Source of the DNA: Akkermansia massiliensis
GTDB lineage: Bacteria > Verrucomicrobiota > Verrucomicrobiia > Verrucomicrobiales > Akkermansiaceae
Reading direction: 5' to 3'
Length of the DNA stretch: 64,000 nucleotides
Assembly (NCBI RefSeq): GCF_023516715.1
Contig: NZ_JAMGSI010000002.1
Location: forward strand, 558,001-622,000
Shown: positions 1 to 64,000 of the stretch, piece by piece
Numbering within the stretch: position 1 is the stretch's first letter
Layout: each line of letters begins with the position of its first letter
Position numbers and translations under genes: made by a program
The notes under the pieces: model-generated
What the model saw: the letters and a program-made list of their open reading frames with translations, nothing else
The model's database searches: none
Told to the model about the DNA's origin: nothing

Positions 1-12
1 ACTCTCCATCAA
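1..12 (-). rRNA. 16S rRNA, extreme 5' end (runs off the window)
   Basis: Read on the minus strand the window ends in GATGGAGAGT. This matches the first bases of bacterial 16S rRNA just before the universal TTTGAT..TGGCTCAG segment. Only about 12 bases of the gene are inside the window, so the call rests on this short match plus the long non-coding leader and the rRNA-like promoter directly upstream. Flanking sequence would settle it at once. Confidence 0.7.
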
Positions 13-396
13 ATATAATTTTTGAAATTGCTGGACCAAATGGAATCTTTCGATTTCATCTGCGCCATGCTTCAGTCAGCTCTTCCCTCAAGTTGTGTCT
101 CTTGAAGTCCTCTTCGCTCTGCCAAGCACGGCGCGCGTCACGACCTTTTTTCTTTCCCCTTGCTTCTACCAATCCGCCCCTCTCGGAGCTAGGTCGCTCC
201 TTTGGGTTTTTTCTCCCTCACACGTCTCTCGACGCATTCGGGAAAACCCTCGGCGGGTTCGGTAGTCATTCCCTTGAAATCTTCTTATCGGCCCCTTTAA
301 TGAGGCTCTTCCGGGTGGCCGGCCCCGGCTTCATTCAGGCCCTCTTTCGAGTCCCTCCTGCCGCCGGGCTTTTCATCCCGTCGCCGTGTTGGCGTG
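13..396 (-). other. rRNA operon leader (transcribed spacer before 16S)
   Basis: About 385 bases lie between the predicted rRNA promoter and the 16S start. The minus strand is purine-rich and has no coding frame with a start, ribosome site and sensible composition. The open frame on the opposite strand is a compositional artefact. The segment is best read as the 5' leader of the pre-rRNA, where antitermination and RNase III processing signals normally sit. I could not identify a clear boxA or boxB. Confidence 0.6.
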
Positions 397-402
397 CCGA
401 GA

Positions 403-430
403 AGTCTACCATTTTCACCTCCCTTGTCAA
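403..430 (-). promoter_or_regulatory. Putative rRNA operon promoter
   Basis: On the minus strand a perfect -35 hexamer TTGACA (430-425) is separated by 16 bases from a TAGACT -10 (408-403). A GC-rich stretch follows where transcription would start, at about 395. The strength, the spacing and the position before a long leader ending in 16S sequence fit a growth-regulated rRNA promoter. Confidence 0.6.
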
Positions 431-764
431 TTTTTTTCGAGTCGTTTTTTGTGAGAGTCTTTCACCCATTTTATCACGTCCATTCATAACTTCCAATTTA
501 TAAAATAGTTAGGCTTTTGTCATACTCCCCCTTCTTCGTGCCATTTTTTTGAACATTTTCTCCCGTGATGTTTCCGCAATAACTACAGTTCCTCTTTTTT
601 GCCCCCTGCCAGGACGAAAAAAAGGGCTATTGAACGCAGGTGCTTCCTCCGCCCACCTCCATTGCATTCCTTCCCTTGAAAAGGAGGCTGAACCATTTTG
701 TTTTCCCATGGACGGAAAGGATTTTTTCTGCTATCTATAGGAAGTTTTTATTATTTTGCCATCT
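431..764. other. Intergenic region between the rRNA promoter and a PEP-CTERM gene
   Basis: About 330 bases between two divergent transcription units. Short frames exist on both strands (for example 509-709 minus), but none shows a recognisable domain or convincing ribosome site. Upstream elements for the rRNA promoter and the promoter of the gene starting at 765 should lie here. An AGGAAG at 739-744 could be a weak ribosome site. Confidence 0.4.
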
Positions 765-1733
765 ATGAAAAGATCATTCTGGATTGGAATTATCTGCGCT
801 GCCTGCTGCCTGGGAAACATTCCTTCCTCATCCGCTGTACAAACAGCCAGTATAGGCTCCACTTTTTCCTGCACCTTCCTGGATTCCGGGGACCAGGGAT
901 TTTTTGATTCATCAAGCACCCATACATGGGACCAAGGCCAGATAGACGCTGCCATGCGGGCGTTGACCACATGGGATAGCTTGATCAATTCCACCCCGGG
1001 CAGAACACTTACTGTTGGCCTCACCTGGTACGACGGAGCCAATTCCTCCACTCTGGCCTCCGCCTATTCCCCTTACTTCTACTACCAGTCAAATGGACCG
1101 CAACAGGTTTCCACCCTGGTGGAGTCCGTCTGGCGCGATGGGAGCACGAGGACTGCAACGGGCTACGATATTTACATCCAGTGCAATACCTCTCATTTGA
1201 ATTCTCTTTATTACGAGACCGCCTTACCGGCGGAGCATACGGGAAAATATGATTTTCAAAGCATCCTGACCCATGAGATAGGGCATGCCGCAGGGTTTCT
1301 TTCCCTGGCGACACAAACCGGTACCTTCCAGGTCCAGTCCGGGAATGCTTCAGCAGCTTACAGCACCATGCTGTACACCAGGTATGATTCCCTGTTAACC
1401 AACCAGGAAGGCCAATCCATCGTGAATAAGGCCGGAAACGGGAATACGGCATTTACACTTGGAGAAACCCTGTCCCTGGGCGATACGGGGCTCACCGCCT
1501 ATAACCCCGCCACCTGGCAGCAAGGGTCCAGCATGGCCCACATCGACAGCGCGAGCGATCCGGACGCCCTCATGCAGTATTCCATTTCGCCGGATACCTA
1601 CCACCGTACCCTGACGGATGGAGAAATGGAATTGATGCGTTCCATGGGCTGGAAGATGGTTCCGGAGCCCGGCACCTCCACGCTTTCCCTGCTGGGGCTG
1701 GCCGTGCTCGCTTTACGAAGACGCCGCTGCTGA
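765..1733 (+). CDS. Exported PEP-CTERM protein with HExxH metalloprotease motif
   Basis: A 322-residue protein with an N-terminal signal peptide (about residues 1-24, ending SSSA). H170-E171-xx-H174 lies in the context HEIGHAAGF, the zinc-binding helix of metallopeptidases. Metzincins need a third ligand six residues after the second histidine. Here that position is serine, so the full metzincin site is not evident. The C-terminus reads VPEPGTSTLSLLGL then a short hydrophobic helix and RRRR, a PEP-CTERM sorting tail that exosortase systems recognise for surface anchoring. A TTG three codons upstream (756) is an alternative start closer to the AGGAAG. Inferred role: secreted or surface protease. 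The HExxH motif and sorting tail are seen directly; activity is not proven. Confidence 0.75.
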   Translation: MKRSFWIGIICAACCLGNIPSSSAVQTASIGSTFSCTFLDSGDQGFFDSSSTHTWDQGQIDAAMRALTTWDSLINSTPGRTLTVGLTWYDGANSSTLASAYSPYFYYQSNGPQQVSTLVESVWRDGSTRTATGYDIYIQCNTSHLNSLYYETALPAEHTGKYDFQSILTHEIGHAAGFLSLATQTGTFQVQSGNASAAYSTMLYTRYDSLLTNQEGQSIVNKAGNGNTAFTLGETLSLGDTGLTAYNPATWQQGSSMAHIDSASDPDALMQYSISPDTYHRTLTDGEMELMRSMGWKMVPEPGTSTLSLLGLAVLALRRRRC

Positions 1734-1812
1734 CGGTTTCCTCTCCCGGATTTTCCTTTCACGCCGGCCAGACGGCAGTTTCCTTTAGCCGCCAGGGAGT
1801 GGATTGGTAGCA

Positions 1813-1849
1813 GAAGGGCGTTCCTGCCAGGGAACGCCCTTCATGGTTT
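1813..1849 (+). terminator. Rho-independent terminator
   Basis: A 12-bp perfect stem, GAAGGGCGTTCC (1813-1824) with GGAACGCCCTTC (1831-1842), has a 6-base loop and a short downstream T-run (1846-1850). It lies between the PEP-CTERM gene and the convergent clpB. The T-run favours termination of the plus-strand transcript, and the stem could also slow the opposing one. Confidence 0.55.
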
Positions 1850-1884
1850 TTCCCGGCGGCACACCGGAAAAGCAGCCTTTTCAG

Positions 1885-4467
1885 TTATTTCTTTTCCTTG
1901 GTAAAGTCCAGCTTGCCGCCCTTTTCCCGCACCACGATTTCCGTCCCTTCCGGGAAGTCGCCCTCCAGGAGCTTGAGGCTGAGGGGGTCCAGCAGGTCAT
2001 GCTGAATGGCCCGCTTGAGGGGACGCGCTCCATAGACGGGGTCAAAGCCATGGTCCGCCACCAGGGCCGTAGCCTCCGGAGTCATGCGCAGGAACAGGCC
2101 CTTGGCTTCCAGGCGCTTGCGGACGCGCTGGAGCTGGATGTCCACAATGCCTTTGAGTTCCTCCGCCGTCAGACGGTCAAAGATGATGATTTCATCAATG
2201 CGGTTCAGGAATTCCGGGCGGAAGTGGCCGCGCAGGGCTTCCATCGCCTTGGCTTCCCGCTGTTCCGCGTTGGATTCATTGAGGATGTACTGGCTGCCGA
2301 TGTTGGAGGTCATGATGATGACAGTATTCCGGAAGTCCACCGTACGCCCCTGGCCGTCCGTGATGCGGCCGTCATCCAATACCTGGAGCAGCACGTTGAA
2401 GACGTCTGGATGGGCTTTTTCAATTTCATCAAAGAGGACCACGCAGTACGGACGGCGGCGCACGGCTTCAGAGAGCTGGCCGCCTTCTTCATAACCCACA
2501 TATCCGGGAGGCGCCCCGATGAGGCGCGCCACGGAGTGCTTTTCCATGTATTCGGACATGTCAATGCGCACGATGGCGTTTTCATTGTCAAAGAGGAATT
2601 CCGCCAGCGCCTTGCTGAGCTCCGTCTTGCCCACGCCCGTGGGGCCCAGGAACAGGAAGGAGCCGATGGGTCTGTTTTCATCCTGCAATCCCGCGCGGGC
2701 GCGCCGCACGGCGTCGGACACGGCCTTGACGGCCTGCTTCTGCCCGATCACGCGGGCGCCCAGGCGTTCTTCCATGTGCACCAGCTTGGCGCGCTCCCCT
2801 TCCTGCAGGCGCGCGGCGGGAATGCCGGTCCAGGTGGCCACCACCTTGGCGATGTCCCCTTCCGTGACTTCCTCCTTGAGCAGGCCTCCGTCCTCCTTCT
2901 GCATTTTGTTGAGCTTTTCCTTGCCTTCCGTCAGGGCGCGTTCCGCTTCCGGAAGTTCACCGTACGTGATTTCGGAAGCGCGGGTCAGATCCCCCATTCT
3001 CTTGGCCCTTTCGCTTTCCAGCTTGAGGGCCTCTATTTTTTCCTGTTCCCTGCGGACGGCGTCCAGAACGTCTTTTTCACTTTTCCACTTGGCAATCATG
3101 GAGCCGGATTTTTCCTTCAGGTCCGCCAGATCCTTGGTGATTTTTTCCAGACGCGCCTTGCTGTCGGCATCCTCTTCCTTCACCAGGGCCTGCCGTTCCA
3201 TTTCAAGCTGCATGGCTTCACGTTCGATCTGGTCGATTTCCGTGGGCATGGAATCCAGCTCAATCTTGAGCCGGGCCGCTGCTTCGTCCACCAGGTCCAC
3301 CGCCTTGTCAGGCAGGAAACGGTCTGAGATATAACGGTCGGAAAGAGTGGCGGCAGCCACGATGGCGGCGTCCGTAATGCGCACGCCGTGGTGAACTTCA
3401 TAACGTTCCTTCAGGCCGCGCAGAATGGCGATGGTGTCCTCCACGCTGGGTTCAGACACCATGACAGGCTGAAACCGTCGTTCCAGGGCCGCATCCTTTT
3501 CAATGTATTTGCGGTATTCGTCCAGCGTCGTCGCGCCGATGGTCCGCAGTTCGCCACGGGCCAGAGCGGGCTTAAGCAGGTTGGAGGCGTCCACCGCCCC
3601 TTCACTGGCGCCCGCGCCCACGATGGTGTGCAGTTCGTCAATGAACAGGATGATTTCGCCGTTGGAGTCCGTCACTTCCTTGAGGAAGGATTTCAAGCGT
3701 TCTTCAAATTCGCCGCGGTATTTGGCCCCCGCGAGCATGGACCCGATGTTGAGGGACACAATGCGCTTGTTGCGCATGCTTTCCGGCACGTCACCGTTGA
3801 CAATGCGCCGCGCCAGGCCTTCTGCAATGGCGGTCTTGCCCACGCCGGGCTCCCCGATGAGCACGGGGTTGTTCTTGGTCCGGCGGGAAAGGATCTGGAG
3901 GACGCGGCGGATTTCCGTATCACGGCCGATAACGGGGTCAATCTTGCCGGCGCGGGCGCGGGCCGTCAGGTCCGTGCCGTATTTTTCCAGCGTCTGGTAT
4001 TTGCCTTCCGGGTTGTCGTCCGTCACGCGCTGGTTGCCGCGCACTTCCTTCATGGCGGCCAGATAGTTGTCCTTGGTCAGTCCAAAGGTGTCCGTCAACT
4101 GGTGCACCTTGTTCTGCGTGTCCAGAGCCCCCAGCATGAAGTGCTCCACGCTGAGGTAGTCATCCTTGAGCTTTTTGCGTTCATCCTCGGCAGCGTGCAT
4201 CACCGTAGCCAGGTCACGGCCCATCTGGGGCTGCGTGGTAGCACCGCTCTGGGTGGGTTCATGGGATACTTCCCTCTGGGCGGCCTGCAACAGCAGGCCC
4301 GGATCACAAGAGGCCTTCCGGAGAATAGGGGAAAGAATTCCGCCGTCCTGCTCCAGCAACGCCACCAGAACGTCCAGGGAGGAAATTTCCGGCTTTCCGA
4401 GCCGCCCTGCCGTCTGCTGCGCCTGCATCAGCGCTTCCTGAAATTTTGTTGTTAGATTGTTAAGCAT
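1885..4467 (-). CDS. clpB: ATP-dependent disaggregase ClpB
   Basis: 860 residues, the usual ClpB length. Order of domains: N-terminal Clp repeat domain (about 1-150, including VEHFMLGAL), first AAA+ module with Walker [10 protein letters not shown] (near 210), the long coiled-coil middle domain (about 400-530), second AAA+ module with [10 protein letters not shown] and [10 protein letters not shown], and the C-terminal D2-small domain. ClpB hexamers work with DnaK to pull proteins out of aggregates in the cytoplasm. ATG at 4467 (MLNNLTTKF) is preferred over an upstream in-frame start because homology begins there. The middle domain separates it from ClpA and ClpC. It is divergent from the GH27 gene. 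No HrcA/CIRCE operator was recognised in the 185-base intergenic region. Confidence 0.95.
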
Positions 4468-4547
4468 GGTATGTTGGTAATTTAGACATAAGAATATCTC
4501 CAACCGTTGAATGGGAAAGCAGGATTTTTGCCGTTATCCAAATTTTT

Positions 4548-4576
4548 TTGACCCTCCGAATTCCTTGTAATATTGT
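4548..4576 (+). promoter_or_regulatory. Putative promoter of the GH27 gene
   Basis: TTGACC (4548-4553), a 17-base spacer, then TATTGT (4571-4576). It faces the glycosidase gene, whose ATG is 77 bases downstream. The match to sigma70 consensus is reasonable but not perfect. Confidence 0.4.
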
Positions 4577-4652
4577 AGTGCATCCGGCGTATTTTACAGA
4601 ACCCGCATTTTACCGGCCTTTTCTTTTTTCCTGTCTCCAGTTTTTTACCAAA

Positions 4653-6257
4653 ATGATCCGTCTTTCTTTTCTTCCGTTCCTATGCTCCGCCCTGCTCCTG
4701 GTTCAAACGGGAGCCTCCGGCAAGGAGATGCCTTCCCCCTATCCCGCTCCGGAACCCGGCGTCCGCCTGACACCGCCGGAATCACCGGCTCCCGTGCTGA
4801 ACGAACCGCGGCTTTTCGGCGCACGTCCCGGCTCCCCCATCCAGTTCGCCATCTGCGCCAGCGGAGAACGCCCCATGAGCTTTGCCGCCGCCAAATTGCC
4901 CCCCGGCGTGAAGCTGGACAGGGAAACCGGCGTCATCACCGGTAAAATCAGCCGTCCGGGAACTTATGCCTTTCCCGTGCAGATAAGCAACAGCCACGGC
5001 AAAGCGAACGGGACCATCACTGTCCGCATCGGGAAGGAGATGTGCCTGACTCCCCCCATGGGCTGGAGCAGCTGGTATTCCTACAGCGGCGGCGTGAGCC
5101 AGGAAAATATCCTGAAAACCGCCCGGCTGCTCATCAGTTCCGGGCTGGCCCAATACGGCTACCGCTATGTCAACATTGACGATTGCTGGCAAGGCGCCAG
5201 AGGCGGCAAGTACCGCGCCATCCAGCCCAACAAGCGTTTTCCGGATATGAAGTCCATGTGCCGTGAAATCCACAGCCTGGGACTGAAAGCGGGGATTTAC
5301 TCAACCCCGTGGATGGGAACTTACGCCGGCTACATGGGAGGCACTTCCCCCAATCCGCAGGGAGATTATTCCTCCCTGGCCCTTCCTGAAAGCAAACGCC
5401 CGCAGCCCGATCAATTGTTCGGGAGCTGTCCGGGTTCCCAGCGGCTGGGAGCCGCCAAAACAGGCCCCGTATGGATGATTACCCAGGATGCCAGGCAGTG
5501 GGCGGAATGGGGGTTTGACTACGTCAAGATGGACTGGTACCTGATCGACGTGCCCAGCACGGAAAGAATCGCGGCGGATTTGAAAAAAAGCGGCAGGGAT
5601 ATTGTGCTGAGCGTTTCCAATTCCACCCCGTTCGAGATTGCCGGCCCCATCAGCAAAACGGCCAACGTCTGGCGCACGACGGGAGATATCGAAGACCACT
5701 GGGGCAGTTTGAAGAAGATCGCTTCCTCCCAGGAGAAATGGCAGCCCTATGCCGGACCGGGGCACTGGAATGATCCGGACATGCTTCAAATCGGCCGCCT
5801 GGGCAAGGTCGGAAAGGCGAATACCACATTCTCCCCCACCCGGCTGACTCCGGACGAGCAGTATTTCCAGATGTCCTTCTGGGCCATAATATCCGCCCCC
5901 CTGATTATTTCATGCGATCTGGAGCATCTGGACGATTTCACGCGGGGCATCCTGTGCAACCGGGAAGTGATCGCCGTCAACCAGACGTTTCACGGCCCTT
6001 CGGAAAAAGTCCTGTCCCAAGATGATGGAGAAGTATGGATCAAACCGCTGGGGGAAGGCCGTACCGCCGTCGGCTTTTTCAATAAAAGCAATAAAGGCCA
6101 GACCATTCATGTCCCCCTTTCCCGCCTCAAGCTGAAGTCTCCGCAAAACGCGCGCGACCTGTGGAAGCAGGAAAACGCCGGCACGGCAAGCCGGGAAATG
6201 AAGGTGCGGCTCAATCCCCACGGAGCGGCCCTGTTTCTTCTGGAAGGCAAAAGATAG
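4653..6257 (+). CDS. Exported GH27 alpha-galactosidase-type glycoside hydrolase
   Basis: 534 residues. The ATG at 4653 is chosen because it starts a signal peptide (MIRLSFLPFLCSALLLV...). A putative immunoglobulin-like domain (about 40-130, with RLDRETGVITG-type pattern) precedes a family 27 TIM barrel opening with PPMGWSSW and YVNIDDCW. The expected catalytic aspartates are present: D294 in YVKMDW (nucleophile) and D374/D376 in WNDPDMLQIG (acid/base region). A C-terminal beta-sandwich follows. GH27 enzymes release terminal alpha-linked galactose or N-acetylgalactosamine from glycans, so this protein could trim mucin or blood-group structures in the periplasm or outside the cell. The exact substrate cannot be read from sequence. 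It is a single gene with its own promoter. Confidence 0.85.
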   Translation: MIRLSFLPFLCSALLLVQTGASGKEMPSPYPAPEPGVRLTPPESPAPVLNEPRLFGARPGSPIQFAICASGERPMSFAAAKLPPGVKLDRETGVITGKISRPGTYAFPVQISNSHGKANGTITVRIGKEMCLTPPMGWSSWYSYSGGVSQENILKTARLLISSGLAQYGYRYVNIDDCWQGARGGKYRAIQPNKRFPDMKSMCREIHSLGLKAGIYSTPWMGTYAGYMGGTSPNPQGDYSSLALPESKRPQPDQLFGSCPGSQRLGAAKTGPVWMITQDARQWAEWGFDYVKMDWYLIDVPSTERIAADLKKSGRDIVLSVSNSTPFEIAGPISKTANVWRTTGDIEDHWGSLKKIASSQEKWQPYAGPGHWNDPDMLQIGRLGKVGKANTTFSPTRLTPDEQYFQMSFWAIISAPLIISCDLEHLDDFTRGILCNREVIAVNQTFHGPSEKVLSQDDGEVWIKPLGEGRTAVGFFNKSNKGQTIHVPLSRLKLKSPQNARDLWKQENAGTASREMKVRLNPHGAALFLLEGKR

Positions 6258-6406
6258 CCCCATGGTTCTGGAGGAGAGTTCCTCCCTTTCATTCATAAAA
6301 TCCGCCCCGGCGACCGGAGAAAGATGCGGAACCAAGGCACCGGACAACTGCCGGACGATTTTTCCGCCAGGGTATTCCCCGGACCGGGACGGTCAACTAT
6401 ATACCA

Positions 6407-6973
6407 CTAACTGGGGGGCAATGTATCCAGGGCGGCGTTCAGCGTCATCACGTTGATTACGTTTTCCCCCAGGATGCCGCCCGGAATGAGGTGTTCCGCC
6501 ACCAATCGCCTTACTTTTTCCAGTGGCAGCTTGCGGGCCGCCGCCACGCGGGCCGCCTGGAATTCCGCCGCTTCCGGGGAAATGCAGGATTCCAGACCGC
6601 TTCCAGAAGCGAACAGGAGATCTGCCGGAACAGGCGTTTCCTGCGGCAGGTTGTGGGCTTTCAGCAGGGCCGCCTTGCGCTCCGCCACCGTCCTGACCAG
6701 TTCTCCGGAGGTCCAGGAGAGGTTGCTGGCACCGGAAGGCATGGTGGCGTAGTCCCCGGCGGAGGGCCTGGGCCAGAAGTACCTGGCGGAAGTGAAGGGC
6801 TGGGCGATGAGCTCCGAGGCGATGACTTCCCCCCGTTCATTCCGGATCAGGGAGCCGTGCGCCTGATGGGGGAACAGAATCAGGCTGACAAGCGTGACAG
6901 CCAGGGGATAAATGCCGCCGGTGACGACGGCCAGCGCCAGAAACAGGCGCAGATTGGGAAATGTCCATTTCAT
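6407..6973 (-). CDS. kdpC: Potassium-transporting ATPase subunit KdpC
   Basis: 188 residues, normal for KdpC. One N-terminal membrane segment (about 8-33) is followed by an extracytoplasmic domain with the family motifs YFWPRPSAGDY, SGASNL and the C-terminal VNVMTLNAALD. KdpC stabilises the KdpA-KdpB pump and helps ATP binding. It is the last gene of the operon, 29 bases after kdpB, consistent with one transcript. Confidence 0.93.
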   Translation of the reverse strand: MKWTFPNLRLFLALAVVTGGIYPLAVTLVSLILFPHQAHGSLIRNERGEVIASELIAQPFTSARYFWPRPSAGDYATMPSGASNLSWTSGELVRTVAERKAALLKAHNLPQETPVPADLLFASGSGLESCISPEAAEFQAARVAAARKLPLEKVRRLVAEHLIPGGILGENVINVMTLNAALDTLPPS

Positions 6974-7002
6974 AATGATTCAGCAGGTTGATTTTTAATT
7001 GT

Positions 7003-9120
7003 TCAGACGAGGTGCAGGGCGGTGACGGCCATGTCAATGAGCTTGATGCCGATGAACGGCGCAATCAGGCCGCCTACCCCGTAAATGAGGATGTTGCGCT
7101 TCAGCAGGGAGGCTGCTCCCGCCGGTCGGTAGGAAACCCCCTTCAAGGCCAGTGGAATAAGCGCCACGATAATGAGGGCGTTGAAGATCACCGCGCTGAG
7201 GATGGCGCTCTGCGGGGAGTGCAGTCCCATCACGTTCAGGGCGGAAAGCGGCCCCCGGGCCATGCCGTCAGCCACAAAGAGGCCCGCAAACATGGCGGGG
7301 ATGATGGCGAAGTACTTGGCCACGTCATTGGCGAAGGAGAAGGTGGTCAGCGCGCCGCGGGTGATCAGCATTTGCTTGCCGATTTCCACGATTTCAATCA
7401 GCTTGGTCGGGTTGCTGTCCAGGTCTACCATGTTGCCCGCCTCCCGGGCGGCCTGCGTGCCGGTGTTCATCGCCACGCCCACATCGGCCTGGGCCAGGGC
7501 GGGAGCGTCGTTGGTGCCGTCCCCGGTCATGGCCACCAGATGGCCTTCCGCCTGTTCTTCACGGATGCGCGCCAGCTTCATTTCCGGCGTGGCTTCCGCA
7601 ATGAAGTCATCCACTCCGGCCTCCGCCGCAATGGATGCGGCAGTCAGGGCATTGTCCCCTGTCACCATGACGGTGCGGATGCCCATGGCCCGGAGCCGGG
7701 CGAAGCGTTCCTTAATGCCGCCCTTGACGATGTCTTTCAGGTAAATGACGCCCAGCACGTCCCTTCCCCGTGCCACCACCAGCGGCGTGCCGCCGGCACG
7801 CGCGACGTTCTGCACGGTCATTTCCACCTCCTGCGGGAAGGCTCCGCCCTGGTCCTTCACCCACTGCGCCACGCTTTCCGCAGCGCCTTTCCGGATGGAA
7901 ACGGCCGGCTGGCCGCCGTGCGCCGCAATGTCCACGCCGCTCATGCGGGTGGAAGCGGAGAACGGAACAAAGGTGATGTGGTCCGCGTCCATGTGGCGGC
8001 CCCGGATTCCAAATTGCTTTTTGGCCAGCACTACGATGCTACGCCCTTCCGGCGTTTCATCGGACAGGGAGGCGAGCTGGGCGGCTTCCGCCAGCTGCTG
8101 GTCCTCCACGCCGGGCGCAGGCAGGAATTCATTCGCCATGCGGTTGCCGAAGGTGATGGTTCCGGTCTTGTCCAGCATCAGCACATCAATGTCCCCGGCC
8201 GCTTCCACGGCACGGCCGGACGTAGCCAGCACGTTCCGGCGCACCAGCCGGTCAATGCCGCTGATGCCGATGGCGCTCAGCAGGCCGCCGATCGTCGTCG
8301 GAATCAGGCACACCAGCAGGGAGACCAGAACGGGCAGGGAGATATGGCCGTCCGCCCTGAAGCCCAGCGCCCGGGCGGAATCTTCAATGTATCCGGCCAT
8401 GGCTGGGAGGGAAAGCACTACGGCAATGAAGACGATGGTCAGCGCCACGAGCAGGATGCCCAGCGCGATTTCATTGGGCGTCTTCTGCCGGCTGGCGCCC
8501 TCCACCATGGCGATCATGCGGTCCAGGAAGGTATTGCCCGGTTCCGCCGTGATGCGGATGACGATGCCGTCGCTGATCACGCGGGTGCCCCCCGTTACGG
8601 CGCTGCGGTCTCCCCCGCTTTCACGGATGACCGGGGCGGATTCCCCGGTAATGGCGGATTCGTCCACGCTGGCGATGCCTTCAATCACCTCGCCGTCAAG
8701 AGGAATGATGTCCCCGGCCTCGCACAGCACTTTTTGCCCCTTGCGCAGCTCGGAAACGGAGACTATTTCCTCCGTCCCCTTGTCCGTCAGCAGACGGGCG
8801 TTCACATAGACGCGCATTTTTTTCAGAGCGTCCGCCTGGGCCTTTCCACGGCCTTCCGCCAATGCTTCCGCAAAGTTGGCGAACAGGACGGTGAACCAGA
8901 GCCAGAGTGTGACTTGCAGGGTAAAGCCGAAAGGCTGCCCGGCGGCGGCATCCCGGATAAGGACGACCGTAGCAACCAGGGCACCGATGGCCGTGACGAA
9001 TATCACGAAGTTTTTGGATAAAGCACGCGGGTCAAATTTGCGCAGCGCGTCCCGGAAGGCCGTTTTCAGCATGGCCCCGTTACACCAGGATTGATTCTTT
9101 TTTTCTTCTTTCATCATCAT
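7003..9120 (-). CDS. kdpB: Potassium-transporting ATPase ATP-binding subunit KdpB
   Basis: 705 residues. P-type ATPase with membrane segments near 35-90 and 215-275 and a C-terminal bundle. The phosphorylated aspartate is D317 in [15 protein letters not shown] lies in the actuator domain, and [16 protein letters not shown] in the P-domain hinge. KdpB couples ATP hydrolysis to high-affinity potassium import through Kdp[10 protein letters not shown] at the start gives alternative ATGs within six bases. The gene is 27 bases downstream of kdpA in the kdp operon. Confidence 0.96.
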
Positions 9121-9147
9121 AAAATCTGGTTTGTTGGTGAATGCTCC

Positions 9148-10848
9148 TTACAGCATGGTTCCCGAATACAGGAGCAGATGCTCCAGAATGGGCCCCAGGG
9201 CCAGGGCCGGGAAGAAGGTGAGGGCGCCTACAATCAGCACCACGGCCACCAGCAGAACCATGAACATCAGGTTGTCCGTCGCCATGGTGCCCTGGGCCGG
9301 AGGCGCGGTTTTCTTGGATACCATGCTGCCCGCAATGATCATCACCGGAATGATGGCTCCGAAGCGGGCCAGCAGCATCGCCAGGCCGCCCAGCACGGAA
9401 TAGAAAGGCGTATCCCCCACAGCCAGGCCGGCAAAGGCGCTCCCGTTGTTCCCGGCCTGGGAACCGAAGCAGTACAGGATTTCCGTCAGCCCGTGGGGTC
9501 CGGCATTGCAGATGGATTCACGCCCCACTTCCGTAGCGGCGGCCAGTCCGCTCATAAGCAGGACGGTTATGCCGGGCAGCAGAACGCCCACCATGGACCA
9601 GCGCACTTCCCGCGCTTCAATTTTTTTGCCCAGGAATTCGGGAGTACGCCCCACCATCAGCCCGCACAGGAAGACAGTGATCATGGCGAACATCAGCATG
9701 CCGTACAGGCCGCAGCCCAGGCCGCCGAAGATCACTTCACCCAGCAGCATGTTGAACAGGGCAATGCCGCCGCCCAGTGGGGACATGCTGCAGTGCATGC
9801 AGTTCACGGAGCCGTTGGAGGAGGCCGTCGTAGCCACGGACCAGAGGGAGCTGTTCGTCACGCCCAGGCGCACTTCCTTGCCTTCCAGCATTTCCATGCC
9901 GGGGAACAGCGGGTTCCCCGTGTGTTCCGCCCACTGGGAAAGCCCGATGGTCGTCACAAGCAGAAGCATCATGGCGCCGAAGATGATCCAGCCCTGCCTT
10001 TTTTTCCCGATCATCACGCCGTAGGCGTACGGGCAGGCGCAGCCGATCAGGAGCAGGGAGAGCATTTCAATCATGTTGCTGAACGGCGTGGGGTTTTCAA
10101 AGGGGTGCGTGCTGTTGTTCCCGAAGAAGCCGCCGCCGTTCGTCCCAAGCTGCTTGATGGCCACCTGGGAGGCCGCCGGACCGTTGGGAATCACCTGCTC
10201 CACGCCGTCCATGCCCGGTACGGTGGCGGGTCCGTCAAAGGACTGCACCACCCCCTGGGAGACCAGCAGAAGCGCGACGACCACGGAAATCGGAATCAGA
10301 AAGTACAAGGTACTGCGCGTCAGGTCCGCCCAGAAGTTGCCCAGAGTGGAGGCGCATTTCCTTTTCAGACCGCGGATCAGGGCGGCCATGACGGCAATCC
10401 CCGTGGCGGCGCTGACGAAGTTCTGCACGCCCAGCCCGGTCATCTGGACAAAGTAGCTGATGCCTTCCGGCCCTTCGCCGGAGTAGAACTGCCAGTTCGT
10501 GTTGGTCATGAAGCTGATGGCCGTATTCAGGGCAATGTCCCACCGCATGTTTTCCGTGCCGGCGGGATTCAGCGGCAGCCATTTCTGGCACAGCAGGGAA
10601 AGGAACAGGATGAGGAATCCGGCGGCGTTGAACAGAAGAACGGCCGTCAGATACTTTTTCCAGTCCATTTCGCGGGAGGGGTCCACGCCGGCCACACGGT
10701 AGGTGCAGCGCTCCACGGGACCAAGAACCGGGGAAAGCCAGCTCCGCTTTCCCTGTAAAACATTCGCCAGCCACTTCCCGAGCAACGGAGTGAAGGCGAC
10801 CAGTATGCCTATGAATAGGACAATGATTAACAAGTCGTGTGAGGACAT
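9148..10848 (-). CDS. kdpA: Potassium-transporting ATPase potassium-binding subunit KdpA
   Basis: 566 residues with about ten membrane segments. It carries repeated selectivity-filter regions typical of KdpA, including TNGGGFFGNNSTHPFENP and ATTASSNGSVN. It forms the potassium channel-like part of the Kdp pump in the inner membrane. The 114 bases between the upstream outer membrane protein gene and kdpA contain no recognisable kdpF, the tiny membrane subunit found before kdpA in many bacteria. Confidence 0.96.
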   Translation of the reverse strand: MSSHDLLIIVLFIGILVAFTPLLGKWLANVLQGKRSWLSPVLGPVERCTYRVAGVDPSREMDWKKYLTAVLLFNAAGFLILFLSLLCQKWLPLNPAGTENMRWDIALNTAISFMTNTNWQFYSGEGPEGISYFVQMTGLGVQNFVSAATGIAVMAALIRGLKRKCASTLGNFWADLTRSTLYFLIPISVVVALLLVSQGVVQSFDGPATVPGMDGVEQVIPNGPAASQVAIKQLGTNGGGFFGNNSTHPFENPTPFSNMIEMLSLLLIGCACPYAYGVMIGKKRQGWIIFGAMMLLLVTTIGLSQWAEHTGNPLFPGMEMLEGKEVRLGVTNSSLWSVATTASSNGSVNCMHCSMSPLGGGIALFNMLLGEVIFGGLGCGLYGMLMFAMITVFLCGLMVGRTPEFLGKKIEAREVRWSMVGVLLPGITVLLMSGLAAATEVGRESICNAGPHGLTEILYCFGSQAGNNGSAFAGLAVGDTPFYSVLGGLAMLLARFGAIIPVMIIAGSMVSKKTAPPAQGTMATDNLMFMVLLVAVVLIVGALTFFPALALGPILEHLLLYSGTML

Positions 10849-10962
10849 AACGCAACTTTATACATGTTCCGGAAATTCCGGGTAGTTAACAAGGGGCTGC
10901 CGGACATTAAGAAATTGTTAATTTCCCTCCGGAAGCCCGTTTTTCATGACGCCAGTACGCCG

Positions 10963-11742
10963 TTAGAATTCCACGCCCAGGCGGAAGCCCACCCAGAACT
11001 CGTCCCCGGCGTCCCTGCGGCGCAGCACCGTAGCCGCCTGGGAATAATTGACGGAGCCGGAAAGGGAATAATGTTCCGCAAACCGCCACGTCACGCCCAG
11101 GCTCCAGTCAATGCAGTTGGAGCCGTCGTCATAGTCCACGTTATAACCGCCGTTGTACCCGTACCTGGCCATGGGCGTTACCGTCACGTTCTCCACGGGG
11201 GACCATTCCAGTTGCACAAAGGCGCTGTAATAGGCTTCAAAATCCTGGTGTTCCACCTTCACCTGGGTTTCCGCCCCCACGGTCAGCCAGTCCGTCACGG
11301 CATAGGAGACGGTCAGGGCCGGATTGGCTACGTTGTAGTCCTGCGTGAAGTAGAACTGGTGCTCATACCAGGGATTGACGGTCCACTTCCCCAGCTTCCA
11401 GGCGTAACCCAGAACCAGGTCCAGCTCGTCATAATTGGAGGAATCCCCCCCGGCGTACCAGGCGCTGAGCGTAAGGTCTTTCCAGGAGATGCTCGGAGCC
11501 ACTTCCCAGATGCCGCTGCCCGGCAGGCAGTCCAGCCCTTCCGTCACGTATTTGCTGGACCAGCCCGCGGAAAGGGAGAAAGCCCAGTCCGTGTCCGTAG
11601 AAGGGATGGCGGCCTCCTGCGCGTTGGCCAGGGAGGGAGAGGAGGGAGAGGCCGTTTCCCCGCCCATGCAGGCGGTTCCTGCCATCATGGCGCAGCCCAG
11701 AACTGCGGCCCCTATGTTTTTTGCGGTGTGTGTAATCTTCAT
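10963..11742 (-). CDS. Outer membrane beta-barrel protein inside the kdp operon
   Basis: 259 residues. A signal peptide (about 1-24) and a short linker are followed by alternating aromatic and polar strands (WAFSLSAGWSSKYV, LTLSAWYAGG, WTVNPWYEHQFYF) and a C-terminal ...FRLGVEF, the terminal-phenylalanine signature of outer membrane barrels. It matches no named family that I can assign. It lies between kdpE (153 bases upstream) and kdpA (114 bases downstream), on the same strand, so it is probably co-regulated by potassium limitation. It could be a porin allowing cation entry across the outer membrane; this is inferred from position and predicted topology only. Confidence 0.7.
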   Translation of the reverse strand: MKITHTAKNIGAAVLGCAMMAGTACMGGETASPSSPSLANAQEAAIPSTDTDWAFSLSAGWSSKYVTEGLDCLPGSGIWEVAPSISWKDLTLSAWYAGGDSSNYDELDLVLGYAWKLGKWTVNPWYEHQFYFTQDYNVANPALTVSYAVTDWLTVGAETQVKVEHQDFEAYYSAFVQLEWSPVENVTVTPMARYGYNGGYNVDYDDGSNCIDWSLGVTWRFAEHYSLSGSVNYSQAATVLRRRDAGDEFWVGFRLGVEF

Positions 11743-11895
11743 AAAGACGTATCGAATACGTCCTGAATCCTACACAGCATATTGACCTTCGTGAAGTTAA
11801 GCCATGCCCTGCAACCGTTATGAAAAAATATATTTCCCGGCTTCCACGGGTGGAAGGCCACAGCCTTTCCCGGCCCGCGGAAATGGGAAAAAGAT

Positions 11896-12594
11896 TTATT
11901 CAGCTCCGTCCGCCACAATTCTGTACCCCAGGCCGGATTCCGCGCGGATGATGCGGTTTTCCGGATCGGAATCCCCCAGCTTCTGGCGCAGGTGGGCGAT
12001 GTGCACCCGCAGGTAGTGCGTATCTTCCTCATGCTGGGGGCCCCAGATTTCACGGAGAAGCTGGCGGTGGGTCATCACCTTGCCCTGATGGAGCAGCAGA
12101 AGGCGCAGAATGCCGTATTCCTTGGAGGTCAGATGGATTTCCTCCTTCCCCTTCTCCACGCGCCGGGAGCTCAGGTCCACAATGATGGATCCCAGCCGGA
12201 ATACGGAGGGCTCCCTGTCCGGCCGGTTGCGCCGCAGCATCACGCGCAGGCGCGCCAGCAGTTCCCGGCCGCTGAACGGCTTGGTCAGGTAATCGTCCGC
12301 CCCGGCGTCCAGGGCGTCCACCTTCTCATCCTCCCTGTCCCAGGCCGTCAGGATCAGAATGGGAACCTGCGTCCATTCCCGGAGCTGTTTGAGCACTTCC
12401 AGTCCGTTGATGTCCGGAAGGCCCAGGTCCAGAATAATGGCGTCCGGCCGTTTCAGAGCGGTCTCGCTCAGGCCGAGCTGCCCGTTTTCACACTCGCGGA
12501 CATGGTAGCCTGCGCCGGTCAGCGTCAGGTTCAGGAGACGGCGTATCTGCCGTTCGTCATCAATAACCAGGATATCTGCGGGAAGGTCGCTCAT
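11896..12594 (-). CDS. kdpE: KdpE family response regulator
   Basis: 232 residues. The receiver domain has acidic residues in IDDE near the start, phospho-acceptor D56 in ILDLGLPD, and the conserved lysine in LTKPFSGREL. It is followed by an OmpR/PhoB-type winged-helix DNA-binding domain (about 135-230, with LTSKEYGILRLLL and THYLRVHIAHLRQKL). It is activated by KdpD and switches on the kdp pump genes at low potassium. It starts 18 bases after kdpD. Placement of kdpDE upstream of kdpABC on one strand suggests autoregulation. Confidence 0.93.
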   Translation of the reverse strand: MSDLPADILVIDDERQIRRLLNLTLTGAGYHVRECENGQLGLSETALKRPDAIILDLGLPDINGLEVLKQLREWTQVPILILTAWDREDEKVDALDAGADDYLTKPFSGRELLARLRVMLRRNRPDREPSVFRLGSIIVDLSSRRVEKGKEEIHLTSKEYGILRLLLLHQGKVMTHRQLLREIWGPQHEEDTHYLRVHIAHLRQKLGDSDPENRIIRAESGLGYRIVADGAE

Positions 12595-12612
12595 AACACG
12601 GGGAAGGAAGGT

Positions 12613-15291
12613 TTATTCTTCAGGAACATGATCATGCTCCACCAGGGGAAGGACAAGACGGAAACAGGTTCCGGCGGGAACGGCAACCAGGGTAACGGCT
12701 CCCCGCTGCGCCTCCATGAAACCGCGCACGATGGAAAGCCCCAGGCCCAGGCCGCCGGGCCGCGTCGTCCGGAAACGCTCAAAAATGGTTTCCGCCCGTT
12801 CGGGGGGAATGCCCGGCCCCAGGTCATGGACATCCAGCCAGACCTGGCCGCGCACGGGATCGGCGCCGCCCTTCAGCGTAATGGGGGTTCCCGCAGGAGT
12901 ATGCACGCAGGCATTCAGCAGCAGATTGACCAGCACCTGCTCCATCAGGGAGAAATCCGCCTTCACCAGCGGATAATCCGGCGGCAGGGCGACAGACACG
13001 GGATGGTCCCGGCGCGCCTCCCTGGTGGCGGCCAGAGCCCCTTCAATCACATCCCCCAGGTCGCACCAGTCCAGTTTGGGCTTCAGAGCGCCGGATTCCA
13101 GGCGGCTCACGTCCAGCAAATTTTTCACCAGGCGGCGCAGGCGGCGTGCGGCCAGCAGGATTTCCCCATACTCCTCCCGTTCCTCCGGCGCGGACGCGGC
13201 GCGCCCGGCCAGCTTCTCACAGCCGCCCTCAATCACGGCCAGAGGCGTCTTGAACTCATGGGAAACGCTGTCCAGCAGGGAGCGGTGCAGTTTTCCGGAT
13301 TCCTCCATGAGCCGCGTACGCGCCCGTTCCGCCCGCAGTTCTTCACGTTCCAGCGCCATGGCCAGCTGCGCGCCCATGCTTTCCAGCAAATCCTTCTGCC
13401 CTGCCGTAAGGCGCTCCCCTTCCTCCGGCCTCACGCCCAGCACGCCCATGCAGCGTTCCCCGGACATCATGGGGAGGTAAAACCCTTCCGCCACCGGGAG
13501 CGTATCCGTAAACCTGCCTGCGGGCCGGCGGTGCTCCAGGCACCAGGCAGCCACGCTCCATTCCTTGTCATCCATGGAAAAAGCCCCCCCGGATTCCCAA
13601 AGCTTCAGCCTGCGGCCGCTGCCTTCCGGCGTCATGACCGCCAGGCGCACCCCCATGATCTGGCTGATCTGCCCTGCGGCGACGGAAATCAGGGAAGGCA
13701 CGTCCGAGGCGGACCCAATGGCCCGCGAATACAGGAACAGGGCATTCGTCTTTTTTTCCCGTTCCCGCTCCTCCTGCTCGCGGACCCTCAGGCGGGAAGT
13801 GAGCCGCCCCGTGGAGAGAGCCACCAGAAAGAAGAAAAGGCACATCAGGGCATCCTCCAGCCGTTCTATCTTGAACGTCATCACCGGGGGAATGAACAGC
13901 AGGTTCCACAGCAGGGCGCTCAGCGCAGCGGCCATCAGCATGGCCCAGCGGGAACGGATGAAAAAGCCCAGGCCCACTACTCCCGCCAGATACAGGAAGC
14001 CGGGAGCGAAATAACCGGTAAACGCGGAAATCAACAGGCCGATTCCCGTAACGGCCGCCGTCACGCCTGCGGCCAGCCAGTAGTCCCGGCCATATTTTTC
14101 CGTTTCCCGGTGCCAGCTCTTCCACCGGTTCCGGACCGGACCGGGAGCGGCGGGAACTACGTAAATGTCAATCTGGTCGCTCCCCTTTACCAGTTTGTCC
14201 ACCAGGGACATGGGCCGCACCAGCCCCCACAGGTAAGCCTCCTGCGGCTTGCCCACCACAATCTGGCTGACATTTCTCAAAAAGGCCATGCGGAGCAGCG
14301 TCTCCGCCAGGTCGGAACCGGGCATCACGATCACTTCCGCACCCAGCCGCCGCGCCAGCTCCAGGTTGGCGTCCAGCCGCTGCTGCTGTTCGGGGGACAG
14401 CGGCACGCCCGTATCCACGGAAAGGGCAATCCACGGAGCGTTCAGGGCGTAAGCCATGCGCCGCGTCCAGCGCACCAGCCGGGCGGAAAACGGGCTGGGC
14501 CCCACGGCTACCATCAGCCGTTCCCCGCTGCGCCAGATGGAGCGGTCCCCGGAGATGGTGCGCACCTCCGTCAGCTCATGGTCCACCTTCTCCGCCATGA
14601 TGCGCAGGGCCAGTTCCCGGAGGGCCGTAAGGTTGGACTCCTTGAAAAAATGGTTCAGCGCGGCGGAAGCCTGGGGAGCGCTGTATACCTTCCCTTCCTG
14701 AAGACGCGTCCGCAACTGCTCCGGCGTGATGTCCACCAACTGGATGCAGTCCGCCTCCGCCAGCACGGAATCCGGCACGGTTTCCTGTACGGGAGCGGCG
14801 GTAATGTCATGAACGGTATCGGAACGGCTTTCCAGATGCTGCACGTTCAGCGTGGTGTAAACGTCTATCCCTGCGGCCAGCAAATCCTCCACATCCTGGT
14901 AGCGCTTCCTGTGACGCATTCCGGGAACGTTCGTATGCGCCAGCTCGTCCACCAGAATGAGCTGGGGCTTCACGCGCAGCGCCTCCTCCAGGTCGAACTC
15001 CTCCATCTGCACGCCCCGGTAAGCCATTTTCTTCATGGGAAGGCGCGGCAGCCTGCCGATAAGGCGCATCGTATCCTCCCGGCCATGGGATTCCGCCACG
15101 CCGATCATGACCTGCACGCCCTTGCCCGCCGCCTGGATGGCGGCCTCCAGCATGGCGTACGTCTTGCCCACTCCCGGCGCCATGCCGAAGAAGATTTTCA
15201 GCAGGCCGCGGCCGGGGCGGGATTCCTCCCTCCGGATGGAGGCCAGAATCCTGTCTGCCCGCTGGCTGTCCGAATGCGTTTCTGAAAACAT
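12613..15291 (-). CDS. kdpD: Sensor histidine kinase KdpD
   Basis: 892 residues with complete KdpD architecture. N-terminal KdpD sensor domain with Walker A-like GMAPGVGKTYAML and VDELAHTNVPG (about 30-235), a universal-stress-protein-like domain (about 250-370), four membrane segments (about 400-500), a GAF-like region (about 520-650), HisKA with H678 in SVSHEFKTPL, and a HATPase domain (NLLLNACVH, GLGLGLSIVRGFM). It senses potassium/turgor and phosphorylates KdpE. It is the first gene of the operon. The 196 bases to the divergent sialidase gene must hold promoters for both. Confidence 0.94.
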   Translation of the reverse strand: MFSETHSDSQRADRILASIRREESRPGRGLLKIFFGMAPGVGKTYAMLEAAIQAAGKGVQVMIGVAESHGREDTMRLIGRLPRLPMKKMAYRGVQMEEFDLEEALRVKPQLILVDELAHTNVPGMRHRKRYQDVEDLLAAGIDVYTTLNVQHLESRSDTVHDITAAPVQETVPDSVLAEADCIQLVDITPEQLRTRLQEGKVYSAPQASAALNHFFKESNLTALRELALRIMAEKVDHELTEVRTISGDRSIWRSGERLMVAVGPSPFSARLVRWTRRMAYALNAPWIALSVDTGVPLSPEQQQRLDANLELARRLGAEVIVMPGSDLAETLLRMAFLRNVSQIVVGKPQEAYLWGLVRPMSLVDKLVKGSDQIDIYVVPAAPGPVRNRWKSWHRETEKYGRDYWLAAGVTAAVTGIGLLISAFTGYFAPGFLYLAGVVGLGFFIRSRWAMLMAAALSALLWNLLFIPPVMTFKIERLEDALMCLFFFLVALSTGRLTSRLRVREQEEREREKKTNALFLYSRAIGSASDVPSLISVAAGQISQIMGVRLAVMTPEGSGRRLKLWESGGAFSMDDKEWSVAAWCLEHRRPAGRFTDTLPVAEGFYLPMMSGERCMGVLGVRPEEGERLTAGQKDLLESMGAQLAMALEREELRAERARTRLMEESGKLHRSLLDSVSHEFKTPLAVIEGGCEKLAGRAASAPEEREEYGEILLAARRLRRLVKNLLDVSRLESGALKPKLDWCDLGDVIEGALAATREARRDHPVSVALPPDYPLVKADFSLMEQVLVNLLLNACVHTPAGTPITLKGGADPVRGQVWLDVHDLGPGIPPERAETIFERFRTTRPGGLGLGLSIVRGFMEAQRGAVTLVAVPAGTCFRLVLPLVEHDHVPEE

Positions 15292-15487
15292 GAAAAAAGG
15301 GAACCGTAATGGTATCCGGCTTGAATGTTAGAATTAACCTAATAGAAGACCGTTCAAGGTGCAAATAAAACAGACCAGAAAAAACGTTAAAATTTTATTA
15401 AATTCCACCCCCCTTCCCCATTTTTGTTTCCATTCTTCCCTCTTTTCGTTATCAAGCATTTTTAAATTTTCCTCTTTCCTTTTCACA

Positions 15488-18400
15488 ATGAACGCCTTCC
15501 AGACTATTCTCCGCACCGTCGCCTCTTCCGCAGTCCTGTTTCTCCTGCTCCTGGGAACCGCCCTGGCGCGGGGAGCGGAGGAAGCCGCTTCTGAAAACTT
15601 CGACTCCTTTCCGACGGGCAGCTTCACCTCCCTGGAAACCGCTCTGGGGACCATGACGGCGGAAAGCGGGCATGCCGCCATCGCCAGCAACCGCTGTTCC
15701 TCCCAGCCCAACTGCATGCGGCTCATCGGCCTGGGCACCGGGACGAAAAGCACGGCCACGCTGACGCTGCCCGCTCCCCTCGCCGTCAAAAAGACGCTTG
15801 CCCTGACCGGGGAACGCTGGACGTCCGACAGCCCCTTTTCCTTCACCATCCACGCCGCAGACGGGGAAGGGAATGAAACACTGGTCGCGGACGGCTCCTC
15901 CCTGAAAACGGGCAGCAATCCCATGACCCAGCAGGTGAGGGGCGCCATCCCTTCCGGCACCGCGCGCCTCATCTTCCGCTGCGAGGCCCCCGCCAATAAG
16001 GGCGTTCTTTTCGACGATCTGGTCTTTTCCGAATTCAACCCCCTCTCCAGCACCGCGGAAGCATGGCCGGCCATGATCCGCATGGAGGCCAACGGCATCC
16101 TCCGCTTTTCCCTGACGGAACTCCCCGCTGCGTATGACGGCATGGCCGTCACGGTGGACATGAGCCCGTCCGACGACCTGGGTGACATTGAAAGCGTTTC
16201 CCTTTACACCGGTGACGCGGACGGCATCTATTCCGCGCCCGCCTACGGCAGCAGCGGCCACGGCGCCATGAGCACCACGGGCGTCCTTGCCAGCCCGGCC
16301 CAGCCGCCGGCTCCCGTCATGACGTTCCCCGTCACTCCGGGGGTTCTCACGAACGGACGGCAATACTACTTCTGGGTCAGCGTCAAGCTCAAGAACTCCG
16401 CCAGCATGGACCACAAGGTGGGCGCCAGAATCACCTCCGTCACCGTGGACGGGCAAACGACTGATGTTGCCGATGGAGTGACGGCCAGGCAGCGGATAGG
16501 CTATGCCGTCGCCAAGGCGAACGATCCGGTTTACGGAGGCCCCTTGGAAGGAAAGGCCTCCAGGAAATTCCGCATTCCGGGCATCGTGCGCGCCAGAAAC
16601 GGGGATCTGGTCTCCGTTTTCGACATCCGCTACGACGGCCGGAACGACATGCAGGCCAACATCGATACGGGATGCAGCCGTTCCACGGACAACGGACGCA
16701 CCTGGACGCCCGTCAACGTGGCCGTCAACTTCAACCCCACGGGCGATTCCGCCAACGACTACCATTCCGGCTACGGCGTCAGCGACCCCTGCATCCTTCT
16801 GGATGAAGTCAACGGTACCCTGTGGGTGGCAGGCATCGCCAGGCACGGGCTGGCCTCCTCCAAGGCCAACGTGGACGTGGAAAGCCTGGAAACCGCCCAG
16901 TATGTGGTAGCGTACAGCACGGACAACGGCCGGACATGGGGTTCCGCGGACCCCGGCACGGGGGAGTTCGTAAAAATGAAACCCCGGAGCATCAACAAGG
17001 ACATCAAGAACAGGGCCTGGAAATCCTTTTTCCAGGGTCCGGGCCACGGCATTACGATGAAGAAGACGGTCAACGGCGTGCGCCCCATTGTCTTTCCTTC
17101 CCAGATATGGACGGGCGCCAGCGGCGCGGGAACACCCCAGTCCTGCATCATTTATTCTCTGGACCGCGGCCAGACCTGGATCAGCGAGGACACCGGCAAA
17201 TCCGGCACGCCCGGCATCGGAGCCGGCTCCAGCGAATGCGCAGTCACGGAGCTCAGCGACGGGCGCCTGATGCTCAACGCCCGCAATGAAAGCAGGAGCG
17301 GGTACCGTAAGGTCTTCACGACGGACGACATGGGGAAGACGTGGACGGCTCATGCCACCAACCTGAAAGCCCTGCCGGAGCCCGCCGCCTGCCAGGCCAG
17401 CCAGCTCGCCGTGGAAAACTCCGCGAACATCAGCAGGGCCCTCCTTTTCTCCAACCCTGATAAAACTTCCGCCCCCCGCGCCCGAATGACCCTCAAAGCC
17501 TCCTTTGACGAAGGCGCCACATGGCCCTCCAGCCGCCAGGTTCTTTACGATTCCCGCCCCTGCTGCGGCTATTCCGACATCTGTGAAACGGGAGACGGCC
17601 ACATCGGCGTGCTGTATGAAGGGCTCAACGGGGACGAAAACATCTTCTTCCTGCGCATTCCGTATGATGAATTCCTTCCTTCCCTGGACGTTCCCGCCGC
17701 CGGGGCGCCCGTCCGCGTGGGACCGGAAGGCATGACGGCAGCCACGTTCACCGTCTCCAGCGACGATTCCTGGACGGCGTCCTCTTCCGCTGGCTGGATC
17801 ACCGTCTCTCCCTCTTCCGGCTCCGGAAACGGCTCCGTCACCTACAGCGTGGACCGCTGGGAAGGCGCGGGCGAACGCACCGGAACCATCACGGTTGCCG
17901 TTCCTGGCGTCCAGCCGGTCTCCGTCACTGTCATCCAGTCCGGCAGGGCCCCTGCGCTGGCGGTTTCCCCCGCTGCGCTGGTGCTTCCCAAAAACGGGGG
18001 AACGGCGGTCTTCTCCGTCACCTGCGACGCCGCCTGGAATGTCTCCAAAACGGGGGACTGGATAAACATCACCGGCATGCAGGGAGCGGATACAGGCAAT
18101 GGTACCGTATCCATTGCCGCAGAGGCCAATGCCACGGAAGGCTCCCGTACGGCGCAGCTTTCCTTTTCCTCCTTTGGAACCGTCCGCTCCGCCACCGTGA
18201 CTCAGCGGGGGCAGAAACGCACGTGGAATGAATGGAAGGAGGATGAAATCACCTCCCGGGACCCGGACACGGACCAGACAGGCCCCAATGATTCCCCGGC
18301 CGGGGACGGCATCCCCAACCTGTTGAAATACGCCACAGGATTGGATCCCCTCAAACCCTGCGGTAGCGTCGTGCAGGTCACCGCGGAGGAAGCGGGCGGA

Positions 18401-18625
18401 GACGCCTGCCTGGTACTGGGCTGGCCCGTCAACCCGGAAGCCACCGGAATCAGGCACGCAGTGGAAGCCTCGGAAGACCTCCAGACCTGGACGGAGACGG
18501 CGGAAGTGAAAACGGAAGGCAAAAGCTCCGCCACTTTCCGGGATGCCGTGCCCATGAACGCGGAAAGTCCCCGGCGGAGATTCCTGCGCCTGAAAATTTC
18601 CCGTGAAGGGGAAAGCCCGCTTTAA
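15488..18625 (+). CDS. Exported exo-alpha-sialidase (GH33) with two BACON domains
   Basis: 1045 residues from the ATG at 15488, which begins a signal peptide ending near ALARG; a more upstream in-frame start is less likely. An N-terminal beta-sandwich (about 30-200) and a sialidase-associated N-terminal region precede the six-bladed propeller. The propeller carries FRIPG at 361-365 (arginine of the triad) and Asp-box repeats SxDxGxTW near 399, 477, 557, 612 and 672. Two BACON domains follow (about 735-905, each with WITVSP/DWINIT-type cores), then a C-terminal DGIPNLLKYATGLDP segment often seen in Verrucomicrobiota exported proteins. It releases terminal sialic acid from mucin glycans; BACON domains are thought to bind mucin or carbohydrate. 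No PEP-CTERM tail is present. Confidence 0.9.
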   Translation: MNAFQTILRTVASSAVLFLLLLGTALARGAEEAASENFDSFPTGSFTSLETALGTMTAESGHAAIASNRCSSQPNCMRLIGLGTGTKSTATLTLPAPLAVKKTLALTGERWTSDSPFSFTIHAADGEGNETLVADGSSLKTGSNPMTQQVRGAIPSGTARLIFRCEAPANKGVLFDDLVFSEFNPLSSTAEAWPAMIRMEANGILRFSLTELPAAYDGMAVTVDMSPSDDLGDIESVSLYTGDADGIYSAPAYGSSGHGAMSTTGVLASPAQPPAPVMTFPVTPGVLTNGRQYYFWVSVKLKNSASMDHKVGARITSVTVDGQTTDVADGVTARQRIGYAVAKANDPVYGGPLEGKASRKFRIPGIVRARNGDLVSVFDIRYDGRNDMQANIDTGCSRSTDNGRTWTPVNVAVNFNPTGDSANDYHSGYGVSDPCILLDEVNGTLWVAGIARHGLASSKANVDVESLETAQYVVAYSTDNGRTWGSADPGTGEFVKMKPRSINKDIKNRAWKSFFQGPGHGITMKKTVNGVRPIVFPSQIWTGASGAGTPQSCIIYSLDRGQTWISEDTGKSGTPGIGAGSSECAVTELSDGRLMLNARNESRSGYRKVFTTDDMGKTWTAHATNLKALPEPAACQASQLAVENSANISRALLFSNPDKTSAPRARMTLKASFDEGATWPSSRQVLYDSRPCCGYSDICETGDGHIGVLYEGLNGDENIFFLRIPYDEFLPSLDVPAAGAPVRVGPEGMTAATFTVSSDDSWTASSSAGWITVSPSSGSGNGSVTYSVDRWEGAGERTGTITVAVPGVQPVSVTVIQSGRAPALAVSPAALVLPKNGGTAVFSVTCDAAWNVSKTGDWINITGMQGADTGNGTVSIAAEANATEGSRTAQLSFSSFGTVRSATVTQRGQKRTWNEWKEDEITSRDPDTDQTGPNDSPAGDGIPNLLKYATGLDPLKPCGSVVQVTAEEAGGDACLVLGWPVNPEATGIRHAVEASEDLQTWTETAEVKTEGKSSATFRDAVPMNAESPRRRFLRLKISREGESPL

Positions 18626-18929
18626 GGGCAAAACAAGCACGCGGCACCGGGAATCTTCCGGCAAGGGGAAAAAAGCCTTTTTCCCTCAGCCCATCCTTTT
18701 CCGATATTGGAGAAGGAACCGGATGCCATGCCGCCATTTTTTCCGGATGGACTGCACTCCGCACTAAAAGCGGAAAATGCCGGAAACGCACTTGAACCCG
18801 GTAAATTCCGCTCTTGCCGTGTCCGCGGCCAACCGCAGGAATCCCCTTGTTTTTCTGCGTTCGCAAAAGACCGTCTAACAAATAAAATTAAAAAATCGGA
18901 ACGTTTTTTCCTTTCTTAATTGACAAACC
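18626..18929. other. Intergenic region after the sialidase gene
   Basis: About 300 bases. An imperfect hairpin of the form GGGGAAAAA..TTTTTCCCT at 18664-18687 may terminate the sialidase transcript. The last 80 bases are AT-rich and probably hold the promoter of the next gene. No coding sequence was recognised. Confidence 0.4.
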
Positions 18930-19985
18930 ATGCCCTTTCCTCTTAATGATTTAATGTTTATGAATCCGGTATATTGTCTGCCAGCGGCCCTCTTCACATG
19001 CGTGTTGTTGTCGGCAACAGCCGCCTCCCTGCATGCGGAAACAGCGTACAGCACGCCCTGCGGCTACATCCAGACGGATCTGAATGCCAAAACAACGGGC
19101 TATCTGGGCCTGGGAGTGCATCCGGAAGCCCTGATGCAGCATACGCTTGAGGAAAACAACATCACCGTTTCCGGCAGCAAAATCACCATCACGGATCCGG
19201 ACGTCAATTTTACCGACCTGATGGAGACGGATTCCGCCTATGTTCTGGAACTCATTTTCGGAGACGAGGCGATGGCCCTTCCCCTCAACAGGGACGCGTG
19301 GAAAAAGCCCGCCCCTTCCTGGACGGCGAATAAAATAACGGTGGATGACAAAAGCGCAGCGGACCTGATTAAAAACAGCAAGCCGGTTTCCTACGTGCTG
19401 CGCAAGGCGCGCACCCTGAACGATGTTCTGGGAGGCGACAATACGTTCAGCCTGAAAAGCGGCACTTCCGGCACGGCGGATGCCGTTTATATCTCCACCT
19501 CCCCCTCCATCCAGATTCCGGTTTACCACTCCGCTACGGAAAACAAATGGATGCGCCGCGGTTCCCGGGACGACATGGGCCTTCTCCCCGTCTTCAATCA
19601 TGAACCCCTTAAAATCGTCCGGAAAGCCGGCAATGGCGTGCAGGCCTTCGTTATCGGGGAAGTGGCGCAGAAGCACCAGAGGCTCCAGCTCTCCCAGGAA
19701 AGCACGCTCCTTCATACGGGGCTGCCTGTTCCCCAGACGCTTCTCAGCACCTCCCTCCACACCGCCCTGCCCGATCCTTCCAGTGACGTGGTTTACGTGC
19801 CTCTCACACCCGGCGGCCCTCTGGAGCCCTGTTATTATGATTCTTCCTCCGGACAGTGGAAAAACAGGGACACGGGTGAAAACGTATCCTCCACGGCGGT
19901 GGAAGGCATCCTGAACATCCTTTCCGTCACCAGGCTTCCCGCTTACACAACTGTCCAGACCAATACATTACCTACTCCTCAATAA
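18930..19985 (+). CDS. Exported TIGR02597-like protein of unknown function
   Basis: 351 residues from the first ATG. ATGs at 18954 and 18960 are equally possible, and the signal peptide proper starts at the last (MNPVYCLPAALF...ASLHA). The mature protein opens with YSTPCGYIQTDL and continues with long beta-rich stretches such as VSGSKITITDPDVNF and ENKWMRRG. This pattern resembles the Verrucomicrobiota family TIGR02597, which has no known function; the assignment is from memory of the pattern. It ends 22 bases before a PEP-CTERM gene that it probably shares a transcript with. There is no PEP-CTERM tail of its own. Confidence 0.6.
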   Translation: MPFPLNDLMFMNPVYCLPAALFTCVLLSATAASLHAETAYSTPCGYIQTDLNAKTTGYLGLGVHPEALMQHTLEENNITVSGSKITITDPDVNFTDLMETDSAYVLELIFGDEAMALPLNRDAWKKPAPSWTANKITVDDKSAADLIKNSKPVSYVLRKARTLNDVLGGDNTFSLKSGTSGTADAVYISTSPSIQIPVYHSATENKWMRRGSRDDMGLLPVFNHEPLKIVRKAGNGVQAFVIGEVAQKHQRLQLSQESTLLHTGLPVPQTLLSTSLHTALPDPSSDVVYVPLTPGGPLEPCYYDSSSGQWKNRDTGENVSSTAVEGILNILSVTRLPAYTTVQTNTLPTPQ

Positions 19986-20007
19986 CAACTTAACAAGTAG
20001 TGATACC

Positions 20008-20676
20008 ATGATGAAACATTCCTTCCTGCTGTACGCAGCCGCCGGACTGATGATCGCGGGAGCAGCCTCTGCCACGACGCTCACCGTTTACAATGAAGAC
20101 GAATATGGGACTGCCCCTATTACGTCCATTCTTGACGCTTCCGGCCATTCCCTGCAAAACGGCTCCGCCATGCTCGGATACCTTCAAGACAGTACCTGGT
20201 CTTTCGACCTGGTTGACGGCAAGATTGAATGGTCCAAAAACAGCACGCCCGCAGGCCAGTTGAGCTACAGCCAAATGGCGGAAATCAGGCAAAGCTTCAC
20301 CACCAGCCTTTCCGCCGTTTCTCCGGAATATCCCGGCGCCATCACCAATGGCGGCCAGTTTTCACTTTCCGGCACGCTGGCCTCCGGTCTGGAAGGAAAG
20401 CCCATTGTCCTCCTGGTCAACAACGACGATTCTCCCGGCGAATTCTCCATGTTTACGTTCCGGAACGTGGATACGGGCGAACTGGCCAAGTACCCGGGAG
20501 TGGTGGGAAACGACATGACGTTTTTCTTCGGGTCGCAGGCGGATGCCATTACCGAGGGTTATGAGTGGTATGCCATCCCTCTCTTTAACGACAACTTCAA
20601 TCTGGTTCCCGAACCCGCCACCGCTACGCTGAGCCTCCTCGGCCTGGCGGCGCTGATGATGCGCAGACGGCGCTAA
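20008..20676 (+). CDS. Small exported PEP-CTERM protein
   Basis: 222 residues. Signal peptide (MMKHSFLLYAAAGLMIAGAASA), a beta-rich central region with no recognised domain, and a sorting tail VPEPATATLSLLGLAALMMRRRR. The tail predicts anchoring by an exosortase-type system after export. Co-transcription with the preceding TIGR02597-like gene is likely (22-base gap), and a strong terminator follows. Function unknown. Confidence 0.75.
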   Translation: MMKHSFLLYAAAGLMIAGAASATTLTVYNEDEYGTAPITSILDASGHSLQNGSAMLGYLQDSTWSFDLVDGKIEWSKNSTPAGQLSYSQMAEIRQSFTTSLSAVSPEYPGAITNGGQFSLSGTLASGLEGKPIVLLVNNDDSPGEFSMFTFRNVDTGELAKYPGVVGNDMTFFFGSQADAITEGYEWYAIPLFNDNFNLVPEPATATLSLLGLAALMMRRRR

Positions 20677-20698
20677 AAGAGCTTTTCCCACTGTTAAA

Positions 20699-20734
20699 GC
20701 CTCCGCACGGGAATGCCTGTGCGGAGGCTTTTTT
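20699..20734 (+). terminator. Strong rho-independent terminator
   Basis: GCCTCCGCAC (20699-20708) pairs perfectly with GTGCGGAGGC (20719-20728) over a 10-base loop and is followed by six T (20729-20734). It ends the transcript of the two exported-protein genes at 18930-20676. Confidence 0.9.
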
Positions 20735-21006
20735 GCAGGCAGACGGCAGCCGCACTCCAGGCCCTCCTTCATCACATCCCTCCGCCGGAGGAGCACCGCG
20801 AGCCTCTGCGGCAACCGATTCATCATGCGGCTGGCAGCCGCACTGGTTTTCAGAAAACGCGCCCGCTGGCGCCCAGGTTCATCTTTAGTTGGCGCAAGGG
20901 CTTGCGGCGCTCCAACCAGGCTCCAAACGGCATTGCGGCAAATAAAACGCCCCGCGCACTCCGAAGAGCGGCGGGGCGTCTGTTCAAGCGGTGGAAACCG
21001 CAGGAG

Positions 21007-24000
21007 TTACTTTTTAACGGGAATGATATCCAGCTCCGCTACGGCGGCGTAATCCCGTCCCTGCGTCTCACTGAGGGCGGAGAAGCGGAAATAGCGCGCC
21101 TTGACGGGCGCCTGGAACTTCACTTCCTGAAGATCCGCGCTGTCCGGGAAGGCGCCCTTGGCGGCAGGCTGCCATTTTTCACCGTCCGTGCTCACTTCCA
21201 CGGAATAATCCTTCACGCGGCCGTTACCGCTTCCGTCCTGGCGGGGCAGGTAGGTAATGCCGGAGAACTCCCGCTCCTTGCCCAGGTCCACGGCCAGCAC
21301 GTGCGGGTGCTTGGTCACGGTCTTGTTGTACTCGGAGTGCCAGAAGGTGCCGGGGTCCCCGTCAATGGCGAACTCGGCATCCGCCTCGCCCTGCTCCTGG
21401 CTGGTCACGCTCTTGACCGTGTACTTGTCCGTACGGGTCAGCATGGTCATGTCCAGCTGGGCCGCGGGCACGCGGATTTCACCCTTGTAGGACTTGGAGG
21501 TGACGGGACGCATGAAGAAGGACAGCGGGTAGGGCTTGTTGGCCTTGATGATGTCCCTGCTCATGGGGCCGGGGCCGCAGGAGGCGCCCCCCAGGCCGCG
21601 CGTGGCGGAGGAGAGGACCAGCACGGTTTTGTCCGTCGTCTTGGGCAGCTCCACGGGGTGGTTGGCCAGAATCAGGTCCGTCGTGGTGTAGGGAATGGCT
21701 GAGAAGGCAAACGGAGCGCCCACGGAACCGAAGAGCAGGCCCTGCCCCTTGTCATCTGTGACGGCCACCCAGCGGGTGTCTTCATGGTTGCCGCAGTCCT
21801 GCGGCCTGCCGTACGGGAAGAAGGAATCCCGGGCCGTCGTCTTGTACACGCCCAGAGGCATGCCGCTCTTGCGGTCCGCATAGTTTTCCTCCGGCCCACG
21901 GCCGTAGTAGGTCACGTTGCCCATGTTCGCCGGCAACTGGAGTTCATACCCCAGGCGCAGCAGCTCCAGGGGATTGCCGCGCGGCAGCAGCACGGACTGG
22001 CAGACGACGGTTCCATCCGGGTAGATAGTCCATTCCAGATTGTTGATGAAATGGGTGTTCGTGTCATTCAGGGGCTGCTTTTTGGGCGTGATGGAGGTCT
22101 TGGTGTCTCCATAGCCGCTGATGTTTTCAGTCTGCTTGCCGTTTACCTTGACGGACTGCTTGACGGTGACGCTGCTGCCGTTGTCCACGGCTTCATAACT
22201 GAGCAGTTCATGCTTCAGCTCACGGAGGCCGTTGGCCATGCTCTTGGCCATGACGCCCGGCTCATTGCTGGAAGCGGCGCGCAGGGCGTTCACCGCCATG
22301 GGCGTCTTGAACAGGGGCTTGCCGTTCACGGTGAACTGGGCCAGTTCCCCGGTGGCCGCGTCAAACTGAACGGAGAAATCCTTGCCGGACACGGTGTGCT
22401 TGTCCGCGCTGAGGGTTACCTTGCCGGCAGGAGCCTTGAACATGGGCAGGTCTCCCTGCACGGGAAGTTGGAGCTGGTCAAAGGCCAGTTCATAGCCCTT
22501 CTTGGCCCAGTCCTTGTCCTTCTTCAGCTTGTAGCCTATGCGCAGGGCGTATTCCGCTCCCGGCTTACGGTTTTTCAGCTGCGGAATGTCCGGTACGGGC
22601 ACCACGATCTTTTCCCGGGGTCCGGCCGGCGGCGTATCCAGCTTGCCTTCCGCCACCACATTCCCGTTCTCCGTCAGAGTCCAGGTGATGTCGTACGGAG
22701 ACAGGTCCGTAAAGAAGTTCTTGTTGAAGATGGAAATCCTGCCGTCGTCCGTCAGGGACGTGGAGATATTCTGATAAACGTGCTTCACTTCAAAGTAGCC
22801 CGGTTCCGGCGTGCGGTCCGCCAGGATGGTGCCGTTGAATACGAACTGGCCGCTGTTGGGATGGTCGTTGAAGTCGCCGCCGTAGGCGAGCATCCTCTCC
22901 CCGTTCGGCAGGGTCTTGTACAGGCCCTGGTCCACCCAGTCCCAGATGGCGCCGCCCATGATGCGGTCGGAAGATTCAATAGCCTCCCAGTAGTCCGCCA
23001 GGTTGCCCATGGCGTTCATCATGTTGTGCGCGTACTCTGAAATGTAGTAGGGCTTCGGGAAGTTCTTGTTGGCCGCCATGGAGCGCGTCCAGTCCACGGA
23101 GGGGTACTGGTTGGAACCCAGGTCCACGATGTCGTTGTTGCGCTCATAGTGGGTGGGGCGGGACATGTCCCTGGCCTTCACGATCTTTTCCGCGCTGCGG
23201 AAATTCTGGCCGGGCCCTGCCTCATTCCCCAGGGACCACATGATCACGCTGGGGTGGTTCTTGTTGCGCTCCACCATCGCCATGATGCGGTCCACGTGGG
23301 CCGGCATCCATTCGATGGGGTGGGAAAGGGACTCCTTGCCGTAATAGTAGCCGTGGGACTCGATGTTGGCCTCATCCTGCACGTAAATGCCGTACTTGTC
23401 GCAGAGGTAGTAGAAATAGGGGTCCGCGGGATAATGGGAGCAGCGCACATGGTTGATATTGGCGCGTTTCATCATCTGCACTTCCTCCTCCATCTGTTCC
23501 GGAGTCACGTAGTGCCCGGTTTCCGGGTGGCTTTCATGGCGGTTCACGCCCTTCACCTTGACCGGCTGGCCGTTCACCAGGAACACGCTGTCCTTAATCA
23601 CCACGTTGCGGAAGCCCACGCGGGAGGAAACCATCTCCTCCGTCTTGCCGTCACGCTTCAGCGTCAGCACCAGCGTGTACAGGTTGGGGTCCTCCGCGGA
23701 CCACAGTTTGGGCTTGGCGTAAATGCCCAGCAGGGAAGTTTTGAAATCCTTCATGCCGGTGATGCGCAGGGGCTTTTCCAGCACGCCGTCATACGGGGCG
23801 TCCTTGGGCTTGACGGGCTCCACCAGCTTGCCGGAAGCGTCATACAGGGCCATGGATACGGTACACCCTTCCAGCTTCTCGGTCGCCGGGAACAGGTTGC
23901 GCACGTCCACGTCCACCTGGAGGCGCCAGTCCCCGTTCATGGTGCCGGGCTTGGCATGATCAATGTTCAGGGCCCAGTCCCGCTGGTCCACCGGGTTGGT

Positions 24001-24801
24001 CTGCGCGAAAAAGTCGCGGATGTGGACCTTGGGCACCGCAAAAATGGAGACGTTGCGGAAAATGCCGGACAGGCGGAACATGTCCTGGCATTCCAGGTAC
24101 GCGCCGTCGGAATGGCGGTACACCTCCGCGGCCACCACGTTCTCCCCCTTCTTGAGGTAGGGGCTGATGTCAAAGCGGGCCGGATTGCGGGAATCCTTGG
24201 AAAAGCCCACGTACTGCCCGTTGATCCAGAGGTAGAAGAAGGAATCCACGCCGTCAAACTGCATGTACACCTCCCTGCCGTCCCAGTCCGCGGGCACTTC
24301 AAACGTGCGGCGGTAGGAGCCTACGGGATTCCGTTCCTTGTAGGACGTGTAATTCTTGTTGGAGGGCTCCTTCATCACATAGGGCCAGGAGCGTTCAAAG
24401 GGGTACGGCTGGTTGGAATAAATGGGGGTGCCGTAGCCCTGCGTCTGCCAGGAGGCGGGCACCTTGATTTCCTTCCAGTCCTTCACGTCGTAATCCGGCT
24501 TGTAAAAATCGGCCGGGCGGCTCTGGGGATCCTTGGCCCAGTGGAACTTCCACTGGCCGTTCAGGGACTTGCGCCACTTGCTGTTTTCAGGCAGCACTTT
24601 CAGGGCGGACTGCAAATCGCTGAAAGACGCAAAAAAGGCCGTGGGGGCCTCCTTGTTCAAATGCAGGTTCTGTTCCTGTTCCCATTCCAGCCCTGTGGGG
24701 GCGGGCGCGGGGGAGGAATCGCCCGGGGCTCCCAGGCCGCACATGGCGGAGCCTACCGCCAGCGCGGTACAGGATAAAAGCCAGGATCTGGTCGTTCTCA
24801 T
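21007..24801 (-). CDS. Exported GH2 beta-galactosidase with C-terminal F5/8 type C domain
   Basis: 1264 residues from the ATG at 24801, after which a signal peptide is visible; an upstream TTG at 24819 is less likely. LacZ-type order: sugar-binding jelly roll (about 65-265, with VPASWQTQGYG and SKDSRNPARFDIS), immunoglobulin-like domain, TIM barrel with acid/base E527 in WSLGNEAG and nucleophile E589 in YYISEYAHNM, a further beta-sandwich, then the large Bgal_small_N domain (about 830-1090). A discoidin-like carbohydrate-binding domain closes the protein (about 1120-1264). Predicted to remove beta-linked galactose from mucin or milk glycans outside the cytoplasm. No neighbouring gene shares its strand closely, so it is probably monocistronic. 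Confidence 0.9.
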   Translation of the reverse strand: MRTTRSWLLSCTALAVGSAMCGLGAPGDSSPAPAPTGLEWEQEQNLHLNKEAPTAFFASFSDLQSALKVLPENSKWRKSLNGQWKFHWAKDPQSRPADFYKPDYDVKDWKEIKVPASWQTQGYGTPIYSNQPYPFERSWPYVMKEPSNKNYTSYKERNPVGSYRRTFEVPADWDGREVYMQFDGVDSFFYLWINGQYVGFSKDSRNPARFDISPYLKKGENVVAAEVYRHSDGAYLECQDMFRLSGIFRNVSIFAVPKVHIRDFFAQTNPVDQRDWALNIDHAKPGTMNGDWRLQVDVDVRNLFPATEKLEGCTVSMALYDASGKLVEPVKPKDAPYDGVLEKPLRITGMKDFKTSLLGIYAKPKLWSAEDPNLYTLVLTLKRDGKTEEMVSSRVGFRNVVIKDSVFLVNGQPVKVKGVNRHESHPETGHYVTPEQMEEEVQMMKRANINHVRCSHYPADPYFYYLCDKYGIYVQDEANIESHGYYYGKESLSHPIEWMPAHVDRIMAMVERNKNHPSVIMWSLGNEAGPGQNFRSAEKIVKARDMSRPTHYERNNDIVDLGSNQYPSVDWTRSMAANKNFPKPYYISEYAHNMMNAMGNLADYWEAIESSDRIMGGAIWDWVDQGLYKTLPNGERMLAYGGDFNDHPNSGQFVFNGTILADRTPEPGYFEVKHVYQNISTSLTDDGRISIFNKNFFTDLSPYDITWTLTENGNVVAEGKLDTPPAGPREKIVVPVPDIPQLKNRKPGAEYALRIGYKLKKDKDWAKKGYELAFDQLQLPVQGDLPMFKAPAGKVTLSADKHTVSGKDFSVQFDAATGELAQFTVNGKPLFKTPMAVNALRAASSNEPGVMAKSMANGLRELKHELLSYEAVDNGSSVTVKQSVKVNGKQTENISGYGDTKTSITPKKQPLNDTNTHFINNLEWTIYPDGTVVCQSVLLPRGNPLELLRLGYELQLPANMGNVTYYGRGPEENYADRKSGMPLGVYKTTARDSFFPYGRPQDCGNHEDTRWVAVTDDKGQGLLFGSVGAPFAFSAIPYTTTDLILANHPVELPKTTDKTVLVLSSATRGLGGASCGPGPMSRDIIKANKPYPLSFFMRPVTSKSYKGEIRVPAAQLDMTMLTRTDKYTVKSVTSQEQGEADAEFAIDGDPGTFWHSEYNKTVTKHPHVLAVDLGKEREFSGITYLPRQDGSGNGRVKDYSVEVSTDGEKWQPAAKGAFPDSADLQEVKFQAPVKARYFRFSALSETQGRDYAAVAELDIIPVKK

Positions 24802-24940
24802 GAAGTAAGTATGTGTCAACGTTGGTATGCAAAAACGGATTGTCCTGTTACATACGAATCCGCAATTCTAATTCTAACAGCAAACTTCACCTTTGCAAGC
24901 TGCCGTTGCGTTTATGAACCGCCTGCGAAGAACGCAGCCG

Positions 24941-26002
24941 TTAAAAAGTATGCTTTAACTGGAGGACGCCCACGCACTGCATGGATTCCTGCTGCGTGTA
25001 CTCCTTGGTGATGTAGTGCAGGCCGAACAGCAGTTCCGTGCGCTTGTACCGGAGGCCGAAGCCGTAACCCCATTCCCCCACCACGGGATACTTGTTCACG
25101 TACTCCGGAGAGGAGCGGAACACCGTGCCGTCCAGGTACAGGTCATGGGCCACGGCGCGCACGGCGGCGTGAAGATAGCCGTAATACCCCCAGTTGGCGA
25201 CGTTCGTCCTGTTGTAAACGAAGGGCGGCGCGGCGCTGGTGGCCCCGCGGATGCTGTTTTCAGGGGAAGTATTGCCCAGATTATAGCCAAAGCGGAAGGA
25301 CATGCCGCCGCCCGCCTGCACCTTCACCGTGCCGGCATCCGCGTGCCAGTACGCCAGGGCGTCCGTTTCAAAGCCGGAACTGTAGCGCTTTTCCAGGCCG
25401 CGCAGGCGGTAGTAGCGCTTGAAAAACAGATTGGCCGTCATTTCCCCGGGGAGCTGGTTGGACCAGCCGGGCCATTGTTCCATGCCCCACAGCTTATGAA
25501 TGAAATGCTGGGAGCCTTTCGCCAGGGAATTCGTGCCCGTGGTGCCCAATTGCAGCTCCAGGGAATTGGCCCTGTCTTCATTCTTGACCAGGGAGGTCAG
25601 GCCCAGCGTCAGGTTGCCCACGTAGGGATGCTGGTTATAAATGGGGTAGGTAGCCTTCTGCTCCGGAGTGTACATGAGCTGGGTCAGGTCCAGCCCCCAC
25701 TGCTGGCGGAGGTTGGGGGAACCGTTCATGCCCATGAACCGCCGCCAGGAAGCGGAAGCGTTCGTGCCCCCCAGCACTGTTCCCAGCATGCCGGAAAAGG
25801 AGTGGCTCCGGGATGTGGTGCCGGACATCCAGGCAAAGCGGACGCCGTTGGTATAATTATCGTCATCTCCCACGAACATGTCGTTTTCCAGATGGAAACT
25901 GATGACAGGGCCCTCCTGCGGCGCTTCTATCTGCTGGGTTCCTGCCTGAAGGGAAACCGCCGACAACAGGCCGGCGCACATGCACAAAGCCGTACATTTC
26001 AT
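24941..26002 (-). CDS. LpxR-like outer membrane protein (DUF2219 family)
   Basis: 353 residues from the ATG at 26002, which begins the signal peptide (MKCTALCMCAGLLSAVSLQA). The mature start ISFHLENDMFVGDDDNYTNGVR matches the lipid A deacylase LpxR family, including the conserved N and D near DDDNYTNG, and the protein ends with KHTF as barrel proteins do. LpxR removes the 3'-acyloxyacyl chain of lipid A on the outer leaflet; whether this homologue does so is inferred from family only. It is divergent from tatD, with 123 bases between. Confidence 0.75.
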   Translation of the reverse strand: MKCTALCMCAGLLSAVSLQAGTQQIEAPQEGPVISFHLENDMFVGDDDNYTNGVRFAWMSGTTSRSHSFSGMLGTVLGGTNASASWRRFMGMNGSPNLRQQWGLDLTQLMYTPEQKATYPIYNQHPYVGNLTLGLTSLVKNEDRANSLELQLGTTGTNSLAKGSQHFIHKLWGMEQWPGWSNQLPGEMTANLFFKRYYRLRGLEKRYSSGFETDALAYWHADAGTVKVQAGGGMSFRFGYNLGNTSPENSIRGATSAAPPFVYNRTNVANWGYYGYLHAAVRAVAHDLYLDGTVFRSSPEYVNKYPVVGEWGYGFGLRYKRTELLFGLHYITKEYTQQESMQCVGVLQLKHTF

Positions 26003-26125
26003 GCGCGGCAGTTTGTGCGTTTCACTTCCGCGTGGCAAGGAAAAATCAGGCATGCCCTGTGTTTGCACTTTTCAAAACCGGGAAATATCCACAGACTTCC
26101 CCTGCCCTGCCAGGGTTTTTACGCC

Positions 26126-26941
26126 ATGATTATTGACACGCACTGCCATCTGGCTTCCGCGCAATTCGACCAGTCCCGCCGGGAAGCCTATGTGGAGCAT
26201 GCCCTCCGGGAAGACATCGACCGCATGATTACGCTGGGAGCCCGCCCGGATGACTGGGAGGCGAACACGGCGTGGGCGCGCCAGTTCCCGGGCGTGGTCT
26301 TTTGCGCGCTGGGCATCCATCCGGACGACGCCCATGAAGCGCCGGAGGGCTGGGCGGACCGTCTTTCCCGCATGGCGCAGGATATCCCCCTGGCCGCCAT
26401 CGGGGAAACGGGGCTGGACTACTTCCACGGAGCCCCCCGGGGCTGGGAGCCTGACAGCTTCCGACGCCTTCAGCAGAACCTGCTGGAACAGCACTTTGAC
26501 CTGGCGGCGCGCCTGGGCCTCAACATTGTCCTGCACACGCGGGACCGGAAAGGGTCCAGAAGCTTTGAAGACGCCCTGGCGATTGCCCGGAATCACGCGG
26601 GCCGCGTGCGCCCCGTGTTCCACTGCTTCATCGGAGACACGGCCCAGGCCGCTCGAATTTTTGACGAACTGGACGGCATGGTCTCCTTCACCGGGGTGGC
26701 CACCTTTAAAAACGCCCCCGTGGTGGCGGAAACCGCGCGCTGGTGCCCGGAAGACCGCATCATGCTGGAAACGGACTCCCCCTACCTCAGCCCGGAACCC
26801 CTCCGGGGCCGCATGAACGAACCCGCCCACCTCATCCATACGGCCCGTTTCATCGCCGCTTCCAGAGGCATGGAACTGGATGAGCTGGCCCGCGCAACGA
26901 CGCAAAATGCGGAAACCTTTTATAATCTGGACAAGGGCTGA
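26126..26941 (+). CDS. tatD: TatD family metal-dependent nuclease
   Basis: 271 residues from ATG 26126. Amidohydrolase-fold motifs in order: DTHCHL (metal ligands), GIHPDDA, GETGLDYF (metal-bridging glutamate), HTRD, HCFIGD and ETDSPYLSP (final aspartate). TatD proteins are cytoplasmic metal-dependent DNases or exonucleases implicated in DNA repair and turnover. The true start follows a long open frame read through from upstream; homology begins exactly at MIIDTHCHL. Confidence 0.92.
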   Translation: MIIDTHCHLASAQFDQSRREAYVEHALREDIDRMITLGARPDDWEANTAWARQFPGVVFCALGIHPDDAHEAPEGWADRLSRMAQDIPLAAIGETGLDYFHGAPRGWEPDSFRRLQQNLLEQHFDLAARLGLNIVLHTRDRKGSRSFEDALAIARNHAGRVRPVFHCFIGDTAQAARIFDELDGMVSFTGVATFKNAPVVAETARWCPEDRIMLETDSPYLSPEPLRGRMNEPAHLIHTARFIAASRGMELDELARATTQNAETFYNLDKG

Positions 26942-26995
26942 AAAAAAATCCCGGCAATCCGCGCTAGCGCCTTGAAACCGAAATCATAAATTAGT

Positions 26996-27499
26996 ATGAA
27001 CAGGGCACACATGAAAGCGCCATTCATTTTTACCTGCGCCTGCGCTGCCGCGCTGGTGCTCCCCTTCTCTTCCTGCTCCACCCAGAATTCCTCCACGGCC
27101 GGCTATGACACTGCGGAACCGGCCAGCGGCGAAATCCCGCCGTGGATTGCGGAAAGCTCTGATCCCGCTTATGAATCCGGCCATTACAGCCCGGTGAAGA
27201 GCTCCTCCAGCTCTTCCAGTTACGCCTATAATCCGCCCGCCAAGCCTTCCGTCAGCAAGAAATCCCCCACGCGGAAAACCACGGCCAGCAGCAAATCCTC
27301 CCGCAGCACGAGCGCCAGAAAGAGCACCACGCGCAAGCCCGCTCCCAAGGCACGCACCTACACCGTGAAAAAGGGCGATACGCTGGGAGCCATCGCCCGC
27401 AGGAACGGCACCTCCGTCAAGGCGCTGAAGAGAGCCAACGGCCTCAAGTCCGACATGATTCACATCAACCAGAAGCTCACGATTCCGCGTTCCAAGTAA
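26996..27499 (+). CDS. LysM-domain lipoprotein
   Basis: 167 residues (a second ATG at 27011 is also possible). A signal sequence with a lipobox-like LPFSSC suggests lipid attachment. A low-complexity Ser/Lys/Thr/Arg-rich linker (about 65-118) leads to one C-terminal LysM domain (about 120-165: YTVKKGDTLGAIARRNGTS...INQKLTIP). LysM binds peptidoglycan or chitin-type glycan chains, so the protein probably links outer membrane and cell wall. The L,D-transpeptidase gene starts 30 bases downstream, so the two likely act together on the wall. Confidence 0.85.
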   Translation: MNRAHMKAPFIFTCACAAALVLPFSSCSTQNSSTAGYDTAEPASGEIPPWIAESSDPAYESGHYSPVKSSSSSSSYAYNPPAKPSVSKKSPTRKTTASSKSSRSTSARKSTTRKPAPKARTYTVKKGDTLGAIARRNGTSVKALKRANGLKSDMIHINQKLTIPRSK

Positions 27500-27529
27500 T
27501 CCGGGGGGCCCTTCCCGGTTTCACCGCTT

Positions 27530-28234
27530 ATGAAGCATCTCTTTCTTCTGGCCGTCCTCCCCGTGGTTCTCATGGGGTGGACGTCCTGCACCCACTCCGG
27601 CAAGGGCCATACGGCCCTGCCGGATCCGCGCGCTGTGGACAAATCCGTCCCGGAGTATAAAAACCCGTTCCATCCCTCCACGTATGCCCACTTTGTAGCC
27701 CGCAAGGACTACCGGAAAACGTATGACGTCTACAAGGATGATACCCTGCTGAACCGCAAGCCGAAGAAATCCCGTAAAATCTTCGTCTGCCTGGACGAGC
27801 AGCGGGGCCAGTACCTGGTGGACGGCCTGATCGCCATGGACTTTCCCCTCTCCTCCGGCGTCAAGGCCTACCCGACCAAAACGGGAGACTACACCGTCAT
27901 CTCCAAAAAGGAAGACCACGCCTCCAACCTTTACGGCAAGATGTATGATGCGGAAGGCAAATGCATCAACTATAACGCCGAATCCACGGACCCCGTTCCG
28001 GAGGGAGGCCGCTTTGACGGTTCCCCCATGCCCTACTGGCAGCGGCTTACCAATGCGGGCCTGGGGCTGCATGTGGGGAAGGTACGGCGCCACCCCATCT
28101 CCCATGGCTGCGTGCGCCTGCCGCGGAACGTTGCGGAAATTCTCTACAAGCAAACCAGCGTAGGAACGCCCGTCACCATCCAGAGAACGCCCCTGCCCGT
28201 ACCGGAAGCTCAGAAAGCCCCTGCCGTACAGTAA
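27530..28234 (+). CDS. L,D-transpeptidase (YkuD domain)
   Basis: 234 residues. N-terminal signal with a lipobox-like WTSC, and a YkuD domain (about 75-220) ending in the catalytic motif HPISHGCVRLP, with C194 as nucleophile and H192 beside it. These enzymes make 3-3 peptidoglycan cross-links or attach proteins to the wall. It probably shares an operon with the LysM lipoprotein upstream. Confidence 0.9.
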   Translation: MKHLFLLAVLPVVLMGWTSCTHSGKGHTALPDPRAVDKSVPEYKNPFHPSTYAHFVARKDYRKTYDVYKDDTLLNRKPKKSRKIFVCLDEQRGQYLVDGLIAMDFPLSSGVKAYPTKTGDYTVISKKEDHASNLYGKMYDAEGKCINYNAESTDPVPEGGRFDGSPMPYWQRLTNAGLGLHVGKVRRHPISHGCVRLPRNVAEILYKQTSVGTPVTIQRTPLPVPEAQKAPAVQ

Positions 28235-28283
28235 CAAACAGATAGAATCCTGCTACAGCAAAAACGACTTTTACCGGACAGTC

Positions 28284-28322
28284 TTTTTCAAATATATTTC
28301 TAAAAAATTCTCTTCCTTTAGC
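28284..28322 (+). repeat. 39-bp direct repeat, copy 1, at the edge of an RHS fragment
   Basis: Differs at two positions from 31432-31470. Both copies directly abut degenerate RHS core sequence on its tip side. Read on the minus strand they continue the RHS frame as ..KEENFLEIYLK, so they look like the start of a shared ancestral tip. Confidence 0.7.
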
Positions 28323-29072
28323 GGATGCCTGTTAATTCACCTGCCGTCTGCAGGATTGTAATAACAGTAGTTGTAATAGACCCAGAGCCAATTTGCCATC
28401 GTTCATTTCGCTGGACCATTGCACCGGCTGGACGAGGTTTCCTGTGCTGCCAACTATCCCATAGGGGGAGTAGTCGTAAGTTGCCGCGATCGTTCCCTGC
28501 CCATCAAAAACTTCCGTCACATTCTTGTTGAAGTCCGTTATAGCAGTAAAGAGAGGCGGCCTGCACCAGGGCCAGGGGACGCGTAGCCACCGGTTCCAGG
28601 GGATCCCACAACAGTGTCCGAAGCACGTTCCAGTTGTCCAGCATGTCCAACACCGCTAGTTGCAGGTAGCCACGGTACAGGTAGAGTTCATGGCTGGCGA
28701 CCGTCCCGTTGACGGTGACTTTCTTCATGTAGCGGCGTCCCATGGAGTTGTACCCGCATTCCACTACTATGCGTCGCCCTCGCTGGTGAAGCTTACCGCA
28801 CGGTTGGCTGCGTTGTACACAGCTGTCCACACGCCCGTTGCAGTCTTGATCAATGTTTTTTGGTTGCCTGAAGCGTCATATTGCAGCACAAAGGGCGTTT
28901 CCCCACTTTCTTCCATGCGGGTGTACTGGTTGAGTTCGTTGACCACGTAAGTGAGTTCTTCCGCTATTTCCCGCGCCGTCTTGCGATTGCCGATGTTGAC
29001 GCGACTGTTCCCAAGGCGGCTCTAGTGAGTTCACTTCTGGCATTATAAGTGAAGCTGTCGGCGCGGACGTTT
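28323..29072 (-). pseudogene. RHS core fragment A (degenerate, tip lost)
   Basis: Similar to about 250 codons of the intact RHS gene, from the segment around DSFSYNGRNELTGA to GRWINRDP. It is broken by frameshifts (for example after ALVQAASLYCY) and by TGG to TGA in GRW. No tip or immunity gene follows. This is the most downstream and most decayed cassette. The next 130 bases (29073-29202) hold nothing recognised. Confidence 0.8.
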
Positions 29073-29202
29073 CTGTTCCACGTAGTTAATAACTACATTC
29101 CTCGATGGCAGTAGTTTCTTCTTTCGGCTTCTTAATTTAATGGAAAGGATATTCTGTTTATCCACACAACACCTCTTAATTTGGATGGCGAATGTAATAG
29201 AA

Positions 29203-29586
29203 CTATTCCTCTATTTCATCATTATATAATTTAAATAGATAAAATTCAATATATCCTGCCATTAATCCAACCGCTCCTGACAATATAAAAAAATAATGAT
29301 GTTCATCGCATAAGATACGGTCCAGCATAGCGCCCATAACGAGTCCGATAATCAGTCCTAAAAAACAAGCTACCAGTTGATTTATTTCACTAGAGAAAAT
29401 ACGCAAGATTACCCAGCCAATTACAGCCAATATAAATGTTACTGGAAATGAAAATACAATCATTGAAAATCCAGCCATGACGGCATGGTGAAAATTAGAT
29501 AAACACATGGAATGCCCGGCGCCAATAAGCCAAGGAGCAACCCCGCAAATTAATATGATATGAATTATGTTGTATATTAGTTGCAT
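29203..29586 (-). CDS. Four-helix membrane protein, putative immunity protein of decayed tip
   Basis: 127 residues, AT-rich, with about four hydrophobic segments (near 5-22, 34-64, 68-88, 100-118). No family recognised. Its ATG overlaps the final codons of the upstream decayed RHS tip by 10 bases (ATGCAACTAA), the layout expected of a toxin-immunity pair. The frame is intact although the toxin is broken, which fits selection to keep protection against kin still carrying the toxin. Function is inferred from position. Confidence 0.6.
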   Translation of the reverse strand: MQLIYNIIHIILICGVAPWLIGAGHSMCLSNFHHAVMAGFSMIVFSFPVTFILAVIGWVILRIFSSEINQLVACFLGLIIGLVMGAMLDRILCDEHHYFFILSGAVGLMAGYIEFYLFKLYNDEIEE

Positions 29587-30390
29587 TGAGAATCATTAAG
29601 TAACATATTCCAACCAATATCAGAACCTCCTTCCGGAAGTCCCAAAAAAGGAATAAAGCCTCGGCTGGCATAACAAGTCACATGGCTTTTAGCCTACAGT
29701 TGTTTCTTTCTGAACAATACGAGACGTCTTGACACTGCTTTTCAGCATTTACCAAGCAAAGGGCTATCGAAATGACTGCAATTGAAAATTGGTATCTCTT
29801 CAAAAAATTAATACATATGGACTTTGCCTTGGCCGGATAAGGATCAAAAATCTTTGATGAATTTTGGCATGTGCATTTTGGTGCAGGTATAGAATAGTTA
29901 CAAAATACTGATGCCAACTCATCTGGAGTAAGGGACTTGTTAGGGTAGGAAATTCCGGATGAGGAATAGGCAGGTCAAATCTTAAGCCATTCTTGTCCCC
30001 CTTATTTATTGCGTTATTACTAATAAACCCATATAAATTCCATCCCCCTTCTTCGGCGATGGGATCGCGATTGATCCATCTGCCGTCTGCGGGATTGTAA
30101 TAACGGTAGTTGTAATAGACCAGAGCCAATTTGCCATCGTTCATTTCTCTAGACCACTACACCAGATAGAGAAGACTTCCTGTACTGCTGACTATTCCAC
30201 ACGGCGAATAGTCCTAAACTGCCGCAATAGCTACCGCCCATCGAAAACATCTGTGACGTTCTTGTTGAAGTTGTAAAGGACATTGTCCTGCACCAAAGCC
30301 AGGGAACGCGTGACTTCTGGTTCCAAAGGATTCCACAGCAACGAGTGGAGCATGTTCCGGTTGTCCAGCGTGTTCGATGCCGTTATTTGC
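29577..30390 (-). pseudogene. RHS core fragment B with decayed tip
   Basis: The upstream part (about 30015-30390) matches RHS from the MLDNRNVLRTLL region to GGWNLYGF, with stops near 30230-30150. The tip begins after NLYGFISNN..NGLRF. Two frameshifts (around 29930-29945 and 29678) break it, but joining frames gives a continuous cysteine-rich tip containing KSLTPDELASVFC, CLVNAEKQCQDVSYC and ASRGFIPFLGLPEGG and ending at the TAA at 29579-29577. It contains one hydrophobic stretch. Toxic activity unknown. Confidence 0.65.
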
Positions 30391-30469
30391 CAATACCATA
30401 GTATTAAAACAAAATATTCCATCCATTATTAAAAAACGGTTTAGTTTAAACTAAATATTTATTTAACGC

Positions 30470-30934
30470 TTATTCTCTTTTAAGAAAATCTCGTATATTT
30501 TCGATGATGTATACTGTATCACTATCAGGAAAAACAAGTTCTTTTTTGTTTTTCCTTTCAAAATATCCTATGCCGCCGAATGTACCTTTTGGAGTATTGG
30601 TTGCACAATAGCTCAATTTTCCAAGATCATCTTTTTTTATAGGGAAAGATATTTGGATCTCATGTTTGCTTGTAACATTTATGATGGTTGTAATTTTTTG
30701 AGATTTATCATCGTACCGATAGACAAGAAAATTAATTTTATCTCCCTTGTTCATTGGTTTTACAACTGTATAAAATTCAAATAAATTTTCTCTTTCGATT
30801 ATTTCTAATTCCACGTATGGACTCTTTTTAGAAAGAACCAATGATTTCGTTGTGTCAACCAATATAGGAGAGGCTTTTATATTAGGAACAATAAGTATTA
30901 TGGATAATAAAATAATTCTTGCAATCATAGTCAT
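30470..30934 (-). CDS. Exported small protein, putative immunity partner of HExxH tip
   Basis: 154 residues, strongly AT-rich. A clear signal peptide (MTMIARIILLSIILIVPNIKA) precedes a beta-rich globular domain of about 130 residues with no recognised family. The ATG overlaps the stop of the upstream HExxH tip as ATGA, suggesting translational coupling. Export implies that it meets its target in the periplasm. It could instead be an accessory toxin subunit. Confidence 0.6.
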   Translation of the reverse strand: MTMIARIILLSIILIVPNIKASPILVDTTKSLVLSKKSPYVELEIIERENLFEFYTVVKPMNKGDKINFLVYRYDDKSQKITTIINVTSKHEIQISFPIKKDDLGKLSYCATNTPKGTFGGIGYFERKNKKELVFPDSDTVYIIENIRDFLKRE

Positions 30935-31428
30935 TTTAACTTGTTCTCGTATGCTTTTAAACGTTGAGATAAAAAATTAATTCTTGTAGCAATTCTCTTT
31001 CTGCATGTCTTACTTATTTTCGGTTTTGTGAGAGATTCTCGTAAACACTTTATTTCTATTCCATGCGCTTTTATCTCAGATTCTATCAATTCTCGCCCAT
31101 GAGCTGGACTGACAATTCCTCTTCCTGCCGGATAAGGTTTCCCTTTGTCATCAAATGCTATTCTTGGATTGGCAGCAAGGATGTCGCTCAAATGGCTTTG
31201 TTCATGTTTCATTAAGCAATTCAGACAACATTTCCTATCTACACTTCCTTCCGGAGCTTGTCCCAGATAGACTTCTAAATCGCCTTTACCATCAGTAACT
31301 ACGGTATTTATTTTAGGTGGCCTCGAACCTACTTCCCAAAGTCCTAATACATCCGCCCCTGTAATAGGTGAGTTACGACAAAAAATATACAGATTGGGTA
31401 ATTCAAAAGAAATATTCTGCTTTTTAAC
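30931..31428 (-). pseudogene. Orphan RHS tip with HExxH metallopeptidase motif
   Basis: The frame is open from 31428, just inside a TGA (31431-31429), to the stop at 30931, about 165 codons. It begins with RHS-like boundary sequence (NLYIFCRNSP..GADVLGLWE), confirming it is a tip severed from its core. Downstream comes CCLNCLMKHEQSHLSDI, giving a HExxH zinc-site motif next to a cysteine pair, then a basic helical C-terminus. The only in-frame ATG (31212) falls immediately before the motif, so no proper start exists: the tip is either silent or usable only after recombination with an intact core. Predicted peptidase activity is inferred from the motif. Confidence 0.6.
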
Positions 31429-31431
31429 TCA

Positions 31432-31470
31432 TTTTTCAAATATATTTCTAAAAAATTTTCTTCTTTTAGC
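31432..31470 (+). repeat. 39-bp direct repeat, copy 2, at the edge of an RHS fragment
   Basis: Partner of 28284-28322 (two mismatches). Here the repeat joins RHS fragment C to the orphan HExxH tip. Confidence 0.7.
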
Positions 31471-31640
31471 TGATCCCTGTTAATCCACCTTCCATCAGCG
31501 GAGGGTGTAATAACGTTAATTGTAATAGACCAGGGCGAGTTCTTCGTCTTTCATCTCGCTGGACCACTGCACGGACGGGACGAGGCTGCCTGAGCCGGAC
31601 ACGATCCTATAAAGAGTAATAATAAGCTATCGCAATTAAA
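31471..31640 (-). pseudogene. RHS core fragment C (short, degenerate)
   Basis: Minus-strand reading recovers VQWSSEM and ELALVYYN, then a stop, followed by a distorted copy of RYYNPADGRWINRD. Only about 50 codons of core remain. It sits upstream of the orphan HExxH tip and is probably its former attachment point. About 140 bases between it and the next gene contain nothing recognised. Confidence 0.7.
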
Positions 31641-31781
31641 AATACGGAACTGTTTACTCTAGTCTTGTTTCATGGATCTTCTCTGTTTTTCATCTGAGCA
31701 ATTTTCTGAATATCAAAAGCTAAAATCTTTTGGAAATCTTACAGCAAGACTATTATTCATCATTCCGTTTTTAAATATAAA

Positions 31782-32228
31782 TTACATATTTAATATTAAA
31801 TAAATATTCGAATACACAAAACCTGAAAAAGCCATTCCTAAAAGAAAAAAATGTACTTGTTTTAATCGTCTGTAAGACATATTTCCTCGGATAGCAATTA
31901 CAAGATAAAGTTCATCTGGATTCCAATGTGCGTTTATCTTACAAAGAACGTATACAACTATAGCCACACAGGACATCAATAATAACGTGTACACAGAACT
32001 TAGGAATATAGCGATCACAACACATCCGCCAGATTGGTACAGAGCTAACAGAATGAGTGCACATAAAACAATGAGAAATAAAGAACCTATAATTTCAGCA
32101 CTGATTTTGTATTTTCTAACTATATTCTGAATTTCTCTCCTTTTATAAAACTTTTCTTCTTGCTTTGTCTTTGATGTTAATAAACACATCAAAAAGGACG
32201 AAATAAGAACCCACAGTATAGAAGACAT
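31782..32228 (-). CDS. Multi-pass membrane protein, putative immunity protein
   Basis: 148 residues, AT-rich, with about four hydrophobic segments (near 1-18, 44-66, 69-95, 125-146) and a basic loop (KTKQEEKFYKRRE). No family recognised. It follows a short remnant frame (32246-32404) that may be the end of a lost tip, so it is probably an orphan immunity gene in the RHS array. A membrane location would suit protection from a membrane-active toxin. Confidence 0.55.
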   Translation of the reverse strand: MSSILWVLISSFLMCLLTSKTKQEEKFYKRREIQNIVRKYKISAEIIGSLFLIVLCALILLALYQSGGCVVIAIFLSSVYTLLLMSCVAIVVYVLCKINAHWNPDELYLVIAIRGNMSYRRLKQVHFFLLGMAFSGFVYSNIYLILNM

Positions 32229-32245
32229 AAATCTACATTTTTAGT

Positions 32246-32404
32246 TCAAGGCAGGCCATGGCCTAGATGGCAAAAGTGGTGAAGTGGGGGGGAATCGTAC
32301 GGGTAGATAAACGCTCTGATATCATATGGAAAATGTTCCGATTCAATTCTCTTCCTGTGTTCTTTGTAATACGCTAGCTTCTTATAAAACAAGTCTGAAA
32401 ACAT
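32246..32404 (-). pseudogene. Short remnant ORF, possible end of a lost tip
   Basis: 52 codons from an ATG at 32404 (MFSDLFYKKLAYYKEHRKRI... ending HLGHGLP). It lies between two putative immunity genes where a toxin tip would be expected. It could equally be a chance frame in AT-rich DNA. Confidence 0.25.
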
Positions 32405-32419
32405 TTTTTCATGATTATT

Positions 32420-32779
32420 TCAATTGGAATCAGATTTATTTTTGATTTTCTTCAAAACATCTATTATTCTGAAACACTCAATGACTATAATAAGATAAGA
32501 AAAAATTAATGCTGTATATGATATTAAAAGTTCATTCGAAAAGTTTTCCCATAATAGATTTATACCATGATACATTGTTGACAAAACTCCAATTATTCCA
32601 GAGATCAGAAATAAATAAATTGTAAGTTTGATAATTGAAAAAGGGAAGTTATTAAATGAAAAATTAAGAGTATTTTTTTTGATCCAAACAAGGATTCTTA
32701 AAAATAGGATTACAAAAATACATCCACAAACTAATTCGAAATATTCATATCCAGTTAAAGGAGATTCAGGGTAAATCAT
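32420..32779 (-). CDS. Three-helix membrane protein, putative immunity protein
   Basis: 119 residues, AT-rich. Three hydrophobic segments (near 14-32, 47-67, 84-104) and a lysine-rich C-terminus (KKIKNKSDSN). No family recognised. It starts 29 bases after the end of the frameshifted tip of RHS fragment D, the immunity position. Function inferred from context. Confidence 0.6.
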   Translation of the reverse strand: MIYPESPLTGYEYFELVCGCIFVILFLRILVWIKKNTLNFSFNNFPFSIIKLTIYLFLISGIIGVLSTMYHGINLLWENFSNELLISYTALIFSYLIIVIECFRIIDVLKKIKNKSDSN

Positions 32780-32808
32780 AATAAAGATGACTAATTATAT
32801 CGTGTTCA

Positions 32809-33915
32809 TTATTTAGACCATATTTTTTTATTTTCATTAAAAGATTTGTTAGCGATTTCTTCAGTTTGATCTATAAAAAATGGAATTTTCAAAGTAGCGG
32901 CAATCTTAACATACCCCGTTGCATCTAAAGTTAAAGATATTGGTTTTGCATTCAAAGTTAACCCAGCACTTATCTTAAAATCAATAGAATAAGATGCTTG
33001 TATATAAGATGATAATGTAATATCCGCATCAATTCTATGAGACAATCCTAATAATTCTTCCCGATAGGATGTTGAAGTTTTACCATTACAATTGTCAATT
33101 TTAAGTATTTTTTCATTACTTAATCCAGCAACCATAGTTCGTAAAGAATATTCAATATCAGGCAGAATAGGCAACCATTTTTGTTTAATTTTAAGTCTTA
33201 TGCTACACCTATACCAACATCTGTTCGTAATTTTGCTTCAATGCATACACAATTTTTCTTTTTTTCTATTGATATACTTCCCTCAATAATAAGAAGAATG
33301 GGTATGTAACCCGCAGGGATAGTCATTGTGTAGCCAAATTCGTTAGTTTCTTTTCCGAGATAATCAATAGAGAATACCACTTCATTATCAACAAACCCAT
33401 ACAAATTCCATCCCCCTTCTTCAGCGATAGGATCCCTGTTAATCCACCTGCCGTCTGCAGGATTATAATAACGATAGTTGTAATAGACCAGAGCCAATTT
33501 GCCATCGTTCATTTCGCTGGACCACTGTACGGGTTGGACGAGGTTGCCTGTGCTGCCAACTATCCCATAGGGCGAGTAGTCGTAAGCCGCCGCGATCGTT
33601 CCCTGCCCATCAAAAACTTCCGTCACATTCTTGTTGAAGTCCCATCCATAGCAGTAAAGAGAGGCACCCTGCACCAGGGCCAGGGGGCGCGCGGCCACCG
33701 GTTCCAGTGGATCCCACAACAGTGTCCGACGCACGTTCCGGTTGTCCAGCATGTCCAACGCCGCTAGTTGCAGGTAGCCGCGGTACAGGTAGCGTTCATG
33801 GCTGGCGACCGTTCCGTTGACGGTGACCTTCTTCATGTACCGGCGTCCCTAGTAGTCGTAGTCGCATTCCACCACCGTACTGCCGTCCCGGCTGGTGAAG
33901 CTCATCGCACGATTG
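32809..33915 (-). pseudogene. RHS core fragment D with frameshifted tip
   Basis: The core part (about 33385-33915) is close to the intact RHS gene from NRAVSF to GGWNLYGF but has one CAG to TAG nonsense change (YDYQG becomes YDY-stop) just before GRRYMKK. The tip starts after DYLGKE. The first frame stops at 33198; a one-base shift continues it through IEYSLRTMVAGL..DNCNGKTS..LDATGYVKIAATLKIPFF to 32809. The tip is beta-rich and has no recognised catalytic motif. A 639-base frame inside it starting at an internal ATG (33836) could still be translated. Closest in sequence to fragment A. Confidence 0.7.
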
Positions 33916-33993
33916 CGGTAATTAGGATTCAAATTAAAAATTGAAAATCGTAGACTTTATTTTTTATAAAAATCTAAACATTCAAAAGGATTT

Positions 33994-34800
33994 TTATTTC
34001 TTTATTTCTATAGATGATAGGGGAATGCTATAAAATAGCTCCCATTGACTTTCTGTGTATTTTTCTTTTTTTAACATGTTCCATGTTTTAAATAAAAGTA
34101 AATTCAGTTTATTTGAATAATAATCATGCACATTAAAAAACATATCAGAAGGTTTCATTTTATTTAAAAATTCTACACATTTTTTTAAATTATAAACACC
34201 ATTTTCATAAACGTATAATATTAGTTCAGGAGAATAAGAATCAATAGAGCATATCGGATAAGAAGATAAGTCTTCAAAACTACCTAAAGGAAAAATAGTA
34301 TGAGATAAATTATCTGAAATATCGTTTATCTCAGAATCTGAATAAATTCTTATTTTTATACCGGTTTCTGGTCCGATTCGTCTGTTGATTGAGTTAATGA
34401 CCTTGTCATCCCCTTCATCCTTCATTAGAAGATGGTTAATTAATATGGCTTCAATTTCGGCAGATCTAGGTATCTGATGAGTTTTAACGGCTATAAGATA
34501 ATCGTATATTATATCGGTTAAAAAATTTACAGAAGACTTACTTATATCTTTTTGAGAGCAACCTGTAAGAAGCTTAAATAAAGAGGATGGCAATTCAGAA
34601 GTAGAATATGCTAATTTTGCTTCTATATACAATGCCAAAGTTTTCTCATAAAATTGCACCATCGGCAATCCTGATCTTATTTTATTTATTTTGGTTGCAT
34701 GGCTTGGGATGCATGATGAAGATTCTGCCAAGACTATGTTATCAGGAACTGCAATCAAGTATATTCCTGATAAGTAAAATATAAATTTAAGATTATTCAT
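33994..34800 (-). CDS. Exported protein, putative immunity partner of the intact RHS toxin
   Basis: 268 residues, AT-rich (unlike the RHS core). An N-terminal signal peptide (MNNLKFIFYLSGIYLIAVPDNIVLA) precedes a mainly helical soluble domain. No family recognised. The start overlaps the RHS stop as ATGA (34800-34797), so translation is probably coupled and the two form a pair. Predicted export suggests that the cognate toxin acts in the periplasm or on the envelope. It might alternatively be a second effector or chaperone. Confidence 0.65.
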   Translation of the reverse strand: MNNLKFIFYLSGIYLIAVPDNIVLAESSSCIPSHATKINKIRSGLPMVQFYEKTLALYIEAKLAYSTSELPSSLFKLLTGCSQKDISKSSVNFLTDIIYDYLIAVKTHQIPRSAEIEAILINHLLMKDEGDDKVINSINRRIGPETGIKIRIYSDSEINDISDNLSHTIFPLGSFEDLSSYPICSIDSYSPELILYVYENGVYNLKKCVEFLNKMKPSDMFFNVHDYYSNKLNLLLFKTWNMLKKEKYTESQWELFYSIPLSSIEIKK

Positions 34801-37800
34801 TTTTTTTGCTTTTTACATGCTTTCTTCTTAAGGTTCGATGCAGTTCTTTTTAGCATGACTTTTAATTGATTAGTATAGGTGTTCATTCTTCTCATACTAG
34901 CTTCTTTTAGACTGAATATTAGATTAAAGCTATCTACGCCCGATACAGGATTCATAAAATATTTTATTTTACCTTTATTGTCAATTTCACAACAACAATA
35001 TTCCAACTTAACACTTAGTTTTGTTTCTTCCAATATATATGCATTCGTTCGAGTATTTTGTACTATTCCAGAAAGACTTCGCATAAACCAATTATCATTG
35101 ACAGCTTTTCTAGCTGCTTCAATAATTTGTCTGCCGTCTATTTCCTGCTCTAATATACTTTTTGCTGCATCTTGAAGCTTTTCTTTAAAAGTACCAATAA
35201 TAACACTTTGGGGATCAGATACTGCGTATTCCTCTCCTCCAATGGTATTTGTTAATGTAAAGGATAATTTATCGTACCACCCCAAATGTTTTTTATCACA
35301 TGTCCAGTCTTTTAATCCAAGATAATCACATTTATATACGCATATATTACCCATAAATTCATACAAATTCCATCCCCCTTCTTCAGTGATGGGATCACGA
35401 TTGATCCACCTTCCATCGGCGGGATTGTAATAACGGTAGTTGTAATAGACCAGGGCCAATTCTACATCGTTCATCTCGCTGGACCACTGCACCGGCTGGA
35501 CGAGGTCCCCCGTGGAAACAACCTGTCCGTATGGCGAGTAGTCATAAGTTGCCGCAATAGCTCCCTCTCCAGCGAACACCTCCGTGACGTTCTTGTTAAA
35601 GTCAACTCCATAGCAGTAAAGGGCATTTTCCTGCACCAGGGCCAGGGGACGCGTTGCCACCGGTTCCAGTGGATCCCACAGCAGTGTCCGAAGCACGTTC
35701 CGGTTGTCCAGCATGTCCAACGCCGCTAGTTGCAGGTAGCCACGGTACAGGTAGCGTTCATGGCTGACGACCGTTCCGTTGACGGTGACCTTCTTCATGT
35801 AGCGGCGTCCCTGGTAGTCGTAGCCGCATTCCACCACCGTACTGCCGCCCTGGCTGGTGAAGCTCACCGCGCGGTTGGCCGCGTTGTAGACTACTGTCCA
35901 AATGCCCGTCGAGGTTTTGATGAGGGTCTGGTTGCCCGAGGCGTCGTACGTCGGCACAAAAGGCGCCTCCGCTTTTTCTTCGATGCTTGTGTACTGGTTG
36001 AGGTTGTTGGCCGCGTAGGAAAGTTCCTCGGCCAGTTCCCGCGCCGTCTTGCGGTTGCCGATGTTGTCGTAGCTGTAACCGTAGGGGGCTGTTCCCAGAG
36101 TAGCCCCGGTGAGTTCGTTTCTGCCGTTGTAGCTGAAGCTGTCAGTACGAGTTGCTTCGGTTCCCCGCTGCTGGGTGCGGGTGACCGGGCGTCCCAATGC
36201 GTCGTAGCTCTGGCTGCGGGAGACCAGCGCGGTTCCCCCCAGACGGCAGCTTATGGCCACTGCCAGGTCACGGTGTTCTTCATAGGCAAGTTCCCGGACG
36301 ATGCCGTTGGGCATCGCGAGGCTGGAGGGCAGGCTGCTTCCCGCCAGGTAGCCGTAGGCGAAGGTTTGTTCTTCTCCTCCGTGCACGATTCCGGCGCCGG
36401 CAAGCCTCCCGTTGGCTTCATAGCCCTGGCTTGCTTCCTGGAGGACGTCGGTTCCCTGTTTCAGGGTATAGCCGGAGGACCGGCCGTAGGCATCGTAGTT
36501 TTCCTGGAGCTGGCAGGAGGCGCCTCCTATGGTGATGCTATCGGTGTCCGGTTCGTTGTAGGGAGTGTAAGTGATGGTGCGAGAGCCTGAGGCGTCCGTC
36601 ACCTGGGTCAGCTGGTTGAGGCAGTTGTAGGCGTACTGGATGCCGGGCGTGGAGTCGCTGTAGGAGACGGAGGTGTTGACCCCTTTCTTCAGATTGTAGC
36701 CCCAGGTGGTGACCACCCCGCGCGCGTCTGTGAGCGTGGATCTGAGGTTCAGGGCATTGTAGGCGGTGTCCTCATGCGTTCCGTCCGCGTAGGTTTTACG
36801 CGCCAACAGCCCCGTGGCTTCATCATAGCTCCAGGTGGTGACGTCTCCGTCCGTGCGTCCCGTGGGGTCGGTGGTGATGTCGCCCGCGTCCTCCCGGAAG
36901 GTGGTAAGGCTGACCATTCTGTCGGCTTCGTCGTAGCCGAAGAGCAGGGGCTGGGCGCCCGTTCCCCATTGCGCCGTATTGCGGCCCCGGAGATCGTAGT
37001 TGTAGCATGTCGTTTTCCCGAGGGCGTTGGTGACGGCGGAAGGCTGGTCAAACCAGGGATCGTAGGCGGTAGAAGCCGTGTTGCCCGCCGCGTCGGTAAC
37101 GGAAACAGTGCGCCCGGCGATGTCGGTACGTGTCGTAATGGTGTTGCCCCGTCCGTCCGTGTTAGTGTAGATGATGCCGGTTTCCGCATAGGCTCGGGTC
37201 TGCGTGGAAGTAATGCCCGCGTGGTCCGTCTGCGTGGTAGTAAAGTCGTCGATGACCGTCGCGGTGGCCGTGACATTGGAAGTGGGGATGCTGCTTTTTT
37301 GCGTCCGCAGGGCGCCTGTTCCGTATTCGCTCCACTGTGTGGATATATTTCCTCTGGGACCGATGAAGACGGTTTTGCTTTCCAGCGTGGACGAGAGGGA
37401 GGAAACCAGCGTCTTCTGCGTTTCGCCATAGGTAGTCCCTTGGCCGTTGTTCCTAGTCGCCGTGACGACGCGGTAGACGCCGTCCTGCGCCTGTTCCACG
37501 CCATAGCTCCACGTGGTGATGCGCGAGTTGGACACGGTGGCCGGATCGGCAAGCTTCCAGGTTTCCTTGACCTTATTGCCGAAGTCGTCGTATTCCCACA
37601 GGGTCGGCGCCATCGTCGTAGCTGCGGTTTCCGCATCTGTCTGTTCCTTGGTCAGCTGTCCCTTGGCGTTATAGGTGTTCCTCGTGTAAATGACTCCCCC
37701 GATGGTGTTGGGCCGGCCCGTGCGCAGAATTTCCCCGGCACCGTTGGCGACGCTGCGCTGCAGTTCGGTTTCCGTTTCCCCGGAGACGGCTTTCGTGAAG

Positions 37801-40541
37801 GTCCGAACGCCGTCGGCAACCAAGTCGAGGGAATAGATGATATGCCGCTGTCCCGTGCCGGATTCTTCCAGGACCGTTCCGTCCGGCGCGTTGCGCGTGA
37901 CGAACGTGGCTCCGGAGGGAGTGGTTTGCGTCGTCGTCAGACCGTCTTCGCTGTAGGCGTAGGTGGTGACTCGTCCCAGGACGTCCGTAGAGGAAGTTAT
38001 CCTCCCCAGCAAGTCGTACTCCGAGCTTTCGCTGGTCGTCATGGCCCCCGTATCCCGGCGCGTAGAGAGGATGCGCCCCGCCGCATCCAGGGTGTAGGTG
38101 GTGATGGTTTCCGGCGTGATGACGGTTTCCCCGTCCATTACGGCGGAACGCGTGGTTTCCACCAGTTGGCGCGCCGTGTCGTAGGCATAGTCCATTCTTA
38201 CACCATTTTCATCAATGTCCCACAACAGGCGCCCGTCGCACATCAGCTCGCGCTCCGTTATTCGGCCATTGCCCGCCGTCCGCTTCACCCACCTGTTCTG
38301 CGTGTCAAATTCATAGGAGGCGCTGTCCGTGAGCGCCCATTCCCCGCCGGTGAGCAGGGCGTAGCTTTCTTCCCTGACGCGCTGCCCTTCCGCCGTGATC
38401 CAGGTCGTGGTGCGCGTGCTCTGTCCCGGCACGGTTTCCCCGTTGACGCGCGTTTCCAACGTTTCCGTGTAGAGGGCGCCGTGCTCCGTCGTTGCCGCGT
38501 AGTCGTGCCAGGTTTGCACGCCGGTGAGGTCCCGGGTCATCCGGGTGCGTCCGCGGGCATAGACGTCGGGCGCGCCGGCCAGCCATTGTTCCGTGGCCGT
38601 CAGGCGCGTGCCCGTTACTCCCAGTCCGGTGACCCGCTTTTCCGTCCTTTTGACGTGATTGGCCGTCGTGTACTTGTAGGCAATGGTGGTCAGCGTCTTG
38701 ACGTGTCCTTCCAGCGGAAGCAGGTCTACCGTTTCCGTGGCGGGTTCGTCGTTGAAGTCGGCTTCTCCCGAATAGGCATAGGTGTAGCGCGTGATGCGCC
38801 TGCCGCTTTCCGCCCACGGTTCGTCGCGGGAGAGCAGGCGTCCGTAGAGGTCATACGCGTAATGAATTTGGCTGCCGTCCGGGGCAGTTTCCGTCTTGAG
38901 CCGTCCGCACTGGTCGTAGGCGTATTGCGTGGTCTGGGCTTCCTGGCTTTGATAGCCTTCCACTTGAGTGAGCAGCAGATCGCCTACGTCCGTCGTTTGA
39001 TATATGGAGCAGGTGCGCTCTGCCACGATACCTCCTTTGGAGATTTCCGTCACCAGCTGCCAGACCGAGTCTTCCGGTTCCAGCTCCGTGCGCGTGCGGA
39101 TGGTCGTGACGGCGTCTTCCCCCGTGCCCTGCCGCATGTTCCACGCCAGGCCGTCGTTCCACCAGGTGACGGCGTAGGGCTGCCTAGCCGGCGCCTGTTC
39201 CGTGACGGTGAAGTGGCCGTCCGCGGAAAGGGAAAGGTTGAATGTTTTAAAGGGTGTCCCGGTGACCGTATAAAATCCCTGTTCGTCCGTTCCGGTGATT
39301 TGCCCAGGCGTGTAGAGCGCGATGATGTAGCCCGTGGAGGTGACGTTTTCCACGTTGAGCAGGCCGTCCCACAGGTTCCAGATTTGCCTCAGCGAGCCGT
39401 CTTCGGCATGCTTGACGTCCAGGTAGGATGACGCGTTGGAGATGACCTGCTTGTCGGTGGTGGTGTAGGAGAGGAGCATTCCTGTTTCCGCCGAGAAGAG
39501 GTATTGGCTGCCGTCTTCCACGATCCAGCGGAGGCAGGATTGTCCTTCCACCGTGTCCAGCGTTGCCCGTCCTCCGCCCGACGTGTCCACGCCAACGGGC
39601 AGCACGGACCCGTTCATATAGCAGCGCATGGCAATCACCCGGTCTCCCTGCACCAGATCAAAACGCACTCCGGGTACAATTCCCCCTTCGGGCACGTCCA
39701 GGCGGCTGTTCAACGGATGGTTGTAGGCCAGTGAGGAGGGGCTTTCCAGGCCGGAGACAGTTTCCTCAGCCCTCAGTTCCACAAGGCCCGCAGGAATCCC
39801 TCCCAGTCCCCGGAACATTCCGAAGTTGCAGGACCAGTACATCAGGGTGGCCGTGCTTTCCGCACTCACACTGCACCCTGCGGAGGAGTAGTTTCCCAGC
39901 GTGCTATTCCCCACCGCGGAGCCCGACCGGGCCAGCGACGGGGAAGGCGGCGTTCCGCCGCTGTTATCACACGTGTCTCCCTCGCACGGGCACTTCTCGG
40001 GCTCCTCCTTGCCTCCCGGCTCCGTCGGCACCACGTCGATGCTATAGTTGCAGATGGAGACGTTGTCTTTTTCAGGCTTGTAGTCGATGTTGGTCTGGTT
40101 GACTTCCCAAATGTAGGAGCCGGAGGGCAGCTGCGCCCCGCCGGTCCCCGTGTGGTATTTATGGCCGCCCTGCTTGCCTGCCGTCTGCGAGTCTTTCTTC
40201 AGGTCCACCTGCGCCACCACGCTGCCGCTGGAGTCCTTCACTTCCAGGCTCCCCCAGTCGTCTACTCCCAGGAAGAGCGAACAGGTGCCGTAGAGCTTTT
40301 TACCGTCCGCTCCTTCCGGAATGGTAAAGTAACCGTGAGCACTGTGTCCATCCGCCGACGTACTGGGCGGTCCCACGGTAATTTCATCGTGTTCGTGGAT
40401 TTCCTCGAACGGTAGCGGATCGGGCTCCGGAGAGGCGCGCATGCCACGCGGCATGGGTTTGGCCGTAGAGCCAAAGTACCATTTGCGGTAAGCGGGGATG
40501 GAAGAAGGGGTGCCGGCAGAAGAAGTAGTTGGAGTATTCAT
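34797..40541 (-). CDS. RHS repeat polymorphic toxin with variable C-terminal tip
   Basis: 1914 residues. An N-terminal beta-sandwich region (about 50-190) and a cysteine-containing linker (CPCEGDTC) precede the RHS/YD-repeat shell (about 480-1730). The shell has dozens of YAYD, YDxxGR and YSYD motifs, as in proteins that wrap a toxin in a cocoon. The hallmark RHS core end RYYNPADGRWINRDP..GGWNLYEF..DYLGL (D1739) marks the autocleavage and tip boundary. The last ~170 residues are an AT-rich tip of unknown fold, helical with a CCC motif and a lysine-rich end. No signal peptide, PAAR or VgrG sequence was seen, so the delivery route is unknown. The core is GC-rich like its neighbours; the tip is not, indicating tip replacement. 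The next gene overlaps it as ATGA. Confidence 0.88.
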   Translation of the reverse strand: MNTPTTSSAGTPSSIPAYRKWYFGSTAKPMPRGMRASPEPDPLPFEEIHEHDEITVGPPSTSADGHSAHGYFTIPEGADGKKLYGTCSLFLGVDDWGSLEVKDSSGSVVAQVDLKKDSQTAGKQGGHKYHTGTGGAQLPSGSYIWEVNQTNIDYKPEKDNVSICNYSIDVVPTEPGGKEEPEKCPCEGDTCDNSGGTPPSPSLARSGSAVGNSTLGNYSSAGCSVSAESTATLMYWSCNFGMFRGLGGIPAGLVELRAEETVSGLESPSSLAYNHPLNSRLDVPEGGIVPGVRFDLVQGDRVIAMRCYMNGSVLPVGVDTSGGGRATLDTVEGQSCLRWIVEDGSQYLFSAETGMLLSYTTTDKQVISNASSYLDVKHAEDGSLRQIWNLWDGLLNVENVTSTGYIIALYTPGQITGTDEQGFYTVTGTPFKTFNLSLSADGHFTVTEQAPARQPYAVTWWNDGLAWNMRQGTGEDAVTTIRTRTELEPEDSVWQLVTEISKGGIVAERTCSIYQTTDVGDLLLTQVEGYQSQEAQTTQYAYDQCGRLKTETAPDGSQIHYAYDLYGRLLSRDEPWAESGRRITRYTYAYSGEADFNDEPATETVDLLPLEGHVKTLTTIAYKYTTANHVKRTEKRVTGLGVTGTRLTATEQWLAGAPDVYARGRTRMTRDLTGVQTWHDYAATTEHGALYTETLETRVNGETVPGQSTRTTTWITAEGQRVREESYALLTGGEWALTDSASYEFDTQNRWVKRTAGNGRITERELMCDGRLLWDIDENGVRMDYAYDTARQLVETTRSAVMDGETVITPETITTYTLDAAGRILSTRRDTGAMTTSESSEYDLLGRITSSTDVLGRVTTYAYSEDGLTTTQTTPSGATFVTRNAPDGTVLEESGTGQRHIIYSLDLVADGVRTFTKAVSGETETELQRSVANGAGEILRTGRPNTIGGVIYTRNTYNAKGQLTKEQTDAETAATTMAPTLWEYDDFGNKVKETWKLADPATVSNSRITTWSYGVEQAQDGVYRVVTATRNNGQGTTYGETQKTLVSSLSSTLESKTVFIGPRGNISTQWSEYGTGALRTQKSSIPTSNVTATATVIDDFTTTQTDHAGITSTQTRAYAETGIIYTNTDGRGNTITTRTDIAGRTVSVTDAAGNTASTAYDPWFDQPSAVTNALGKTTCYNYDLRGRNTAQWGTGAQPLLFGYDEADRMVSLTTFREDAGDITTDPTGRTDGDVTTWSYDEATGLLARKTYADGTHEDTAYNALNLRSTLTDARGVVTTWGYNLKKGVNTSVSYSDSTPGIQYAYNCLNQLTQVTDASGSRTITYTPYNEPDTDSITIGGASCQLQENYDAYGRSSGYTLKQGTDVLQEASQGYEANGRLAGAGIVHGGEEQTFAYGYLAGSSLPSSLAMPNGIVRELAYEEHRDLAVAISCRLGGTALVSRSQSYDALGRPVTRTQQRGTEATRTDSFSYNGRNELTGATLGTAPYGYSYDNIGNRKTARELAEELSYAANNLNQYTSIEEKAEAPFVPTYDASGNQTLIKTSTGIWTVVYNAANRAVSFTSQGGSTVVECGYDYQGRRYMKKVTVNGTVVSHERYLYRGYLQLAALDMLDNRNVLRTLLWDPLEPVATRPLALVQENALYCYGVDFNKNVTEVFAGEGAIAATYDYSPYGQVVSTGDLVQPVQWSSEMNDVELALVYYNYRYYNPADGRWINRDPITEEGGWNLYEFMGNICVYKCDYLGLKDWTCDKKHLGWYDKLSFTLTNTIGGEEYAVSDPQSVIIGTFKEKLQDAAKSILEQEIDGRQIIEAARKAVNDNWFMRSLSGIVQNTRTNAYILEETKLSVKLEYCCCEIDNKGKIKYFMNPVSGVDSFNLIFSLKEASMRRMNTYTNQLKVMLKRTASNLKKKACKKQKK

Positions 40542-40605
40542 AAGGCATTAAAGAACTGGGATTGATGATGAAATTAGAGGAGAGCAATCCTCCATGATCA
40601 TTTTC

Positions 40606-40634
40606 CCAGTAGCATGATCCAGAGCCAGTGTCAA
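40606..40634 (-). promoter_or_regulatory. Putative promoter of the RHS gene
   Basis: A consensus -35 TTGACA (40634-40629) and 17-base spacer precede a poor -10, TACTGG (40611-40606). Transcription would start about 60 bases before the RHS ATG. The weak -10 could mean an activator is needed. Confidence 0.35.
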
Positions 40635-40986
40635 TAAAGTTTATTTGCAAATTTTTGTTTGCCTATGAAACATAACGATTTTTTCCATCAAAAAATAATA
40701 TAATAATTATTACGCTCAGTACCTTCCTTTTACAGACATTAATATTATCTATTTGTTAGAAAAAATCCACAATAGGATGTCATTCCTGCTTGGCGCCAGT
40801 CAAATTCCTGTAAAAAATGTCTCTCTCATGGAGAAAGAATGGTTGATGATTCAGTAGTTTGTCTTTTCGAATTTGCCGCAACTTCTGAAAACCCTTAAAC
40901 AAAAAATACATCTTTTCCGAAGTTTTTCTATGAAAACGGGAGGAGAAAGATTGCCCTCCATCCGTAGAACCCTTACAATTTTTGCC
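40635..40986. other. AT-rich intergenic region upstream of RHS and an SAHH-like gene
   Basis: About 350 bases between divergent genes, clearly AT-rich over 40640-40760. No gene seen. In-frame ATGs at 40930 and a non-ATG start at 40873 could extend the downstream gene leftward. Confidence 0.35.
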
Positions 40987-42045
40987 ATGCCTGTATCTCC
41001 GGCGCGCATTCTAGAAGATTTGTCCCCCTTCTACCGGCAGGAAGAATTTCCCGTGCTTCTGCACCAGTGTGAAACGTGGGCGGAAAGCCGTCCGTTGGAG
41101 GGATGCCGGGTGATTGACGCCTCCCCCGTATTCCGGAATACCTGCGCCAAATACGCCGCCCTGCTGGCGGCGGGAGCGGAGTTGACGGCAGCGGTCTCTC
41201 CGGTGATGCCCCACGATCCGGAAACGGTCGCGCTGCTGGGCAGGTATGGAATACCCGTGGTGGAGGCGGAACGGGCGGACGGACCCTATGATGTGGTGAT
41301 GGACTGCGCCGGGGCGCTCAGCCATGTTCCCAGCCGCTGCGGGTATGTGGAACTGACCCGGTCCGGAGCGCAGCATTATACGCGCTGCACGCAGCCCGTG
41401 TGGATGGTGGACGCCGGAAAAATCAAGCAGATAGAAACCTGCCTGGGAACCGGGGAAAGCTTTTTCCGCGCGCTGGAAGCGCTGGGAATTGAGAGTGGCC
41501 CGGGACGGACCCTGGTAGTCATCGGGTACGGAAAAGTGGGCCGCGGAATCGTTCTGCACGCGCTCAGGCGGGGCTTGAACGTTATCGTGGCGGATGTGGA
41601 GGAAAAACCTCTCCCTCTGTCCTCCGCCTCATTCGTGCGCGCAACGGATGGAGAAGCTCTTACCAATGCAGTCAGTCATGCCTTTTGCGCCGTCACGGCC
41701 ACAGGGCGGCGGCATGCCCTGTCAGGAGTGATTGACCCCGCTGTGACCCGCTCCTCCGGCGTTCTGCTGGCCAATATGGGCGTGGAGGACGAATGGGGGC
41801 CGGAGATCCCGAAGAACCGCCTGCTGAACGGAGGCCGCCCCCTTAATTTCATTCTGCCGGACCCTACGCAAATGTGCTACATAGACCCTCCCCTGGCGCT
41901 CCATAACCTGGGCGCCGTGGAGCTTGCCGCAGGCCGCGCCATGCCGGGCATTTTTCCGCCGCCTCCGGAAATGGAGGAAGCTTTCCTTTCCCTGATCCGC
42001 TCCCGCGGTTCCCTGCCGCCGGACATGCTGGACTGGATTTCCTGA
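40987..42045 (+). CDS. Adenosylhomocysteinase-like NAD-binding protein
   Basis: 352 residues from ATG 40987 (or 371 from 40930). The central region ..HYTRCTQPVWMVDAGKI.. and a Rossmann motif GYGKVGRGI (near 180) resemble the NAD-binding domain of S-adenosylhomocysteine hydrolase. The protein is shorter than the true enzyme (about 430-470 residues) and lacks the TKFDN..YGC signature, which is replaced by KQIETCLGTG. It is probably a divergent paralogue with an altered substrate or a regulatory role. No ribosome site decides the start. Enzyme activity uncertain. Confidence 0.6.
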   Translation: MPVSPARILEDLSPFYRQEEFPVLLHQCETWAESRPLEGCRVIDASPVFRNTCAKYAALLAAGAELTAAVSPVMPHDPETVALLGRYGIPVVEAERADGPYDVVMDCAGALSHVPSRCGYVELTRSGAQHYTRCTQPVWMVDAGKIKQIETCLGTGESFFRALEALGIESGPGRTLVVIGYGKVGRGIVLHALRRGLNVIVADVEEKPLPLSSASFVRATDGEALTNAVSHAFCAVTATGRRHALSGVIDPAVTRSSGVLLANMGVEDEWGPEIPKNRLLNGGRPLNFILPDPTQMCYIDPPLALHNLGAVELAAGRAMPGIFPPPPEMEEAFLSLIRSRGSLPPDMLDWIS

Positions 42046-42147
42046 CTTATCATCTTGTCTTTGCAGGAATGAAGGAGTATCGTACAGAGTACGGCTGGGG
42101 GCTTCGCGTTCCCTGGCCGGCCTGACGTTTCATTGACTTCGCAATTC

Positions 42148-42588
42148 ATGAACACTTATTATTCCTACCGCAGCTACCGGCTGGGAGGGAGACTCCTCGG
42201 CACCCTGGGGTGCGGCCTGGCCTGGGCATTCTTCGGGTCCGGATGGTGGAGCTTTCTCCTCGGCGCTCTTCTCTTGTTCCTGTGGCTTCCCGTCATTCTG
42301 GGGAGACCTTATTTTCTCACAATCACTTCCTCCTCCATCTCCTGGGGCAACAGCATTTCACGCAAGGAAATTCCATGGGAACTGATTGAGCGCATAGGAT
42401 GTACGCCCGATCATGAATCTGAACCCGGACTGATGATTGAACTGAAAGACGGCCGTATTCTGGATGTGGAATCCTCCTGCTTCGGTTCCCTGCCTCCCGT
42501 ACGGGAAGCCATTCTGCAAGCCTCCGGTTCCTATCCTTTCCATCTTGCTCCGGATTTGTTCGCCGATCCGGGGTTGTTGAGCGAATGA
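42148..42588 (+). CDS. Small membrane protein with PH-like domain
   Basis: 146 residues from ATG 42148. Two hydrophobic segments (about 14-34 and 36-54) form a hairpin. A short beta-rich cytoplasmic domain follows, with FLTITSSSISWGN and IPWELIERI, as in bacterial PH-like (DUF304/YdbT-type) membrane proteins. Function unknown. A weak terminator follows at 42691. Confidence 0.55.
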   Translation: MNTYYSYRSYRLGGRLLGTLGCGLAWAFFGSGWWSFLLGALLLFLWLPVILGRPYFLTITSSSISWGNSISRKEIPWELIERIGCTPDHESEPGLMIELKDGRILDVESSCFGSLPPVREAILQASGSYPFHLAPDLFADPGLLSE

Positions 42589-42690
42589 CGCGGCGGAGCC
42601 TCCTTAGACCCGCTGCGGCACTCCGTGCCTTCCCTTGCGCCTGAACCGCACGTTCCCGGCGCCGGAAGGTGTTTATACGCGTTTTTTCCG

Positions 42691-42717
42691 GTGCCATGCC
42701 GGCACGCCTGTTTTTTT
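42691..42717 (+). terminator. Weak rho-independent terminator
   Basis: GTGCC (42691-42695) pairs with GGCAC (42701-42705) and a seven-T run follows at 42711-42717. Short stem, but placed after the only plus-strand gene in reach. Confidence 0.35.
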
Positions 42718-42772
42718 ATCCCTCCCCCGGAAATCACCGTCCGGTTTATTGCCGACGGTGGAAAATGAAAAA

Positions 42773-42788
42773 TGTTCCACGTAGAACA
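42773..42788 (+). promoter_or_regulatory. parS: parS-like site, one mismatch
   Basis: TGTTCCACGTAGAACA is a near-perfect 16-bp palindrome. It matches the perfect copy at 48205 at 15 of 16 positions and the classical parS TGTTTCACGTGAAACA at 13 of 16. It is intergenic, 120 bases beyond the end of dnaN. parS is bound by ParB to segregate newly copied origins. Confidence 0.45.
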
Positions 42789-42829
42789 TTCATGTGAATA
42801 ACCCAGTCATCACTTTCATTTTCAATCAA

Positions 42830-42863
42830 TAAAAAACAGGCGCCGTGACAGCACGGCGCCTGT
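42830..42863 (-). terminator. Terminator of dnaN
   Basis: ACAGGCGCCGTG (42836-42847) pairs perfectly with CACGGCGCCTGT (42852-42863). On the minus strand the stem is followed by six T (42836-42831). A textbook intrinsic terminator 30 bases after the dnaN stop. Confidence 0.9.
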
Positions 42864-42893
42864 TCTCGTATGAATGATTTTGTACCATCAAAA

Positions 42894-43994
42894 TCAGTTG
42901 GGAGATCTCATTGGCATGAGCACGTACAGGAACTCATCACCTATCTTCAATACGCCCGGGCTCATTTCATCAATGAGGTTTAACGTAATGATCGTATCCC
43001 CGGCCATCGTCTTCAGGGGAGCCATGAAGAAATCCGGGTTGAAGGAGATGGAAAGCGGCCTTCCGGCATAAGTGATCGTCATGGATTCATGAGCTTCACC
43101 CACGCCTTCCGCGCTGGAAGCCACTTCGAGTTCGTTTTCACGGAAGTTCAGCTTGATGTTCGTGCTTTTGTCCACGGAAAGGAGGGACACGCGGCGCACC
43201 GTTTCCAGCAGTTCCCCGCAGGGCAGTTCAATGCTTTCCTTGCAGTCCGTCGGGATTACCTGGCGGTAGTTCGGGTAATTGCCGTCAATCAGCTTGCTGA
43301 TCAGCAGCGTGTCATTGATTTCAAAAGCGGCCTGGTTGCGGGTGAACCGTACGGTGACGGTCCCCACTTCATCCAGAAGGCGGCGGAGTTCACCAACGGC
43401 CTTGGTGGGCAGAATGGCGTCCAGTTGCTGTTCTTCCGGGAATTCCAGGGCGGTTTCCGCCAGGGCCAGGCGGCGGCCGTCCGTAGCCACCAGAGTCATC
43501 TTGCCGTTGCGGAAGGAAAGGGAAATGCCGTTCAGCACGTAGCGGGTCGTATCCGTAGAGATGGCGTATTCCGTGCGGCGGATGCAGTCGCGCAGCAAAT
43601 TCTGGTCCACCTGGTACACGGTCGCCTGTTCAAAGGACGGCAGTTCGGGGAATTCGTCCGCCGGAAGGCCATTCAGCTTGAACTGGGAGCGGCCGCATTC
43701 CACAGTCGCCTGGTTGCGCTGGTTGACGTCCACCTGGACTTCGGCTTCAGGAAGCTCGCTGATGATGCTCACCAGCTTTTTGGCGGGAAGAGTCACGGTG
43801 CCCTCGCGCAGCACGTTCGCGGGAACTACGCCGGTGATGCATACGTCAAGATCCGTAGCCGTAAAACGTACCTGGCCGTTTTCAGCTTCAATCTTGACGT
43901 TGGAAAGAATGGGCAGCGTCGTCTTGGAAGACACCACGCTGGCAACCTGTCTCAGACCGTCGAGAAATACTTGCTTGGAAATGGTAAACTTCAT
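42894..43994 (-). CDS. dnaN: DNA polymerase III sliding clamp (beta subunit)
   Basis: 366 residues, the usual clamp length, with three homologous clamp domains. It starts MKFTISKQVFLDGL, contains LPILSNVKIEA, VATDGRRLALAE and GNYPNYRQVIP, and ends in the canonical ..FLYVLMPMR(S). The dimeric ring tethers replicative polymerase to DNA. No dnaA or recF lies beside it here, but a DnaA-box cluster is 2.3 kb away. Monocistronic, with its own terminator. Confidence 0.97.
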   Translation of the reverse strand: MKFTISKQVFLDGLRQVASVVSSKTTLPILSNVKIEAENGQVRFTATDLDVCITGVVPANVLREGTVTLPAKKLVSIISELPEAEVQVDVNQRNQATVECGRSQFKLNGLPADEFPELPSFEQATVYQVDQNLLRDCIRRTEYAISTDTTRYVLNGISLSFRNGKMTLVATDGRRLALAETALEFPEEQQLDAILPTKAVGELRRLLDEVGTVTVRFTRNQAAFEINDTLLISKLIDGNYPNYRQVIPTDCKESIELPCGELLETVRRVSLLSVDKSTNIKLNFRENELEVASSAEGVGEAHESMTITYAGRPLSISFNPDFFMAPLKTMAGDTIITLNLIDEMSPGVLKIGDEFLYVLMPMRSPN

Positions 43995-44453
43995 GTGTCT
44001 GTGCTTTTATCTGCCTCGCATCCTCTCACAAGTGCCTCCTGTGATTCAAGCCATTTCTCCGTCAAACCCTAATATTTGGCAGTATTTTTTTAAAAGCATA
44101 CCATATGTAGTAATATGCTATTTCTCCGGGCATATCTTGCATGAAACGGTTTTTCAAATTATTTAAGTATTCTTAAAAGTCCGTTCTCCGGCGAACAATT
44201 CCCGGTTGACGCGCACGCGGATTTCGAATCCGGGGTCAAATTATTTTTTTAAGAACAAGCCGGTTAACAAAAAGAAAGATCACGGAAAAATAAAAGCATG
44301 AAAGGAAACATAAACAGCGCTTCTTCCGGATCGTGTATATGTTCAATGAATTTGCCGCTTTCCAGAGGAAAAAGAACGGCATCCGGATTCGAAATCCGCT
44401 ACTTTTCAGCCAAGCTTCGGCGATTTTAAACAACAAAGACTTTCAGAATTTCT
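43995..44453. other. Divergent intergenic region between dnaN and a PEP-CTERM gene
   Basis: About 460 bases, AT-rich in the middle. It contains the inverted palindrome pair described at 44217-44399. A small hydrophobic minus-strand frame (44236-44436) lies between the palindromes but lacks an ATG start and ribosome site. Promoters of both flanking genes must lie here. Confidence 0.4.
44217..44399. repeat. Inverted pair of 17-bp palindromes bounding a 183-bp segment
   Basis: GCGGATTTCGAATCCGG (44217-44233) recurs as its exact reverse complement at 44383-44399, and each copy is itself nearly palindromic. The intervening 149 bases are AT-rich with no gene. A segment of similar design and size lies at 63092-63272. 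Confidence 0.6.
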
Positions 44454-45188
44454 GTGAAACGTTCATTCATTATTTTGTCTTTACTGGTTGCGGGAGGCAT
44501 GGCCCATGCGGCTTCTCCCATTTATTCCTGGGAGTGGACCACTGAAGGAACGCAAATAACTGCTCCCGGCTGGAACGGTTCATTCAATTATACAACCGGC
44601 AACGATTATGCCACTTTCGGCAGCGGCTCCGGCGGAGGCACGCCCTACAACTCTGGCATAGCGGGAATTTCAGGCAGTTTCACCGTCAGCTTCGACCTGA
44701 AAAACCTGAGTTCCACCAACAACGCCTGGAAAGACGTTTTCAGCTTGTATTCCAATGGAACGGTTTCCGGAGAATCCAACAGCATGGTACTGGAATTCAA
44801 TGCTTCCGGGGAACTTTATTTTTACAACAAGGGATTTGGAGGCCAATCCGGCGGAAACATCAATACAGGCCTGACCTGGACGGACCTCCAGCAGGACAAC
44901 TGGAACAATCTGAGCATCGTTTCCGATCTTTCCTCCCAGACTCTCTCCGTGTACGTCAACGGCACCCTGGCAGGTACGATCACCGGCTGGAATCCGTCCT
45001 CCCCTGCCCTGACAGGCTCCCAATTTGGAGCTTCCTTTGGAAACACCCGTCCCATGAACGGAACCATAGATGTCAACAACATCAAATTTTACGACGGCGT
45101 TGTGCTTCCTGTTCCGGAAGCGGCCACTGCTTCCCTGGGGCTGCTGGGCCTGGCCGCCCTGCTGATGCGCCGCCGCCGGAGCTGCTAA
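44454..45188 (+). CDS. Exported PEP-CTERM protein with LamG-like lectin fold
   Basis: 244 residues from a GTG start at 44454. Signal peptide (MKRSFIILSLLVAGGMAHA), then a concanavalin/LamG-like beta-sandwich (about 25-215, with FTVSFDLKNLSS, NWNNLSIVSD and LSVYVNGTLAGTI). It ends in the sorting tail VPEAATASLGLLGLAALLMRRRR; the usual VPEP is VPEA here. Possibly a surface glycan-binding protein. A strong terminator follows. Confidence 0.75.
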   Translation: MKRSFIILSLLVAGGMAHAASPIYSWEWTTEGTQITAPGWNGSFNYTTGNDYATFGSGSGGGTPYNSGIAGISGSFTVSFDLKNLSSTNNAWKDVFSLYSNGTVSGESNSMVLEFNASGELYFYNKGFGGQSGGNINTGLTWTDLQQDNWNNLSIVSDLSSQTLSVYVNGTLAGTITGWNPSSPALTGSQFGASFGNTRPMNGTIDVNNIKFYDGVVLPVPEAATASLGLLGLAALLMRRRRSC

Positions 45189-45210
45189 GCATTTGCCGTT
45201 ATCCAGCAAG

Positions 45211-45252
45211 AGGCCGCATGCCGGGAAGGGTTCCCCCGCATGCGGCCTTTTC
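45211..45252 (+). terminator. Rho-independent terminator
   Basis: AGGCCGCATGC (45211-45221) pairs perfectly with GCATGCGGCCT (45238-45248), followed by a short T-run. It ends the LamG-like PEP-CTERM gene, just before the convergent acyltransferase-like gene. Confidence 0.85.
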
Positions 45253-45279
45253 CGTATTCCGGCACTTCCGTCCCGGAAT

Positions 45280-46185
45280 TCATGTTCCCGTGAATGTTTC
45301 CCCCGGCATGGTCCAGGCGCCGGGCGGAACCACCCTGCCCGGCAAAACAACGGTATTGGCGCCCAGGCGCACATGATCCCCAATGACGGCTCCCAGCTTG
45401 TTCCTTCCGGTAATTTCCAGCCTCCCGGCCGCCATCATCCTGTGCTCCCCGCCGTCATGGCGGAAATTGGAACACACCGTTCCAGCCCCGAAATTGACGT
45501 CGCTGCCAATGATGGAATCACCCGCATAGCTCAGATGGGGAATAAACGTCCCGTCTCCGATGATGCAGTTCTTCAGTTCCACCCCCTGCCCCGCTACACA
45601 GCCGTTTCCCATGGACACATATCCTCTCAAATGGCAGTTGGGCCCAAGACGGCAGCCGTCCCCCACCCATGCGGAGCCCTCAACCACCACGCCAGGCATC
45701 ACCACGGTGCCCTTTCCCACACGGAGACTGCCCAGGACGTAAACGCCCGGCCGCCCGGAAAAATCGTCTCCCTCCATTCCCTCCATCACTCTCTCCTGCC
45801 AGTCCAGCAGGTCCCAGGGATAGACGAGGCGCTCCACAGCCGCCTCCTGCCCGGAAAAAACACGTGACAGTCCGTTCCCCGGCCCTTTCCGGGCCAGCAG
45901 CCGCCCTTCTTCATTCCGTACTTCCCCTGTCCCGCAGGAAGCAAGCCATGCGGCAGCTTCCGGGGAAAAATCATGCATGGACACCTCTACCACTTCCGCC
46001 GCACTTTCCGTAACGGCGGCTTCCGGATTAAAAACCGCCTCAAAGCCCGCTTCCCGGAGCCGGGAGGCACAATAGGCGGCTACGCTCACCCCGGCCACGG
46101 AAAAGCCGCGGAAGAGCCTCTCAGGGCTCGTTGCGGGAAAGGTATGGTCCCTTTCCGGAATGTAAATCAATCTGGCAACCCTCAT
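45280..46185 (-). CDS. Left-handed beta-helix acyltransferase-like protein (GlmU-related)
   Basis: 301 residues from ATG 46185. The C-terminal half (about 155-300) is a hexapeptide-repeat left-handed helix (GSAWVGDGCRLGPNCHL..). It contains IPHLSYAGDSIIGSDVNFGAG, closely matching the acetyltransferase active-site region of GlmU including the catalytic-type histidine. The N-terminal half is a reduced nucleotidyltransferase-like domain without an obvious Walker-like GTAGPL motif, so uridylyl transfer is doubtful. Possible role in UDP-sugar or surface-glycan precursor synthesis. Its start region borders the origin candidate. Confidence 0.65.
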   Translation of the reverse strand: MRVARLIYIPERDHTFPATSPERLFRGFSVAGVSVAAYCASRLREAGFEAVFNPEAAVTESAAEVVEVSMHDFSPEAAAWLASCGTGEVRNEEGRLLARKGPGNGLSRVFSGQEAAVERLVYPWDLLDWQERVMEGMEGDDFSGRPGVYVLGSLRVGKGTVVMPGVVVEGSAWVGDGCRLGPNCHLRGYVSMGNGCVAGQGVELKNCIIGDGTFIPHLSYAGDSIIGSDVNFGAGTVCSNFRHDGGEHRMMAAGRLEITGRNKLGAVIGDHVRLGANTVVLPGRVVPPGAWTMPGETFTGT

Positions 46186-46259
46186 GGAGGAATGGTATGC
46201 TTTCTTACGGCGCTTCCGCAAGACGGAACGTGCGGCTCCGTTTCACGGTTCCACTTGCC

Positions 46260-46470
46260 AATAACCCTGTGAAAGGATAAGTCAATTAACTGTGAGTATG
46301 GTGTGAATAAGTTATTCAGATGTTATCCACATTTTTATGAACCGAATTTATTCACACTGTCGGATGGTTTCAATCCATTCATTCCCAGGCGGTAAAAACG
46401 TTGTTCACACTGGGCACAGGGTAGAAGAAGAAGGAATTTAATATTGTTAAATCTAATATTCTTCAATCAC
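46260..46470. other. oriC: Candidate replication origin (DnaA-box cluster with AT-rich stretch)
   Basis: The 330-base gap between divergent genes contains a perfect DnaA box TTATCCACA (46323-46331), two TTATTCACA boxes (46302-46310 on the minus strand, 46348-46356) and TTGTTCACA (46401-46409), with a weaker TTATTCAGA at 46312-46320. An AT-rich run (46434-46465, AATTTAATATTGTTAAATC..) follows and could be the unwinding element. dnaN is 2.3 kb to one side, mnmG 1.5 kb to the other, and parS-like sites flank both. The boxes are seen directly; origin function is inferred. Confidence 0.6.
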
Positions 46471-46515
46471 ACAACGTGATTGTCCTTTCTCGCGCATTCG
46501 TGCTACAAGGTCGGC

Positions 46516-47571
46516 ATGAACACGGAGGACCAAGATACGCGCTGGATGAACATGGCCGTAAAACTGGCCGAAAAAGGGGTCGGGCTGACAAGTCCTAATC
46601 CCTGCGTGGGAGCGGTCATCGTGCATGAAAACCAGGTGATCGGCTCCGGTTTTCATGAAAAAGCCGGCCTGCCCCATGCGGAAAGGAAGGCTATTGCCGA
46701 TGGAACGGCCAGAGGCAACGCGGCCCTGTTTGCGGATTCCACTCTGTACGTTACTCTGGAGCCGTGCAGCACCACCGGAAAAACGCCACCCTGTACGGAA
46801 GCCATTCTGGAACACCATTTCAAACGGGTGGTTTATGGCTCTCAAGACCCCAATCCCAGACACCGCGGCGCCGCGGCTGATATTCTTGGGAGAGCAGGCA
46901 TCCAAGTCACCCGCGGAATTCTGGAAAAGGAATGCGATCATTTAATCCGGGGATTCAGGCTGAACATGCTGGAGGGGCGCCCATGGGTGATCGCAAAGAG
47001 CGCCATGTCCCTGGACGGCCGCATTTCACGCAGTCCGGAACGGTCCCAGTGGCTGACGAATGAAAAATCCAGGTCTTTCGTACATACCCTGCGGGCTGAG
47101 TGCGATGCGATTCTTACCGGAGGAAATACCATGCGCCTGGACAATCCGTCCCTGACCATCAGAAAACCGGACCGTCCCGTTTCTTCCCTTAAGGAACAGC
47201 CCTGGCGCATTATCCTGACTCACAACGCCGCATCCATTCCTGCGGATTCCGTTTGCCTGACGGATGAATTCCGTGACCGGACCCTGATTGTAGAGAACGT
47301 TTCAAGTTATTTGGAATTATTAAAAAATCTGTATAATGAAAGAAAAACAGGGACTGTCCTGCTGGAAGCGGGAGGCTGCCTGGTCCGGGAATTCCTGAAA
47401 GCCGGCCTGGTGGATGAATGGGTGGGATTTTACGCGCCCATCATAACGGGCGGCGGCGCAGACGGCGTAACGGGCGGTTCATTCCTGGAACGTGAAGCCT
47501 TTCTTGAGCAGCCGGTTGTGAGCATCTTTGGAAGCGATGTGTGCATCCGGGGCGACGTAAGCTACCGGTAA
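46516..47571 (+). CDS. ribD: Bifunctional riboflavin biosynthesis deaminase/reductase RibD
   Basis: 351 residues from ATG 46516. N-terminal cytidine-deaminase-like domain with the zinc motif HAE (PHAERKAI) and PCSTTGKTPPC; it removes the amino group from the pyrimidine intermediate. The C-terminal reductase domain (about 140-351: KSAMSLDGRIS, GGNTMRLDNPSL, EAGGCLVREFL) reduces the ribose side chain with NADPH. Steps two and three of riboflavin synthesis, cytosolic. No other rib gene is adjacent. The start lies about 50 bases beyond the origin candidate. Confidence 0.93.
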   Translation: MNTEDQDTRWMNMAVKLAEKGVGLTSPNPCVGAVIVHENQVIGSGFHEKAGLPHAERKAIADGTARGNAALFADSTLYVTLEPCSTTGKTPPCTEAILEHHFKRVVYGSQDPNPRHRGAAADILGRAGIQVTRGILEKECDHLIRGFRLNMLEGRPWVIAKSAMSLDGRISRSPERSQWLTNEKSRSFVHTLRAECDAILTGGNTMRLDNPSLTIRKPDRPVSSLKEQPWRIILTHNAASIPADSVCLTDEFRDRTLIVENVSSYLELLKNLYNERKTGTVLLEAGGCLVREFLKAGLVDEWVGFYAPIITGGGADGVTGGSFLEREAFLEQPVVSIFGSDVCIRGDVSYR

Positions 47572-47933
47572 CGGGCACAGTCAATTATTCATTCGCCTTC
47601 CGGATTGTTTTTAAACCGGGAAAGCATCTTTAATTACCGGTGAGCCTGCCATTCGGCGGTTTTTCTCATCATTGTGCATCCTCTCTGTTCGTGTCCCTTT
47701 TTTAAGACAAGCCGGATGGCATGAACCGAGCCGGAAGCGTATCGGTCATACAGGGGAAAATATTCAGGAAAAAGCCCCCCCTCCCCTCGTTTATAAACCG
47801 GAGCCTGCAGGGAGTGGAAAACGGGTCATAGGGAGAGCATGAGGCTTTTACCTTGCATGCATGCAAGTTTTCAGCATTCAGGAGTTGGGCCGTATTCAAA
47901 TTTAAAGCCCCGGCATGAAAACGGCGCAGGCTT
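47572..47933. other. Convergent intergenic region between ribD and mnmG
   Basis: About 360 bases, no coding frame supported. It contains the self-complementary TGCATGCATGCA (47857-47868) and short T-runs, but no strong terminator was identified. Confidence 0.4.
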
Positions 47934-49820
47934 TCATGCCTGCTGCCTGCCGCGCTTTTGCAAATGAACAAGCAGCAGGGCAATGTCCGCCGGAGTAATG
48001 CCCGGAATGCGGGAAGCCTGCCCGATAGTGGCAGGACGTATGCTGCCCAGCTTGATGACCGCTTCTTTTTTCAGGGCGTGAACGCGTTCGTAATCAATGT
48101 CGGCAGGAATGATTTTACTTTCCATCCGGGTGATTTTTTCCGCCTGTTTTTTCTGTCTTTCAATGTGGCCTTCATACTGGATATCCGTGGCAATGGCATC
48201 CAAATGTTCCACGTGGAACATTTTTTTCAGTTCTTCAGGCAGCAGGGTCCAGTCATTGCCTGGCCTCTTGAGCCAGGTGGAAAGGGAAACGCCTTCATGT
48301 TTAAGCAGAGCTGCTTTTGCTATTCCTTCCTCAATGGCGTTTTGCCTGTCTTCCGTTTTCCTGAACGTTTCGCGGGTGATGAGGCCCGTTTCAAAAGCCA
48401 GGGGGGCCAGGCGCAGGTCCGCGTTGTCCTGGCGCAGCAGCAGCCGGAATTCCGCCCGGCTGGTGAACATGCGGTACGGTTCGTCCGTTCCCTTGGTGAC
48501 AAGGTCGTCTATCATGACGCCGATGTAGGCCTGGTCGCGGCGCAGCACCAGGGAGGGCTTGCCCAGAGTTTTCAGAGCGGCGTTTGTTCCCGCCATCAGA
48601 CCTTGCGCGGCGGCTTCTTCATAGCCGGAGGTACCGTTGATTTGTCCTGCAAAGTACAGGTTTTCCACCAGCTTGGTTTCCAGAGTAGGGTGCAGCTGCG
48701 TGGGAGGGCAGAAATCATATTCCACCGCATACCCCGGACGAATCAGTTGGGCGTTTTCCAGGCCGGGAATGGTGTGGATGAAATCGCATTGCGCGGAGTA
48801 GGGCAGGGAGGTGGAAACGCCATTGAGGTAGAATTCCTCCGTACTGCGGCCTTCCGGCTCCAGGAAGACCTGGTGGCTGGTTTTTTCCGCAAAGCGCACG
48901 ATTTTGTCTTCAATGGAAGGACAGTACCGGGGGCCTATGCCCTCAATGATGCCGCTATAGAGAGGGCTGAATTTTAAATTGTCCCGGATAATGTCGTGGG
49001 TGGTCTGATTGGTGTAGGTAATCCAGCACGGCATTTGCTTCATGCGGAAGTCTTCGTCTCCCCATGTGTTCAGGGTGCAGAAAGGTTCGGAAGCGCGTTT
49101 CAGTACGTCGCGGGAACGGTAACTGAACAGAGCCTCCGGCGCGTCTCCGGGCTGCATTTCACAAACGGAAAAGTCAATGGATCTTCCATTGACGCGCGGG
49201 GAGGTGCCCGTTTTAAGCCGTTCCACTTGAAAGCCAAGCGCGGCGAGGTCGGTGGAAAGGCTGGAAGGAGCGCAGCCCATGCGGCCGCCCGTTATGTGCT
49301 GAAGACCCACGTGCAGCAGCCCCTGCATGAATGTACCGGAGCAGATGACCACGCTGCGCGCGCAGATGGTGTAGTCCAGGGAAGTGACGGCTCCCGTCAC
49401 CTGCTGCTCCCCGTTGACGAGCAGTTTGACCACGTCACCCTGGAACAGGCGTATGCCCGGGGCGGTTTCCAGAACCATTTTCATTCGTGCTCGGTAGGCC
49501 GTTTTGTCGCATTGGGCGCGGGGTGCGCGCACGCTGGGCCCCTTGGAGGCGTTCAGCATCCGGAACTGGATGGCGGTGGCATCCGTATTCAGTCCCATGG
49601 CCCCTCCCAGGGCGTCTATTTCCCGGACAATGTGGCCTTTGGCAAGCCCCCCGATGGCCGGGTTGCAGGACATTTGCCCGATGGTATCCAGGTTGTGGGT
49701 CAGAACGGCGACGGAGCACCCCAGGCGGGAGGCGGCCAACGCCGCTTCAATGCCTGCGTGCCCGGCGCCGACGACGAGGACGTCGAACAGGGAGGAGGCG
49801 GGGGAAGGAGAGGAATTCAT
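47934..49820 (-). CDS. mnmG: tRNA uridine 5-carboxymethylaminomethyl modification enzyme MnmG
   Basis: 628 residues from ATG 49820, normal for MnmG/GidA. FAD-binding motif [12 protein letters not shown] at the N-terminus, [36 protein letters not shown], and a helical C-terminal domain for MnmE partnership. With MnmE it modifies wobble uridine 34 of certain tRNAs. The start overlaps the holA stop by one base (TGATG), so the two genes are co-translated. A perfect parS-like palindrome is embedded in the codons for MFHVEHL near the 3' end. Confidence 0.96.
48205..48220 (+). promoter_or_regulatory. parS: Perfect palindromic parS-like site inside mnmG
   Basis: TGTTCCACGTGGAACA is a perfect 16-bp palindrome differing from classical parS (TGTTTCACGTGAAACA) at only two symmetric positions. 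This variant is familiar as functional parS in pseudomonads. It is read as FHVEH in MnmG. It lies about 1.8 kb from the origin candidate, where parS sites usually are. Confidence 0.6.
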
Positions 49821-50983
49821 CAGGATGCGGAGCAAATGGCAAGACGGTGCAGAATCAGCCGCGGATCAAGCGAAGAAGATACCAGGGCCTTGTCCGCCTT
49901 CATGCATTCCTTTAAAGTCTGCTTCAACCGTTCCGTCTTGAATTTGGAAGCGTTCTGCGCCGCCAGGAAAAGCGGGTACGCATTGGGAGTGCCGTCTTTT
50001 TTCAGGGGAATCAGCGCCGCGGCATAGGAGGGCAGGGAGGAGATGCGGGCCGTAAATTCCTTGAAGTTGGTGGGCTTCAGATTGAACGCGTCACATAAAA
50101 GCCTGGCGGCCAGCAGATTTCTCAGCGTGGGGATAAACGCTGCGCGCATGATCGTGACGGCGTTTTCACCGCGTTCCAGTTGAAAGTCAATCAGGGAGAT
50201 GGCCGCGTCGCTCTTCTTGTTTTCCAGAGCACGTGAAATTTCAAAAATAACGCCTGTGCGCGTCAGCGGAACCATGCGCTCCACATCCTCCGGCATCACG
50301 GTGCGCCTGTCCGCGCCCAGATAAAGGTCCAGTTTTTCAATTTCGGAAATAATCTGGCGGGAGGATTCGCTGACGCGGTGAATGAATAACTCCAGAGCGG
50401 CGGAATCGAAGTTCATGCCCCGCGCGCCTGCCTCCTTGTTGATAAGGGGCATCAGGCTGCCTTCCCAGCCGGCCTTGGTGATGTCCGGCTTGTTCAGTTC
50501 CTCCGCGGCGGCGGATTGGAGCAGGAATTTGTTAAAGGAACGGCGCTTGTCAAATTCGGAGGCGGAGATGAGCAGCAGGACGTCCGGTCCCAGCCCCCCT
50601 TCCAGCAGATGCCTGAGAGAGTCCAGAGCCGCTTCCGTGGTGGAGGAACGCCCCGTGACGGAATCCCCCAGAAAATTGCAGTTCTTCATCCAGACCACCT
50701 TGCGGCCCGGAAAAAACGGCAGCGTGCGCAGGGCTTCCATGACCTGGCGCGTCACCTGGTCCGCTTCATCGGAATCGCCGCAGGCCGCTTCCAGGATTTC
50801 ATGGGAAAATTCATTCGTGCCTTCCGTCAGGGCGGCAAAGATGCCGGAAGCCTTTTCACGCACCATTCCTTCGTCCGTACCGAAAACGAGGTGAATGGCT
50901 TGTTGTTGTAAAGTGCTGGTACCCATAAAACCGTACCCATACGGTATCATAAAATATGCCTCGTTAAAAGACGTATTTGTCAT
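49820..50983 (-). CDS. holA: DNA polymerase III delta subunit (clamp loader) HolA
   Basis: 387 residues from the first ATG. ATGs at 50950 and 50926 are plausible, and homology starts near the last ([16 protein letters not shown]). AAA+-like N-terminal domain (about 20-150, with [13 protein letters not shown]), an [11 protein letters not shown] region, [15 protein letters not shown], then the helical collar domain to the end. Delta opens the DnaN ring during clamp loading. It lies directly upstream of mnmG with a one-base overlap. No zinc-finger or tau-like features are seen, as expected for delta. Confidence 0.85.
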
Positions 50984-51137
50984 TTGAAAGTTTTTTCATT
51001 TGAAGAGAATAGGCTTAAATAGTATCAATAGAACCGGAATGTCAAAAAGCGGCTGGAGTCTTCCAGGTCCATTTTTCAGGCATCTCCTCGTGATCAAGCC
51101 GCAAACCGTTTGATCGTTACTACGGCAGGGCATTTCC

Positions 51138-52640
51138 ATGAGATCGACTATATGGACACGGGCTTTACTTGTCATCATGATGACGGTTATGATGACCGTC
51201 GTCTCCGTTGCCTATTGGAGGTGGAACAGCCGCGTTACGGAGAAGAACGTTTCCTTCCGGTCTGAGGTGTTTACGATGGCGCAGCAGTCCGAACTCAAGG
51301 AGGAGGACGTTCCCATCCTGCACCAGCTCAATGAAGAATATTCACGCGTCGCCCGGCTGGTGGAACGGGTGCTGGTCAGCATAGACACCACGGGCGTGAC
51401 CAGCGTGCCGCAGCCTTCCGAAGACGGCGAATCCATGATTGAAAAAAGGCTGGCGGTCCATGGCCTGGGTTCCGGCGTCATCGTCACGGAAGAGGGGCAT
51501 ATCATTACCGCCTACCATGTCATTCAGAACAAGCATGCGCTGCGCGTCACGCTGAGCAACGGGAAAAGCGTTTCCGTGCGCCTGGTAGGGGTGGATCCGG
51601 AGCTGGACATCGCCGTGCTGCAGGTGGAAAACCCGATGGCCTTCACGCCTCTTCCGTTCGGCAACAGTGACGAGATTGCACCCGGCATGATCGTCCTGGC
51701 CTGCGGCAACCCCTATGGACTGGGGACGACGGTTTCCCGCGGCATCATCAGCGCCCGTGAACGCAAGCTGGTGGATTCCGGCCTGGACCTGATCCAGACG
51801 GATGCCAGCATCTTTCCCGGCAATTCCGGAGGGCCTCTCATCAACATCCGCGGTGAAATCATCGGCATCAACAAATCGGTGCTTCCCAATGTGGAGAAAA
51901 ACTACGCTGGCATCGGCTTTGCCATTCCCTCCAATCTGGTGGTGCACAGCTTTGAGCAGATTTGCAGGCATGGACGCCCCATGAGAGGATACCTGGGGCT
52001 GGACATTGTGCGCAATACTCCCCCGCTCCGCAGTTTCCTGGACTACCATGAAGCAGGCGGCGCAGTAGTCAACATCGTGAAGCCCGGTTCCCCGGCGGAG
52101 CAGGCGGGCCTTCAGACGGGAGACGTGATGCTGAGCTTCAATGAAGTTCCCATCCAGACCGACAAGGATGTGAAGGACCACATTGAAAATCTTTCCATCG
52201 GCGACAAATTCCGGCTGAAAATCTGGCGCAAGGGACAAAAAATGAACGTCACCCTGAAAGTGGGGGACAGCATTTTAAAGAACGTTCCTTCTCCGTGGGA
52301 GGACTTTATGGAAGGAGTGGGCATGCACCTGCGTGAACTCACCGCTGAGGAACAGTCCATCGGCGCGCGGGGATTGCTGGTCATCCAGGTGAATCCGAAG
52401 AAATCCGTGGGGCAGATCCTCCAGGCCGGGGACATGGTCTTTGCCGTGAATCATCAGAGCGTCAGCACTATGGATGCACTGGTCAGGGCTTTGAGGGAGG
52501 GGCCGGCCCTGCTGACCGTTTCCCGTGACGGGCAGCAGTTCAACGTGAAAGTGGATGCCCGCCCGGTTTCCGAAAAGACGCTGCTGCCCCGCATTCCCAC
52601 GGCGACGAAGAGCAACGCCATCATGCCGCGGGAGCTTTGA
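51138..52640 (+). CDS. HtrA/DegP-type serine protease with two PDZ domains
   Basis: 500 residues. An N-terminal membrane anchor (about 7-27) rather than a cleaved signal is likely. Trypsin-like protease domain with the catalytic triad H127 (TAYHVI), D157 (ELDIAVL) and S230 (PGNSGGPL). A first PDZ domain (about 285-380, with GSPAEQAGLQTGDVMLSFN) is clear, and a second, more divergent one (about 395-480: LLVIQVNPKKSVGQILQAGD) follows. It degrades misfolded envelope proteins. Both flanking intergenic regions suggest it is monocistronic. Confidence 0.9.
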   Translation: MRSTIWTRALLVIMMTVMMTVVSVAYWRWNSRVTEKNVSFRSEVFTMAQQSELKEEDVPILHQLNEEYSRVARLVERVLVSIDTTGVTSVPQPSEDGESMIEKRLAVHGLGSGVIVTEEGHIITAYHVIQNKHALRVTLSNGKSVSVRLVGVDPELDIAVLQVENPMAFTPLPFGNSDEIAPGMIVLACGNPYGLGTTVSRGIISARERKLVDSGLDLIQTDASIFPGNSGGPLINIRGEIIGINKSVLPNVEKNYAGIGFAIPSNLVVHSFEQICRHGRPMRGYLGLDIVRNTPPLRSFLDYHEAGGAVVNIVKPGSPAEQAGLQTGDVMLSFNEVPIQTDKDVKDHIENLSIGDKFRLKIWRKGQKMNVTLKVGDSILKNVPSPWEDFMEGVGMHLRELTAEEQSIGARGLLVIQVNPKKSVGQILQAGDMVFAVNHQSVSTMDALVRALREGPALLTVSRDGQQFNVKVDARPVSEKTLLPRIPTATKSNAIMPREL

Positions 52641-52711
52641 ATTCCGCCTGTGCGGCGTCTGCGGAAGACCGCATCCGGAGAAGCGTTTTCCGGCATCCTT
52701 ATGCCGCGGGC

Positions 52712-52739
52712 TTGACTGGCAGTCAAAAGCGCCTATAAT
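52712..52739 (+). promoter_or_regulatory. Promoter of ilvN
   Basis: TTGACT (52712-52717), a 16-base spacer, and a perfect TATAAT (52734-52739). Predicted transcription start is about 20 bases before the ilvN ATG, a short leader with no room for a leader-peptide attenuator. Confidence 0.75.
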
Positions 52740-52764
52740 GCATCACCTTTAAGAAATTAAACTT

Positions 52765-53247
52765 ATGACTCGTCATACTATCTCCGTACTTGTTGAAAAC
52801 AAATTTGGCGTGCTTGCCCGCATTGCCGGTTTGTTCAGTGGACGGGGCTACAATATTCATTCGTTGAACGTTGCCCCTAGCCAGGACCCGCGCTTTTCAC
52901 GGATGACCATCGTCGTACGCGAAAAGGAGGATGTTCTGGACCAGATCATCAAGCATCTGGAAAAACTCGTCAACACGGTGGAAGTAGTGGATTTCCGCAA
53001 CACGGACAACGTGTACCGGGAAACGGTATTGACCCGCATCGGCGTGGATTCCGCTTCGCGGCATGAAGTCATTGAATTCTGCCAGATCCTGGGCGCCAGC
53101 ATCGTGGACGTCACGCGGGACGCCCTGACCATTGAAGTGACGGGCGGTGAGCACAAGATTGACCGCTTCCTGTCTCTCATTGAGGATTACGACGTGCAGA
53201 TGCTGACCCGGAGCGGCCGCATCGCCCTTCCCAAACCCCGGCAGTAA
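52765..53247 (+). CDS. ilvN: Acetolactate synthase small (regulatory) subunit
   Basis: 160 residues, typical for the regulatory subunit. The N-terminal ACT domain starts HTISVLVENKFGVLARIAGLFSGRGYNI and contains LNVAPSQDPRFSRMTI. The C-terminal domain ends RSGRIALPKP. It binds valine/leucine and controls the catalytic IlvB subunit in branched-chain amino acid synthesis. No ilvB or ilvC gene lies nearby, and the gene has its own promoter and terminator, so it is unlinked from its catalytic partner. Confidence 0.93.
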   Translation: MTRHTISVLVENKFGVLARIAGLFSGRGYNIHSLNVAPSQDPRFSRMTIVVREKEDVLDQIIKHLEKLVNTVEVVDFRNTDNVYRETVLTRIGVDSASRHEVIEFCQILGASIVDVTRDALTIEVTGGEHKIDRFLSLIEDYDVQMLTRSGRIALPKPRQ

Positions 53248-53272
53248 AGAAATCCTTTCCGGCTTTTCCATC

Positions 53273-53304
53273 AACCCTGCAGGACGTTCTTGCAGGGTTT
53301 TTTT
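53273..53304 (+). terminator. Terminator of ilvN
   Basis: AACCCTGCA (53273-53281) pairs with TGCAGGGTT (53291-53299), followed by a T-run to 53304. Just 12 bases before the next ATG. Confidence 0.85.
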
Positions 53305-53316
53305 CTCCCCTCCATC

Positions 53317-56300
53317 ATGAACATCACTTATCCGGACCTCCCCATTTCCCGCCGCCGGGACGACATTCTGGCGGCGATGCGGGAGCATCAGGTCATTGTG
53401 GTGGTGGGTGAAACCGGGTCCGGCAAGACCACCCAGCTTCCCAAAATGGCCATGGAGCTTGCCGGGGAGGCGCGGGGCAGGGTAGGGTGCACCCAGCCCA
53501 GAAGGCTGGCCGCGGCTTCCGTTTCCCGCCGTGTGGCGGAGGAACTGAATTGCGAACTGGGCGGCCTGGTGGGCTACCAGGTGCGCTTTGAGGAAAAAGC
53601 CGGGCCGGACACGCGCCTGAAGTTCATGACGGACGGCATTCTGCTGGCGGAAACGCAGCATGATCCGGACCTGCGCCAGTATCATACCCTGATTCTGGAT
53701 GAAGCCCATGAACGCAGCCTCAACATCGACTTTCTGCTGGGCTACCTGAAGCTTCTGCTGGACAGGCGGAAGGATCTGCGGCTGGTCATCAGCTCCGCTA
53801 CGCTGGATGCGGGTGGCTTTTCCGAGTTCTTCGGGGGCGCCCCCATCGTCCAGGTGGAAGGCCGTACCTATCCGGTGGACCTTCATTACCTGCCGCCTCT
53901 GCGTGATGATGAAGAGCTCCCCGCCCATGTGGCGCGCGCCGTGGACTGGCTAGACACCCTGGACGACCGCGGGGACGTGCTCGTCTTCCTCCCCGGAGAG
54001 CGTGAAATACGTGAAGTGGCGGAAAAGCTGGAAGGCCGGAATTTGAGGAATACGCGCATCCTCCCCCTCTTTGCCAGGCTGGGCCTTGGAGACCAGCAAA
54101 GGATTTTTCATCCGGAACGCAGCTGCCGCCGCATCGTGCTGGCGACCAACGTGGCGGAAACGTCCCTGACCATTCCCGGCATCATTTACGTCATTGACTC
54201 CGGCCTGGCGCGAGTCAGCCGCTACAGCCCAGCGCGCCAGGTGCAGCGGCTTCAGATAGAACCCGTCTCCAAGGCCAGCGCGCGCCAGCGTGCTGGCCGC
54301 TGCGGCCGCGTGTGCGAGGGCGTCTGCATCCGCCTGTACAGTGAGGAGGACTGGGAGGACAGGCCGGACTTCACGGACCCGGAAATCAGGCGCAGCGCGC
54401 TGGCCGGGGCTCTTCTCCGGATGAAGGACCTGGGTCTTCCGGAAATGCCGGAATTCCCCCTTCCGGACCCTCCTTCCTCCAAGCTGGTCACGGAGGGCTA
54501 CCGCACCCTGCGGGAAATCGGCGCCCTGGACAAGGCCCGGCAGCTCACGCCCGTGGGCAGGAAGCTGGCGCGGCTGCCCATTGACCCGCGGCTGGGCCGC
54601 ATGCTGCTGGAAGCGCAGCATGAACAGGCCCTGCCGGAGATGCTGGTGATTGTGGCCGGCCTGGGGATCATGGATCCCCGGGAACGTCCGGCGGATGCCG
54701 CGCAGAAGGCGGACCAGGCCCACGCGCAGTGGAAGGATGAAGACAGCGATTTCCTGTCCCTGCTCAAACTGTGGAAGGCTGCGTGGCAGTTCCGGGAAGG
54801 CCGGCGCTGGCACAAAAACCAGCTCCGGAAATGGTGCGGGAAAAACTTCCTCAATTTCAACCGCATGATGGAATGGTTCAACCTGTGGGAAGACCTTTCC
54901 CGGCTGCTGAAGGAAACCTTGAAATGCAGGATCCCCCCCCTGGAGGCGGAAGTGGAACGGCAGGCTTCCTTCGCCATGATTCACCGGAGCATCCTGGCGG
55001 GCGTTCCGCGCCAGTTCGGCCTCTGGGATGCGGACAACCGGGAATACCGCGGCGCCGGGGGACGCTCCTTCGGCATCTTTCCCGGTTCCGGCCTGTTCCG
55101 CCGCAAGAAGCGGAGCGAATGGGTGATGGGCGTGGAGCTGGTGGACACCACGCGCCTGTGGATGCGCCGCGCCGCCCGGCTGGAGCCGGAATGGGTGGAA
55201 CAGGTGGCTCCCCATCTCTGTGAATCCCATTATTCCGGAGCCCGGTGGGACAAAGAGCAGGGCGCGGTTTACGCCGTGGAGCGCGTGGTGTGCGGCGGTC
55301 TGCGCATCATTGACAACAGGCGCGTCCACTATGGCCGCATCAATCCCGCCCATGCGCGGGAAATCATGATCCGTGAAGGACTGCTGGGCGGCGGCTTCCG
55401 TACGAAACCCGGATGCATCAGGCATCTGGAAACGCTCCGGGAGGAAGTGCGGCAGATAGAACTGAAGCTGCGCCGCCCGGACCAGGTCTGGTGCGAGGAA
55501 GGCGTTTTTGAATTCTTTGACAGGCTCATTCCGCAGGACTGCTGCACGGCCAGGGCCTTTCTGCGCTGGGCCGGAAGCATGGAAAAAGACAACCCGGAAG
55601 CCCTGCACGTTCCGCCGCAGGAGGCCATGTATGATTTCTGGGGCAGGGACCTTCTGGACGGCTTTCCGGATGAAATTTCCTGCGGCGGCGCGGAATACGC
55701 CGTGTATTACCAGAATGACCCCGGCGCGGAAGATGACGGCGTGACGCTGGGCGTCCATATTGACCAGTTGCCGGACGTGCCGGAATGGCTGCCGGAATGG
55801 GGCGTCCCGGGCCATCTGGCCCAGCGGGCGGAATGCCTGCTGCGCACCCTTCCCAAGGACCTGCGCGTCTTTCTCCAGCCCATCAGCCAGAAGGCCGCCT
55901 ACTTTGCGGAACTCCGGCATGGCCTGGAGCCGGACGGGCCGCTGGCGCAGAAGCTGGCGGAATTCGTGGAAGCGGAAACCGGGCGTTTCTGCGCTCCCTC
56001 CTTCTTTGACATGAACCGCATTCCGGCGGAGCTGGTCACGAAAATCTGGGTCTGCGACGACGAAGGAGAAGAGCTTGCCATGGGTACGGACGTTGCGGAG
56101 CTGAATGCGCGGCTGGGCAAAAAGCTCTCCCGCCGGTTCCGGGAAACAGCGGCGGACATCGTATCCGTAACCGGAATGAAGGAATGGACCTGCGGAGATT
56201 TGGAGCGCACGGTGGACGTGGCGGGAAGGCCGGGTTACGTAGCCCTGGTGGATGAAGGCCCGTCTGTAGGCGTCCGCGTTTTTGAGGATGAACTGCGCGC

Positions 56301-57006
56301 GGAAGAAGCCCACCGGAGAGGCTGCCTGCGCTTCATGCGCCTGCGCCAGACGGACCAGCTCAACCACCTCCGCAAGAAATTCCCGCTGAAACTGGAAGGG
56401 AAGCTTTCCCTGCACATGCTGGGCAGGGACCCGTCCACCAATGCGGACGACCTGGTGGACGTCTCCGCGGAGATCGCCATGGGCCGCCCCCTCCCGCGCA
56501 CGGCGGAACAATTCGCCGCTGCGGAAATGAGCCTGCGCCAGAACCTCTTTGACGCCGCCCACAGCGTGGCGGACGTCTGGGAGTTGATAGCGGCCACGGA
56601 GCATGCCGCCAGGGACTTTATGGCCGCGCAGCAGGGCGTGCGCCATACGGAGCGCATCACGGCTGACCTCCGGCGCCAGCTTGACTGGCTGCTCCGCTCC
56701 CGCTTCCTGTGGGCGCATGGAGCGGAACGCCTGCCGGACCTGAAACGGTACATGCAGGGCATCGCGGAACGCATCAGGCGCATCGGCCAGCAGCCCCTGG
56801 CCAGGGAGCTGGAACGCCTGGACCTCTTTGAACGCGTGTACCTCCCCTGGCATCAGGCCCTGCCGGAACATGACGGCGACCCGCGCTGGACGCAGTACGG
56901 CTATCTGCTGGAAGAATACCGCCTGGCCGTCTTCGCCCCCGCTATCTCCGTCAAGGGCCGTATCTCTGAAAAGCGCTTGATGACCGCTTTTGAAGAGCTG
57001 TCCTGA
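53317..57006 (+). CDS. hrpA: ATP-dependent RNA helicase HrpA (DEAH box)
   Basis: 1229 residues from ATG 53317 (MNITYPDLPISRRRDDIL). Motif I GETGSGKTTQLPK, motif II DEAHERS, motif III SSATLD, and motif VI region RQRAGRCGR. The helicase-associated domains and a long C-terminal DUF3418 region are characteristic of HrpA rather than HrpB. HrpA acts in the cytoplasm on structured RNA and has been linked to rescue of stalled ribosomes. A terminator separates it from ilvN, so its promoter must lie in or before the short gap, or it depends on read-through. Confidence 0.93.
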   Translation: MNITYPDLPISRRRDDILAAMREHQVIVVVGETGSGKTTQLPKMAMELAGEARGRVGCTQPRRLAAASVSRRVAEELNCELGGLVGYQVRFEEKAGPDTRLKFMTDGILLAETQHDPDLRQYHTLILDEAHERSLNIDFLLGYLKLLLDRRKDLRLVISSATLDAGGFSEFFGGAPIVQVEGRTYPVDLHYLPPLRDDEELPAHVARAVDWLDTLDDRGDVLVFLPGEREIREVAEKLEGRNLRNTRILPLFARLGLGDQQRIFHPERSCRRIVLATNVAETSLTIPGIIYVIDSGLARVSRYSPARQVQRLQIEPVSKASARQRAGRCGRVCEGVCIRLYSEEDWEDRPDFTDPEIRRSALAGALLRMKDLGLPEMPEFPLPDPPSSKLVTEGYRTLREIGALDKARQLTPVGRKLARLPIDPRLGRMLLEAQHEQALPEMLVIVAGLGIMDPRERPADAAQKADQAHAQWKDEDSDFLSLLKLWKAAWQFREGRRWHKNQLRKWCGKNFLNFNRMMEWFNLWEDLSRLLKETLKCRIPPLEAEVERQASFAMIHRSILAGVPRQFGLWDADNREYRGAGGRSFGIFPGSGLFRRKKRSEWVMGVELVDTTRLWMRRAARLEPEWVEQVAPHLCESHYSGARWDKEQGAVYAVERVVCGGLRIIDNRRVHYGRINPAHAREIMIREGLLGGGFRTKPGCIRHLETLREEVRQIELKLRRPDQVWCEEGVFEFFDRLIPQDCCTARAFLRWAGSMEKDNPEALHVPPQEAMYDFWGRDLLDGFPDEISCGGAEYAVYYQNDPGAEDDGVTLGVHIDQLPDVPEWLPEWGVPGHLAQRAECLLRTLPKDLRVFLQPISQKAAYFAELRHGLEPDGPLAQKLAEFVEAETGRFCAPSFFDMNRIPAELVTKIWVCDDEGEELAMGTDVAELNARLGKKLSRRFRETAADIVSVTGMKEWTCGDLERTVDVAGRPGYVALVDEGPSVGVRVFEDELRAEEAHRRGCLRFMRLRQTDQLNHLRKKFPLKLEGKLSLHMLGRDPSTNADDLVDVSAEIAMGRPLPRTAEQFAAAEMSLRQNLFDAAHSVADVWELIAATEHAARDFMAAQQGVRHTERITADLRRQLDWLLRSRFLWAHGAERLPDLKRYMQGIAERIRRIGQQPLARELERLDLFERVYLPWHQALPEHDGDPRWTQYGYLLEEYRLAVFAPAISVKGRISEKRLMTAFEELS

Positions 57007-57039
57007 AAGACCGGTTTCCGGAATGGGACTGGTCCGGGT

Positions 57040-57744
57040 TTACAGGCCCTTGGACAACTGGGCGAATTCAATCAGGTTCGTCTCCTTGCCGAACAGGATC
57101 AGGATGTCGTGGTCTTCAAAGACGAGATCCGGGGAAGGGGTGCCAATGACGGGAATGCGCGGGATGGAAAGAATTTCCCGGCGCCCCTGCGGGGTCTGGG
57201 CTTCTCCGCGGCGGATGGTGAGCAGGTTGAGATGGTGCTCCGTGCGCAGGCCCACGTCCCGGAGGCGTTTGCCCACCCAGATGCGCGGCACGGCTATTTC
57301 CACGATGCTGTGGTTCTCATCCATGGGGGAGACGCGCAGGAATTCCGGGGATTCCAGCTGGCTGGCGAGCTGCTTGGAGGCCACGCGCGACAGGTTGATG
57401 AGCGCGTACACGTTCATTTGGCTTAAAATGTGCTCGTGCACCGGGCTCATCACGCGGGCGTAGATGTAGCGCACGCCCATTTTCTGGAGGTGCGTGACGA
57501 CGAGGAGGTTTTCTTCAAAGCTGTCCCCGATGGCGACGATCACGGCGGACTGGTCGTCCAGCTCCAGTTCCCGCAGGGCGGCCGGATTGGTATAATCCGT
57601 CACCACGGCGTAAGTCACCAGGTCCTTGATCTGCTCCAGTTCTTCATCCGTGGAGGCGACGGCCACTACTTCAATGTTGCGGGCGGAAAGCTCCGTGCAG
57701 AGCTCCTGTCCAAACTGGCCCAGGCCGATAACGGTATATCTCAT
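57040..57744 (-). CDS. trkA: Potassium uptake regulatory protein TrkA/KtrA
   Basis: 234 residues: one RCK unit. N-terminal NAD/ATP-binding Rossmann domain starting MRYTVIGLGQFGQEL (GxGxxG) and a C-terminal TrkA-C domain (about 140-225). Single-unit length fits KtrA-type proteins rather than the doubled E. coli TrkA. It forms a cytoplasmic ring gating the TrkH/KtrB channel. It starts 10 bases after trkH, so the two are one operon. Confidence 0.9.
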   Translation of the reverse strand: MRYTVIGLGQFGQELCTELSARNIEVVAVASTDEELEQIKDLVTYAVVTDYTNPAALRELELDDQSAVIVAIGDSFEENLLVVTHLQKMGVRYIYARVMSPVHEHILSQMNVYALINLSRVASKQLASQLESPEFLRVSPMDENHSIVEIAVPRIWVGKRLRDVGLRTEHHLNLLTIRRGEAQTPQGRREILSIPRIPVIGTPSPDLVFEDHDILILFGKETNLIEFAQLSKGL

Positions 57745-57754
57745 GATGGTATGT

Positions 57755-59503
57755 TCAGGTTAACGGAATTTTGACGGATGGATAGCGGTAATGCCGCGGG
57801 GTAGGGGTGCCGGCCAGCGCGATGAGGAAGGCGAAAAGCCCCACGCGGCCGGCGAGCATGTTGATGATGAGAAGATACTTGGAAGGGTCGCTCAGATTGG
57901 GCGTGATTCCCCGCGACACGCCTACCGTAGCAAAAGCGCTGCAGTTTTCAAAGAAGATATCCAGTGAGCTCATGGCGGGCTCCAGGCTGCAAATAAGAAT
58001 GGTGAAACAGCCGATCCAGGCGCAGGAGACCACCACCGTGATCACGCACCGCGCCACGGTGCGCTGGTCAATGCGGCGGTGGAAGAATTCCACGTGGTCC
58101 CGGCCGCGGAGGATGCGCAGGATTTCCGCGCCCGCAATGGCGCAGGTGGTGGTTCTCATGCCGCCCGCCGTGCCGCCGGGGCTGCCGCCCACCACCATCA
58201 GGCCGCACATGATGAGGCTGGCCGCGGGCAGGTAGCGGCTGTAGTCGCTGATATTGAATCCCGCCGTGCGGGCCGTGACGCTGTCAAAAAGGCAGCTCCA
58301 GAGGTGCTGCCCCAGCGGTTCGGAAGTGTGGGGGGCGGAAACGGCAAAAATGGACAGGGCGCCCCCAGCCAGCAGAATGCCCGTGGCGATCATCACCAGT
58401 TTGAAATACGGGGTCCACTGCATGCGCAGGCGGCGGTGCTTGGCCAGAAAGCGGTTGACCAGGCGGGAGTTGATTTCCTTGTAAATGCCGAATCCCAGGC
58501 CGCCGCATACGATCAGCGCCATGATGACGGCCTGCCCGCTGTAGCACAGGCGGATGCCCGGCTCCATCAGATTCATCGGGAACGTGGAAAAACCCGCGTT
58601 GCAGAAGGCGGAAACGGAGTGGAAGAGGGAGTGCCACCACAGGGGTTCCCCCATCAGGTTGATATCCTTTCCTTCCCAGGAAAAGTACAGGAGGACGGCC
58701 CCGCACAGTTCAATGAACAGCGTGCTGACTACGATGGTGGTGATGAAGGAGACCACGGACCCCAGGTTCCCTTCGTCCAGCAGGTCCGTCAGAAGCACGC
58801 GGTCCCGCAGGGAAAAGCCCTGGCCCGCCACCATGGCCACGAAGTAGGCGAACGTCATGATGCCGAACCCGCCGATCTGGATGAGGGCAAGCGTGAACAT
58901 TTCCCCCAGCGGGGTGAAGGTGTTGGCGAAGTCCACGGCGTTCAGACCGGTGACGCACACGGCGCTGGTGCTGGTGAACAGGGCGTCCGTAAAGCTCAGC
59001 GTGATGCCCGGATACGTGGAATTGGGGAGCAGAAGCAGCCCGGTGCCCGCCAGGATGACCACTCCCAGGGAGGTTACGAACTGCATGGCGGGAGCCATCA
59101 GCGGGCGCCCTTTTTTCTGCTTGCCCAGCAGCCATTCAAAAATCCTGGTCAGGGACATCAGCGTGGGGATGGCGATCAGCCCTGCCGTAATCACCAGGCG
59201 GGAAAGCTCCGTAAACCTCATGTAACTGTCCTCCTGCTGCTCCCTGGCGATCAGCAGGAAGATCAGCAGGCAGCAGATAATCTGGAAAATCAGCAGCCTC
59301 AGGGAAGGGCGGTTGATCTCCTTCCGGAAGAAGGAGCCCAGCACGCCCGTCAAATGGCCCAGCGTGGCGACGGCCGCAATCAGGCGCGACCATTCATGCT
59401 CCGCATGCGTCAGGGGCCACCCCAGCTCCCAGATGACGGCCCCCAGAAGGATGGCAATGCAGATAGCTGCAAGTTTGGTAAATCCCGAGCGTGTGGTTGT
59501 CAT
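57755..59503 (-). CDS. trkH: Potassium uptake channel protein TrkH/KtrB
   Basis: 582 residues, longer than KtrB (about 450) because of extra N-terminal membrane segments (about 10-120). Four M1-P-M2 repeats with filter-like turns TSAVCVTGLN, SVSAFCNAGF, SVTARTAGFN and NCSAFATVGVS. It moves potassium across the inner membrane under control of the TrkA ring. With Kdp at 6-15 kb the organism has both a low- and a high-affinity system. Confidence 0.92.
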   Translation of the reverse strand: MTTTRSGFTKLAAICIAILLGAVIWELGWPLTHAEHEWSRLIAAVATLGHLTGVLGSFFRKEINRPSLRLLIFQIICCLLIFLLIAREQQEDSYMRFTELSRLVITAGLIAIPTLMSLTRIFEWLLGKQKKGRPLMAPAMQFVTSLGVVILAGTGLLLLPNSTYPGITLSFTDALFTSTSAVCVTGLNAVDFANTFTPLGEMFTLALIQIGGFGIMTFAYFVAMVAGQGFSLRDRVLLTDLLDEGNLGSVVSFITTIVVSTLFIELCGAVLLYFSWEGKDINLMGEPLWWHSLFHSVSAFCNAGFSTFPMNLMEPGIRLCYSGQAVIMALIVCGGLGFGIYKEINSRLVNRFLAKHRRLRMQWTPYFKLVMIATGILLAGGALSIFAVSAPHTSEPLGQHLWSCLFDSVTARTAGFNISDYSRYLPAASLIMCGLMVVGGSPGGTAGGMRTTTCAIAGAEILRILRGRDHVEFFHRRIDQRTVARCVITVVVSCAWIGCFTILICSLEPAMSSLDIFFENCSAFATVGVSRGITPNLSDPSKYLLIINMLAGRVGLFAFLIALAGTPTPRHYRYPSVKIPLT

Positions 59504-59736
59504 GGGTGGAGATGCCTTGCGCGGAGTCTAGCACCTGGACATGGAAAGAAAAGCTATTAAGCCGTTTGCCCCATTTCGCCCTGTTTACTCCGGTTATTTC
59601 CAACGCGCGCAGAGGAAAGGCGGCTGGGAGGAGGAAGGCATAACTTCCAGTTAAATCCCCGGGCTGTTCAGGTCCGGTCACGGAGCGCCGCAAAGGCTGG
59701 CGGCGCTCCTGCTGGCTTCGGGAGCAGGGGGAAAAG
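59504..59736. other. Intergenic region between trkH and the esterase gene
   Basis: About 230 bases. A perfect stem GGAGCGCCGC (59682-59691) with GCGGCGCTCC (59700-59709) lies just beyond the esterase stop. It lacks a T-run, so it may only protect the 3' end. The trkH promoter is expected in the remainder. Confidence 0.4.
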
Positions 59737-62187
59737 TCAGGCCCTGCGGCGCATTGCCAGCAGAGCCGCCATGCCCAGGAGCCCCAGCAGGGCACAGGAC
59801 GGTTCGGGCACGGAAAGCGTCACGATTCCCGTGGAAGCGTCGTAATCCAGCACATTCCAGCCATGGGCGGCCTCTGCCAGGGAAAAATCTTCCGCGGAGG
59901 AAAGCCCTTCCAGAGTACCCCCTGAAATATCCGTAATCCTGAAGGACATGGTGCCGGAGCGAGCAAGGATGCCGCTGACGTCCAGAGTCAGGCCGTCCAG
60001 CAGGTTCAAGACGCCTCCCGTCATGATGATGGAGGCCAGCCCTTCGCCTCCTTCCACCAGGTTCATGGATGAAAGCTCCACGGTAAAATTCCCCGCCGCC
60101 AGGCTGTCGCCCGTTCCCAGCGTCATGGAATTGCCGGCCAGGATGCGGGAGCCGTTGGACAAGGCGAGTGTTCCTTCCAGGTGCTGGTCCGCCCAGACCA
60201 CCTGGTGGCCGATTTCCACGCGCGCAACGGTGCCCCAGTTCAGCACCTCCCCTCCGGACAGGCGGATGGTGTTGGAAACGTCATAACGGTTCAAATCCAG
60301 CGTTCCTCCCGTGTGAACGGCCGCCGTTCCCGTGCCCAGGGCGCTTTTGTCTCCGAGCCGCAAAGTGCCTCCCCGGATTTGGGTGCCTCCCGCATAGGTA
60401 TTGGCATGGGCCAGAACCAGCGTATTGCCGGTGGTCTTGGACAAGGCCCCATTTCCGGAAATCCCGCCGGACAGGGTCAGGACTTTTCCGGTGGCGTTGG
60501 TGGAGCTCCCGAAGGAGGAAACGGTGCCTTCCTCCAGAATGAAACGGTTGCTCCACGTATTGGACGTCACGTGTTCCCAGCCGGCAAGGACGGTTGCCCC
60601 CTGGAGCGTGACGGAGCCCGTTCCCCAGCCGGAGCCGGCGGTCTTGGTATCCGTGCCGTTCATTGTTACTTCCACTCCCGGACCGACGGTCCAGTTTCCC
60701 GTAAAAGCGGCGGCATCCGTATTGACGTAGGCGCTGACCTCCACTCTGGCGATTCCGGAGGGATCAGCCGCAAGGGTGGAATTGCGGATGGCGACGTCTC
60801 CCGTTCCCGTGATGAACGTGAGCTGATGGTTGCCGGAAGAACTGCTCCCCCGGATGGACAGGGTGCTTCTTCCCGCAAGGTTCCATTGCTGGTCGCCCTG
60901 AAGCTCCAGCACGGAAGCGATGTTCAGGTTTTTTCCGGTTGCGATGTCGATGCCGCCGCTCCCCAGGATCAAATGGCCGTCCTGCATGGAGGGAGCGGAA
61001 CTGCCGTCAACGGCCACGCCCCGGATGGTGATGGTGTTCAGGTATGTATCTTCAATCCTGATGCCGTAAAGCACGGCGTTGGTTCCGGCGGCGGAACTCA
61101 CCATGTTATCCTTGGCGGAGGAGGCTGCGTCCCAGACGGCCGTGCTGTCCACGGGGAGCTTGCCGTTCATCCAGGCTTCCGTGGAAGAGAGAGCGGCGTC
61201 GTAATTTCCGCTGCGGACCGTACCCGTATCGTACCCGGCCAGCCTGGCCGCCTCATAGGGATACCGCGCTCCGATGGTGATCTGGGACTTTCCGTCGTAA
61301 TGGACGCCCATGTTGTCGCCGGAGGTGATTTTGGCGAGGTCCCGTGTCGGAACCCAGCCCATGTTGTCGTTTGCCCGGGCCAGGGCTTCCTGCTGGTCGC
61401 GGGTTGTTCCGGAAGAACCTTCATTGCCGTTGAATCCTCCGGTGACGTCCCCCGTTTCAGCATTCGTGACGTTGGTTGTGCCCCACTTGGCCTGTTCTCC
61501 CAGAATGGCCTGATGTGCCGCCAGAGGGCCGGTGTCCACTCCATCCCGGGCAAGGTCCCCCTGCAAGTTGTCCAGAAACGTTAAAAATGAATTGGCGGCA
61601 TTACTGCTGTCAGTGACTGTATTGGACTCTCCCTGAAGGTACATTACGCCCATGATCTCCACCTTGTCGTAACCGTTGGCCAGGGCGTTTTCACAAGCCT
61701 TCCTGACGGTCTCCACTATGGCATTATAGGCGTTCGTGCCTTTGTTCCAATAGGAATTGCCTCCTCCGTCCAGAGTAGCCTTGACGATTCCCATGTCCGC
61801 ATGTCCGGAGCCAGGGCCGCCCAGGGACCATCCCTTGCGCTCCATCATGGCGGCAAAGCCGTACTCCGGCCCCATGCAGTTGTAATTGCTTGACTCCGTT
61901 CCGCACACCTGGGGTACGACAGAACCCCAGGAAGAGGAAGCTGGCGGATTGCAGTCTACGGAACTGCCGGTGATCTTGTTGAAATTATTGTGCCAGAATT
62001 TGGTGCTTCCATCGGACCTGTACTGTTCCAGCAGCTCCGCGGACGCCGGAGACCCCTTGACGGCTCCCAGGGAATTGGATTGTCCTGTCAGGATGTATAA
62101 TTGAAGCGTCTTGGCTTCTGCCGCGCCGATGAAAGCCGCCGTTATGGGGATGAACAGCAGACTGCGGTAAAGTGATGAAAATTTCAT
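59737..62187 (-). CDS. Exported SGNH-type carbohydrate esterase with autotransporter-like repeats and PEP-CTERM tail
   Basis: 816 residues from ATG 62187. Signal peptide (..FIGAAEA), then a sialate-O-acetylesterase-like (SASA/CE6-type) domain, about 26-330. It has S37 in ILTGQSNSLG, the block II-like GVMYLQGESN, and a C-terminal histidine in VHYDGKSQ; these fit the Ser/His catalytic pair. A beta-helix region with the autotransporter-associated strand motif (SKTTGNTLVLAHANTYAGGT.. and GGTLRLGD) follows at about 420-760. The end VPEPSCALLGLLGMAALLAMRRR is the sorting tail. It probably removes acetyl groups from sialic acid or other mucin sugars at the cell surface. Confidence 0.8.
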   Translation of the reverse strand: MKFSSLYRSLLFIPITAAFIGAAEAKTLQLYILTGQSNSLGAVKGSPASAELLEQYRSDGSTKFWHNNFNKITGSSVDCNPPASSSWGSVVPQVCGTESSNYNCMGPEYGFAAMMERKGWSLGGPGSGHADMGIVKATLDGGGNSYWNKGTNAYNAIVETVRKACENALANGYDKVEIMGVMYLQGESNTVTDSSNAANSFLTFLDNLQGDLARDGVDTGPLAAHQAILGEQAKWGTTNVTNAETGDVTGGFNGNEGSSGTTRDQQEALARANDNMGWVPTRDLAKITSGDNMGVHYDGKSQITIGARYPYEAARLAGYDTGTVRSGNYDAALSSTEAWMNGKLPVDSTAVWDAASSAKDNMVSSAAGTNAVLYGIRIEDTYLNTITIRGVAVDGSSAPSMQDGHLILGSGGIDIATGKNLNIASVLELQGDQQWNLAGRSTLSIRGSSSSGNHQLTFITGTGDVAIRNSTLAADPSGIARVEVSAYVNTDAAAFTGNWTVGPGVEVTMNGTDTKTAGSGWGTGSVTLQGATVLAGWEHVTSNTWSNRFILEEGTVSSFGSSTNATGKVLTLSGGISGNGALSKTTGNTLVLAHANTYAGGTQIRGGTLRLGDKSALGTGTAAVHTGGTLDLNRYDVSNTIRLSGGEVLNWGTVARVEIGHQVVWADQHLEGTLALSNGSRILAGNSMTLGTGDSLAAGNFTVELSSMNLVEGGEGLASIIMTGGVLNLLDGLTLDVSGILARSGTMSFRITDISGGTLEGLSSAEDFSLAEAAHGWNVLDYDASTGIVTLSVPEPSCALLGLLGMAALLAMRRRA

Positions 62188-62206
62188 GGCAGTTGGATTC
62201 AAAGGG

Positions 62207-62249
62207 ATAAAAAACAAAAGCCGCTGGCTGCATGAAACCGCCAGCGGCC
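62207..62249 (-). terminator. Terminator between two PEP-CTERM genes
   Basis: On the minus strand GCCGCTGGC (62248-62240) pairs with GCCAGCGGC (62228-62220) and is followed by TTTTGTTTTTTA. It ends transcription of the gene at 62265-63038, leaving only about 20 bases before the esterase ATG. The esterase must therefore use read-through or a promoter overlapping the terminator. Confidence 0.85.
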
Positions 62250-62264
62250 CGACAGGAGGAAATT

Positions 62265-63038
62265 TTACTTTCTCCGGCGGCGCAGGAGCAGTGCGCCCAG
62301 CCCCAGAAGGCTCAGGGAGGCAGTGGCCGGTTCCGGAACGTTGATGATGGCTGCCAGGTCATCCTGCGTTGCCGCGCCTTCCCAGAAGCTGAGGCCGGAT
62401 ACCGTCGGGGAACTCTGGTTCCCGTTCAAGGTTGCCCAGCAGCCGATATAGAGCTGGTCCAGATTTCCGGCTTGGGCCATGTTGGGCCAGGATACGGTTT
62501 GAGTGGTGCCGTTCTGCGTAATGAACACGCTGTAGGCTCCCCCTGCCTGAACGGAGAGAGTCAGTGAAAACGGGCTGTTGAAGTCAATGGCGGTGCTGCT
62601 TAAGCCGCTTGCGGGACGTCCCGAGCTGCCGCCATTGTTGGCGATGCCTATCTTGCCGCTTTCATAGCGTCCTACAATGGAATTAAGACCGGTTCCGCCA
62701 ATGGAAGCGCAGAAGAGGGAATCCGTGTTGTCCAGGCTGGCGGCGCTGGAGAAGTTAATGTTCACCGTATAGCCGGCAGCTCCGGAAAGCTGAAGGGAAG
62801 AAACATTAAGCCCGTTTTTCTTTGAATTGGTCGCATTGGACGTCCATGTTCCGTCGTTATTCCAGATAGCGTCGTTAAGCGTCCAGCTGAGGGACTTCGT
62901 TCCCAGGTCAGAAACAGCGGTGCCGCTGTCCGGTGAAGTCTGGTCAAACCGGGAAAATCCGGAAACCAGGGTGACGGCGGCGTGGCCGCCGGAAATGCCG
63001 AGGAGCGTGACGGCCAGAAGAGAAAGTGTTTTCTTCAT
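62265..63038 (-). CDS. Exported PEP-CTERM protein with LamG-like fold
   Basis: 257 residues from ATG 63038. Signal peptide (MKKTLSLLAVTLLGISGGHA), a beta-sandwich-like core (ADVTLVSG-type start, FSLTLSVQAGGAYSVFI, LDQLYIGCWATL), and tail VPEPATASLSLLGLGALLLRRRR. Resembles the protein at 44454 in size and layout. Function unknown, possibly surface glycan binding. It starts downstream of a hairpin-rich leader. Confidence 0.7.
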   Translation of the reverse strand: MKKTLSLLAVTLLGISGGHAAVTLVSGFSRFDQTSPDSGTAVSDLGTKSLSWTLNDAIWNNDGTWTSNATNSKKNGLNVSSLQLSGAAGYTVNINFSSAASLDNTDSLFCASIGGTGLNSIVGRYESGKIGIANNGGSSGRPASGLSSTAIDFNSPFSLTLSVQAGGAYSVFITQNGTTQTVSWPNMAQAGNLDQLYIGCWATLNGNQSSPTVSGLSFWEGAATQDDLAAIINVPEPATASLSLLGLGALLLRRRRK

Positions 63039-63495
63039 TTTATTAAACTTTTGAGTCAAAAATACTGGAAGGAAGTATTTCCACCCGTTTACCGGATTAA
63101 GAATCCGGTTTTTTTATGTGAAATACAAATTTTGTATAACTTGCGGAGCAAGTATGGAAAGGATGAATTCAAAAAAGACCAGGAATACTATAATGATAGT
63201 ATTTTCAATGTATTAAAATGTACAGTAAATTAATTGTTAACATTTTTTATTGTTTGCGGATTCTTAATCCGCAGACATTTATTGAACAGGAGGAGGAAAG
63301 CGTGTGTAAAATGCTTTCTATACATTTATCCATTTATTGAAATTCAAGGAATTGTCTTCAAATTTGATGGAGATGACAAAGAAAGCTTGCAACGGGATAT
63401 TTATAGGAAAGAGACGTTTTTTCCCATCATAGGCATCCTGCGGCAAGCCGTATTTTAGGCTTTCCCTTTGCTGGCGGTGATGGCTTGATAAGGCC
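63039..63495. repeat. Hairpin-rich divergent intergenic region before hisF
   Basis: AT-rich. Successive self-complementary elements: ACCGGATTAAGAATCCGGT (63091-63109, then T-run), ATACAAATTTTGTAT (near 63124-63138), ACTTGCGGAGCAAGT (near 63141-63155), AATACTAT-4-ATAGTATT (63184-63203) and TGCGGATTCTTAATCCGCA (63255-63273). The first and last share the 15-mer CGGATTCTTAATCCG in opposite orientation. No gene supported; promoters for both flanking genes must lie here. Confidence 0.55.
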
Positions 63496-64000
63496 GTGCT
63501 GGCAAAAAGAATCATTCCATGTCTGGACGTAACGGACGGCAGAGTCGTCAAGGGGACCAATTTCGTCAACCTGAGGGATGCCGGTGACCCGGTGGAATGC
63601 GCCAGGGCATATGATGCCCAGCAGGCGGACGAGCTTGTTTTTCTGGACATCACCGCTTCTTCCGACGGCCGCGCCACCATGGTGGACGTGGTGCGCCGCA
63701 CGGCGGCCTGCTGCTTCATGCCGCTGACCGTGGGAGGAGGCATCCGTTCCGTAATGGACATGCGTGAAATGCTTCTGGCGGGCGCGGACAAGGTGTCCCT
63801 GAATACGGCGGCCATCAACCGTCCGGAACTGATCAATGAAGGCGCGGCGGCCTTCGGCAGCCAGTGCATCGTCGTAGCCATTGACGCCAAGAGGCAGGCG
63901 CCCGGCAAATGGGGCGTTTCCACTCATGGCGGCCGTAAATTCGTGGGGCTGGATGCCGTGGAATGGGCCGTGGAGGCGGAACGCCGCGGTGCCGGGGAAA
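63496..64000 (+). CDS. hisF: Imidazole glycerol phosphate synthase cyclase subunit HisF (partial, 3' end cut)
   Basis: 168 codons are in the window before it runs off the edge. It starts with GTG at 63496, preceded by an AAGG-type ribosome site. The protein begins [19 protein letters not shown] (catalytic D11-type aspartate), then [38 protein letters not shown] and VVAIDAK, all HisF signatures that distinguish it from HisA. It makes imidazole glycerol phosphate and AICAR with HisH-supplied ammonia in histidine synthesis. Confidence 0.93.

Follow-up and report, generated by a model that had tools for sequence, protein, structure and literature searches.

In the window, the whole 64,000-nucleotide stretch of DNA analysed here, a short intergenic segment between a glmU-like gene and ribD carries a cluster of DnaA boxes followed by a trinucleotide repeat and an AT-rich run. 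The window belongs to an Akkermansia genome of 3,280,190 bases in three contigs (C1, C2 and C3), labelled G000. The features of the region are given below by window position, and conservation refers to an alignment of 12 genomes, i.e., G000 and 11 relatives.

42773–42788: parS-like palindrome with one mismatch, beside dnaN
42793–42801, minus strand: exact DnaA box TTATTCACA standing alone downstream of dnaN
42894–43994, minus strand: dnaN, sliding clamp (TIGR00663)
45280–46185, minus strand: glmU-like hexapeptide transferase, left neighbour (TIGR03992 below cut-off, PF00132 above)
46260–46470: candidate oriC core segment, intergenic between the glmU-like gene and ribD, proposed from box cluster, skew and conservation
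46302–46310, minus strand: DnaA box 1, TTATTCACA; unchanged in all 12 aligned genomes
46312–46320, plus strand: DnaA box 2, TTATTCAGA, one mismatch; altered once in G001 and the same in the other 11 aligned genomes
46323–46331, plus strand: DnaA box 3, TTATCCACA; free position 5 varies, and G008 and G044 vary elsewhere too
46348–46356, plus strand: DnaA box 4, TTATTCACA; one mismatch in G004, G005 and G006
46401–46409, plus strand: DnaA box 5, TTGTTCACA, nearest the trios; reads TTATTCACA in G004, G005 and G006
46422–46433, plus strand: DnaA-trios TAG AAG AAG AAG (TAGAAGAAGAAG), 12 bp past box 5; the same in all 12 aligned genomes
46434–46468: AT-rich stretch, 83% AT, strongly conserved; proposed unwinding element
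46516–47571, plus strand: ribD, right neighbour and genus-wide locus marker (TIGR00326)
47934–49817, minus strand: mnmG (TIGR00136)
48205–48220: perfect parS palindrome TGTTCCACGTGGAACA, inside mnmG and 1.8 kb from the origin segment
49820–50983, minus strand: holA, clamp-loader delta (TIGR01128)

The presence of dnaN, holA and mnmG nearby, proposed in a first-pass annotation of this DNA, was confirmed, as all three genes score above their NCBIfam cut-offs; ribD, an acetolactate synthase small subunit and HrpA in the same neighbourhood do so as well. That annotation placed the origin between dnaN and mnmG, which is right insofar as both genes are close, but the immediate neighbours of the segment are the glmU-like gene and ribD. 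The left neighbour falls below every listed NCBIfam cut-off, and its Pfam hexapeptide repeats are above theirs. Neither Rfam nor tRNA scanning gave any match in the window. parS-like palindromes had been suspected on both sides of the segment and were indeed found there, at 42773–42788 and 48205–48220, the latter being the only perfect TGTTNCACGTGNAACA of the genome. A ParB-family protein above its cut-off is encoded on C1, away from the origin segment; parS near the origin and ParB in the same genome are together the hallmarks of a ParABS segregation locus. Farther to the left, the window contains a low-GC island (28500–36000; 33–38% GC vs. 55–64% in most other parts of the window) that ends about 10 kb from the origin segment. 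None of eight scanned small minus-strand ORFs of this island matches Pfam, and an RHS/YD-repeat protein of 1914 aa (34797–40541, minus strand) is encoded at its edge. Secreted-looking proteins encoded at 44454–45188 (plus strand), 59737–62217 (minus strand) and 62265–63059 (minus strand) carry a tail of the VPE...LLGL..ALL..RRR type, which we take to resemble PEP-CTERM sorting signals.

All four DnaA boxes that had been reported within about 110 bases are present, spanning 108 bp, and they are accompanied by a fifth, TTATTCAGA, which forms an inverted pair with box 1 across a 1-bp gap. Boxes with at most one mismatch are about as numerous in the window as expected by chance (35 vs. 27.3 expected, a number reached in 9 of 100 shuffles), and hence only their clustering is unusual. 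Exact copies of TTATNCACA number 36 in the genome (21 forward and 15 reverse; 17 and 19 for the reversed control), and this is the only place in the whole genome where three of them fall within 55 bp, for which a rough Poisson estimate gives 5e-6. The best 110-bp stretch holds five boxes here and three at the next best place, in a comparison of the window and 60 sampled stretches that covered 1.26 Mb with overlaps counted twice. The segment thus contains a DnaA-box cluster beyond chance, as is characteristic of a DnaA-dependent oriC. Other groupings of boxes occur on C2 of the same genome, namely two close pairs of exact boxes (C2:550613–550689 and C2:882496–882546) and, near C2 904143, a cluster of three boxes at up to one mismatch; they are possible DnaA titration or regulatory sites.

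Genome-wide GC skew was sampled in 60 stretches of 20 kb. The skew is positive in all 30 sampled stretches of the right arm and negative in all 28 of the left arm, including four of contig C3; two turning-point stretches, one over the origin segment and one beside the terminus, are weakly positive (0.017 and 0.009) and were left out of these counts. The sign changes from minus to plus at about 600 kb on C2 and from plus to minus at about 1.1 Mb on C1, and the sole minus-to-plus change within a contig among the 60 stretches is at the origin segment. Within the window, the cumulative skew minimum is first reached at 46098 and the same value recurs at 47240; the best least-squares change point, in bins of 500 bases, is 46500, followed by 46000, 47000 and 47500. 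A skew minimum located elsewhere had been named beforehand as the observation that would speak against an origin at this place. Instead, the local minimum and the genome-scale switch both fall here, where the minus-to-plus change of an oriC should lie. If C3 belongs to the left arm, the arms are unequal, at about 1.8 and 1.5 Mb, which counts against the origin reading. The proposal that gene direction diverges at the segment did not hold, since mnmG and holA face left though they are on the right side; plus-strand ORFs account for a share of 0.56 in the right arm vs. 0.50 in the left (automatically called ORFs, sampled stretches), a coding-strand bias so weak that the argument from gene direction carries no weight.

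A DNA search with the 326-bp segment recovered it in 12 of 76 genus genomes, G000 included. R1, a sequence-only model built from the 12 aligned genomes, matched 29 of the 76 at an E value of 0.01, 12 of these being its own training rows; the other 17 matches (E 1.9e-13 to 0.01) all lie beside ribD, two of them on the strand opposite to it, and in all 12 aligned genomes the segment likewise adjoins ribD. This gene was found in 73 of the 76 genomes and was usable as a marker in 72, G042 being dropped for too little upstream DNA. At least three boxes occur within 450 bp upstream of ribD in 67 of the 72 genomes (55 of the 60 outside the model), with a mean of 5.9 boxes vs. 0.61 in shuffled DNA (20 approximate dinucleotide shuffles per genome), 0.06 inside ribD and 0.25 downstream. 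The five genomes with fewer than three are G050–G053 and G069; these exceptions, like the limited reach of R1, weigh against the origin reading. Across the family, a strict three-box pattern is found in 10 of 195 genomes, seven of them in Akkermansia, and all five named records matching a 30-base pattern of the segment are labelled Akkermansia or Akkermansiaceae. The other three strict three-box arrays (L083, L084 and L085) belong to two other genera of the family. In G005, ribD (L201) matches in two pieces with internal stops and looks broken beside a conserved origin segment.

The identification of the segment as a chromosome origin, first made from the boxes and the neighbouring genes, is upheld by the unique box cluster, the skew switch, the parS sites and the conservation, and we regard it as almost certain that replication of this Akkermansia starts here. 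How the origin opens is suggested by the DNA following box 5. Published criteria for basal unwinding comprise a DnaA box with at most two mismatches to TTATCCACA, a spacer of 0–16 bp and at least three NAN trios (PMC8287927), and the reported spacer lengths peak at 10–13 bp (PMC8287927). Box 5, TTGTTCACA, differs from TTATCCACA at two positions, its spacer to the trios is 12 bp, and four trios follow. The AT-rich run described earlier beside the boxes is real: 46434–46468 is 83% AT, and 35-mers this AT-rich make up 0.8% of those in the window and 0.3% of those in its 36–64 kb part, giving the segment the adjoining AT-rich element of an oriC, with a predicted role in unwinding. Judged by sequence, box 5, the 12-bp spacer, TAGAAGAAGAAG and the 83% AT run together match a basal unwinding module. 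Within the sampled stretches, a box combined with such trios occurs only at the origin segment, and in the 12-genome alignment the AATTTAATATTGTTAAA that follows the trios is nearly invariant, and between boxes 4 and 5 the DNA varies over much of its length.

Opening by this box-trio route is probable. Alternatively, the origin could be located here with its trios unused, TAGAAGAAGAAG and the AT run serving another protein or simply melting. Such a reading gains from the looseness of the published trio pattern (three NAN words, PMC8287927) and from shifts of the trio frame between subclades, but the spacing lies within the published 10–13 peak, the trios are invariant in all 12 aligned genomes, and many distant relatives retain a trinucleotide repeat, albeit with other letters; we therefore consider it unlikely. 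The frame reads TAG AAG AAG AAG here and GAT GAT GAT GAA in many relatives, which have the repeat GATGATGATGAA in place of TAGAAGAAGAAG, so that the repeat is retained and its best frame differs. Trio patterns were found in 48 of 72 genomes, and in 36 of the 60 that were not training rows; this count is given little weight because the patterns were picked after viewing the sequences and had no shuffle control.

Full-length dnaA lies at C1:1503887, i.e., on a different contig from the origin segment. In many bacteria, oriC adjoins dnaA, and the separation seen here speaks against the origin reading, although E. coli likewise has oriC apart from dnaA (PMC8287927). The distance between the two is about 0.9 Mb here, or 1.1 Mb with C3 between them, provided that the right end of C1 joins C2 at its left end, an arrangement compatible with the skew signs. 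The encoded DnaA has the box-reading domain IV that an oriC of this type depends on (C1:1503887 and C1:1504631; signature GGRDHGTVIHA). A second, short DnaA-domain protein (L003; G000 C1:1560441–1560791, 229-aa open frame), found in three of eight genomes searched, is perhaps Hda-like. In five of the six single-contig relatives searched (G001, G004, G005, G009 and G012), dnaA lies no farther than 2.3 kb from base 1 and the homologous origin segment is situated 0.96–1.24 Mb inside. An origin at dnaA, with the box cluster reduced to a secondary DnaA-binding site for titration or regulation, would suit this position near base 1 and the frequent adjacency of oriC and dnaA elsewhere. However, skew does not change sign near dnaA (C1:1503887) in G000, nor at dnaA in G004, G012 and G057 at the sampled spacing, and we regard this location as very improbable. 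The minus-to-plus change in G004 and G012 brackets the homologous segment and not dnaA, on both sides of which skew is negative. G057 served as a blind test, being a distant member that was missed by the DNA search and is absent from the 12 genomes from which R1 was built: its skew turns from minus to plus within a gap of 365–517 kb between samples, and R1 matches at 425045–425231, inside this interval. Least probable of all is that the conserved segment is a ribD promoter or a DnaA-regulated ribD operator and not an origin, since, although DnaA can serve as a transcription factor and the segment is beside ribD in all 12 aligned genomes and all 17 further model matches, a conserved TTGTCC...TACAA pair located between the AT-rich run and ribD looks like a separate ribD promoter (the promoter scan detected no sigma-70 consensus in the orientation of ribD), and promoter use alone leaves the skew switch and the parS sites unexplained.

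In sum, this is a DnaA-type origin of the ordinary kind, well supported, with a plainly recognizable box-trio module and set apart from dnaA. The best overall explanation, a single chromosomal oriC that probably opens through a box and trios and is segregated via parS, is very likely, with a confidence slightly below that for the origin itself. By homology with characterized systems, the distantly encoded DnaA would bind the five boxes via domain IV, and a DnaA filament would load from box 5 onto one strand of the DnaA-trios, stretching that strand. The filament would then open the adjoining AT-rich stretch, where the helicase would be loaded and from which two forks would depart in a bidirectional initiation. 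ParB bound at the flanking parS sites may segregate the new origins.

In the clade formed by G050–G053 and G056, the box core is changed from CACA to GACA. G050–G053 keep the array, which reads TTGCTGACA, TAACTGACA and AAACTGACA, and G056 reads TTATTGACA. In an alignment with G013, G021, G029 and G023, several of the altered boxes occupy matching positions, followed by a repeat of the same GATGATGATGAA type (GATGACGATGAA in G050). When position 6 of box-like 9-mers was scored as C or G, G outnumbered C in all five clade genomes and C outnumbered G in 67 of the 68 others, all but G063. A count of TTRYTGACA at one mismatch was discarded as a clade marker, as this pattern overlaps the ordinary box and the count of three in G052 was reached by a shuffle. 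In a RibD tree the five genomes form one clade (support 100/99) with G056 outermost, and they therefore represent one lineage and not five independent events. G023 is perhaps the sister of this clade (weak support, 83/29) and has mixed boxes; DnaA had no match in its 76%-complete genome. G069 has few boxes and an ordinary DnaA.

The clade was delimited from the boxes first and DnaA was examined afterwards, domain IV being obtained for 29 of 30 genomes searched. Residue positions follow E. coli numbering by alignment to 1j1v, whose chain numbering we take to be that of E. coli DnaA. Position 433 is Ser in five of five clade genomes and Asp in 24 of 24 others. Position 439 is Asn in four clade genomes and Ala in G056 vs. 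His in 24 of 24 others. At position 435 the inner four carry Ala and G056 has Gly, as do 23 of the 24 others, the remaining one having Ser. These three positions are among the reported box-specific contact residues (399, 423, 433, 434, 435 and 439; PMC7561715), and the DnaA helix 434–451 reads the 5'-TnCACA-3' part of the box (PMC5742627), in which the core change of the clade falls; no DnaA contact residues were found in PMC5043019. Some of the DnaA changes may be unrelated to the boxes, as seven of about 77 domain IV columns separate the five clade genomes cleanly. Furthermore, A outnumbers C at position 6 in five of the 68 other genomes (G014, G015, G062, G063 and G070), forms that AT-rich DNA alone may supply; those among them with DnaA read (G014, G063 and G070) have the ordinary Asp433, showing that position 6 can drift without change at 433.

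We slightly favour the view that this clade switched the specificity of its initiator and its origin together, in at least two steps; the preference was trimmed from a modest to a slight one because position 6 can drift while 433 stays the same. On the stem, the box core would have gone from TTATTCACA to TTATTGACA while DnaA changed from Asp to Ser at 433 and lost His at 439, and in the inner four genomes the boxes would have moved on to TTGCTGACA-like forms, with 435 becoming Ala and 439 Asn. The ribD-side locus, the array and the trinucleotide repeat would have persisted through the switch, and G056 may be a living intermediate in the code change of an essential protein–DNA pair. If the paired change is true, a long-standing question becomes testable, namely how an essential initiator and several origin sites can change their code without killing the cell.

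Overall, the analysis locates to the base the origin of a gut genus that is widely studied and supplies a working model of it; comparing genomes across the genus brought out a candidate switch of the initiator–origin code in a single clade. The analysis also indicates that dnaA is the wrong landmark for the origin, even though five of the six single-contig genomes examined begin with this gene; coverage-based growth-rate estimates would misplace the origin by about one third of the chromosome if they set it at base 1 or dnaA. A Hi-C study of the OMM12 community assigned origins to 12 mouse-gut strains, including A. muciniphila YL44, via parS and skew (PMC10197239). Coverage backed the assigned positions in all cases, and the origin did not always coincide with dnaA (PMC10197239). 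At a coarse scale the origin location was thus probably already known for YL44; no coordinate for Akkermansia is stated in the available portions of that text, nor are boxes, trios or conservation described there (PMC10197239). A predicted dif site has been reported for A. muciniphila (PMC3025954). Literature searches for Akkermansia with oriC and DnaA, GC skew or parS (for parS, among the matches listed) and for Verrucomicrobia with oriC yielded, in the excerpts available, no description of the boxes or trios.

The DnaA-trio mechanism was described for the basal unwinding system of Bacillus subtilis, consisting of boxes #6/#7 and DnaA-trios (PMC6669920). The Akkermansia module resembles it in having a box with at most two mismatches, a spacer of 12 bp, four trios whose middle letter is A, and then AT-rich DNA. 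It differs in lying far from dnaA, in having trios that are mostly AAG after a first TAG, and in the fixed inverted and tandem array formed by the other boxes upstream. With oriC of Escherichia coli it shares boxes of the TTWTNCACA type (PMC7561715) and a location apart from dnaA (PMC8287927). The box-trio module is plain in Akkermansia, whereas the E. coli score is relatively weak (PMC8287927). The neighbours in Akkermansia, ribD and a glmU-like gene, set it further apart from E. coli oriC. For the switched clade, a parallel is offered by Thermotoga maritima, whose DnaA box is also divergent. The DnaA of T. maritima has changed domain IV contact residues (PMC7561715), as does that of the switched Akkermansia clade. 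Unlike in T. maritima, the change in Akkermansia took place within one genus and at a fixed locus, with G056 as a possible intermediate.
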